From: a virus
Virus record (IMG/VR): IMGVR_UViG_3300023223_000437
Span: 1 to 32,161 of that record
Length of the DNA: 32,161 nt
Reading direction: 5' to 3' (one strand)
Shown here: positions 1 through 32,161 of the stretch, one piece after another
How positions within the stretch are numbered: position 1 is the stretch's first letter
Layout: each line of letters begins with the position of its first letter
Made by a program: the position numbers and the translations under genes
The notes under the pieces: model-generated
The model's database searches: none
Seen by the model: the letters and a program-made list of their open reading frames with translations, nothing else
What the model was told of the DNA's origin: nothing

Positions 1-1
1 A

Positions 2-286
2 AGAGGAGATATGTACGATTTATTCTTCCAAATGTCTCGATTGACCAAAGAGCGGGGAGCACTTAAACACGACGAAAGGCTCGATGCTTTGAGCATGGGA
101 ATCTACTGGTACGTGAACGTGCTTGGTAGGGACGTAGACGTTGAAGCGCGGGACCAGGAAGACAGATTATTTAAGGAGGCATGGGACAATAATTGGGTTT
201 TATTTAACTGCGCCGGGGCCAGCCATGCCGATTTGGGATTAATTAAGGATTCAAGCGGCTCTCGCCGCAAAGGGTGGATTAGATGA
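2..286 (+). CDS. Terminase large subunit, C-terminal fragment (T7 gp19-like, partial)
   Basis: The large terminase is the packaging motor: an ATPase plus an RNase H-fold nuclease that cuts concatemeric DNA at the portal. The frame is open to the left edge (codons from position 2), so the ATG at 11 is an internal Met and most of the gene lies outside the window. What remains matches the end of the nuclease domain of T7-like terminases: a QM-(S/T)-R segment followed by [17 protein letters not shown], close to the T7 gp19 pattern of KGAL-HDDRLDALALGI, whose Asp residues contribute to metal binding. The acidic stretch after it also fits the family. The stop overlaps the next ATG (ATGA at 283-286). 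Its position before the early genes shows that the window spans the late-to-early junction of a circularised or permuted genome. Confidence 0.85.
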
Positions 287-585
287 AATTTAGATTAAAG
301 AATGTGTTTGTCGAAGCGTACAGAGCAGAAACAGAGCAACAAGTATTCTTCTCCTCAGGGGCCGTGAAGGTGCCTGTAGGCCATTGGGTTGTCCTGGGCG
401 AGGATAGTAGGGTTATGGACCATGAGAGCTTCTGTGAGCTGTATGAGGCTCCTGTGGGGGACAGAGAGGCGCAGCGTATGATGGATGGACCGGAAGTTTG
501 TAGGCATGGTGTAGCTCTGAAAGACCCTGATGTTATCTGCAAAAGATGCAGTAACCAGTCAGAGCGGCTAGAATCAGCTAGATAA
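283..585 (+). CDS. Small protein with a PGD/W-type phage domain and a Cys cluster
   Basis: A 100-residue protein coupled to the terminase by ATGA. Residues about 28-55 ([21 protein letters not shown] followed by CELYEAP, written in two parts) resemble a small domain common in phage proteins, with a PGD-W-V-G core, an E/S-R-V strand and an F-x3-YE-P ending. The function of that domain is not known to me. The C-terminus has Cys/His residues (CRHG and CKRC) that could bind zinc. It is the last gene of the late block before the noncoding region. Confidence 0.6.
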
Positions 586-693
586 CCTGTAAAGTAGGCT
601 GAATAACTCTAACCCTCGTAGGGGGTAGGGGGGAATTCCCGCAATAAACCCGAATAATCCTCACTGCTGGGGGTTCTCCCTCAATTTAGTTAA

Positions 694-711
694 TTGACAG
701 TTGTATGTCAA
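694..711. promoter_or_regulatory. TTGACA-N6-TGTCAA palindrome, copy 1
   Basis: The sequence TTGACAGTTGTATGTCAA has perfectly inverted 6-bp arms around 6 bases. Read on the opposite strand, the copy inside the 1085 promoter matches it at 16 of 18 positions. The left arm is a consensus -35 box, but the -10 region downstream (TGTAGT at 717-722 or TAGTAT at 719-724) is poor. It may be a regulator binding site or a weak promoter. Confidence 0.5.
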
Positions 712-1084
712 GTACCTGTAGTATTAGGGAGATTTTAATGGAGGTATCCCCTCCCAACGAAACGTATATTTCCCCCCTATGCCCCCTCAATTGAATTGTA
801 GGGCCATGAGTATCAAAACATCACTTGTACCGGCAGCGCGGCGGTAGTTGAAAGTTCCGATAATGTAATTACAGACATCGTGGACGGCTTGGCGCTGGGA
901 GTTCAAGTGAAAATGTCGAGCACTGGCGCTGTAATGACAAGTGTAATGACAGAATACTGCGAGAATTTACTGCTATTATTAAAGAAAACAATACAAACGT
1001 ATTGCTTTTATGCGTTTTTACTGGGGAATTTGGTTATTTTGAGTGTTATTCTTTATTTATTTATAAATCTTTTCAAAATAACTA

Positions 1085-1112
1085 TTGACATTAAACTGTC
1101 AATGTTTATAAT
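1085..1112 (+). promoter_or_regulatory. Early sigma70-type promoter with overlapping palindrome (copy 2)
   Basis: Consensus -35 TTGACA (1085-1090) and -10 TATAAT (1107-1112), 16 bases apart, about 28 bases before the ATG of the first early gene. The -35 box is the left arm of the palindrome TTGACATTAAACTGTCAA (1085-1102), so a protein bound there would block or modulate the promoter. It is likely the main host-polymerase promoter of the early block. Confidence 0.8.
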
Positions 1113-1140
1113 ACAAGTATCACATTTTTAGGAAAATAAA

Positions 1141-1323
1141 ATGTATCTCATAGCCAAAGACGAAAATTATTTTACACTGTACCGCCTAGCATCGGGAAAC
1201 CTACACACCTTTTTTGGTCCCGATATTGCCGGAGCATATAGCACAAAATGCCCAATACGTGCTGCTGAAGTTGCAAAAAAAGAAGGCGGTACTGTTTTAG
1301 AATATCCTGAATTTACAAAATAA
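1141..1323 (+). CDS. Unknown early protein, 60 aa
   Basis: First gene after the early promoter, with an AGGA-type ribosome site 9 bases before the ATG. A small soluble protein with an aromatic N-terminal half (MYLIAKDENYFTLYRL) and a Lys/Glu-rich C-terminal helix. No family recognised. First early genes of T7-like phages are often host-takeover factors, but nothing in the sequence proves that here. Confidence 0.65.
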   Translation: MYLIAKDENYFTLYRLASGNLHTFFGPDIAGAYSTKCPIRAAEVAKKEGGTVLEYPEFTK

Positions 1324-1339
1324 AATCAATTCACACACA
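1322..1339 (+). repeat. Leader repeat AAAATCAATTCACACACA, copy 1
   Basis: An 18-base element just upstream of the gene at 1357. Copy 2 (1733-1750) differs at one base, and a shorter copy is at 3898-3909. Each copy sits directly before a ribosome site and start codon. Together they suggest a common early-gene leader or a protein/RNA binding site. Confidence 0.6.
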
Positions 1340-1356
1340 AAAAAGGGACTAGTACA

Positions 1357-1683
1357 ATGAAAGGAATTCAGAATTTTATCATAGATCGAATAAAAAAACA
1401 TGATTTCACAGTTGTGCGATTATGTGATAATTCTTTATGCGTATTGCAAAACAGCCTTAAATATTCTACAATGATTGATATTTCAATGCCAATTATGGGT
1501 CCAGGCTGTGCAACACACACGGATAGATCCATGTGGGATAAAGAAAAAGAAAAATACACTAAAATAATGCACAGGGGTAATTTTAAGATAAACCGGGCAA
1601 TATGGAAAAAAATATATAATGCCGCTAATGAAAAATACCCACACGAATCAAAATTATTCTGTAAACTTCCAGAATTAAAATGA
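1357..1683 (+). CDS. Unknown early protein, 108 aa
   Basis: Preceded by leader repeat copy 1 and an AAGGGA ribosome site. The protein is basic and mixed alpha/beta. Four Cys residues are scattered rather than arranged in a zinc motif. The gene ends directly before a factor-independent terminator, so it forms a two-gene unit with the 1141 gene. No family recognised. Confidence 0.7.
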   Translation: MKGIQNFIIDRIKKHDFTVVRLCDNSLCVLQNSLKYSTMIDISMPIMGPGCATHTDRSMWDKEKEKYTKIMHRGNFKINRAIWKKIYNAANEKYPHESKLFCKLPELK

Positions 1684-1690
1684 AACCCGG

Positions 1691-1730
1691 CTTGTCCCTT
1701 GAAATAATAGGGGCAAGTCTGATTTTATTT
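1691..1730 (+). terminator. Rho-independent terminator
   Basis: Stem CTTGTCCCT (1691-1699) pairs with AGGGGCAAG (1709-1717), with one G-U pair and a 9-base loop, followed by the T-rich tract TCTGATTTTATTT (1718-1730). It would reduce read-through from the 1085 promoter into the rest of the early block. Confidence 0.65.
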
Positions 1731-1732
1731 AT

Positions 1733-1750
1733 AAAATCAATTCATACACA
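1733..1750 (+). repeat. Leader repeat AAAATCAATTCATACACA, copy 2
   Basis: Matches copy 1 at 17 of 18 positions. It lies between the terminator tail and the ribosome site (TGAGGA, 1755-1760) of the gene at 1769. Confidence 0.6.
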
Positions 1751-1768
1751 ATTTTGAGGATTTATAGG

Positions 1769-2281
1769 ATGAGTACAGATTTTACAACAATCAATGAAAT
1801 AAAACGGGCCAACAAACAATTGGGACATTACTGGTTCCACGTTGACACAGTAAGCTATTTTGACGATACATTAGAATCAGGCGTGATTGATGGATCGTTT
1901 TTCATTCACTCAATCAAACATAAGCAGTGTGATCGTGAATATCTAATCGCTTTTGCTTGTGGTACGGGTGCGGTTGAAACAGTTGGGCCAAAATTCAAAA
2001 ACATAAACGCAGCTAGGGCGTGGATCAATGAACACGGCTATAAATATAGCGACTGTGGCGACGGCGAGACAAGCCGTCAAGGTAAAGAATTGCACGTCCG
2101 AGTGCCGACACATGACAGCGCTGGGATATTCTTGAATTATCGGGATTATTGCTCAATGAATATCAAAGAACAAACCGGCAAAGATTTCAATGAATTTGTA
2201 GACGATCCTACACCCTGCGAACCAACTCACTATGTTGTATCCGCCGATCAGATACTTAAGGCTTCGGGAGGTGCGGTATGA
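1769..2281 (+). CDS. Unknown early protein, 170 aa
   Basis: The start is ATG 1769, with TGAGGA 8 bases upstream. A TTG at 1754 in the same frame would extend the protein by five residues but has no ribosome site. The protein is soluble, mixed alpha/beta, with several Cys and His residues and an acidic Pro-rich stretch near residues 150-157. The longest protein of the early block, coupled by ATGA to the next gene. No family recognised. Confidence 0.7.
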   Translation: MSTDFTTINEIKRANKQLGHYWFHVDTVSYFDDTLESGVIDGSFFIHSIKHKQCDREYLIAFACGTGAVETVGPKFKNINAARAWINEHGYKYSDCGDGETSRQGKELHVRVPTHDSAGIFLNYRDYCSMNIKEQTGKDFNEFVDDPTPCEPTHYVVSADQILKASGGAV

Positions 2282-2598
2282 AAACCTTATCAACACCAGA
2301 AAAACACCAACTTAAAATAGCACGCAAAACCCTGAACATGTCAGACGCGAGCGCTTTTATTGCCGGTGGTATGAGTAAAGACGAAGCGCGGGCATTTCTG
2401 CAAAAAATCGGACATAAGATCAAAGAACCGTGGAGCCCTTGCTACCAGCTTGGCCGTCAGGCTTTCCGTGACGGTAAGAGTTCTATACCTTGCCAAGATC
2501 AGGATTTTCTTGATACACTGATAGGCGTGCCGGTAGGTGGTGCGCTCCCATCACTGAAAGAATGGACGGATGGTTGGCACTCGGAGGATCTCAAATGA
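2278..2598 (+). CDS. Unknown early protein, 106 aa
   Basis: Coupled by ATGA to the previous gene. The N-terminal half is helical and basic (residues about 8-45). A middle segment reads CYQLGRQAFRDGKSSIPC, a pattern seen in small phage and plasmid proteins where a G-x2-A-x2-D-G helix is followed by a short Cys-containing strand. The end (W-T-D-G-W) is compatible with a compact helical domain. Function unknown. Confidence 0.65.
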   Translation: MKTLSTPEKHQLKIARKTLNMSDASAFIAGGMSKDEARAFLQKIGHKIKEPWSPCYQLGRQAFRDGKSSIPCQDQDFLDTLIGVPVGGALPSLKEWTDGWHSEDLK

Positions 2599-2792
2599 AA
2601 ATATTCAGAATAATAGGACACATTTTATGTATCATTGGCCTAATGTTTCTCTTTTGGGTTGATTGGAGAATCGCAATCGGTGTGCTGCTGTTTATGTTGG
2701 GTGATTATACCGAGAACACGATAGAGCGGCTAGAGAATAACATTAAGTTGCTAGATGATATGAAGGATATTATCAAAGGGGCTGAAAAATGA
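2595..2792 (+). CDS. Small membrane protein, 65 aa
   Basis: The start is ATG 2595, overlapping the upstream stop (ATGA), with GGAGG about 8 bases before it. Two hydrophobic segments (residues about 5-21 and 25-40) form a hairpin in the inner membrane. A charged amphipathic helix rich in Glu, Asn and Lys follows. Small inner-membrane proteins of this kind are common among early phage genes. No specific role can be given. Confidence 0.65.
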   Translation: MKIFRIIGHILCIIGLMFLFWVDWRIAIGVLLFMLGDYTENTIERLENNIKLLDDMKDIIKGAEK

Positions 2793-2974
2793 GTAAATGT
2801 GAAAATGAGCCACCCGGTAAGAAAAAGAGTAGAATACAATGTAAAAATGTTGCAGTATTTGAATGTGAAGACTGCTATTTCAAAGTGTGTGAAAAATGCT
2901 TTGACTTAACAGACGGGGCTTGCAGTAGGTGCTATCCACCGCAATATATTTATATTGAAGAGCATGGGGATTGA
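2789..2974 (+). CDS. Cys-rich, probably zinc-binding protein, 61 aa
   Basis: Coupled by ATGA. It contains nine Cys residues, eight of them in pairs spaced as C-x7-C-x2-C-x4-C-x2-C-x8-C-x2-C, typical of a treble-clef or B-box-like zinc fold that mediates protein contacts. The N-terminus is Lys-rich and the C-terminus acidic and aromatic (YIYIEEHGD). No exact family assigned. Confidence 0.65.
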   Translation: MSKCENEPPGKKKSRIQCKNVAVFECEDCYFKVCEKCFDLTDGACSRCYPPQYIYIEEHGD

Positions 2975-2977
2975 GAA

Positions 2978-3172
2978 ATGACAAACTTGGAAACAAAACA
3001 AGCAAAAGAGATCCAAAACATGCGACAATTTATCGACGACCTACGCCACACTGTTGCCAACTCTGAAGGCGTGGTGGGATGGCACATGAATGGAGATGTC
3101 GCTCGATGGAGTGAATTTGGATATGATGAAATAGAATTTGAACCAGCAGAATACAGGCTTGATAATGAGTGA
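2978..3172 (+). CDS. Unknown acidic protein, 64 aa
   Basis: Starts three bases after the previous stop. Its first 30 residues form a predicted charged helix (QAKEIQNMRQFIDDLRHTVA). The rest is aromatic and acidic. The stop overlaps the next start. No family recognised. Confidence 0.6.
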   Translation: MTNLETKQAKEIQNMRQFIDDLRHTVANSEGVVGWHMNGDVARWSEFGYDEIEFEPAEYRLDNE

Positions 3173-3413
3173 AGACACATGTAAATCAGTTTTTAGCTCC
3201 ATTACCCTAAACGTGGAAGTTTTTCCTACGACAACTATAAATGACGCAGTTGAGGAAGCGCAGGAACTAGCTACCCGTCTCGGCATTCGTGCTATTAAGT
3301 TTGATTTCAACGGCGTAGAGGTATCGGTAAAATATAACCAACATAATACCACACCGATCATTAATGAGTATTATCAAAAACTTCACAATAAAGGAGATAA
3401 AAATGACAAATGA
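3165..3413 (+). CDS. Unknown small protein, 82 aa
   Basis: ATG 3165 overlaps the end of the previous gene and is preferred over a further upstream start that would overlap by 35 bases. The sequence suggests a beta-alpha-beta fold (residues about 13-22, 26-41, 44-60) like small ferredoxin-fold proteins, ending in a polar Lys/Asn tail. No family recognised. Confidence 0.55.
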   Translation: MSEDTCKSVFSSITLNVEVFPTTTINDAVEEAQELATRLGIRAIKFDFNGVEVSVKYNQHNTTPIINEYYQKLHNKGDKNDK

Positions 3414-3594
3414 ACAAGAGAAAATGTACTTATTCAATAGCGGCACTATGTGTCCATTTTGTGAATCGGACTATTTAGAGGGGGGCTCGCTTAATGTAGA
3501 GGATACGACAGCACTACAAACTATACACTGCCTTGATTGTAATAAGCAATGGACTGACACTTTTAGACGCATAAGCGCAAAGGAATTAAAATGA
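3403..3594 (+). CDS. Zinc-ribbon protein, 63 aa
   Basis: ATG 3403 has AAGGAG at 3391-3396 and overlaps the upstream stop. Two knuckles, CPFC (residues about 17-20) and CLDC (about 44-47), spaced by a beta-hairpin length, make a classic zinc ribbon followed by a strand ending in W-T-D-T-F-R-R. Such ribbons bind nucleic acid or RNA polymerase subunits. The partner is unknown. Confidence 0.7.
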   Translation: MTNEQEKMYLFNSGTMCPFCESDYLEGGSLNVEDTTALQTIHCLDCNKQWTDTFRRISAKELK

Positions 3595-3896
3595 ATAAAG
3601 AGAGATTTTGGGAAAAATGCAATGGTCCCGACTGCCATAACGAAGTTGATCCCTATGGTTTCATATTGATCGTCTGCCTTGATACGCTGTATTTCTGTTC
3701 ATGGGACTGCCTAGCAACCCACGCATTTACAAAAAGCGAGCTGTGGTCCATTGGGCCGCAAGAACATGAAAAATACGTTAAAGCCTTCTGGCATGTTTAT
3801 GTTCAGAACATGAAAGACCTTGAAAGTGAAAAATGCACAAAATGCGGATTGAGCTTACGAGACGACATACATTCACAGGAACACAAGCCAAAATAA
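3591..3896 (+). CDS. Cys-rich zinc-binding protein, 101 aa
   Basis: Coupled by ATGA. Cys pairs occur near the N-terminus (CNGPDCH), in the middle (CSWDC) and near the end (CTKCG followed by a His). This suggests a FCS/MYM-like N-terminal zinc finger and a second knuckle with a helix rich in His, Tyr and Trp between them. Function unknown. It is the third Cys-rich protein in this short stretch. Confidence 0.65.
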   Translation: MNKERFWEKCNGPDCHNEVDPYGFILIVCLDTLYFCSWDCLATHAFTKSELWSIGPQEHEKYVKAFWHVYVQNMKDLESEKCTKCGLSLRDDIHSQEHKPK

Positions 3897-3897
3897 G

Positions 3898-3909
3898 CCA
3901 ATTCACACA
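3898..3909 (+). repeat. Leader repeat, short copy 3 (CCAATTCACACA)
   Basis: Shares CAATTCACACA with the copies at 1322 and 1733 and also lies directly before a ribosome site (AGAGGAT, 3914-3920) and start codon. Confidence 0.45.
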
Positions 3910-3926
3910 TTTTAGAGGATAGACCG

Positions 3927-4100
3927 ATGGACGATACAAAAACTGTACTGAAAGCACTGAAACGGCTTGTGGATTCAGCCGGGACTGTGGCTTATGCCAT
4001 TGAAGGTGCTGGTGAGGATACGCCAAAAGATCTTCTGGATGAATTTTATGATGAGATTATTGCAGCAGAGTTGATCCTGCTTTTCAATCCGAGGGTTTGA
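3927..4100 (+). CDS. Unknown acidic protein, 57 aa
   Basis: ATG 3927 is preceded by TTTAGAGGAT and by leader repeat copy 3. The sequence is one helical acidic domain (MDDTKTVLKALKRLVDSAGT, then an Asp/Glu-rich helix, ending LLFNPRV). Nothing identifies a family. It is shorter than common gene-calling cutoffs and could be overlooked. Confidence 0.6.
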   Translation: MDDTKTVLKALKRLVDSAGTVAYAIEGAGEDTPKDLLDEFYDEIIAAELILLFNPRV

Positions 4101-4102
4101 AC

Positions 4103-4285
4103 ATGGAATACTACAATGACCACGTCGAGGAGTTAATTGAAACCGCCACTTGTTTAGATTGTGGCCGGGAATGTAATATAATTTATGAAGACGAGGGGAT
4201 AGGACCAAATGAGTTTTGGGGAATTCCTGGGAATGATGTTCAAATATGTGCCAGTTCTGACTGTTGTGGGAGTGAAGTGGACTAA
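4103..4285 (+). CDS. Small Cys-rich protein, 60 aa
   Basis: ATG 4103 follows the previous stop by two bases, with GAGGG upstream. It contains CLDCGREC and a distal C-A-S-S-D-C-C, so zinc binding is likely. It is acidic, and is the last early gene before the noncoding repeat block. Confidence 0.6.
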   Translation: MEYYNDHVEELIETATCLDCGRECNIIYEDEGIGPNEFWGIPGNDVQICASSDCCGSEVD

Positions 4286-4293
4286 AACCAAAA

Positions 4294-4672
4294 TTGCCCA
4301 GTAATAATCAAGCTATTACGGGATAATTCTAAAATTGCCCAGTTTGAATTCCGGGTGGGCAAAAATCGGGCAGGAAATTAACCAGTCATAGCGCGGAAAT
4401 TCTCTCTATTACCCAGTTACCCACTACTATTAAAAACTAGGAGGGATAGAGAGAATATACTATATAGTATTGAAAAAGTACTGGGTAAGTGGGTAGCACA
4501 TATTTTATGGTATTTAATTTCGCTCTATTACGAGATAATTCGGCGTGAATTGTGAATTCATCCTTTGTTTTTGAGATTGGGGCAAAATCCGAAAATATCG
4601 AATCCTTTGCTCTATTACGAGCTAATTCTCCAATATCAGATTGGCTATTCACTACTGGGCAAAAGTGGGCAA
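4294..4672. repeat. Origin-like block: two interleaved repeat families
   Basis: Family A is a 17-base direct repeat CTATTACG(A/G)G(A/C)TAATTC at 4313-4329, 4525-4541 and 4612-4628. Family B is A(C/G)TGGG(T/C)AA in both orientations. Reverse copies (TTGCCCAGT, TTACCCAGT, TTACCCACT) are at 4294-4302, 4335-4343, 4409-4417 and 4417-4425. Forward copies are at 4480-4488, 4488-4496 (last base differs), 4654-4662 and 4664-4672, with a partial forward copy at 4354-4362. The arms 4410-4427 and 4478-4495 form an 18-bp inverted repeat matching at 16 positions. Between the two orientations sits the perfect palindrome ATACTATATAGTAT (4457-4470). Repeats of this kind next to an initiator/helicase gene are typical of replication origins. 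The functional reading is inference. Confidence 0.6.
4297..4322 (+). terminator. Hairpin at the end of the early block (possible terminator)
   Basis: CCC-A-GTAATA (4297-4306) pairs with TATTAC-GGG (4314-4322): a 9-bp stem with one bulged A and a 7-base loop. The following bases (ATAATTCTAAAATT) are AT-rich but not a clear T-run, so it may be a weak terminator or only part of the repeat block. Confidence 0.35.
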
Positions 4673-4683
4673 TCGTTGAATAA

Positions 4684-4744
4684 TTGACACTTACCTATTT
4701 ATTTTATTTAATTCCAATTAATTAAATAAATAGTTTACTGTCAA
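4684..4744. repeat. Long AT-rich inverted repeat with TTGACA ends
   Basis: The left arm starts TTGACACTTACCTATTTATT on the + strand. The right arm read on the - strand starts TTGACAGTAAACTATTTATT. The arms meet around 4713-4716, giving an imperfect hairpin or cruciform about 30 bp long. Each end is a -35-like TTGACA, so it could also hold two convergent weak promoters (for example -10 TTTAAT at 4707-4712 on the + strand). Confidence 0.55.
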
Positions 4745-4774
4745 TAACTCCAAAAAAATAATTCCATTTTGCTC

Positions 4775-4802
4775 TTGCTTTACCGCAAATTCTGACTATA
4801 AT
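4775..4802 (+). promoter_or_regulatory. Sigma70-type promoter of the primase-helicase gene
   Basis: -35 TTGCTT (4775-4780), a 16-base spacer and -10 TATAAT (4797-4802). A second TATAAT overlaps at 4802-4807. Transcription would begin near 4809-4814, so the mRNA would start almost directly with the leader hairpin. Confidence 0.65.
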
Positions 4803-4811
4803 ATAATCATT

Positions 4812-4892
4812 CTCAAAGTGTGTGAGGTCTGCTTCTCCGGTGTTTGGCTGGAGAGGCAGCACACTTGAGAGAAAAATACGAACACTTTTGAG
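4812..4892 (+). promoter_or_regulatory. Structured 5' leader with alternative pairings
   Basis: Structure 1: CTCAAAGTGTG (4812-4822) pairs with CACACTTGAG (4860-4869), and inside it CTGCTTCTCC (4829-4838) pairs with GGAGAGGCAG (4850-4859) around an 11-base loop. Structure 2: the same left arm can pair with ACACTTTTGAG (4882-4892), a near copy of the first right arm, which reaches the purine-rich ribosome site just before ATG 4901. The two foldings exclude each other, as in attenuators or translational switches. No known riboswitch class is recognised. Confidence 0.55.
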
Positions 4893-4900
4893 AGAGAATA

Positions 4901-7228
4901 ATGACAGATAAATCAGTTCCCTACCACACTTTTTCCTTAACCAATATCGAGCCTGGAGACATTGGCTCGATCCAAAATTCCACTAATCCCTACTCCTGGC
5001 CGGAGTTCTGCACCCAATATAAAGACACTGTTTCCGGCCAACCATCTACAATAAAAAAGCCCAATCTACTTGGCTTATGCGCTGCGACTTTCGATAACGA
5101 CCATAGATCCGGCACGAATTTCCGGCAAATTACTATTCTTTCCCTGGATTTTGACGAAATCCCGAAAGAGATTAATTTCCGGGAAGTCTTTTCAAATTCA
5201 GACTATAACTACCTTCTAATAGAATCCCCATCGTCTTCCTGGTCACACAGGAAATACCGGGTTTATGTGCCTTTCGAGCAACCAATAACCAACGGCAAGG
5301 CTTATTCTCAAAACTACCTGGATTCGGTGGCAGCAATCCATCCCCACTTACTAAAATTCGTGGACAGGCAGTGTAAAGACTGCGCCAGGTTCATGTATAT
5401 CCCTAACCAGTCCAAGCTTTCTACCTTAACTTATGAAACCACAAAAAAATGCCTGTCTGCTTCATTCATTGAAACCCCTATTCTACCCGACACTACCCAA
5501 ACTCCTCCTATTACACCACCAATATCTTGCACTACAGATATAAGGATAGGCCAGATATGGGCTCTCCCGACTTTCGATCTCACTCTAAACACAGCGCCGC
5601 CGGGAGTACCCAAGCGCCCCACATCCGATTCAGGGCATCATCTGGTTACCCCAGAAGGCATAAAGGACTTCAACCACCCTACAGCCCCTAATTCTTATGA
5701 GTTCACAACATGGCGGGAGCTTCATGCCTTATTCTCTGCAATCCACCGAGGCAAACTCCTACCATCGTCAGTCCATCCCTATTACCTACAGAAATGGCAC
5801 GAAGCCGGAGACCCTATTCTTACAGAGCAGCAAATAAACCCCACGAAAATCAAAATCGTGGAAGACGGCACACGAGGGAGATATTACGCTGTTCTCAAGG
5901 GAGAAGCCAATGGCTTACAACCATTAGACCCGGTAAAAAATGAATTCGGTGTGGTCCTGGCCAGAATAAAGAATCCCGGCATCCCTACCCTTGCAGAACG
6001 AGAAGACATAGAGTATTTTTCGTCCGAAAACAATTCCTGGAGCAAAATCCCGCCAGATAATATAAAGTCAAATATCCGGGCAGTCTGTCTAACCAAAAAA
6101 ATCATTCTTGGCTGGCCGGAACCTGGACTATATTATTCAGCCCAGGAAAACAAAATATGTGAAGCCCTACACGGAACCCGGACTTTTGCGCCAATCCACC
6201 ACCCCATTATAAGCACATATCTCCTCTCATTACCCCTAGACCATGAGTGGCTTCTCGATTACCTACACTATCTACCACAAGTCCAAGAGCATGCACTGCC
6301 CTGGATCCACATGTTTGGCCCTTCTCAAGCCGGGAAGACATTGTTTGCCCAACTCTGTGCATCACTATGGACGGAGCCGCCGGTAACGGGCCTATTTATG
6401 TCCAATTTTCAGTCAGGAATGGGCACTTCTCCCATTATCCTTATGGACGAAGAGATCCCATCGAGCCAAAACAAGGCCATATCTGTCCTAAATGCCTGTA
6501 AAATCTTGGTAACAGCAAAGGATAATGAAGCAAATAAGAAATTCGAGGTTCCTCTTACCGTTACAGGCTATCACCGCCTTTTCTCTACAGAAAACTCAGA
6601 CGATCCTGCTGCCCTCAACATCCCAGACTCTCTACACCTGGGCGCACTCGTTCGCCGTTGTTTGGTTGTCGGATTCGGGCAGGAGCAAAAAGACTGGCTC
6701 AACCAACAAACGGCAGAGGAAATAGGCTCTTGGCTCAAACATAAATTCGGAGAACATTTGGCATGGTTAAAGCAGCCGGAAACAAGACGCGCAAGGGATC
6801 CCCAGGGTTTAATAGCCGTCCAGCCTTATGAAAACCAGCATTTATCTGAAACAAATCCCACAGGAGAGCTTCCTAGAGGGGTTATGGAGACAGTAGTGGC
6901 TGTTTTGAATAGCCAAGACCCTGAAATGGGCTATTTTGGGGAAAATAGGGACGAATACTTCCTGAATCTGAATAGTGGGGCATTTCAAGACAAATTAATT
7001 GCTAGGAAAATCACGTTGAAATCAAAAAGTGCTAAGTATTTGAAGTCTATGATTATGAGATGCGTAAAAGGCTCTAAATACGAAAGGACAATGGTAGGAG
7101 GGGATAGACAAAGGGTTATTTCCCTGCCTTTTGGGGCATTAAGTGATTTAGCAGAAAATTTAGGGCTTGAATTAAAGCTTACAGAAAAGCTAAAACAAGA
7201 GGAAAAAGAAAAAATTAAAAATAAATAG
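4901..7228 (+). CDS. Primase-helicase fusion (AEP-like primase + SF3-like helicase)
   Basis: A 775-residue protein expected to prime and unwind DNA at the fork. The N-terminal third resembles phage primase-polymerase (AEP-type) domains: a LDFDE strand with D83 and D85, a basic strand K-Y-R-V (R120), and a C-x2-C-A-R segment (C158, C161, R163) before a FMYIPNQ strand. A Pro/Thr-rich linker follows (about 190-215). The C-terminal half has a Walker A GPSQAGKT (K479, T480), a Walker B IILMDEE (D516, E517) and later an Arg-rich LVRRC segment (possible Arg finger), fitting an SF3/D5-like helicase. It replaces the DnaB-type gp4 of T7. It follows an origin-like block, its own promoter and a structured leader. 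The first about 1,950 bases are C-rich and G-poor on the coding strand, the last about 350 G-rich. Subfamily assignment of the N-terminus is less sure than the helicase. Confidence 0.8.
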   Translation: MTDKSVPYHTFSLTNIEPGDIGSIQNSTNPYSWPEFCTQYKDTVSGQPSTIKKPNLLGLCAATFDNDHRSGTNFRQITILSLDFDEIPKEINFREVFSNSDYNYLLIESPSSSWSHRKYRVYVPFEQPITNGKAYSQNYLDSVAAIHPHLLKFVDRQCKDCARFMYIPNQSKLSTLTYETTKKCLSASFIETPILPDTTQTPPITPPISCTTDIRIGQIWALPTFDLTLNTAPPGVPKRPTSDSGHHLVTPEGIKDFNHPTAPNSYEFTTWRELHALFSAIHRGKLLPSSVHPYYLQKWHEAGDPILTEQQINPTKIKIVEDGTRGRYYAVLKGEANGLQPLDPVKNEFGVVLARIKNPGIPTLAEREDIEYFSSENNSWSKIPPDNIKSNIRAVCLTKKIILGWPEPGLYYSAQENKICEALHGTRTFAPIHHPIISTYLLSLPLDHEWLLDYLHYLPQVQEHALPWIHMFGPSQAGKTLFAQLCASLWTEPPVTGLFMSNFQSGMGTSPIILMDEEIPSSQNKAISVLNACKILVTAKDNEANKKFEVPLTVTGYHRLFSTENSDDPAALNIPDSLHLGALVRRCLVVGFGQEQKDWLNQQTAEEIGSWLKHKFGEHLAWLKQPETRRARDPQGLIAVQPYENQHLSETNPTGELPRGVMETVVAVLNSQDPEMGYFGENRDEYFLNLNSGAFQDKLIARKITLKSKSAKYLKSMIMRCVKGSKYERTMVGGDRQRVISLPFGALSDLAENLGLELKLTEKLKQEEKEKIKNK

Positions 7229-7237
7229 TTTTTGCTA

Positions 7238-7265
7238 TTGACATTTGACTGTTTACAGCTATAAT
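7238..7265 (+). promoter_or_regulatory. Strong sigma70-type promoter of the replication block
   Basis: -35 TTGACA (7238-7243), a 16-base spacer and -10 TATAAT (7260-7265): exact consensus boxes. It starts 10 bases after the primase-helicase stop and about 35 bases before the ATG at 7301, which has a TACGGAGG ribosome site. The -35 region (TTGACATTTGACTGTTTA) resembles the 1085 promoter palindrome but its right arm is degenerate (TGTTTA instead of TGTCAA). Confidence 0.85.
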
Positions 7266-7300
7266 GTAAGTATTGAAATAAAAAATACGGAGGAAATAGG

Positions 7301-7744
7301 ATGCTCACACAGGATATAAAAGAGGCGATTAAGAAATCGCTCCCGGCGGAGGTCGGTGATGTTTTGAAAGCCCGGTTAAAAGAGGCAGACTCGCTGGAAG
7401 ATCTTGTCGAGGCTTTGAAGCGAGATAAAAAGGCTTTAGATGAGCGTTGCGCCATCTATCTACAAAAAGACAGTTGTTTTGTTGACTTGGAGAAAAAAGA
7501 AGCCGAATTAAAAGAGAAAACGGTGGAGATTGAGAAACGCGAAAAGGGGCTGGATGTCGAGCTGCTTACAGTAAAAATAAATTGTGCAGAAGACAAAGCA
7601 AAAGCCTTTCACGATTTTACTACAGGGTTAATGAGAAATATCGAATACCGTAGTTCTGCTTTTGGTAATTCGACAAAACACACGGACAATGGTTGCTCTT
7701 ATACAGATCCATATAACCACAACACGGACACTAAAGCAGAATGA
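7301..7744 (+). CDS. Coiled-coil protein, 147 aa
   Basis: First gene of the replication block, with TACGGAGG eight bases before the ATG. The first about 110 residues are highly charged helix with heptad-like Leu/Ile spacing (a long Lys/Glu coiled coil around residues 55-90). The last 30 residues are Asn/Thr/His-rich and probably disordered. No enzyme motif. Its strong promoter and ribosome site imply high expression. It is coupled by ATGA to a second coiled-coil protein, and the two might interact. Confidence 0.65.
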   Translation: MLTQDIKEAIKKSLPAEVGDVLKARLKEADSLEDLVEALKRDKKALDERCAIYLQKDSCFVDLEKKEAELKEKTVEIEKREKGLDVELLTVKINCAEDKAKAFHDFTTGLMRNIEYRSSAFGNSTKHTDNGCSYTDPYNHNTDTKAE

Positions 7745-8163
7745 AATTCATAATAAGTGGAACTTTTTTAATCAACGATCCAGCACTACTCAATGAAATA
7801 AAAGCAGTAGAGGAGATCGGATCTTATGGAGACTACAAGTATAAGGTACTTGGAGATACAGAGAACGTCACAGCGGTTAAAGACGAGCGTATAATAGTCG
7901 ATGCCGGGGATGCTGAAATCTTTGAGGATAAAATAGCTGCTGAAAAACTAAAAGAAGCGGAAGAGACAATATCTAAACTCGAAGTAGAGAAAAGCCAGGC
8001 GGAGACTCTTAAAAGCATTGTTGCCGAAAAGAAACGAGGCTTGGCCCTGGTCGATATTGAAGCATTTGTCGAATCTAAAAACTCTGTATGGGATTTGAGG
8101 AATTTATCTTCGGAGGATTGTCAAAAATGGTTACGTTTACAAAAGGAAAAAGAAGATGTTTAA
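7741..8163 (+). CDS. Unknown coiled-coil protein, 140 aa
   Basis: Coupled by ATGA. The N-terminal 60 residues look like a small beta domain (MKFIISGTFLINDP, then strands ending RIIVDAG). Residues about 65-100 are a Lys/Glu/Ala coiled coil. The C-terminus holds short helices with a W-D-L-R-N-L motif. The stop overlaps the start of the next small gene. No family recognised. Confidence 0.65.
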   Translation: MKFIISGTFLINDPALLNEIKAVEEIGSYGDYKYKVLGDTENVTAVKDERIIVDAGDAEIFEDKIAAEKLKEAEETISKLEVEKSQAETLKSIVAEKKRGLALVDIEAFVESKNSVWDLRNLSSEDCQKWLRLQKEKEDV

Positions 8164-8317
8164 GAAAAAAATAAAACAAATAGCACCAATTTTTGATTCA
8201 GTAAACAGAAAACTTGTATTTTTTGCGCTATATACAGATGGAACTATTGCAAAAAAGACAGGAGAATCTAGTCCCTGGACTAAAGTAAAGACCCTGGAAG
8301 AAGAAACTAATGACTGA
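8156..8317 (+). CDS. Small basic protein, 53 aa
   Basis: ATG 8156 lies inside the last codons of the upstream gene with a purine-rich AAAAGAAG ribosome site. The protein begins MFKKKIKQIAPIF and continues with a strand-turn-strand (LVFFALYTDGTIAKK) and an acidic end. It overlaps the next gene by 8 bases. Tight packing and steady translational coupling support a real gene. Function unknown. Confidence 0.55.
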   Translation: MFKKKIKQIAPIFDSVNRKLVFFALYTDGTIAKKTGESSPWTKVKTLEEETND

Positions 8318-8426
8318 AAAGGAAAAGGCAGTCTGTCCTAGATGTGGTTCTAAAGAAGTATATACTCCAGTAGACTTTTTGAAGTGCTATAATTGTGGTT
8401 GGAGTGAGGCTTACGGTGGAGAATAA
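8310..8426 (+). CDS. Mini zinc-ribbon protein, 38 aa
   Basis: Overlaps the previous gene. It has CPRCGS and CYNCGW knuckles 15 residues apart, a complete zinc ribbon with almost nothing else. A similar 39-residue protein is encoded at 18858. Stand-alone ribbons in phages may bind DNA, RNA or host polymerase. No partner is known here. Confidence 0.65.
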   Translation: MTEKEKAVCPRCGSKEVYTPVDFLKCYNCGWSEAYGGE

Positions 8427-8429
8427 TTT

Positions 8430-8732
8430 ATGAAACTCCACCCAGAAGTAACAAGAATTCTAGCAGAGGCTACTTTCAAAAGTAGTGCAGACCAGAAATT
8501 TATGAAATTACTTATAGGAGAATTAATAAATAAACTCACTAATTCAGAGGAAAGAATAAAGGTTTTGCAGGAAGGAATTAGAGCCCAATATAAAGTAGAA
8601 GACATAAAAGCCGCAGTGGGAGAGACTAAAATGCTGGATGAAATAAGAAAAATTACTGGGATGAATACAACAGAATTTAGAACTGATGAGAATAAATTGA
8701 ATTGGATTAAAAACCTTGTGGGGGATAATTGA
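8430..8732 (+). CDS. Unknown helical protein, 100 aa
   Basis: ATG 8430 with GGTGGAG upstream. Almost entirely charged alpha-helix, with no Cys and no clear motif. The stop is one base before the next ATG. A predicted oligomeric or DNA-associated helical protein. No family recognised. Confidence 0.65.
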   Translation: MKLHPEVTRILAEATFKSSADQKFMKLLIGELINKLTNSEERIKVLQEGIRAQYKVEDIKAAVGETKMLDEIRKITGMNTTEFRTDENKLNWIKNLVGDN

Positions 8733-8733
8733 T

Positions 8734-8883
8734 ATGACATTCTTTATTATTAAGGGTTGTTTCTTTATATTCTTCTGGGCAATGTTTGCTTTATATGCAA
8801 TAGTGTTGTTTATGTCAGCTAGTAATACTATGTCATTGAGGAAGAAATTTCTTGAATTGGAAAAACTAGGAGAATTGAAATGA
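8734..8883 (+). CDS. Single-span membrane protein, 49 aa
   Basis: Residues about 2-30 form one hydrophobic segment (MTFFIIKGCFFIFFWAMFAL onward). A short Lys/Glu helix follows, likely cytoplasmic. ATGA coupling to the next gene supports translation. Function unknown. Confidence 0.6.
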   Translation: MTFFIIKGCFFIFFWAMFALYAIVLFMSASNTMSLRKKFLELEKLGELK

Positions 8884-9443
8884 ATCTTAAACCTGGACAT
8901 AAAGTAATGATAAAAACCTGGGAGGATATGGAGAAAGAGTTTGGTCTCCATAAATCTCATCACAAAACAATAGACACTGTTTTCTGGACTCACAAATTGG
9001 AAGAAGAGATTCCTGATAATAGAATAATTATTTTGGGCGAAGAGGGGACCGATTCTGCCGGAGATTTCTTTGGTTGGAAAATGTGGAACATTTACTCTGG
9101 AGCAATAGCGTCTGTATGTATAGAAGAGACGAGTAATAGTGCTAAATGGGCTCCTCCCGGCCAAGTAGAAACGGATGTCCAAGACGGGCTTATTGAATCT
9201 AAACTCCCCGAAGATGTAGAAAAGACTTATGAAGTAGAACACCACAGGGCAGAGGCTCTGGAAGCTATGGTAAACGGAAAAAACATAGAGATTGCCCGGC
9301 TTGAAAAAGAACTCAACAAGCGGGAGGATGTGGGTGGTACTACGGCTGATTTCTGCGAACTCCAATACAGGTGTAATAGATCCGAAGAGCGGTTGAGAAT
9401 TATTGAAGCTATTTTGAATCCAGATAGAGACGAATACGAATGA
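8880..9443 (+). CDS. Unknown protein, 187 aa, with SH3-like start and coiled coil
   Basis: Coupled by ATGA. It begins LKPGHKVMIKTWEDMEKEFG, a pattern found in small phage proteins with an SH3-like beta-barrel (G-x-K-V-x-I). The middle holds aromatic strands (FFGWKMWNIYSG). Residues about 115-150 are a coiled coil (EHHRAEALEAMV, IARLEKELNKRE), and a short helical tail follows. No catalytic motif. It ends by overlapping the nuclease gene. Confidence 0.6.
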   Translation: MNLKPGHKVMIKTWEDMEKEFGLHKSHHKTIDTVFWTHKLEEEIPDNRIIILGEEGTDSAGDFFGWKMWNIYSGAIASVCIEETSNSAKWAPPGQVETDVQDGLIESKLPEDVEKTYEVEHHRAEALEAMVNGKNIEIARLEKELNKREDVGGTTADFCELQYRCNRSEERLRIIEAILNPDRDEYE

Positions 9444-10816
9444 GAGTCTCTGTCTCACAAATAAAGAATTTCCGGCTTTGTCCAACAAAGTGGTATATCT
9501 CTTCTGTCCTTAAAATAAGAGAACCAGAAAAGCCTGCTACAGAACTTGGGAAAAAATTCCATGATGCGGCTGAAGCGTATTTGGCTGGAGAATACTTGGA
9601 AAATAAAGAGCCTAAAATACAGACTATGTTGGATAATGCAAAGCCTTTTCTTGACAGCTATTTAGGTGATGATTATACGTCCCTAGAAATAGAGAAAGAA
9701 ATAAGGGGAGAATTATGTGAAGGAATAGACTACTTGGGATATATAGATATTTGGAATCCAATAACAAAAGAAGTGACAGACTTGAAGACGGGTAATCCTG
9801 ACTATTTTCTTACAGAATACCAGCTACCTAATGATCTTCAACTAAACATATATGCACATGATAGATTCATGGCAGATGAAGAGTCTTTAGATCCTTCTGA
9901 ATACACCTTAACTCATATTCAATCCTCTTCAAAAACTCCACATAAATGCTCGAAGATTTCTGCGCCTGTGAGTAACTCTAAAATTCATAAAATATGGGCG
10001 GAAGCACAAGAAACTGCAAAAGACATGAAATCTGTAGTAGATAATGTTAAAGACTTGGATTGGGAAGTAATGGACAAGGCTTTGGCTAGGAATAAAGGGG
10101 CTTGTAATAAATACGGGGGATGTCCTTATAAGGAAATATGTTGGCAGGGGGTTGATCCTGAATACGTTAGAAAATCATTTACAGAGGAAAATAAGGAGAA
10201 AGAAATGTTACCAAAAAATCATCCATTTACGGAGGGAAATAGTGATATGGACAATAAAATGACTTTTAAGGAAAAAATTGCTGCGGCGAAAGCGGCGGGG
10301 GGCGCAACTGCGGAGATTGCTGATAGTGTCGCTTCGATAGCGGAGGATTTAGAGTCTGCTAAAGAAAAGATACTTGCTGACAAAGAATCTCCCTCGGAGC
10401 CTGTAAAGGAGAAACGAAAACCGGGTCGGCCTAAGAAAGAAAAGCCCGGACCAGGGGACATAATTCCTGCGGATAAACTACCGCCCCCTGAGTTGTTAGA
10501 GGTTGTTGAGCCTAGACTGACTACACAATTCTGCATCGGAGCAATTCCTTTCAAATCAGGAATCCAAGTCACTCCGTTTTCAGAAATACTTCAGCCTTTT
10601 GAAAAAGAAATGGCAGAAAAGTTTAAGCTAACTGACATCCGGCAGGATAAATTTAATGAACCTGTGAAAGCACTTTGTAATAGTAAGGCAAAGATACTGG
10701 AAAAATGTAAGGAATTTGAATATGTCTTTGTGGATGAAAGAGATCCTGTTCAAGACTTGGTTTTTAGGTGTGTGGATAATGGGGAGTTTATTGTTTGGCG
10801 GAGTATTGGAAGGTGA
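9440..10816 (+). CDS. PD-(D/E)XK nuclease, Cas4/RecB-like, fused to an AT-hook region
   Basis: A 458-residue predicted DNA exonuclease with an iron-sulfur cluster. Residues 1-240 show H41 (KKFHDAAEAY), D103 (GYIDIW), D114-L-K116 (TDLKTG) and a QLNIYA helix: the RecB-family active site. C14 near the N-terminus and C222, C228, C234 provide four Cys for a 4Fe-4S cluster as in Cas4/AddB. After residue 245 comes an Ala/Lys helix, then KRKPGRPKKEKPG with the AT-hook core G329-R330-P331, then a separate C-terminal domain (about 360-458) that I do not recognise. It probably replaces the T7 gp6 exonuclease in recombination. TACGGAGG at 10228-10235 before an in-frame ATG at 10247 could allow a shorter C-terminal product. 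Confidence 0.8.
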   Translation: MRVSVSQIKNFRLCPTKWYISSVLKIREPEKPATELGKKFHDAAEAYLAGEYLENKEPKIQTMLDNAKPFLDSYLGDDYTSLEIEKEIRGELCEGIDYLGYIDIWNPITKEVTDLKTGNPDYFLTEYQLPNDLQLNIYAHDRFMADEESLDPSEYTLTHIQSSSKTPHKCSKISAPVSNSKIHKIWAEAQETAKDMKSVVDNVKDLDWEVMDKALARNKGACNKYGGCPYKEICWQGVDPEYVRKSFTEENKEKEMLPKNHPFTEGNSDMDNKMTFKEKIAAAKAAGGATAEIADSVASIAEDLESAKEKILADKESPSEPVKEKRKPGRPKKEKPGPGDIIPADKLPPPELLEVVEPRLTTQFCIGAIPFKSGIQVTPFSEILQPFEKEMAEKFKLTDIRQDKFNEPVKALCNSKAKILEKCKEFEYVFVDERDPVQDLVFRCVDNGEFIVWRSIGR

Positions 10817-10953
10817 GGGGTAGGATAATCGCTGCTTGGCTTATATCTTCAGTAGGTTTTACCTTTTTACTTAGGGTTGGCTGGGTAGCAGTTGTTGGTG
10901 TTTTTCTTGTTGCAATATCTACTATGTTAATAATGGGTGGATCCGATGACTAG
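10813..10953 (+). CDS. Small membrane protein, 46 aa (GTG start)
   Basis: GTG 10813 overlaps the nuclease stop (GTGA), with a GGAAG site upstream. The protein is nearly all hydrophobic: two segments (about 5-20 and 24-43) after MRGR, consistent with an inner-membrane hairpin. It overlaps the next gene by 8 bases. It is missed if only ATG or longer frames are considered. Confidence 0.55.
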   Translation: MRGRIIAAWLISSVGFTFLLRVGWVAVVGVFLVAISTMLIMGGSDD

Positions 10954-11248
10954 AGAAGAGTGGATAAATGAAATTCTGATTCCGTGGAAGCCGGGGGATG
11001 TTTTACAGTTCTTGGGCAGAGTACACCAAGAATGGCAAGATGTGGATATGCGGTATGTTACGGACCCTGCTCACTACATGTGGTGTGAGTCGGATACGTA
11101 CCGTATTAAACCCAAAATGATACAGTGGATTATTGAAACTCCGACAAATGTGAATCAGGCAACTTTTTATAATCTAGCCCAAAATACCGCAGTGGGGCGC
11201 TTTGGTTCTGATTTTTTGAGAGCAATAATGGATGCGAGAAGGTTATGA
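10946..11248 (+). CDS. Unknown protein, 100 aa
   Basis: I prefer ATG 10946 (GGTGG five bases upstream) to the in-frame GTG at 10937. The N-terminus reads MTREEWINEILIPWKPGDVL, an amphipathic start followed by aromatic strands (W/Y-rich, MWCESDTYRIKPK). It ends in a helical segment and overlaps the RuvC-like gene by ATGA. No family recognised. Confidence 0.6.
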   Translation: MTREEWINEILIPWKPGDVLQFLGRVHQEWQDVDMRYVTDPAHYMWCESDTYRIKPKMIQWIIETPTNVNQATFYNLAQNTAVGRFGSDFLRAIMDARRL

Positions 11249-11712
11249 AAACTAAACCTACAACTTTATTGGCTTTTGATCCTAGTTTACACGCAACCGG
11301 CTGGGCGAGTTTTCATAACGGAAATTACTACAAATCTGGGGTTATTAGAATACCAAAGACATTCAAGGGTGTGGATGCTGTGTTTATGATGTGGTCTCAG
11401 TGGCAATGCCAGGGGAGTGACGATAAAAGGCCAGAGGCTGTAGTCGGGGAGGTTCAAGAATACAGACACAAAAATGAAAGGGCATCTGTAAATAGCTTAC
11501 TGTTGTTAAACGGGGTTTGTTTTGGTTTCTTGGCTATGACAGAAGCGTTAATAAAAGTAGCCTATACCCCGCAACAATGGAAAGGAACCACACCCAAAAA
11601 AATCCATAATCAAAGAGTTAAAGATTACATAGGGGGACTCGATATAACAGACGATAACGAGCTTGATGCAATAGGTTTGGGACTTTATTATTTAGCCGGG
11701 AGGAAGTTATGA
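11245..11712 (+). CDS. RuvC-like Holliday junction resolvase
   Basis: A 155-residue RNase H-fold endonuclease expected to cut branched DNA before packaging, the role of endonuclease I (gp3) in T7. The catalytic acids are visible: D12 in LLAFDPSLHATGWA, E69 in VVGEVQEY, and the C-terminal E139/D141 in a D-D-N-E-L-D-A-I-G-L-G helix. The length and the order of acidic residues fit phage and bacterial RuvC. It sits between the RecB-like nuclease and the SNF2 helicase, a coherent recombination module. Confidence 0.85.
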   Translation: MKTKPTTLLAFDPSLHATGWASFHNGNYYKSGVIRIPKTFKGVDAVFMMWSQWQCQGSDDKRPEAVVGEVQEYRHKNERASVNSLLLLNGVCFGFLAMTEALIKVAYTPQQWKGTTPKKIHNQRVKDYIGGLDITDDNELDAIGLGLYYLAGRKL

Positions 11713-11936
11713 CATATAGAGAAGACCAGGAAACTAGAAAAATGGCTTATTTGGGGGATATTAAACGGAAGATTTCTGATATTTATATGAGAAATAATAA
11801 ATTACTGAAATCTGAAATTGCGGAGATTGGGGGAATGAGTCAAACAGAGTTTTCTAGGTTTCTGAATGATCCTGTAATTGGACTTAGTGATGAAAGGCTA
11901 AAGAAATTGGAAGATTGGATTGGGGAGAATAGTTAA
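11709..11936 (+). CDS. Small helix-turn-helix protein, 75 aa
   Basis: Coupled by ATGA, with GGAGGAAG upstream. Residues about 35-70 look like an XRE/lambda-type helix-turn-helix: LKSEIAEIGGMSQTEFSRFL, then L-S-D-E-R-L-K-K-L-E-D-W-I. The N-terminus is a basic helix. It could bind DNA and regulate phage genes. No operator can be assigned from sequence alone. Confidence 0.6.
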   Translation: MTYREDQETRKMAYLGDIKRKISDIYMRNNKLLKSEIAEIGGMSQTEFSRFLNDPVIGLSDERLKKLEDWIGENS

Positions 11937-12149
11937 ATGGGCAATACATCTAGTAGTAGTGGCGGCATTGGGGTTTTGGGCCTGCTTGGGGTAGTATTTG
12001 TGGTCCTGAAACTTTGTGCGGTTATTAATTGGTCTTGGTGGTATGTTACTATGCCGTTTTGGGTGGGTTTTGCAATCATAATCTCGATTATATTGATTGG
12101 AGTAATTGGAGTATTTTGTGCTTGGTTAGTTGATAAGGTAAAGAAATGA
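11937..12149 (+). CDS. Two-span membrane protein (transmembrane Fragile-X-F-type phage family)
   Basis: A 70-residue protein: a Ser/Gly N-terminus, then GGIGVLGLLGVVFVVLKLCA (first segment), WSWWYVTMPFW, and a second hydrophobic segment ending in Lys. This matches a very widespread small phage membrane protein with a G-I-x-FLGLL-x-I-V-F-x-V-LKL start and a WSWWWV turn, often annotated as a transmembrane Fragile-X-F-associated protein. Its role is unknown. ATGA coupling to the next gene. Confidence 0.7.
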   Translation: MGNTSSSSGGIGVLGLLGVVFVVLKLCAVINWSWWYVTMPFWVGFAIIISIILIGVIGVFCAWLVDKVKK

Positions 12150-12733
12150 GTAAAGAACCGAAAAGAGGAGACACTGTTTGGGTTAGTGATAGATCAGATC
12201 CAACTAACGGACGAGAATATGTTGGGGATCTGGGACTAGACTACAGACGTAGATATGTAACGATATGCCAGGGTGTTTTAGCAGCATGGTGTAAAATGAC
12301 TACAGAGGATCCGAATAAACCAAAAGAGCGCACACCTCACTGGGTTCATGTTCGCAACTACGGAGAACTTCCCTGGGATAGGCGGATATTTGTTATGGAT
12401 AGAGCTGATGGGATTAACACCTACCTCTACCGCTACCGCTGTGTTGAGGGTGTTCATGCTGACGAATATATTGCAGGAAGGGATTATGCCACTTCTGATT
12501 GGCGTTATATGGAAGAGATACCAAAGCGCGTTCCGTGGACGGCAGAAGATTATGCAAAGAGGCAGATTGTTTGGCTTAAATCTAAATCTGGTACAGGATT
12601 TTGGAGAATTCAACACATATATTCTCACCGGCATGATATGGAAATCACAAAGCAGATTAAATCTTATACTAGAATTGCTGAACAGTATACCCTCCCAGAC
12701 GGCACAGAGCTTTATAAAGATGGGGTGGGGTAG
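12146..12733 (+). CDS. Unknown protein, 195 aa
   Basis: Coupled by ATGA. The protein is rich in Trp, Tyr and Arg and looks beta-rich (GDTVWVSDRSDPTNGREYVG start, then several W/Y strands). An SH3-like fold at the N-terminus is possible but not certain. It has no catalytic signature. Another open frame on the same strand overlaps it from 12348. Only the end of that frame (12738-12905) is likely coding. Confidence 0.65.
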   Translation: MSKEPKRGDTVWVSDRSDPTNGREYVGDLGLDYRRRYVTICQGVLAAWCKMTTEDPNKPKERTPHWVHVRNYGELPWDRRIFVMDRADGINTYLYRYRCVEGVHADEYIAGRDYATSDWRYMEEIPKRVPWTAEDYAKRQIVWLKSKSGTGFWRIQHIYSHRHDMEITKQIKSYTRIAEQYTLPDGTELYKDGVG

Positions 12734-12737
12734 AATA

Positions 12738-12905
12738 ATGAAAGTCATAGTAAAGAAGGAAGTGCCTTATGTCAATGTCGTTTTTAATTTGGGGCACACT
12801 ACAGTTGCTTTAGGCTTATTGGGTGTGGAGGAGCAAACTGAGCTTATTGGTGTTTTGGAAGAAGCGGTACATTATTTGAGAGAATATAGGGGAGATGTGC
12901 CATAA
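12738..12905 (+). CDS. Unknown small protein, 55 aa
   Basis: ATG 12738 follows the previous stop by four bases, with GGGGTGGGG upstream, and the stop overlaps the helicase start (TAATG). The open frame extends upstream through the previous gene but that part is a shadow. The protein has one strand (VIVKKEVPYVNVVFNLG) and one acidic helix. Function unknown. Confidence 0.55.
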   Translation: MKVIVKKEVPYVNVVFNLGHTTVALGLLGVEEQTELIGVLEEAVHYLREYRGDVP

Positions 12906-14758
12906 TGCACCCAGTATTCAAAAGACTAAGAGAAAGAGTTCAAATCCTAGAAACAGATATGGACAGAATCCTTTCTCTTCCTATCCGCCAGTCTTGGCCA
13001 GAAGAAGACAGGAACGCAATCCGCACTATATTCTCCTCTAATAAACTCAAGTTAAGAGACATCCAGGCAGATGCGCTACTAGAATTAGCTCATGTAGGAT
13101 CTCTTTTTGGAATAGTTGGAGTAGGTTGGGGGAAAACCATTATTTCATTACTCGCAGGAGTGGTTACTGATTCAAAAAAGACTTTATTAATAGTCCCTCC
13201 AGAAGTCTGTTATCAATTAACTGAAAGGGATATTCCACAAATTCAACAAGAATACAATATGGAGTTTAATTATGTTTGTTTCAAAGGAAGAAATAAAGAA
13301 GACAGGGCTATACAAGCTAATAAAACTTATTCTCTGTATATTCTGCCTTATAGTCTGTTGTCTCAGCCTGATGCCTATAATCTTCTTGAGTCTATTATGC
13401 CGGACTTATGTGTCCTTGATGAAGCGCACAGGGTCAAAAGAAGAGAATCTGCCCGGTCCAAAAGACTCTTTAACTACTTAAACAAAATAAATACAGACTG
13501 CAAATTAGTTGCCCTTTCCGGCACTATAACCCGCACATCTCTTTTCGATTACTGGCACATTATAAAAAGATGTCTAGGTAATAACTCCCCTCTACCCAAC
13601 CTATACTCTACTATTAAAGAGTGGAATGACTTTATAGGGGTATCCCAGGGAGATACACGGGGAGAAGACATTACTAAATCCCAAATGGCTTCTATAAAGC
13701 CTGTAATGGATTGGGTAAACGATAATTCTCTTAATGGCCACTTATACAATTCACAAAGGGACCAAGCCAGAAGCACTTTTGCATTAAGATTAAAAACTGC
13801 GCCAGGAGTAGTACAGACAGAATACCAGAGTATAGACAGTTCACTGTTAATTGACAATTCTGATATAAAAATCCCGGAAAAAATTTTAGCGGAATTAGAG
13901 ATATTGGATTCTCTGTGGGTAGATCCCAATGGAGACACTATTACAGAGGTTATACAGTATGTTGCGACTGCTTCTCAAATTTCAAGTGGATTTTATTACC
14001 AGTTAAAATGGCCGGATGGTGTGGAAGACTGGGTGCTTGACCAACAACAATTAAAGTGTGAGTTGGATAAAGAATTGAGAAAGTTTATAAATTCTGGAGT
14101 GAGACGAGGGTATGATACACCTATGCTTGTGTATAAAGGTCTTAAAAACCGCGATAAAGAAGTAAAGGTTTTGCAGGAAATGTATGACGGATGGCTTAGC
14201 CTTGTAAATGGTAGGGTTATTCCTGATAGGAATAGTAGTGTGGTTTGGTTGGATGATTATAAAATCAGAAAAGCAATGGCTTGGGCCATGTTGGTAGTTA
14301 ATATCAGCTCAAGTGGGAGTATCATTTGGTATAATTTCAAAGCAGTGGGAGAAATGTTAGCGAAAAGAATGCCGGGAGCACTATTCTGTCCTGCTGGATG
14401 CGATTACGACACCATGCTAGACCCGAATAAAATTATAATAGCATCTATCCCCGCCCACAGCACAGGAAAAAATCTCCAGCATTTTTCCAATCAATTAATT
14501 GTAGATCCTCCCAGGGGAGGGGCTGTTTGGGAACAAATGTTAGGTCGGACTCATAGGCAGGGGCAGAAAGAAGACGAAGTCCACGCAAAAGTCTTGGCAT
14601 CTACAGAGTTTGAGAAAGCAAAGATTTGGGAAGCGTGGCACGATTGTGAATATGTACAGTTGACGGGAGGTGGCCGACAGAAAATGCTCATGGCAGACTG
14701 GGCCTTGCCTCCTACAGAGAAGCACTATAAGGTGTACGATAAATCTAATCCACTTTAA
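12905..14758 (+). CDS. SNF2/SF2-type DNA helicase
   Basis: A 617-residue ATP-dependent DNA translocase. In order: a Q-motif-like LRDIQADALLELAH, Walker A GVGWGKT (K77), motif II LDEAH (D172-H175), motif III LSGT, and at the C-terminus the SNF2/SF2 signature MLGRTHRQGQ (R548, R551) of motif VI. The spacing between the two RecA-like halves is long, with a low-similarity insertion in the middle. It probably remodels forks or drives recombination together with the nearby nuclease and resolvase. The coding strand is C-rich over the first half and G-rich around 13900-14350, a change inside one gene. Confidence 0.85.
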   Translation: MHPVFKRLRERVQILETDMDRILSLPIRQSWPEEDRNAIRTIFSSNKLKLRDIQADALLELAHVGSLFGIVGVGWGKTIISLLAGVVTDSKKTLLIVPPEVCYQLTERDIPQIQQEYNMEFNYVCFKGRNKEDRAIQANKTYSLYILPYSLLSQPDAYNLLESIMPDLCVLDEAHRVKRRESARSKRLFNYLNKINTDCKLVALSGTITRTSLFDYWHIIKRCLGNNSPLPNLYSTIKEWNDFIGVSQGDTRGEDITKSQMASIKPVMDWVNDNSLNGHLYNSQRDQARSTFALRLKTAPGVVQTEYQSIDSSLLIDNSDIKIPEKILAELEILDSLWVDPNGDTITEVIQYVATASQISSGFYYQLKWPDGVEDWVLDQQQLKCELDKELRKFINSGVRRGYDTPMLVYKGLKNRDKEVKVLQEMYDGWLSLVNGRVIPDRNSSVVWLDDYKIRKAMAWAMLVVNISSSGSIIWYNFKAVGEMLAKRMPGALFCPAGCDYDTMLDPNKIIIASIPAHSTGKNLQHFSNQLIVDPPRGGAVWEQMLGRTHRQGQKEDEVHAKVLASTEFEKAKIWEAWHDCEYVQLTGGGRQKMLMADWALPPTEKHYKVYDKSNPL

Positions 14759-14778
14759 CTTATTTAAAAGGAGAAAAA

Positions 14779-15207
14779 ATGGGGATGTTAGATAATGTAG
14801 CCAAAGAGGATCCTGCCGGAGAAGGCGGAGACTATTTGGGAGAAGGAAACCATGTGGGTGTTATTGAGGCTGTGAAGCTGATAAATACTCCGTTACACGG
14901 TGAGGCAATAGTCGTAGAAGTCAAGATTACTGAATCAACCGATGAAAAAAGCGTGGACAAGGTAAAAACCGTTATGTACATGGACAAATACGTGGCTGCG
15001 AAGAAAGCATTCAAGCGGATGGTCATGGATGTAACGGGATGTAGTGAAGAGGAGTCGAAAGACGTTACGATGTTGCAAGACATTGTTGGAGAACTTCAGC
15101 CGATGAAAGGTATTGTTGTGGAGATTAAGTCTTTTGAGATAAGGACTAAATCGGACAAGCCTTTTACAAAGCATACTTGGAGTCTAGGAGAGGCAAAAGC
15201 TGAGTAG
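14779..15207 (+). CDS. SSB-like replication accessory protein (tentative)
   Basis: A 142-residue protein with AAGGAG five bases before the ATG. A beta-rich core (residues about 20-75) with strands V-G-V-I-E-A-V and IVVEVKITEST, an acidic Asp/Glu-rich helix region and a final short strand. This arrangement resembles DUF669-like phage single-strand-binding proteins that precede DNA polymerase or helicase genes. The position between the SNF2 helicase and DNA polymerase supports the reading. It lacks the acidic tail of typical bacterial SSB, so the call rests on context and fold pattern. Confidence 0.55.
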   Translation: MGMLDNVAKEDPAGEGGDYLGEGNHVGVIEAVKLINTPLHGEAIVVEVKITESTDEKSVDKVKTVMYMDKYVAAKKAFKRMVMDVTGCSEEESKDVTMLQDIVGELQPMKGIVVEIKSFEIRTKSDKPFTKHTWSLGEAKAE

Positions 15208-15266
15208 GGTTTTTTGGATATGGGTGGGGGACAATATAGTTCCCTGCCCCTTACGGAGGAAACGGA
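15208..15266 (+). promoter_or_regulatory. Short spacer with hairpin before the DNA polymerase gene
   Basis: One of the few noncoding gaps in the replication block. GGGGAC (about 15226-15232) can pair with GTTCCC around AATATA, with one G-U pair. It is followed by a TACGGAGG ribosome site and ATG 15267. A T-run (TTTTTT) precedes the hairpin rather than following it, so it is not a standard terminator. It could be an mRNA processing or stability element. Confidence 0.3.
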
Positions 15267-17165
15267 ATGAACATAGGATTTGACACAGAAACATATTTAA
15301 TAGGGCCGAGACAACAGGCCCCTAAGTTAGTTTGTAGTACCATGCACAATGGAGAAACTGGTGATTTATACGATAGGGAGTTTAGTCTTAAAACCCCACA
15401 AGACAGCAGTGAAAATAAATCTATCTTTATTCTCTGTAATGCAGCTTATGATATGTCCGTACTTTGTGCTAACAATCAAGACTTATTTCCGTTTGTGTTT
15501 AGTCTGTATAAAAGGAAGAAAGTTAAAGACATTCAAATAAATGAAAAGCTGCATATTCTTAAAGATTCTGGAAAAATAGAAGGAGAAAAATACCATCTCG
15601 CTAACCTTGTTAAGAAACACTTGGGTATAGACATTTCCCAGGATAAAAACGACCCCAACTCCTGGCGGTTGCGTTATTCAGAACTTGACGGCATTCCAAT
15701 AGAAGACTGGCCACAGGAGGCAAAAGATTATGCACTACAGGATGCGGAACTCACATTAAAAGTATGGGAAGCACAAGAAAAAGTCTACGGTCCAGCACTT
15801 AATGACTTAGATAGCCAGTGCTTTGCAGATTTCTGCCTACGCCTTATGGCAGTCTGCGGAATACATGTAGACCCTGTTGCAGCCAAAAAACTCAAAGAAA
15901 AATCCCAGGCAGCAGTAGATTCTCAAATGGAATACCTTATAGAGAACGGCATCTATAGTTATAAAGGAAAAGCTAATCCGAAATTGACTCAATCGCGCAA
16001 AGCAGTGCAGGCCAGGGTAGTAGATGTTTGTGACAAACTAAATTCCCCTGTATCAAAGACAGATAAAGGATCAGTTTCTACAGACAAAAATGTTATGGAG
16101 GAGATTTATGGTAATGATCCTGTCTTGGATGCGCTTGCAGATATAAGTGTAGACAAAGGAATACTTGAAAAGTATGTTCCTGTTCTTACTAATAGTTTCC
16201 ACATAGTCCACCCTAATTATGATGTCTTGAAAAAGACTGGCCGGACTTCTAGTTATGGAATGAGTAAGAAAGAAGCTAAAGAGGGGGAAAGGTATAGTCT
16301 AAACATCCAACAACTTGCGCGGGAGGGTGGTGTAAGGGAGTGTTTTGTACCTAGACCTGGATTTATTTTCCTGGCCATAGACTATAGTTACATAGAGTTA
16401 TGTGCTTTGGCTTATGTATGCCAACAGAAATTGGGGCTCCGGCAGGATGAGTTACATTTATTTAACTCCATTGTTGAGGGAAAAGATCCTCATTTGGTAA
16501 CTGCCGGGAATATATTACACCGGGAGTACGAAGATTTGTTGGCTAATAAGAAAGATCCTGAAGTTAAAGAGGCTAGACAGTTAAGTAAGGCTGCAAACTT
16601 CGGATACCCCGGAGGCTTGGGGCCAGCTACCTTTAGAGCTTATGCCAAAGGAACTTACGGTTTGGTTATTTCAGAAGCGGAAGCAAAGAATTTAAGGAAT
16701 ACATGGTTTAAGACTTACCCTGAGATGAGAAAGTATTTTGATTTTATTGCGAGTCTGGAAGACACTGCTTTGGGGGGGTTCCAGGTAGAACAGTTGGGGA
16801 CAGATAGAGTAAGAGCCCAGGCATCTTTTACAAGTGCGTGTAATGCTTGGTTTCAGGGACTTGTTGCAGATGGGGCTAAGAAAGCTATTTGTGCTGTGTC
16901 TGAGTTTTGCTATGCGTCTATGGATCAAGAATTTAGTGTTGCTCCGGTAGCCTTTATCCATGATGAGATTATTTTCGAGGTAGAAGAGGAGGATCACAGC
17001 TATGATAGAACGGCATTGGCGTTGAGTGGCATAATGATAAAAGCCATGTCTGAATTCATGCCAGGAATTCCAGTCAAGACAGAGTGCTCTCTTATGAGAA
17101 GGTGGTATAAAAATGCCGGGCCTGTTTATGATGAGCAAGGACAACTAATTATTTGGGAGCCGTAA
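15267..17165 (+). CDS. Family A DNA polymerase with 3'-5' exonuclease
   Basis: A 632-residue replicative polymerase. Exonuclease motifs are complete: D6-T-E8, N58-x3-D62 and Y155-x3-D159. Polymerase motif A is DYSYIEL (D372, E377), motif B R437-x3-K441 with KAANFGYPGG, and motif C HDE (H565, D566, E567). The residue equivalent to E. coli Phe762 is Phe (F445), and the O-helix Tyr766 position is Gly (G449) in a YPGG motif. Motif A ends ELC instead of the usual ELR. It is shorter than T7 gp5 (704) because no thioredoxin-binding insertion is evident. It lies after the SSB-like gene with a strong TACGGAGG site. Confidence 0.95.
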   Translation: MNIGFDTETYLIGPRQQAPKLVCSTMHNGETGDLYDREFSLKTPQDSSENKSIFILCNAAYDMSVLCANNQDLFPFVFSLYKRKKVKDIQINEKLHILKDSGKIEGEKYHLANLVKKHLGIDISQDKNDPNSWRLRYSELDGIPIEDWPQEAKDYALQDAELTLKVWEAQEKVYGPALNDLDSQCFADFCLRLMAVCGIHVDPVAAKKLKEKSQAAVDSQMEYLIENGIYSYKGKANPKLTQSRKAVQARVVDVCDKLNSPVSKTDKGSVSTDKNVMEEIYGNDPVLDALADISVDKGILEKYVPVLTNSFHIVHPNYDVLKKTGRTSSYGMSKKEAKEGERYSLNIQQLAREGGVRECFVPRPGFIFLAIDYSYIELCALAYVCQQKLGLRQDELHLFNSIVEGKDPHLVTAGNILHREYEDLLANKKDPEVKEARQLSKAANFGYPGGLGPATFRAYAKGTYGLVISEAEAKNLRNTWFKTYPEMRKYFDFIASLEDTALGGFQVEQLGTDRVRAQASFTSACNAWFQGLVADGAKKAICAVSEFCYASMDQEFSVAPVAFIHDEIIFEVEEEDHSYDRTALALSGIMIKAMSEFMPGIPVKTECSLMRRWYKNAGPVYDEQGQLIIWEP

Positions 17166-17166
17166 T

Positions 17167-17412
17167 ATGGAAATAGAAATACCAGAACACGACAGGGTTT
17201 ATGAAGCCCAACCAGTAAAGAAATTAACGTGGTTGACTACAAAAGAGTTGCGTTGGAAAACAGTTCCAGTGGCGCAGCTTTCTGCTAAACTCAATGCACC
17301 GAGGATGGATAAAAAACTCCAGCAGAAATGGATATGTGAAGTTTCTGACAGGATTAAATATGAGTGGCGTGACGTTCCGCTTGTAAGTGCAGAGGAGCCT
17401 GATAAAATATGA
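17167..17412 (+). CDS. Unknown basic protein, 81 aa
   Basis: Starts one base after the polymerase stop. The N-terminus is acidic, the centre basic and Trp-rich (LTWLTTKELRWKTVPVAQLS), and the whole suggests a small beta/alpha protein. It is coupled by ATGA to the next gene. No family recognised. Adjacency to the polymerase suggests, but does not show, a replication role. Confidence 0.6.
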   Translation: MEIEIPEHDRVYEAQPVKKLTWLTTKELRWKTVPVAQLSAKLNAPRMDKKLQQKWICEVSDRIKYEWRDVPLVSAEEPDKI

Positions 17413-17561
17413 AGCACTTTCCAAATTTAACCTGGATGGACATGGCATTAGGACCAGAGAAGTTATTTATTAAGCTGAGAAAAGAAGCGTTTTATAAGGG
17501 ATTCACGATGGGTATTTTGGTAGGCATGTGTTTGTGTTACATTTTTATGGAGCTACAGTGA
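17409..17561 (+). CDS. Small membrane-anchored protein, 50 aa
   Basis: ATG 17409 overlaps the upstream stop (ATGA), and its stop overlaps the next ATG (TGATG at 17559-17563). It has a cytoplasmic-type N-terminus (MKHFPNLTWMDMALGPEKLF) and a hydrophobic C-terminal segment (GFTMGILVGMCLCYIFM). It is below usual length cutoffs but fits exactly between its neighbours. Function unknown. Confidence 0.55.
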   Translation: MKHFPNLTWMDMALGPEKLFIKLRKEAFYKGFTMGILVGMCLCYIFMELQ

Positions 17562-17890
17562 TGCCTAGAGATCCTTTAGACCAGAGCATTATTAAAATGC
17601 GAGCATATTCAACTCCGTGGTGGGGTGGTGTTGACTTGCTGATAAGTAGTGGAGAGGCTTATTGTCAAAAAATAGAATTTGAAGAGTATCGAGACAAGGG
17701 AAAACGTCTGGAACCTTCGTTATCTATTTGCACACAGGACGCACAGATCCTGATGGATGATTTGTGGGCTTGCGGCATGAGATCTACAGAAGGAAAAGGT
17801 AGTGCTGGATCTTTGAAGGCTACTGAGAATCGCTTGGGTGATATGAGAAAAATTGTTTTCAAACAACTTAAAATGGATATAAGTAGATGA
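17561..17890 (+). CDS. Unknown protein, 109 aa
   Basis: ATG 17561 at the TGATG overlap is chosen over a start at 17528 that would run into the previous gene. The protein has an aromatic N-terminus (STPWWGGVDLL), an acidic middle and a Lys-rich C-terminal helix that ends in an ATGA overlap with the HAD gene. The C-terminal part (SICTQDAQILMDDLWACGMR, then E-x-R-L-x-D-M-R) resembles a small conserved phage domain of unknown function. Confidence 0.6.
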   Translation: MPRDPLDQSIIKMRAYSTPWWGGVDLLISSGEAYCQKIEFEEYRDKGKRLEPSLSICTQDAQILMDDLWACGMRSTEGKGSAGSLKATENRLGDMRKIVFKQLKMDISR

Positions 17891-18288
17891 TTATAGCTGT
17901 TGATTTTGATGGTACTTGTGTTGAACATCGGTTTCCAGAAGTCGGACCAGATGCCCCCCACTCAGTTGAAGTCTTAAAAGAAATGTGTTACGATCACGAT
18001 TTAATTTTGTATACTATGAGAAGTCGTGGATATTTACAGGACGCAACGGATTGGTTCAAAAAACACAAAATTAGGCTGGCCGGAATACAATACTCACCAG
18101 GACAGACAGATTGGACTAGCTCTAACAAATGTTATGCCAATTTGTATATTGATGATGCTGCTTTGGGGGCCCCACTACTTTATTACACTGACGGCAGAGC
18201 CCCAGTCATTAATTGGCTACAAGTTAGGGGCATGTTGGCGACTATTGTTTTGGCTAATACTGACATAATTTTATCTCACGATGAATAA
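17887..18288 (+). CDS. HAD-family phosphatase
   Basis: A 133-residue HAD-fold hydrolase. Motif I is DFDGT with nucleophile D6 and acid/base D8, motif II a T/S in LILYTMRSR, motif III K81 and motif IV DD (D89, D90). There is no large cap domain. Small phage HAD proteins of this type act on nucleotide or DNA 3'-phosphate substrates, but the substrate here cannot be told. It starts by ATGA overlap and ends overlapping the next gene. Confidence 0.8.
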   Translation: MIIAVDFDGTCVEHRFPEVGPDAPHSVEVLKEMCYDHDLILYTMRSRGYLQDATDWFKKHKIRLAGIQYSPGQTDWTSSNKCYANLYIDDAALGAPLLYYTDGRAPVINWLQVRGMLATIVLANTDIILSHDE

Positions 18289-18553
18289 ATCCACGATAAG
18301 AAAAGCAAGAGGAGCCAAGTACGGAGATGCTTTAATAAATATGAAAGCATTTACAAAAGTCCTCCAGGCTATGTTTCAACAGGCAACTCAAATTGAATTG
18401 GAAAAGGATTTACCTGAAAATTTTGGTGCGTTAGTAATGGTTCAGTGTAAATTACTTAGGGAATGTTTTAAGTATGATGCTGATAATTATGTGGATGCGG
18501 AGAACTATCTGGATTTTGCGAGAGAGTTAAATGAGGAAAGGGGCAACCAATGA
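18281..18553 (+). CDS. Conserved phage protein with YGD motif (DUF6378-like, tentative), 90 aa
   Basis: Overlaps the HAD gene by 8 bases. It follows a pattern of small phage helical proteins: R-x3-YGDA near the start, F-T-K-V-L-Q-A-M, L-x-M-V-Q-C-K-L-L-R, then a D-N-Y-x-D-A-E-N-Y-L-D-F-A ending. These look related to the all-alpha nucleotide-pyrophosphohydrolase-like fold, though no complete metal-binding EExxE-D set is visible. The role is unknown. Confidence 0.55.
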   Translation: MNKSTIRKARGAKYGDALINMKAFTKVLQAMFQQATQIELEKDLPENFGALVMVQCKLLRECFKYDADNYVDAENYLDFARELNEERGNQ

Positions 18554-18573
18554 TTTTATTCAGGAGGGGCGGG

Positions 18574-18861
18574 ATGAGTAAAATACTTGATAGAATAAAA
18601 GATGTTGTCAATAAGGTTCACTGTGTTGGGGAAAATCCACCGACCGAGCCGGTTAATCGGGGAGAGTTATGGCGATTATTGATAGACGTGAAAGACGTTA
18701 TAGAATATCTTGAGGAAAACTTGAACAAAGAAAAGAGGATTTTGCATGATATAATTGGTGATGCTCACACGAAATTGCATGATCTGGAACGCAGAATGCC
18801 ACCTCAAACATCCTTAATGGAAGACCTTGAATTTATGGATACAATACCGGACGAGGGATGA
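18574..18861 (+). CDS. Unknown helical protein, 95 aa
   Basis: AGGAGG at 18562-18567 lies six bases before ATG 18574, so I choose this start. An ATG at 18550 in the same frame would add eight residues and overlap the upstream stop. A charged helical protein with heptad spacing in the middle (RLLIDVKDVIEYLEENLNKE) and an acidic end. The stop overlaps the next start (ATGA). No family recognised. Confidence 0.6.
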   Translation: MSKILDRIKDVVNKVHCVGENPPTEPVNRGELWRLLIDVKDVIEYLEENLNKEKRILHDIIGDAHTKLHDLERRMPPQTSLMEDLEFMDTIPDEG

Positions 18862-18977
18862 AACATAACCCAAAATGCCCACGCTGTAAATCCACGTTGT
18901 TATATGGCCTGCTTCGGACTTGGCGTTGTGTGCATTGCGGATCGGTGTTCACGGATGAGGATTTGAAGGATGAGTAA
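18858..18977 (+). CDS. Mini zinc-ribbon protein, 39 aa
   Basis: Coupled by ATGA. CPRCKS and CVHCGS knuckles flank an aromatic strand, followed by an acidic tail, forming a complete zinc ribbon. The layout is the same as in the 38-residue protein at 8310, including the spacing type and acidic end. It overlaps the next gene by 8 bases. Confidence 0.6.
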   Translation: MKHNPKCPRCKSTLLYGLLRTWRCVHCGSVFTDEDLKDE

Positions 18978-19179
18978 TACAATAGCCAAACTGCAAGAAA
19001 AAATCGTATTCAGCAGTGATTGTGAATTGCATCGTTTAGTTGACGAAGCCGGGGCAGAAGTCGAGCAGTTGAAGGCGCGGGTTGCCGAATTGAAAGATGA
19101 AATAGAAACCCTGAAACATGAGTTACGCAACTCCGAGCCAATATGTCGTTTGCCGTTTGGTGTTGGAATGTGGAAATGA
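18970..19179 (+). CDS. Coiled-coil protein, 69 aa (duplicated segment A)
   Basis: The N-terminal helix is followed by EVEQLKARVAELKDEIETLK, a clear coiled coil. The DNA of that segment (19057-19101) recurs with few changes in the next gene at 19359-19403. ATGA coupling to the next gene. It likely forms a dimer or hetero-oligomer with its neighbour. No further function visible. Confidence 0.6.
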   Translation: MSNTIAKLQEKIVFSSDCELHRLVDEAGAEVEQLKARVAELKDEIETLKHELRNSEPICRLPFGVGMWK

Positions 19180-19514
19180 GTAAATTCAACCTAACGCCAG
19201 AGCAAGAAAACGAAGCGGATATCCTATACCGTTCAATTTCAGAATGCCTTGATACGCTTCCAGAAGTTGCTAAAGAAATTGTTTGGCTACGAGCGCGGGT
19301 TTATCAATCTGAAGAAACATTGGATGTCGCCGTGTTTGGATTGGAGGAAAAGGGTAAAGAAGTCGAGACGTTGAAGGCGCGGGTTGCTGAACTGGAAGGT
19401 GAATTAAAAGCTATTGCTGATGGTGATGATATTTGCCTCTGTCCGTGTTGCCGCGCTACAGCCGCACACATAAACGGGATACTGGAAAGACAAACCACGC
19501 AGGAAAAGGAATGA
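19176..19514 (+). CDS. Coiled-coil protein, 112 aa (duplicated segment B)
   Basis: ATG 19176 overlaps the upstream stop (ATGA) and is preferred to a start at 19143 inside the previous gene. Residues about 60-85 contain EVETLKARVAELEGELKA, a near repeat of the previous protein. The C-terminus has CLCPCCRAT, which might bind metal. Possibly a longer paralogue of its neighbour. Confidence 0.6.
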   Translation: MSKFNLTPEQENEADILYRSISECLDTLPEVAKEIVWLRARVYQSEETLDVAVFGLEEKGKEVETLKARVAELEGELKAIADGDDICLCPCCRATAAHINGILERQTTQEKE

Positions 19515-19885
19515 GTAACCCCAAGACAAAGCGGCGGTGCTGGATAGTCAGAACGCACGACGGTATCCGTGTATGCAAAGGAAAACCAGAGTGGCACTCT
19601 AAGTATTGGGATTGTGTTATCGGGATTAATAATCCAAATATGCTTGCTCCAATTTCTCTACAAGATCCAGAAAAGAAACGCATGTGGCGCAGAGCATTGA
19701 AGGGCAAGCGCGGCAAAGATGCGATTGTAGAGTGTTGTGGCGAAACGTGGAGGCCGATAATTGAAAAGCATTGCTGGAATTGTAAGGGTAGCGGGACAAT
19801 AGAACGTCCTATGGATTATGCCGACTGCCTAGAATGCAACGGCACAGGAAAAATCAAGCGGACAATGGACGAGGATGATCTATGA
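19511..19885 (+). CDS. DnaJ-type zinc-finger protein, 124 aa
   Basis: ATG 19511 overlaps the previous stop (ATGA). The C-terminal part carries CWNCKGSGTI and CLECNGTGKI, two C-x2-C-x-G-x-G repeats as in the zinc domain of DnaJ, one half of a full four-repeat domain. The N-terminal part is basic and Trp-rich. In phages such domains occur in small proteins that bind unfolded protein or nucleic acid. No J domain is present, so it is not a DnaJ co-chaperone. Confidence 0.7.
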   Translation: MSNPKTKRRCWIVRTHDGIRVCKGKPEWHSKYWDCVIGINNPNMLAPISLQDPEKKRMWRRALKGKRGKDAIVECCGETWRPIIEKHCWNCKGSGTIERPMDYADCLECNGTGKIKRTMDEDDL

Positions 19886-20091
19886 TTGATAATCGAAAAG
19901 AAGTAGATTCTCATATTGCGAAACTGGTAAAACACTTGCGTGTAGCACAACGATGGAAAGATTATCAGTTAGAAAATGTAATAATGAAAATGATTGGTCA
20001 TGCCGCTGCAATAAGAATCGGCCCTATTGAAATGCTTGTTAGGCCTGATCAAGTTTTTATGACAAAAATCAGCGAGCTTGATCCGAAATGA
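19882..20091 (+). CDS. Unknown basic protein, 69 aa
   Basis: ATGA coupling on both sides. A helical N-terminal half (SHIAKLVKHLRVAQRWKDYQ) and a strand-like C-terminal half (IRIGPIEMLVRPDQVFM). No known motif. Confidence 0.55.
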   Translation: MIDNRKEVDSHIAKLVKHLRVAQRWKDYQLENVIMKMIGHAAAIRIGPIEMLVRPDQVFMTKISELDPK

Positions 20092-20459
20092 CTCCCCTCA
20101 TTTATCAGATAATCGCTGGTGTTTGCATCATTATCCTGGCCGCATTTGTAACAGGCACAGTAGTTTACGTTCTGCGTAGGCAAGAAAAAGATACAGCAGA
20201 AGTCAAAGAATCCTCTTCTGTCGGAGATGGTACACTGGGAGATAAAATAGAAGCCCTCCGAGCACAAACACATAGCTGGAGAAATGAGGATAAGTTATGG
20301 GCTCTGGATGAACTGAAAAAGATTCGAGTAGATATTGAAAAGCGGCGGCTTGATGATAAAGAGATATTTCAACTGCTTAATTCTCTTTCTGTGAAGATGG
20401 GAATTGTGAGAACTCATGTAGGTTATATAGTTAAAAAAGTATTTTCTAGGAAGAAATGA
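20088..20459 (+). CDS. Membrane-anchored coiled-coil protein, 123 aa
   Basis: A single N-terminal hydrophobic segment (residues about 4-29: IYQIIAGVCIIILAAFVTGT onward) followed by Arg/Lys and a long charged helical domain. The topology is that of an inner-membrane protein with a soluble coiled coil, similar to an i-spanin in outline, but it lies among replication genes, not next to an endolysin. Function open. Confidence 0.6.
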   Translation: MTPLIYQIIAGVCIIILAAFVTGTVVYVLRRQEKDTAEVKESSSVGDGTLGDKIEALRAQTHSWRNEDKLWALDELKKIRVDIEKRRLDDKEIFQLLNSLSVKMGIVRTHVGYIVKKVFSRKK

Positions 20460-21004
20460 AAGCGCGGCCCGGAGACACATTTAATGACTTAACGGTTATT
20501 GACTATATAAAAGGTGCTGGTAAAAGACGGGCGCAGTATTTAGTTAAGTGTGCGTGTGGCCGGAGGTACGGGATGCTTGCGTATAGGTTGATTGGGAAGA
20601 AAATAAAGAGGTGTAGAGATTGCGCTAATAAGATACAAGAAATGGCTGATAGGAAAAGAATCATGCCAGATGATAAACTAAGATTTATGTGGTTGAATCG
20701 ACACAAAGGAATGATGCAGCGGTGTTATAATTCTGGCCGCAGTTTTTATAAAGATTACGGCGGGAGAGGAATTCAGGTTTGTAATCGCTGGCACAACCGC
20801 ACTGATTTTCTGAGAGATATAATACAAATGGATAATTGGAAAACTAAAAAATTTCAGTTAGAGAGAAAAGAAAACAATGAAAACTATTCTCCAGAAAATT
20901 GTAAAATAGTATCCGCTTCAGAGAATTGTCTCAACCGCAGAACATCTAAAAAGAATAAAGCTCAAGTAGAGCAGGAAGAAATAGAGGATGAAAAACCATT
21001 TTAA
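20456..21004 (+). CDS. HNH/AP2-type phage endonuclease-like protein
   Basis: A 182-residue protein of a common phage family. The N-terminal module is W/V-K-C-x-C-G (KCACGRRYG) and later RCRDCA, a zinc ribbon. The second module has MMQRCYN, YKDYGGRGIQVCNRW, then LERKENNENYSPENCKIV and a final N-x-N-R-like segment. That YGGRGI / N-Y-S-P-E-N-C pattern typifies free-standing HNH-like homing endonucleases. The usual catalytic His is not obvious, so activity is uncertain. It is inserted directly before the RNA polymerase gene with ATGA coupling. Confidence 0.65.
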   Translation: MKARPGDTFNDLTVIDYIKGAGKRRAQYLVKCACGRRYGMLAYRLIGKKIKRCRDCANKIQEMADRKRIMPDDKLRFMWLNRHKGMMQRCYNSGRSFYKDYGGRGIQVCNRWHNRTDFLRDIIQMDNWKTKKFQLERKENNENYSPENCKIVSASENCLNRRTSKKNKAQVEQEEIEDEKPF

Positions 21005-21017
21005 TTATAGGTAAGTA

Positions 21018-23495
21018 ATGGCAAAGAAACGTAACGTAAGAAAGAAAGTCTCACATCCCAGGAAAATTATAAACCCAGATGCAGCCAGAGAAGTCCTGGA
21101 TTTCTCACAACTAGATTCCCTACAAGGCTTAGCCAAAGACCAACTCAAACTAGAAATAGACGGTATCGAAAGAGGTATTGCCAAGTACCAACAGATAATA
21201 GACACAACAGACACAGGAGATACCCCTGCCGGGGAAAAGATTATCAGAAATATCATAGCCCCTCTAGCTTCCGGCCTGGCTTCTATTCAGGCGGGAGACG
21301 TTCGCAAGCATAGTCTCGATCTGCTGCCCTACATAGCCATATTAGATCCAGACAGAATAGCCTACATAACCACAAAAGTAGTTATTGATGTCCTGTCTGA
21401 AAAGGAGGACAACGGTTTGGGCTTCATAGGCTTATCTCTCTCCATAGGCAACTCTATTTATGACGATAGGATGTTGACTCTGGCCAAGAAATATCACATG
21501 TCAGACGTAGAGCAATTAAGAAAGCTGTGGTCAACAGAAACCAGAACTTTCTCCAAGAAAATTTACAAGTCTGTGGATATTGTAGATCCCGAACTTGACT
21601 GGGAAGATGGGATGGCACATAAACTGGGGAAGTTTCTGCTTAAATCCATGTTGAATTATACCGGGGCGGTGGAAATTTATATGGAACCAATGGCAGGTAG
21701 GAAATCCCGCTTTCAAAAAGTATATCTACATGAAGATACTGTAAAAGCCCTGGAGAATTACCACCACAATAATGAACTACTGCGGCCAGAGTTTATGCCT
21801 ATGGTTATTCCGCCTATACCCTGGCAAGATCAGACAGACGGCGGGTATACTGTACTTCAGAAGCCGTTAATAAATTATAGACATTTACGAGGCAGACCAA
21901 TAGACGCTGCGCCGGAGATGCCTGAAGTATTCAAGGCAGTTAATAGAATACAGGCTGTCCCCTGGAAAATAAACGAAAGAGTCTACGGAATAGCCCAGAG
22001 ATTATATCAGGATGAAGGAACTATACCTGGAATGGATATAACCACAAAGCCCATTCCCCCACTCCTTTCCGATACAGACAAGGAAGATCCAGAACTTATG
22101 AAAGAGTGGAAAGCCATAGCCCATGACATACATACTCATAACAGGCAAGCCCGGTCCAGGAGATTCTCCTTATACTCAAACCTACAATTAGCCGGGAGAT
22201 TTATAAACTCAGCGGAGATATATTTCCCATACCATTTAGATTGGCGGGGGAGAGTGTATCCCATACCCGGCTGGCTACATCCACAAGGAAATGATTTGGC
22301 TAGGGGGCTGTTGCAATTCGCGGAAGGTAAAGCTCTCGAAGAATCCGGCACACTTGCCATAGCAGTACATGTTGCAAATCTTTTTGGCCAGAGCCTACTA
22401 TCGGAAGACAAGAGGCTGGACTGGATTGCAAAGAATTGGAATAAGCTTTTACAGTCGGCGCAAGAGCCCACCAACGAGCCGAGATTCTGGACTACAGCCG
22501 AAAAACCCTTTACAGCACTGGCCGCAATCTTTGAATTGATTGAGGCAAACGAAGAACCAGACTACATTTCATACGTTCCAGTCAGTGTTGACGGTACTTG
22601 TAACGGCCTTCAGTGGATCTCTGCACTGGCTTTAGATCCTGTCGGAGCCAAGAATGTGAACCTGGGTCCCGCAAACTCGCCCGCAGATGCCTACACGGAA
22701 GTGGGAAAAATTGTCATAAAAAAGGTCCTGGAAGCTGTAGAAAACAAGGATGAAAACGCTCCAATATGGGCAGAAATCCTGCAAACAAAGGGGAATCACA
22801 GGAAATTATTCAAAACTCCAGCCATGACCTACGGCTACGGGGTGACTCAATACGGAGTTGCCCGGCAGATCCAGGAAGCAGGCTATTTTGACATTTTACC
22901 GTTAAATGTCAACAGGTTTTCGCGCATTTTTTGGCTCGCTGAAATAGTTTTGGCGAGCATCGAAGAGGTAGTTCCGTCTGCAAAATCGGTTATGACCTTC
23001 CTCCAGCACATGATTTTTCCCCTTGTAGACACCAATAAAGACTTGGTTTGGACATCTCCCAGCGGATTCAAAGTCTATCATTCCTACGCTAAATACTCCA
23101 GGGAAACCATGCGAACGGTGGTGGGAGACATCTCTCTAAAGAAAGGATTCGAGGCAAAGATAGATAAAACCAAGCAAATAAAAGGAATTGCCCCCAATTT
23201 CATTCACTCCCTGGACGCAGCACATTTAATTTCTGTCATAAATTCCTGTGAAAACTTCGCAATTTCCCCTACTCACGACAGTTTTGCCTACCATGCCTGC
23301 AATATAGAGGCCGCGCAGGATTGTATCAGGAGGACATTTGTTAAAATGAATGTAGAAAAAGGCAATATACTAGAGGATTTCAGGGAACAGGTGCTTGAGC
23401 AGAACAGGGATTTATGTACATTATTTCCAGAAGTTCCTGACCGTGGAGACTTTGATATTACAAAAACTCTCAATTCCCGCTACTTTTTTAATTAG
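21018..23495 (+). CDS. Single-subunit DNA-dependent RNA polymerase (T7-type)
   Basis: An 825-residue polymerase (T7 gp1 has 883) that transcribes phage late genes from its own promoters. Motif A is VDGTCNGLQ (D525), motif B R595-x3-K599-x3-M603-x3-Y607-G608 and motif C HDS with D754, all aligning in order with D537, R627/K631/Y639 and D812 of T7. The DWRGRVYP segment near 400-410 is the conserved DxRGR region. It sits at the end of the replication block, directly upstream of the virion genes, as in phiKMV-like phages and unlike T7, where gene 1 is early. Start ATG 21018 has an AGGTAAG site. Confidence 0.95.
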   Translation: MAKKRNVRKKVSHPRKIINPDAAREVLDFSQLDSLQGLAKDQLKLEIDGIERGIAKYQQIIDTTDTGDTPAGEKIIRNIIAPLASGLASIQAGDVRKHSLDLLPYIAILDPDRIAYITTKVVIDVLSEKEDNGLGFIGLSLSIGNSIYDDRMLTLAKKYHMSDVEQLRKLWSTETRTFSKKIYKSVDIVDPELDWEDGMAHKLGKFLLKSMLNYTGAVEIYMEPMAGRKSRFQKVYLHEDTVKALENYHHNNELLRPEFMPMVIPPIPWQDQTDGGYTVLQKPLINYRHLRGRPIDAAPEMPEVFKAVNRIQAVPWKINERVYGIAQRLYQDEGTIPGMDITTKPIPPLLSDTDKEDPELMKEWKAIAHDIHTHNRQARSRRFSLYSNLQLAGRFINSAEIYFPYHLDWRGRVYPIPGWLHPQGNDLARGLLQFAEGKALEESGTLAIAVHVANLFGQSLLSEDKRLDWIAKNWNKLLQSAQEPTNEPRFWTTAEKPFTALAAIFELIEANEEPDYISYVPVSVDGTCNGLQWISALALDPVGAKNVNLGPANSPADAYTEVGKIVIKKVLEAVENKDENAPIWAEILQTKGNHRKLFKTPAMTYGYGVTQYGVARQIQEAGYFDILPLNVNRFSRIFWLAEIVLASIEEVVPSAKSVMTFLQHMIFPLVDTNKDLVWTSPSGFKVYHSYAKYSRETMRTVVGDISLKKGFEAKIDKTKQIKGIAPNFIHSLDAAHLISVINSCENFAISPTHDSFAYHACNIEAAQDCIRRTFVKMNVEKGNILEDFREQVLEQNRDLCTLFPEVPDRGDFDITKTLNSRYFFN

Positions 23496-23501
23496 GAAAA
23501 A

Positions 23502-23708
23502 ATGGAAGCAAAGACTATTAAATCAGACGCAGTTCTTATTTCGGCAGAGGAGCTTGAGGCGGAAGTTATCAATGTTTTTGCGGAAGATATGCACATTACT
23601 GCTGACACTTCTGTGGATAAAATCAGATTTTGGGCAGGACAAAAGGAAGTTCTGGACTGTCTTAGAAGGCTGATTAGTGAGAAAAGAGGAAATCCTCTGG
23701 CTACATGA
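23502..23708 (+). CDS. Unknown small protein, 68 aa
   Basis: Starts six bases after the RNA polymerase stop with a TAGGAAAA site. An acidic helical protein (LISAEELEAEVINVFAEDM) ending in a basic segment. It overlaps the next gene by 32 bases. No family recognised. Confidence 0.55.
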   Translation: MEAKTIKSDAVLISAEELEAEVINVFAEDMHITADTSVDKIRFWAGQKEVLDCLRRLISEKRGNPLAT

Positions 23709-24147
23709 TTTTAATATCGAGCAAGCTCTCCCGGTCCTGCACAATCTCCGGGAGTATGACCAATTAGAAACAAACGCTTCCGGCTTCAATCCGTTCGATC
23801 ACAGCGAATTAATCGAATCTGCTCTGGATGGAGCGACTTCTAAATGGCTGGGAATCTGTGAAAACCATCCCATTTGTGTCGGTGGGTTGTCAAAATTGGA
23901 TACTCTCGTACTCGAAGCATGGTTTTTAGCCTCAAACCGGATCAGGAGAAGACACTTTATTGACATTACAGAAAAAGCATGTACCATATTGGAACAATTT
24001 TCTCATTATGAAATACAAGTTTTGGTCTGGAATAATCACAAAATAAGCCACGTGTGGCTAGAAAGGCTGGGTTTTAATAAAACTGGCTGGGAAAAAAATA
24101 TCAAAACAGGAGAGATTTTCTTCTTTTATGTTAAATCCCGTGTGTAA
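23677..24147 (+). CDS. GNAT-like acyltransferase / virion-associated protein (GTG start)
   Basis: A 156-residue protein with GTG start at 23677 and GAAGG upstream. The first recognisable feature is a helical N-terminal half; the second half ends in a VWLERLGFNKTGW segment, the typical A/W-x-x-F/L-E-x-L-GF motif near the C-terminus of GNAT acetyltransferases, followed by a final strand FFFYVK. T7-like phages carry GNAT-like internal virion proteins (gp13 type) among late genes, so it may be a virion component and not an enzyme. The acetyl-CoA loop (R/Q-x-x-G-x-G/A) is not evident. Confidence 0.6.
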   Translation: MRKEEILWLHDFNIEQALPVLHNLREYDQLETNASGFNPFDHSELIESALDGATSKWLGICENHPICVGGLSKLDTLVLEAWFLASNRIRRRHFIDITEKACTILEQFSHYEIQVLVWNNHKISHVWLERLGFNKTGWEKNIKTGEIFFFYVKSRV

Positions 24148-24403
24148 TCCAGCCGCAGCGGCCTTTTTTACTGTGGCAGGGACAGCAGTTGCATCTCAGA
24201 TTGCAAAACCAAAACGGCCCCCGCCCACAATACAGATACCTGAGCCAGCGGCTAAAGGTGAAACGGCTGTCCGGGCAGAAGAATCCGCCAGGAGTAGGCT
24301 TTTATCTGAACAGGAAGCTGGCCGGACCCGTAGACGGAGACTGCGTTTGCGTGGAGCTACACAAGAGCCCGCTGAAATTGGGTTGAAAATTCCGATTATC
24401 TAA
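24128..24403 (+). CDS. gp7.3-like small virion / tail assembly protein
   Basis: A 91-residue protein. It starts MLNPVCNPAAAAFFTVAG and ends with a basic Arg-rich tract (GRTRRRRLRLRG) and a hydrophobic KIPII end. T7-like phages have a protein of this length and composition (gp7.3: Ala/Lys-rich, Arg-rich C-terminus) directly before the portal gene. It overlaps both neighbours (20 bases upstream, one base with the portal). Assignment by position and composition. Confidence 0.6.
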   Translation: MLNPVCNPAAAAFFTVAGTAVASQIAKPKRPPPTIQIPEPAAKGETAVRAEESARSRLLSEQEAGRTRRRRLRLRGATQEPAEIGLKIPII

Positions 24404-26031
24404 TGGCGAGTTTTTCTACACAAGCTGCCAAAGGATCCGCCGGAAAATCGGGGCAAACTACCGTAAAAGGTAGATATGATGCACTGACAAGCGTAAGGTC
24501 TGGGGTGCTCGAACGAGCAAGAACGGCTGCGGAAATAACAATTCCGGGATTATTGCCCAGAGCAGGCTCTACAGAAACAAACGATTTACCTATTCCCAAT
24601 CAAAGCATGGGGGCCAGGTCTGTGACGAATCTCAGCTCCCGCTTGATGATTGCTTTGTTTCCACCCAATAGATCCTTTTTCCGTTTTCGTCTGCCTAAAG
24701 AATTACAGGAAGAGTTTGAAGAGTCTGGCGAGTTTGAGGAGTCTCAAATTGAAAACGCATTGGCCGAAAACGAGCAAATTGTTACAGATAAATTTGAGTC
24801 CACGGCTTCCCGGCAACAGGTTTTTATAGCCATCCAGCACTTAATTGTGGCTGGAAATTACATGCTTAAAGTGGAGGAAGACAACTCTCTGCGGGGATTC
24901 CGGCTGGATCAATTCGTTGTTTCCAGGGATGCCAGGGGAAATGTAAAGGAAATTGTAACACAGGAAAACGTGGCCTGGGAGACTTTAGATAAAAGAATCC
25001 GCAGAAAAGTAGCCAAACCTGACATTTCCGTTTCCCAGGAAGTCCCTGCGAATACTGCCGACAGTAATAAAGTGGGCGGAAATGATATAGATGTCTACAC
25101 CCAAATAAAATTCGATCCCAGCAAAAGAAAGAAAAAGAGATGGGTTGTGAAGCAGGAAATTGACGGGAAAATTGTACAGACAGGCAGCTTTGAAGTCAAT
25201 CCGTTTCTACCTATACGGTGGTTTGCTGTGTCTGGGGAGAATTATGGCCGCAGCCATGTAGAGGAAAACATTGGAGATTTAGCTGCTCTGGACGGACTAT
25301 CAAAATCTATTCTGGATGCAGCCGTGGCTTCTGCCCGGATTCTTTTGCTGCGTAATCCCGCCGGGCTGACAAAAGAGGAGGATTTAGCCAGGGGCGAAAA
25401 CGGAGATATTATTAATGGGCGTGAGGATGATGTCGCTTTCCTCCAGGTGGGGAAATTTGCAGACATGCAAGTAGCCGCGCAAGAGGCTGGGGTTTTAAGG
25501 GATGGAATTGGCTTTGCATTCCTTTTGAATACCAGCCTTCAGCGAGACGGGGAAAGAGTTACCGCCACAGAGATTAGAACTCTGGCTCAAGAGCTGGAAG
25601 GCACTTTGGGGGGAGTTTTCTCTCACCTTGCCAACGAATTGCAGCGCCCGTATCTCCGGCGCATGATTACCCAGCTCCAGAAAAACGGGGAATTGGCTGT
25701 ATTTGATGAGACGGATGTTAAATTTGAAATTCTCACCGGGCTTGAGGCTCTGGGCAGGGAAGCGGATCTGGTCAACATTCAGACGCTTACTCAATTACTA
25801 CAGGCACTGCCGGAATCAGCACAAGATACAGTTAAATGGAATCAGATTGTAAAAAAGATAGTGATAGCACTGAATCTCGATCTTGAAAGTGCAGTAAAAT
25901 CGAATGATGAATTAGAGGCAGAACAAGCCACTGAATTCCAACAACAAATAGCTGTGGCCGGAGCGCAATCCGCAGCAGAATCTGGGGGCCAAGTGGCTGG
26001 CCAGAATATAGCGCAAGCAGCAACAGGTTAA
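24403..26031 (+). CDS. Portal (head-tail connector) protein, T7 gp8-like
   Basis: A 542-residue protein; T7 gp8 is 536. The dodecameric portal forms the DNA gate and joins head to tail. Family features: N-terminal R-x3-LERARTAAEITIPGLLP, then LSSRLMIALFPPN-x-SFFRF, an HLIVAGNYMLKV strand-helix, and the ENIGDLAALDGLSKSILDAA helix typical of podovirus connectors. A further conserved segment is R-D-G-E-R-V-T-A-T-E-I. The C-terminus is Gln/Ala-rich. It starts at the stop of the gp7.3-like gene and precedes the scaffold gene, the standard podovirus order. Confidence 0.95.
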   Translation: MASFSTQAAKGSAGKSGQTTVKGRYDALTSVRSGVLERARTAAEITIPGLLPRAGSTETNDLPIPNQSMGARSVTNLSSRLMIALFPPNRSFFRFRLPKELQEEFEESGEFEESQIENALAENEQIVTDKFESTASRQQVFIAIQHLIVAGNYMLKVEEDNSLRGFRLDQFVVSRDARGNVKEIVTQENVAWETLDKRIRRKVAKPDISVSQEVPANTADSNKVGGNDIDVYTQIKFDPSKRKKKRWVVKQEIDGKIVQTGSFEVNPFLPIRWFAVSGENYGRSHVEENIGDLAALDGLSKSILDAAVASARILLLRNPAGLTKEEDLARGENGDIINGREDDVAFLQVGKFADMQVAAQEAGVLRDGIGFAFLLNTSLQRDGERVTATEIRTLAQELEGTLGGVFSHLANELQRPYLRRMITQLQKNGELAVFDETDVKFEILTGLEALGREADLVNIQTLTQLLQALPESAQDTVKWNQIVKKIVIALNLDLESAVKSNDELEAEQATEFQQQIAVAGAQSAAESGGQVAGQNIAQAATG

Positions 26032-26047
26032 ATACGGAGGTATAACC

Positions 26048-26908
26048 ATGCCAGAACCAGCAACAACGACAGTTCCATTAGACGATAATTTCGGTGCAGG
26101 AGACGGAGTAGCAGACGTTGCTGCCGATCCGGTAGAAGATACGCCGGAGGCAATGGCAGCAAAAGCAAAAGCCTATGACGAAAGAAATGCAGGGGAAACT
26201 CCCGCAGAACCGGACACTTCTGGAGTACCCGCCATGCCAGCAGGGGGGCATGAGAAGTTCTACAACAAGGCAACTGGGGAATATAACTGGGAAAACCACT
26301 CGACTGAGCTTCAGTTCAAGTTGGATAATCAACAGCCAGGAGAACCCACTGCCCCTAAAAAGGTTCAAATTAAAGAGCCTAAAAAGGGAGGGGAGGTGGA
26401 TCCGACTGCTCAAATGCAGCAAGTTTTCGATACGATGGCTGAAGATTTTGAGACAAATGGTGAACTTTCTGAAGCAAACAGGAAAACTCTGGGGGATATG
26501 GGTTTCCCAAAAGCCGTGGTGGATACCTATTTGAACGGACTCCAGGCCACGAATGAGCTGACCGCAACCAAAAGTACAGAGATTATGGGAAGCCAGGAAA
26601 AACTCGATGCTGTGATGAAATGGGCATCTGGTAATATGACTGCCGCCCAGAGAACTGCCATAAATGCAGACCTCGCAAATCCTGAAATGCTAGAGATTAC
26701 TTTACTAGGATTGCAGGCACGATATAATAATGCCATTGGAACTGACGGAGAACCCGCTTTGATTGATGGAGATGCTACTGGAGGAGAAGCTGTTGTAGCT
26801 TACGAGACCGCCGAGCAGCACAGGGCTGATATAAAAAAGCCTGAATATAAAACGAGCCCCAAATTTCGCCAGGAAGTTATGCGAAAATTAGCGGCTTCAA
26901 CATGGTGA
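26048..26908 (+). CDS. Capsid scaffolding protein, T7 gp9-like
   Basis: A 286-residue acidic assembly protein (T7 gp9 has 307) that guides capsid formation and leaves the head. The N-terminal half is disordered and Ala/Pro/Asp-rich. The family's FYN-x-TGEYNWENHS motif is at about residues 71-83. Helical segments follow (residues about 115-230), and the basic C-terminus ends with KFRQEVMRKLAAS, the part that normally contacts the capsid protein. Strong TACGGAGG site. The next gene is not the capsid gene, which is unusual. Confidence 0.9.
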   Translation: MPEPATTTVPLDDNFGAGDGVADVAADPVEDTPEAMAAKAKAYDERNAGETPAEPDTSGVPAMPAGGHEKFYNKATGEYNWENHSTELQFKLDNQQPGEPTAPKKVQIKEPKKGGEVDPTAQMQQVFDTMAEDFETNGELSEANRKTLGDMGFPKAVVDTYLNGLQATNELTATKSTEIMGSQEKLDAVMKWASGNMTAAQRTAINADLANPEMLEITLLGLQARYNNAIGTDGEPALIDGDATGGEAVVAYETAEQHRADIKKPEYKTSPKFRQEVMRKLAASTW

Positions 26909-26924
26909 ACTTGGAGCTTTAATT

Positions 26925-28862
26925 ATGATCGCAGCTAAAACACACGTAAAAACAAATTTCCAGTCGTTTTCCACGCCACTAATATCTTTAGAGGATTTCC
27001 AAGCTCTCTGGGATTCTACCATTGATCTGCAAGACAGCACCGGGGCGGCAAACTTTTCTGGATCCGGCGCGCCCGGAATCAACAACGATATAAACGACAC
27101 GGTAAATGCGTCAAACGGAGTTGGTTTTACTATCGGATCTCTCTGGATAGACACAGGTTCGAGTCCCAGGGAATCTTACAGATGCGCCGACAATGCGGAT
27201 GGGGCTGCCGTTTGGCTGAATACCTCTGTAGAAATCGGAGATCTTGGGACTATGGCTCTCGTAAATTCTCCGGTTCCCATTGCAAACGGAGGCACTGCGA
27301 GCACGACTGCCGCCGCAGCCCGGATTGCTTTGGATTTGGAAATCGGGGTTGATGTTCAAGCCTTTGACGCCACCAACGCTACGTCAGGCTCAACAAACAC
27401 ATTCACAAACAAAACGTTCGATGCAAATGGCACAGGAAATAGCATTTCTAATATAGACGTTGCTGATCTATCTAACGGCACTGATGGCGAATTAATTACC
27501 TGGGATTCTTCGGGAGTTGCTGCCACTGTCGCAGTAGGATCTGCCGGACAGGTTTTGACTTCTAACGGAATCGGAGTTGCACCAACTTTTCAGGCTGCTG
27601 GCGGGGCTTCTTTACCTGTAACAGACGATACTTCTATTGTAGAAAATTTGGCAGATCCTACAAAAGAGATTAGATTTGATGCCAGCGCAATAACCACTGC
27701 GACTGTTCGAGTTATAACAATGCCTGACGCTGACGTAGACTTGGGTGCTTTTATTACAGCATCCTCATCCGACACGCTCACAAATAAAACATTTGATGCA
27801 AACGACACAGGAAATAGTCTTAGTAATGTGGATATTGCAGACCTCGCAAACGGTACTGATGGCGAACTTATTACCTGGGATACTGCTGGAGCAGCGGCTA
27901 CTGTTGCAGTAGGGACTGCTGGACAGGTCTTGACTTCTAACGGAGTCGGAGCTGCGCCTACTTTTCAGGCTGGCGGTGCTGGGGATGTTGTAGGCCCAGT
28001 AAGTGCAACAGATGAAGCTATCGCTATCTATAACGGAACAACAGGAAATATTATAAAGAATAGCTTGAACACTATAACCAGCACAGGAAGATTTATTTCT
28101 GTCGATGGATCGCAAGGAAATAATACTTATAGTTTTGCAACTCAAGCGGGAAGCGGAATGTTTTTAGCGGCAGTTAATCACGTTCAAATTGGATCGGGTG
28201 GACAAGTTGGTTTGTCTATTCTTGGTAGCGGGACAGTAAATACCAATAAATTGGGGATTAGTATCATACCGACCTCAACGCTACACATGATAACAACTGG
28301 GGGCGTCTCAATCCGCATGGATACTAGTTCAGCCCTTGCAGACAGCAGAAATTATAGTTTTTCAACGGGGCAAAGCGAAAACACAGATTTTGGAATGTAT
28401 CAAAGTGATGCCAAAGATGGCAATCCGGTAGGATTAGGTGCTGCATGGCGATTCTTTTACATGCACCAGTTACTTAATTCGGGCGCAACTCAGCCGGTAA
28501 TGAGGATGGTTTTTGGTGATCCAAACAGCAGCAACACAGGAACTTGGAAGGTAGCCCATAACGAGGCAGGGTCAGAAACCGAATTATTGACGCTGCTATC
28601 GACAGGCAATTTTGGCGTCGGCGCAGGCCTTTCTCCACTGGGAAAAATACACGCCGACCAAGCATCGCTAACAGGCGCAGTCCCGGTCCTATATCTGGAT
28701 CAAGCGGACTTGAGCGAAGAGTTCATTCGTTTCGATGCCACCGATGCAGTTGGGAATCCGATTGAAAGTGTTGGGGCCAAGACTTTAACAACTACAAAGT
28801 TCATTCGCGTGAGTGTGAATGGCACAAACCTGTTCCTTCAGGCGGGAACAATAGCAGCTTAA
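26925..28862 (+). CDS. Tail-fibre-like appendage protein with internal repeat
   Basis: A 645-residue, beta-rich, Thr/Asn/Gly/Ala-rich protein, low in Lys and Cys, as in trimeric fibres. Residues about 60-100 hold GSLWIDTGSSPRESY followed by DGAAVWLNTS, and around 118 PIANGGTASTTAAAARIAL: both are standard phage fibre modules. A 64-residue unit then occurs twice (27405-27596 and 27780-27971). The C-terminal half has T-N-K-L-G-I and LHM-type strand repeats ending with a short FLQAG tail. No chaperone or peptidase domain is apparent. It stands between scaffold and downstream appendage genes, where a capsid gene is expected. Confidence 0.75.
   Translation: MIAAKTHVKTNFQSFSTPLISLEDFQALWDSTIDLQDSTGAANFSGSGAPGINNDINDTVNASNGVGFTIGSLWIDTGSSPRESYRCADNADGAAVWLNTSVEIGDLGTMALVNSPVPIANGGTASTTAAAARIALDLEIGVDVQAFDATNATSGSTNTFTNKTFDANGTGNSISNIDVADLSNGTDGELITWDSSGVAATVAVGSAGQVLTSNGIGVAPTFQAAGGASLPVTDDTSIVENLADPTKEIRFDASAITTATVRVITMPDADVDLGAFITASSSDTLTNKTFDANDTGNSLSNVDIADLANGTDGELITWDTAGAAATVAVGTAGQVLTSNGVGAAPTFQAGGAGDVVGPVSATDEAIAIYNGTTGNIIKNSLNTITSTGRFISVDGSQGNNTYSFATQAGSGMFLAAVNHVQIGSGGQVGLSILGSGTVNTNKLGISIIPTSTLHMITTGGVSIRMDTSSALADSRNYSFSTGQSENTDFGMYQSDAKDGNPVGLGAAWRFFYMHQLLNSGATQPVMRMVFGDPNSSNTGTWKVAHNEAGSETELLTLLSTGNFGVGAGLSPLGKIHADQASLTGAVPVLYLDQADLSEEFIRFDATDAVGNPIESVGAKTLTTTKFIRVSVNGTNLFLQAGTIAA
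27405..27596 (+). repeat. Intragenic 192-bp repeat, unit 1
   Basis: Encodes 64 residues starting TNKTFDANGTGNS and ending APTFQA. Unit 2 at 27780-27971 encodes the same unit with 11 substitutions by eye, all conservative except Gly to Asp. It marks a repeated beta module in the fibre shaft. Confidence 0.75.
27780..27971 (+). repeat. Intragenic 192-bp repeat, unit 2
   Basis: Second copy of the fibre module (TNKTFDANDTGNS to APTFQA). The two units are separated by about 183 bases that encode a different strand-rich segment containing T-A-T-V-R-V-I-T-M-P-D-A-D. Confidence 0.75.
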
Positions 28863-28877
28863 TAAGGAGAAATAAAG

Positions 28878-29105
28878 ATGGCACTCAAATACATGCAAAA
28901 ATATCCGAATTATACTTTGGATGAATTGACGGTTCTGACCGATGTTACGAAAGACGGCAGAACGGTTAAGGCGCAGGTAAACGATGCTGTGCTTACCAAA
29001 TTCAATGTGGATGGCTCAAGTGAAGTTATTGCCATTTTCACAACACAGGCCGAAATCGATAACTGGAAAGAGTCCTACACAGAGTTGGAGGTTGGATCTC
29101 TGTAA
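28878..29105 (+). CDS. Small structural-region protein, 75 aa
   Basis: AAGGAG nine to ten bases before the ATG. Short beta-rich protein (VLTDVTKDGRTVKAQVNDAV, then a F-x-V-D-G-S-S-E-V-I-A-I-F strand). The stop overlaps the next ATG by one base. Possibly a fibre accessory or chaperone. No family recognised. Confidence 0.6.
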   Translation: MALKYMQKYPNYTLDELTVLTDVTKDGRTVKAQVNDAVLTKFNVDGSSEVIAIFTTQAEIDNWKESYTELEVGSL

Positions 29106-29545
29106 TGTCTATTAGGCTCACAAACCAAATTTTCGTAAATGGCTTCATGGAAGCTCTGCGGTCTATCGACAACACCGCAGACTTACCTAATCAGTTTGCT
29201 TGGGATATTTGTTTATTTGTGGCAGAGTATGATGAAAAATTAAAGTCGTTTACTAAAAAAAGGACACAGATCCTAGAAAAGAATTGCATTAAAAATAAAG
29301 ACGGAACCCCGAAACTCGTTAAGTCTAAAGAGATTTTGCCCAATGGTAGGGAGGTTCCTGTGCAAGCATATACTTACGAAGAAGGGCAAGAGGAAAAAGA
29401 GCTGAAAGTATTAAGGGACTTTGAAAAATGTGAAATTGGTTTCAAAAACTTCGATAAGTTTCAAGTAAATCTTGCTGACTTCAAAACCATGCCTAAACCT
29501 AAATATCTTCGGGCTTTAGATGGAATACTCGATGTCAGAAAATGA
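29105..29545 (+). CDS. DUF1617-like phage protein (tentative), 146 aa
   Basis: Starts at the one-base stop overlap. The pattern IRLTNQIFVNGFMEALRSI, then LPNQFAWDICLFVAEYDEKL, then a Lys-rich helix with a K-N-K-D-G turn, resembles small proteins of the DUF1617 type found near tail genes of other phages, whose role is not known. The end is basic with Lys/Tyr/Leu. ATGA coupling to the coiled-coil membrane protein. Confidence 0.5.
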   Translation: MSIRLTNQIFVNGFMEALRSIDNTADLPNQFAWDICLFVAEYDEKLKSFTKKRTQILEKNCIKNKDGTPKLVKSKEILPNGREVPVQAYTYEEGQEEKELKVLRDFEKCEIGFKNFDKFQVNLADFKTMPKPKYLRALDGILDVRK

Positions 29546-29967
29546 GCGATCCAGTAACCAAGCTCGAACTGATCGAGATATTAACCGAGCGGGAAAATAC
29601 GCTCAGTGTGCAAATAACTACCACTATTCGAGATCTTGTAAATGGTAACCTAAAAGCCACTATTCAGGACTTTGAAATGAAGTCACTGAAGGCACACCAA
29701 GAAATAACTAACACAATTACAAAAATAAGTTCAGATCATATCGAAGCCACAAACAAGATAAACCTGGTATTGAGAGACTTACAAAACGCAAGCAAAAAAG
29801 CATTAGGCCACACTCAAAGATTGTTTGAAATAACAGATGATATTAAAGACCAAAAACTTCCAGGAATTACCAAGCACTTGGACCAACAAAGAGGCGCAAT
29901 GAAATTTTGGGGTGTTATGTGCGCGATAGCAGCCGCAGCAGCCGGACTAGTTGCTGCACTAAAATAA
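29542..29967 (+). CDS. Coiled-coil protein with C-terminal membrane anchor (holin/XhlA-like topology), 141 aa
   Basis: Residues about 1-110 are a long amphipathic coiled coil (Ile/Leu heptads, many Thr/Asn/Lys). The C-terminus FWGVMCAIAAAAAGLVAALK is one membrane segment ending in Lys. This is the XhlA-like arrangement of phage holin partners and of some tail anchor proteins. No endolysin is seen nearby, so a lysis role is only suggested by topology. Confidence 0.55.
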   Translation: MSDPVTKLELIEILTERENTLSVQITTTIRDLVNGNLKATIQDFEMKSLKAHQEITNTITKISSDHIEATNKINLVLRDLQNASKKALGHTQRLFEITDDIKDQKLPGITKHLDQQRGAMKFWGVMCAIAAAAAGLVAALK

Positions 29968-29977
29968 GGAGAATACA

Positions 29978-30037
29978 ATGCCACACAAGAAAAAACCAAG
30001 AAAACCAAGAAAACCAAGAAAACCAAAAAGGAAATAA
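29978..30037 (+). CDS. 19-residue Lys/Arg/Pro peptide gene
   Basis: ATG 29978 with TAAGGAG 5-6 bases upstream and stop TAA at 30035-30037, directly followed by GTG 30038. The peptide is MPHKKKPRKPRKPRKPKRK: protamine-like, with a KPR triplet repeat encoded by a 9-base DNA repeat (AAACCAAGA). The good ribosome site and perfect fit between neighbours support translation, but such a short frame could also be a leader that couples the next gene. Confidence 0.45.
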   Translation: MPHKKKPRKPRKPRKPKRK

Positions 30038-30217
30038 GTGTCAGTAACCATTACAGAAGCAAGGGATCTTTTGCTAACAGACATAAAACAAGTTGCCAAT
30101 GCAAAGGATCCTATATTTGATGAAGACGGTCTGGAAATAGGCCGGGGGGAGAATCTCCGAGATTTTGCTGAAGGGGTTCTTTTCTTGGAAGAAGCCAGAA
30201 TTTTAGAGGTTGCTTAA
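30038..30217 (+). CDS. Stand-alone copy of the next protein's N-terminal domain, 59 aa (GTG start)
   Basis: GTG 30038 directly follows the previous TAA. The product starts MSVTITEARDLLLTDIKQVA, continues with K-D-P-I-F and GRGENLRD-x-AE, and ends EEARILEVA. It aligns without gaps to residues 1-59 of the protein at 30221 (MAVTITQALQAILDDIKVVA, K-N-P-I-F, GRGENLKD-x-AE, R-E-A): 31 of 59 residues identical by my count. It is therefore a duplicated domain encoded as its own small protein. The domain may be the virion-attachment end of the fibre. Function otherwise unknown. Confidence 0.7.
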   Translation: MSVTITEARDLLLTDIKQVANAKDPIFDEDGLEIGRGENLRDFAEGVLFLEEARILEVA

Positions 30218-30220
30218 ATT

Positions 30221-31696
30221 ATGGCTGTTACTATTACACAAGCCCTACAAGCAATCCTTGATGATATAAAGGTAGTAGCTGATAATAAGAACCCTATCTT
30301 TAATGCAGAAGGTCAATCTGTTGGCAGAGGAGAGAACCTAAAAGACCACGCTGAAGCTGCTAAATTTTTGCGGGAAGCACTATCTCTTGCGGGAGAAACA
30401 ATAGGTCCGGCAGGTGGAGATTTAACCGGAACTTTCCCAGATCCAACAATAGCTGCCAATGCTGTAGATAATACGAAAGCGGCAGACATGCCTACCAATA
30501 CCCTTAAAGGAAATGACACAGGCGTAACTGCCGACCCAAAAGATTTAACTGCCACACAAGTAAAAACTATATTAGGACTACTTACCGCAGTATTAGGTCC
30601 AGGATCTTCAACATTAAATGCTGCTTCCAGATATGCTGATGCTACAGGGCAGCTTCTAAAAGATTCTTTAATCATTATAGGAGATTTGGGGGAACTTGGG
30701 GGGATTCAACACATAGACCTCAATCCAATCTCATCTGTTACAGATGAAGAAGGTAGAATTTTTTATAATAACGATAATAAAGCTCTTGAATTAAAGACCG
30801 ATATTATAGGTAGCACTCAATCGGTTGGTCAAGAATTTTGGGTGCGAGTTATCAACAAAACGGGGGTTTCTATACCAGATGGAAGCTTGGTTTATAACAA
30901 TGGGGCAGACGTACCAACTGGCAGAATGACCATTGCTTTGGCACAAGCCGACGATGAAGCCACGTCTGATGTTCTTGGCTTTACAACAAATACGATTGCA
31001 GACGATGCGGAAGGCTTTGTTACAGTTATTGGTTTCTTAAATGATTTAGATACCTCAAGTTTCACTGCTGGCGATACGCTGTTTCTTTCAGATAGTGTTG
31101 CTGGAGCGTTTACCGCAACAAAGCCAACAATAGTTGTTCCAGTAGGCATGGTGAGTATTGTAAACGCAACTACTGGGCAGGTATTTGCCAGCATTAGTCG
31201 CATTACTACTGATGCGCCTATATTCGCTCAATTATCTAGCAGTGTCGATCAGATTCCCACAGTCACAACTCCGGTTGTCGTAACGCTAAACACACAGGAC
31301 GCTCTTTTCGGATTAACCCATAGTGTTAGCGTGGATCCCGGCGAAATAACGGTTGATGTTGCTGGAACTTATTTTATAAATCCGCAGGGACAGGTAGGAT
31401 TAACTTCCGGTGGACCTACCCATGATATGTTTATTCAATTAGATACTGGTTCTGGATTTGCAGATGTTGTTAATAGCAACATAAAGACCACCCTCAAAGA
31501 TCCTGAAAATACGGGCGTGGGAACTATAGGCTATACAATAAAGCTGGCTGCTGGAGATAAAATTCGCATATTGCAACGAGTTAGTGCTACCGGCTCTGGA
31601 CTGGGACTCCTAAATACAGACCCAGAAACTGGACCACCTACTATACCCAGAACACCGTCAATAATTTTCACAATGTTTAGAACAGGCGGTTTCTGA
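30221..31696 (+). CDS. Fibre/decoration-like virion protein, 491 aa
   Basis: The N-terminal about 60 residues match the stand-alone protein at 30038. Next is GPAGGDLTGTFPDPTIA, a phage fibre module. Residues about 205-330 form a domain seen in phage fibres, with W-V-R-V-I-N-K-T-G-V-S-I-P-D-G-S-L-V, then E-G-F-V-T-V-I-G-F-L-N-D-L-D-T and D-T-L-F-L-S. The C-terminal about 150 residues look like a TNF/C1q-like jelly roll ending I-I-F-T-M-F-R. Such trimeric ends bind host surface molecules. The stop overlaps the next ATG (TGATG). Confidence 0.7.
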   Translation: MAVTITQALQAILDDIKVVADNKNPIFNAEGQSVGRGENLKDHAEAAKFLREALSLAGETIGPAGGDLTGTFPDPTIAANAVDNTKAADMPTNTLKGNDTGVTADPKDLTATQVKTILGLLTAVLGPGSSTLNAASRYADATGQLLKDSLIIIGDLGELGGIQHIDLNPISSVTDEEGRIFYNNDNKALELKTDIIGSTQSVGQEFWVRVINKTGVSIPDGSLVYNNGADVPTGRMTIALAQADDEATSDVLGFTTNTIADDAEGFVTVIGFLNDLDTSSFTAGDTLFLSDSVAGAFTATKPTIVVPVGMVSIVNATTGQVFASISRITTDAPIFAQLSSSVDQIPTVTTPVVVTLNTQDALFGLTHSVSVDPGEITVDVAGTYFINPQGQVGLTSGGPTHDMFIQLDTGSGFADVVNSNIKTTLKDPENTGVGTIGYTIKLAAGDKIRILQRVSATGSGLGLLNTDPETGPPTIPRTPSIIFTMFRTGGF

Positions 31697-32161
31697 TGAA
31701 ATTGACTAGAAGAGACGATGTTGATATAACAACAGATTGTCTTAGATTCAATAGACTTGATGGTTCTGGCAATCCGGCATTCAAACGTGAGACCATCGTT
31801 TCTTCTGGTTACACCGACATAACGACCCTAGAAAATTGGGCATTATATTGGAGCCATACCGGAATAAAATACAAGGATTTCCGTAAACAAATAAAAGATG
31901 ATTACGAAGGAAGCTGGGCCACGCTTTCAGACGATGATAAAAAAACCCTAATTCGTCATAACCATTGGCCAGACAGTGAAACTCAAGAAAACTTGGATGC
32001 TCTTTATTCTTCGCAACAAAGAGATGATTTCAAAAAAGTTGTTATAAAAACTCTTGATGCTGGGCATGATCTCTATGCTTATGATACCACCACGCAAGCA
32101 ATAACCGCAGCAAATACTCACCAAGACCTGAATTTCTCCAAAAATGCTGATATAAGTTCCT
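31696..32161 (+). CDS. Unknown protein, runs off the right edge (partial)
   Basis: ATG 31696 overlaps the previous stop. The frame is open for 155 codons to the window end. The N-terminal part is polar and aromatic (MKLTRRDDVDITTDCLRF, later DYEGSWATLSDDDKKTLIRH), helical in the middle (residues about 60-125). No family recognised. The cassette position suggests a fibre-associated or virion protein. Confidence 0.65.
   Translation, partial: MKLTRRDDVDITTDCLRFNRLDGSGNPAFKRETIVSSGYTDITTLENWALYWSHTGIKYKDFRKQIKDDYEGSWATLSDDDKKTLIRHNHWPDSETQENLDALYSSQQRDDFKKVVIKTLDAGHDLYAYDTTTQAITAANTHQDLNFSKNADISS

Follow-up and report, generated by a model that had tools for sequence, protein, structure and literature searches.

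How does a T7-like phage start replication if the T7 primase-helicase is missing? The primary origin of T7 lies in AT-rich DNA in the left part of the phage and uses RNA-polymerase promoters and gp4. The DNA analysed here (the window) comes as a linear record of 32,161 bases from the virus collection IMG/VR; a comparison of its first 25,000 bases with 50,697 phage records gave nothing close. Its genes include one for a T7-type single-subunit RNA polymerase at 21018-23495, which is 32.5% identical to that of Pasto, the phage listed first, and others for a portal protein (24403-26031) and a head-assembly protein. Like T7, the window has AT-rich DNA in its left part; unlike in T7, a scan with the 17-base repeat described below showed no recurring promoters of the T7 kind, and a search of this linear fragment for a gp4-type primase-helicase returned 0 matches. 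The replication module comprises the following genes.

4901-7228, plus strand: 775-aa AEP primase/SF3 (DUF5906-like) helicase with a possible C-terminal winged helix; presumed initiator
9440-10816: PD-(D/E)XK exonuclease
11245-11712: RuvC-like resolvase
12905-14758: SNF2/DEAD-type helicase
15267-17165: family A DNA polymerase

The primase-helicase gene, whose kind would not be expected in a T7-like phage, is preceded by a block of repeats that an earlier note, made from the sequence alone, had proposed as a replication origin. We consider it probable (roughly 70%) that block 4285-4770 is an iteron-based origin of the self-loading initiator type. The proposal has gained support from the repeat arrays of two relatives (G063 and G060) but does not extend to the family uniformly, as eight of ten relatives lack this core.

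Opposed iterons in a gene-free block

The earlier note described interval 4294-4672 as a gene-free block with four repeats pointing one way left of 4450 and four pointing the other way right of it. The repeats are arranged as described. ASTGGGYA occurs nine times in the window, eight times inside 4290-4680: four minus-strand copies lie left of 4450 (4295, 4336, 4410, 4418) and four plus-strand copies right of it (4480, 4488, 4654, 4664). The single exception to this polarity that had been flagged is also present, a plus-strand GTGGGCAA at 4355, and there is besides a weaker minus-strand site, ACTGGTTAA, at 4378. The block contains no credible gene; among ORFs of at least 60 aa, just one, of 71 aa on the minus strand, lies inside, and the surrounding gene-free stretch measures 600 bases. 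The feature itself is confirmed and reaches further right, to about 4900.

4295-4302, minus strand: iteron 1, ACTGGGCA (motif match)
4313-4329, plus strand: 17-mer copy 1, CTATTACGGGATAATTC (exact repeat)
4336-4343, minus strand: iteron 2, ACTGGGCA (motif match)
4355-4362, plus strand: exceptional iteron-like site of wrong polarity (motif scan)
4378-4386, minus strand: weak iteron (motif scan)
4410-4425, minus strand: inner left tandem iteron pair, 8 bp apart (motif match)
4457-4470: AT palindrome ATACTATATAGTAT between the inner iteron pairs, the longest perfect palindrome in the window
4480-4495, plus strand: inner right tandem iteron pair, 8 bp apart (motif match)
4525-4541, plus strand: 17-mer copy 2, CTATTACGAGATAATTC (exact repeat)
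4612-4628, plus strand: 17-mer copy 3, CTATTACGAGCTAATTC (exact repeat)
4654-4671, plus strand: outer right tandem iteron pair, 10 bp apart (motif match)
4696-4761: candidate DNA unwinding element, the least stable 66 bp of the window
4779-4807, plus strand: sigma-70-like promoter TTTACC-17-TATAAT before the primase-helicase gene (consensus match only)
4812-4898, plus strand: 5' leader with a strong predicted RNA hairpin (4812-4905 folded, -34 kcal/mol, z -4.9)

Clustering is the strong part of the repeat evidence. All seven window copies of ASTGGGYAA lie inside the block, and 2,000 dinucleotide shuffles of the block yielded a mean of 0.0095 copies and a maximum of one. Because ASTGGGYA and ASTGGGYAA were defined on the block itself, tests free of a motif weigh more, and these are milder: the observed count of the commonest 7-mer, 9-mer, 6-mer and 8-mer was reached in 12, 25, 47 and 112 of 1000 shuffles, respectively. 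In a repeat-cluster scan of 400-bp tiles the block ranks first in the window (9.11 vs 6.93 for the next tile), and none of 302 overlapping 700-bp windows elsewhere in it scores as high as the 700 bp that precede the gene.

Polarity by itself is weak, modestly improbable evidence. For the stated direction, P is 0.035 with 8 sites and none wrong, and 0.09 with 10 sites and one wrong; when either direction counts, the values are 0.063 and 0.16. The array spans about 380 bp, with distances of 8, 8 and 10 bp between tandem iterons. Both inner tandem pairs, which lie on opposite strands, have the 8-bp spacing, and this is all the symmetry present; their common centre at 4452.5 adds no independent symmetry because it is defined by those pairs.

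The perfect palindrome that the note placed between the opposed sets is there, but the least stable DNA is found elsewhere, right of the block at 4696-4761. Since about two perfect 14-bp palindromes are expected in the window (uniform-composition estimate), ATACTATATAGTAT is not improbable by chance and constitutes weak evidence. The three 17-base repeats that the note had listed hold up: CTATTACGRGMTAATTC occurs in three exact copies, at 4313, 4525 and 4612, all on the plus strand. With up to three mismatches it matches five places in the window vs 0.40 expected; the two extra places have exactly three mismatches, and no further copy with one or two exists in the window. Two IMG/VR contigs that match the 17-mer were judged to do so by chance (one short locus was examined whole, the other in part).

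The least stable 40 bp of the window starts at 4697, and in a 100-bp stability scan the segment at 4696 ranks second in the window, after 1046. An imperfect AT-rich palindrome at 4678-4750 (31-nt arms, 81%) overlaps this element 5' of the primase-helicase gene. TTGACA stands at both of its ends, pointing inward (4684-4744), and the melting element may have a double role as overlapping promoters. The centre between the iteron sets is AT-rich (74% A+T), yet the least stable segment of the window lies outside both sets, which counts against an origin; so does the fact that AT-rich DNA before a gene is also typical of promoter regions. Within 4250-4900, the DnaA box TTATCCACA is absent at up to one mismatch, and the looser box TTATNCACA occurs once with one mismatch, at 4739. 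The hairpin of the leader is possibly an mRNA stabiliser or regulator; Rfam gave no match at gathering scores.

GC skew, which the note had offered as a check, provides no local origin signal. We rejected it because the negative stretch coincides with one gene, 4901-7228, whose skew of -0.133 is the lowest of 23 genes (mean 0.147 for the 22 others). We do not argue for a foreign composition of this gene, as the four-fold sites of the RNA polymerase gene are C-rich to a similar degree. Elsewhere in the window, TTGACA-N6-TGTCAA palindromes at 694-711 and 1085-1102 form -35 boxes on both strands and may be divergent promoters sharing an operator; consensus sigma-70 promoters are located at 1085-1112 and 7238-7265.

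The primase-helicase and its relatives

The earlier note had assigned the gene directly after the block to an SF3 primase-helicase. The encoded protein (P0001) scores 22.7 bits against DUF5906, under the cut-off of 27.6, and its primase matches are weak. The assignment is borne out by an alignment of P0001 with eight homologues of 16-20% identity, in which the AEP DxD pair, Walker A, Walker B and the motif C asparagine are in register in all nine proteins, and by DUF5906 in L007, a contig with a related polymerase. Its 877-aa protein is encoded directly before an exonuclease, an SNF2-type helicase and the polymerase, scores above the DUF5906 cut-off (34.8 bits, 3e-8) and gives E 0.019 in a direct BLASTP comparison with P0001; no repeat block precedes the gene.

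A model of full-length P0001 was not usable (pLDDT 33). Residues 630-775, modelled alone, adopt a winged-helix-like fold (pLDDT 60, pTM 0.52). Among solved structures this model comes closest to the TcpK-oriT winged helix (Z 6.9), followed by SaPIbov1 Rep 453-561 (Z 6.0) and an ORC subunit (Z 5.9). Because all Z scores are below 8, the predicted winged-helix fold class is plausible rather than proven. The P4 alpha domain is not among the best 50 folds listed per structure search, which excludes nothing.

Relatives of the protein are distant. Single-protein pattern scans found none, and tblastn against the 50,697 phage records was negative at 1e-5; relaxing E to 10 brought up 19 records that match over 72 to 137 residues, in the primase region only. 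Plasmids yielded three matches with E 4 to 7. An alignment of the polymerase identified 80 loci, 50 of which were used in further searches, and P0001 matched in 10 of these 50 related-polymerase contigs (E up to 1e-3). Eight of the matches fall in the helicase region; the other two (G093, G094) are weak and confined to the primase region.

For the upstream regions we took all ten loci, none of them a close relative, with the start of the longest ORF as the gene start, which may be off. Nine of the ten, all but L207, resemble the window in having the least stable 66 bp of their locus at most 900 bp upstream of the gene. This segment is free of ORFs of at least 100 aa in seven of the nine and covered in L212 and L213. 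Repeat clustering in the 700 bp upstream exceeds the pooled 95th percentile (from 963 overlapping windows) in five of eleven loci (the window, L205, L206, L209 and L211) and stays below it in six. The upstream score is reached by three windows elsewhere in each of L205, L206 and L209 and by none in L211 or the window under study.

The motif comparison in related phages that the note had called for succeeded in part. G063 (L206) and G060 (L211) carry similar arrays before the homologous gene, with 11 and 7 STGRGNMA sites upstream, respectively, vs 3 in the rest of each locus, whereas none of the other eight relatives has more than one copy there; two of these eight, G058 and G097, have another strong repeat cluster upstream. 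The core in both arrays is STGAGACA/STGAGCAA, and the DNA at the array middle is devoid of ORFs of at least 100 aa. In G063, five minus-strand sites are followed by six plus-strand sites with one exception among the 11 (P 0.055); it is between these two groups that the least stable segment begins. The seven sites of G060, with one exception, are nearly one-sided (P 0.34). Same-strand neighbours of the loose core STGRG at most 15 bp apart are spaced 8, 8 and 10 bp in the window, 8 or 10 bp without exception in G063 (8 intervals) and 7, 8, 8, 10 and 12 bp in G060.

The G063 and G060 proteins are 69% identical, so we count the two arrays as one line of evidence; each is 19% identical to the protein of the window. 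In short-word BLAST comparisons the two upstream blocks share little beyond the repeats, and no significant stretch is common to the window and either of them. The core STGRGNMA was picked after all three arrays had been viewed and may be convergent. Judged from these upstream regions, the letters of the iterons are not conserved across the family of primase-helicase relatives. In both G060 and G063 the array is separated from the primase-helicase gene by an XRE-type HTH_3 gene, which overlaps the called start in G060. Six of the ten relatives have such a repressor gene; none was found in the window.

In the best-scoring relative, G099 (L204, E 2e-21), the 121 bp directly before the called primase-helicase start form a perfect inverted repeat, whose 47-bp arms lie at -121 and -45 and enclose a 29-base loop. 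Because G099 combines this long inverted repeat with an absence of such iterons, these phages may differ in origin type, or a single kind of origin may include both iterons and a stem-loop; the imperfect AT-rich palindrome of the window could be the counterpart of the G099 repeat. About 178-127 bp upstream, G099 also has three direct repeats around CCYTACNGGNATAGA. One holds TTACGGGATA, which is identical to the core of the first 17-mer of the window, and the other two match the 17-mer core poorly. We rejected the 17-mer as a conserved element, its exact core being found upstream in G099 only. Another relative, L210, has 17 GCCAGGTC-like sites, many 18 bp apart, in the 700 bp downstream of its primase-helicase gene; they are either a coding repeat or a downstream array.

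Distribution of the module

To place the absence of gp4, we compared 40 records, of which 31 were positive: 30 of 34 IMG/VR contigs with a T7-type RNA polymerase (the longer contigs picked from 80 such loci) and MW202733, a portal match. Two of the four contigs that lack a gp4 match carry DnaB-type helicases, and none of the four contains a relative of the primase-helicase. Searches with DUF5906 and with P0001 gave 0 matches in 50 contigs with a T7-type RNA polymerase; the power of DUF5906 is limited here, P0001 itself scoring below the cut-off. Conversely, T7 RNA polymerase was found in 0 of the same 50 related-polymerase contigs searched with P0001, and this query does match in MW202733. As 10 of those 50 carry a relative of P0001 and T7 RNA polymerase was found in none, the module belongs, in these samples, to non-T7 phages, and the window is a mosaic. 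Contigs are often fragments, which makes such absences soft.

MW202816 is the best named phage by polymerase and the only named one by SNF2 helicase. We rejected it as the source of a relative: its Prim-Pol helicase has, by our reading, a different, RecA-like helicase part, and the match to P0001 reaches 11.7 bits only and contains stops.

Proposed initiation and its alternatives

If the block is an origin, initiation could proceed as follows. Subunits of the 4901-7228 protein would bind the iterons via the C-terminal winged helix, and the opposed iteron sets would nucleate two helicase rings facing opposite ways. AT-rich DNA at 4696-4761, or the AT-rich centre at 4426-4479, would melt, and the AEP domain would lay the first primers for the family A polymerase of the phage. 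The module, shared with non-T7 phages, would replace gp4 of T7 and presumably its RNA-polymerase-primed origin.

We propose more tentatively, at somewhat less than even odds, that a T7-like phage swapped its whole initiation system for a cassette from a large, uncharacterised group of non-T7 phages. This cassette would comprise opposed iterons with an 8/10-bp grammar, a melting element and an AEP-SF3-winged-helix protein, would take the place of RNA-polymerase priming and gp4, and would represent a class of origin in which the letters diverge while spacing and polarity are kept. As two related non-T7 phages, G060 and G063, have a comparable arrangement, the phage may have borrowed a foreign replication system. 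Among the open-licence matches listed, by their titles and opening abstracts, we found no paper on a T7-like phage with an AEP-SF3 initiator and an iteron origin. Such mixtures are not unheard of, since four metagenomic genomes among the relatives of a PrimPol-bearing roseophage group encode RNA polymerase, according to the accessible text of PMC10149686. If the proposal holds, a T7-like phage can keep its T7-type transcription and capsid genes and yet start replication on an entirely different principle, and the uncharacterised phage AEP-SF3 primase-helicases gain a testable origin consisting of iterons, a spacing rule and a melting element.

Several known systems share parts of this layout. 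The primase of the phage P4 alpha protein is of the Toprim type, whereas that of the window is of the AEP type. The likeness lies in the union of priming, unwinding and winged-helix binding of origin repeats in a single protein (PMC4234260, as far as its accessible text goes). pRN1 ORF904 and NrS-1 polymerase join an AEP primase to a helicase (accessible parts of PMC4234260 and PMC8718748), and ORF904 also has an SF3 helicase and a C-terminal winged helix (PMC4234260). The origin proposed for pRN1 differs in being a large stem-loop 3' of the gene and free of iterons (PMC4234260); the same authors propose a large stem-loop origin 3' of the gene for phage BIP-1. A large inverted repeat is nevertheless shared, as G099 has one upstream of the gene and the window an imperfect AT-rich one at 4678-4750, and that of G099 recalls the pRN1 stem-loop by analogy.

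SaPI and PICI elements resemble the window in having a helicase-initiator with a C-terminal origin-binding domain and short iterons beside the gene (available text of PMC6092414 and PMC7581432). The C-terminal domains of SaPI Rep and SCCmec Cch2 bind short origin repeats (PMC7581432), and the C-terminal model of the window protein aligns to SaPIbov1 Rep. As outlined in the same sources, PICI origins consist of two iteron sets flanking an AT-rich region (PMC6092414, PMC7581432); in the window two sets flank the AT-rich centre, but the least stable segment lies outside both, and in G063 that segment starts between the sets. The SaPI/PICI origin is placed just 3' of rep, whereas the block is 5' of the gene, and those elements are satellites, in contrast to the T7-like phage studied here, which encodes DNA and RNA polymerases of its own. 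Cch2, a D5-type helicase, uses its C-terminal domain to bind a putative origin that contains short direct AAGTG repeats; it differs in that its primase is a separate protein pair, and the accessible text mentions three iterons only and does not describe opposed sets (PMC7581432).

A control function for the repeats has to be weighed against an origin. The primase-helicase itself or a small repressor might bind them as operators of the 4779-4807 promoter while replication starts elsewhere. The block is indeed upstream of this promoter-like site (the nearest iteron is about 110 bp off) and of a strong leader hairpin, and the HTH_3 gene between the array and the primase-helicase gene of G060 and G063 speaks for this account. 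The window, in contrast to six of the ten relatives, has no match to the HTH_3 family, to which the search was directed; an array of about 380 bp is long for an operator; and opposed iteron sets with adjoining least stable DNA resemble published origins. We therefore regard operators without an origin as unlikely. The two functions are not exclusive, because initiators often also autoregulate.

Other explanations assign the repeats different parts in replication or none. ASTGGGYA might be the template recognition site of the AEP primase, with copies facing one another such that priming would send the leading strands across the centre from both sides, a layout likened to the opposed priming (ssi) sites of RSF1010, and the 17-mers might be the true helicase binding sites. 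PrimPols read GTG (ORF904) or GTGG and TTTGGTTA (NrSPol), according to the accessible text of PMC8718748, and three of the eight iterons hold GTGGG; the 17-mers resemble classical direct repeats, and one of the three direct repeats of G099 contains TTACGGGATA exactly. Tandem pairing at 8/10 bp suggests, however, that an oligomer binds duplex DNA, the sites of G060 and G063 are nearly all STGAGACA or STGAGCMA without GTGG (1 of 18, GTGGGACA, has it), and the poor match of two of the three G099 repeats speaks against the 17-mers; we consider this account distinctly improbable. That the 17-mers are promoters of the phage RNA polymerase, which would prime the leading strand as in a T7-type origin, is in keeping with the polymerase gene at 21018-23495 and with three same-strand 17-bp repeats adjoining AT-rich DNA. 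It is very improbable given that promoters of this kind would be expected at structural genes, where no 17-mer with one or two mismatches occurs, and that the iterons are left unexplained. Inverted and direct repeats in a gene-free block can also mark packaging, recombination or attachment sites, to which we give almost no credence here: the block is internal to the record, adjoins the primase-helicase gene and has a counterpart at that gene in G060 and G063.

Further repeats and genes were observed outside the candidate origin. In MW202816 (L004), the top repeat cluster of this 48.5-kb phage lies at 47692-47977 (GGGTACTA, TACCC/GGGTA), in a gene-poor block before the phage's own Prim-Pol helicase gene. 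L112 contains, at 4835-4973 (about 24.8 kb in G002), seven ATAAATGC-like sites, partly palindromic and mostly between ORFs, about 12 kb from the primase-helicase of that phage. The window itself encodes a phosphoheptose-isomerase-like protein at 17887-18288 (phrog_1238, E 3.5e-23), and the 645-aa ORF after its head-assembly gene has a 218-nt internal duplication (27380-27597 and 27755-27972) with 79% identity between the copies.

Follow-up and report, generated by a model that had tools for sequence, protein, structure and literature searches.

What does a strongly folded leader do in front of a replication gene? The question arises upstream of a putative PrimPol-helicase gene in a virus record of 32,161 bases, which was analysed over its whole length (the window) and is that of a divergent T7-like phage. 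Phage replication initiators are needed at the correct level and with the correct timing. If the leader controls PrimPol output, the locus would present compact RNA control of an unusual replication gene in a divergent T7-like phage; if the hairpin serves mRNA stability or processing, it is a useful annotation of expected biology. The genes that define the setting are:

4901-7228, + strand: putative PrimPol-helicase of 775 residues (AEP primase plus SF3-type helicase; weak profiles and motifs)
9440-10816: exonuclease
12905-14758: DEAD/SNF2-like helicase
15267-17165: PolA
21018-23495: single-subunit RNA polymerase
24403-26031: head-tail connector
26048-26908: T7-type capsid assembly protein

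At the left end, ahead of the early genes, positions 11-286 hold the C-terminal part of a terminase-large-subunit-like protein, a fragment which suggests that the genome in the record is permuted or partial. The N-terminal part of the PrimPol-helicase matches phrog_256 and phrog_9765 (phage primase and helicase families) weakly, residues 472-569 give a weak DUF5906 match, and the translation contains LSLDFDE, the P-loop GPSQAGKT and, downstream of it, ILMDEE. These motifs and weak profiles point to a product that is probably an AEP primase fused to an SF3-type helicase. A single-sequence AlphaFold prediction of the protein had a pLDDT of 32.7, which is too low to use. The GC skew of the gene is reversed relative to the neighbouring genes; a foreign origin based on this skew was set aside, since GC3 and third-position C are similar to those of the RNA polymerase gene.

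The leader and the elements that accompany it are laid out as follows:

4779-4807, + strand: sigma-70-like promoter TTTACC-17-TATAAT (consensus scan, 10/12 matches)
4797-4802, + strand: TATAAT overlapping the best promoter match (consensus scan)
4810-4822, + strand: common left arm TTCTCAAAGTGTG (ATTCTCAAAGTGTG, about 4809-4822), which pairs with arm A, B or C
4829-4859, + strand: core hairpin of 13 pairs with loop GTTTG, present in every state
4860-4873, + strand: arm A, CACACTTGAGAGAA, which lengthens the core hairpin while the ribosome site stays open
4882-4894, + strand: arm B, ACACTTTTGAGAG, whose paired state covers the weak ribosome site
4889-4900, + strand: weak Shine-Dalgarno region (GAGAGAG) and spacer before ATG 4901
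4925-4932, + strand: arm C, a third partner of the left arm, within the PrimPol coding sequence

Read from 4809, the leader consists of ATTCTCAAAGTGTGTGAGGT, the core CTGCTTCTCCGGT-GTTTG-GCTGGAGAGGCAG, and then CACACTTGAGAGAAAAATACGAACACTTTTGAGAGAGAATA to 4900. State A pairs 4816-4822 with 4860-4866 and 4810-4814 with 4869-4873, which gives a helix made of the 13 bp core, a 6-nt bulge and then 7 and 5 bp; state B pairs 4810-4823 with 4882-4894, across the weak ribosome site. A sequence-only reading of this DNA had described one left arm with two alternative downstream arms, and the complementarity is real at 4860-4873 and 4882-4894. Arms A and B stand as partners and as they were placed, but they are not the only two, the third partner C having been missed. 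The same reading had put a stable hairpin at the extreme 5' end of the mRNA. The hairpin is present, but its terminal position is conjectural: the best promoter match (4779-4807) predicts a start at about 4814, inside the left arm, so that part of this arm would be lost, and the overlapping TATAAT (4797-4802) predicts a start at about 4809.

The core is the constant part of this structure. Positions 4829-4859 were paired with a probability of at least 0.99 for all starts, 3' ends and energy sets tried, and no other 35-nt local hairpin on either strand of the window is as strong (-23.2 versus -19.4 for the next). As + strand RNA the core folds at -21.9 kcal/mol and as - strand RNA at -11.5, and the corresponding values for the whole leader are -36.5 and -24.7; the + strand RNA folds better because several of the pairs are G-U. 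This asymmetry suggests selection on RNA, not on a DNA palindrome. Among 1605 segments of 93 nt the leader ranks first in stability, with a z of about -4.6 (25 shuffles), and 4800-4930 folds with a z of -3.06. The structural side of a stability element, one of the two functions that the sequence-only reading had offered, is well supported by this exceptional strand-specific core.

Ranked by strength, the top three local hairpins in the window are:

4827-4861, + strand: strongest, before the PrimPol gene
15217-15251, + strand: second strongest, immediately ahead of the PolA ribosome site, no U tract
1687-1721, + strand: third strongest, intergenic

All three fall entirely between genes and on the + strand, an arrangement matched in 5 of 20000 trials of annotation rotation, and for each of them the + strand fold is far stabler than the - strand fold. 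What was established in silico is the fold of the PrimPol leader, with its strand specificity and rank, and the occurrence of similar + strand intergenic hairpins; the placement of the top three favours mRNA processing or stability/protection elements. We therefore propose that the PrimPol leader is a known kind of leader hairpin, which protects or processes its mRNA, and give this proposal about an even chance. In the third hairpin region (1687-1740) the strongest stem is followed by a T-rich stretch and then by a second small hairpin; this region could be a terminator or a processing site.

An intrinsic terminator was rejected for the PrimPol leader. Intrinsic terminators have a GC-rich stem with a U tract immediately after it; the stem here is followed by CACACTTGAGAGA, without a U tract, and the terminator scan made no call. 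Attenuation by a leader peptide of the erm type was likewise rejected, as the small GTG frames at 4818-4868 and 4822-4911 are without an upstream Shine-Dalgarno sequence.

The competing arms raise the other function that had been offered, a translational switch. In such a switch the left arm would shift between A, with the ribosome site open, and B, with the site closed, maybe with C as a third state, either during transcription or upon binding of a protein, e.g. PrimPol. A second arm as good as B is rare by chance (21 hits in 2000 shuffles of 4874-4900, and 6 among 2907 segments of the window), and when duplexes of the left arm with the upstream regions of 43 genes were compared, the PrimPol leader gave the best one (-13.6, the next being -10.9), which speaks for a switch. 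However, competing alternative stems sharing as many bases appeared in 61-80 of 300 shuffles (20-27%), so that the presence of two rival stems as such is no more than chance.

Partition-function folding, which the sequence-only reading had named as a check, bears out that A and B can both be reached: for RNA 4808-4920, A was populated at about 0.35, B at 0.49 and the core at 1.0. Folding was then compared across starts, 3' ends and four energy sets, in separate processes. For RNA ending at 4900, B ranged from 0.21 to 0.88 depending on start and energy set and was ahead of or comparable to A, and with the 3' end at the start codon B was ahead in most runs, which is in line with a switch in that B could be a transient state. 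Similar populations of A and B were found mainly in RNA cut at 4900-4920. Once at least 60 bases of coding sequence were present, B was at most 0.26 with all four energy sets, and A or C was usually dominant. This argues against a switch and against the dominance of B; a bistable leader is one with similar populations of two conformers in the full mRNA, and the leader is not predicted to behave in this way. With starts at or beyond 4813, C reached about 0.84-0.85 in RNAs ending at 4941-5000 and was lower in longer RNAs, while read-through RNA from 4700 that included coding sequence had A at 0.66-0.86. The balances between A, B and C hang on 1-2 kcal/mol, which is within model error, and on the predicted start; that the outcome flips with start site and energy set also counts against a switch.

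The estimated cost of opening the ribosome site is about 4.6 kcal/mol for the free ensemble as well as for A; for B, which alone closes the site, it is about 10. The second pairing does, as had been claimed, reach the ribosome site of ATG 4901, and the difference of about 6 kcal/mol between B and A is what a switch would use. For starts at 4813-4815, where C dominates, the cost was about 5.3 kcal/mol. The anti-Shine-Dalgarno duplex of the PrimPol gene (-5.5) ranks 25th of 43 genes, and its ribosome site is predicted to be the 10th most open of 42, i.e. more open than most, which again is unfavourable to a switch. The minority population of B, the low opening cost and the rank of 10 among 42 lead to the prediction that the message is open by default and that the closed state can be reached but is seldom populated. 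A translational switch is hence possible, unproven and weakly supported, and we consider it unlikely; multi-state translational control by the PrimPol leader is given a low-to-moderate chance. It is tempting to speculate on a three-state cotranscriptional leader, where the 5' arm would move from A to B to C as successive ACACTT copies emerge, closing the replicase ribosome site for a set time and making the initiator level depend on the speed of transcription or on a bound protein, but we think this hardly probable.

The arms contain repeated motifs and lie at the end of a long gap, which brings in two explanations at the DNA level:

4286-4900: gap of 615 bases before the PrimPol gene
4294-4672: iteron-like TGGGYAA cluster and 23-nt repeats, candidate origin
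4678-4750: AT-rich inverted repeat (palindrome)
4687, 4816 (inverted), 4861, 4882 and 4926: ACACTT-type repeats

The ACACTT-type repeats could be operator or iteron sites for a DNA-binding protein that regulates the PrimPol gene, the pairing of the arms being a by-product. This would account for the clustering of ACACTT, five of whose 19 window copies fall within 245 bases around the promoter, and for AAGTGT, which occurs four times, in both orientations, within 127 nt; a fourfold cluster of this type of hexamer is found in one other region of the window only, the upstream iteron region. Spacing and orientation of the copies are, however, uneven, and the T run between ACACTT and GAGA differs from copy to copy, a variability that suits RNA bulges, and with them a switch, better than a rigid DNA site. 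An operator would also leave the strand-specific core hairpin unexplained, and we regard it as very improbable. Operator-like elements were observed elsewhere in the window: TTGACA-N6-TGTCAA palindromes are present at 694-711, 1085-1102 and 7238-7255 (the last one degenerate), and at 1085 and 7238 the TTGACA of the palindrome doubles as the -35 box in a perfect host-type promoter. Another repeat, TAAAATCAATTCAYACACAA, is found at 1321-1340 and 1732-1751, upstream of two early genes.

The second explanation is that the gap 4286-4900 is the origin used by the PrimPol-helicase, and that the hairpin, extruded or single-stranded, aids assembly or priming. The gap holds 8 of the 15 window copies of TGGGYAA and, in its iteron-like region, three 23-nt repeats of the GCTCTATTACGAGATAATTC type, and the AT-rich palindrome is directly upstream of the leader. 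AEP-SF3 replicases have been tied to stem-loop origins, in some phages as well (PMC4234260): the plasmid pRN1 requires a stem-loop for replication, a similar one has been proposed for phage BIP-1, and RSF1010 has iterons together with stem-loops (ssi hairpins) that its primase recognises (PMC4234260). A stem-loop adjoining a putative primase-helicase gene is a feature that the present locus shares with pRN1 and BIP-1, but there it lies downstream of the gene (PMC4234260), whereas here it lies upstream, has G-U pairs in its stem and is accompanied by iteron-like repeats. No large stem-loop was found downstream of the PrimPol gene at 7229-7300, where the best hairpin was -4.4 on the + and -7.4 on the - strand. 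The core is, moreover, much weaker as DNA (-8.7 on the + and -5.3 on the - strand), and the iteron part would work without need of the hairpin. An origin role of the hairpin thus appears quite improbable. Its position ahead of the gene, its G-U pairs and its low stability as DNA make it more likely that the hairpin is part of the mRNA, and the upstream repeats look like a better origin candidate. More distinctive is the context given by the gap 4286-4900 as a whole: in a T7-like phage, an AEP-type replicase is preceded by iteron-like repeats together with an AT-rich palindrome and a hairpin.

Relatives of the leader were sought in several ways. The primase had no relative by tblastn among phages and plasmids, and scans of viral and genome contigs with peptide patterns, which reach mainly close relatives, gave no relative of primase or leader. 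Alignments of the RNA polymerase and the connector had their nearest relatives at about 30-40% identity among the matches listed, and no primase or leader was seen among these matches. Motif scans and a DNA pattern for the core stem returned no record with primase or leader, a distant blastn of 1-8000 gave no relative of either, and none of 99 distinct viral records carries them; the sets searched may omit records very near the window. In Rfam, no covariance model reached the gathering score in the window, where only eukaryotic families at chance level (E>0.3) appeared, in agreement with the earlier statement that no known riboswitch matches.

For the preferred reading, protection or processing of the mRNA, we infer transcription from 4779-4807 and any effect on expression. 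Within the + strand mRNA, the core 4829-4859 would serve as an element of the 5' leader or between cistrons. Most likely it would either guard the PrimPol-helicase message from decay at the 5' end or mark a cut by a double-strand RNase, which would give the PrimPol gene its own message. Pairing with arm A would make the hairpin longer and leave the weak ribosome site usable, while arms B and C would vie for the left arm and may trim translation somewhat, with B as a short-lived or minority state. Against protection or processing it can be held that the leader is a single sequence with no relative among the sets searched, that the adjacent iteron-like repeats make a DNA role possible, and that several good partners of one arm go beyond simple protection. 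T7-type RNase III sites are regular double helices some two turns long. As with such sites, a strong hairpin is found here between genes on the transcribed strand.

Among known systems, the closest precedent for a switch is the lambda cIII leader, with alternative folds of which one closes the ribosome site and with a conformation that is altered by RNase III binding (PMC2777011); in the PrimPol leader, by contrast, the closed state is predicted to be a minority once coding sequence is present, and one arm has three partners. Phage mRNAs of T7 are processed by RNase III, which matters if several of them are to be translated optimally (PMC4858673). The likeness to the T7 RNase III signals, such as R1.1 (PMC4858673), lies in strong coding-strand hairpins between the genes of a T7-like phage, but the stem here is broken by a 6-nt bulge, a host-type promoter is directly upstream, and the cleavage is hypothetical. 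The 5' UTR of E. coli ompA stabilises its mRNA (PMC2777011). Relative to ompA as described there, the 5'-end position of our hairpin depends on a predicted promoter and the extra competing arms are particular to the PrimPol leader; what the two have in common is a strong leader hairpin ahead of the ribosome site of a translated gene.
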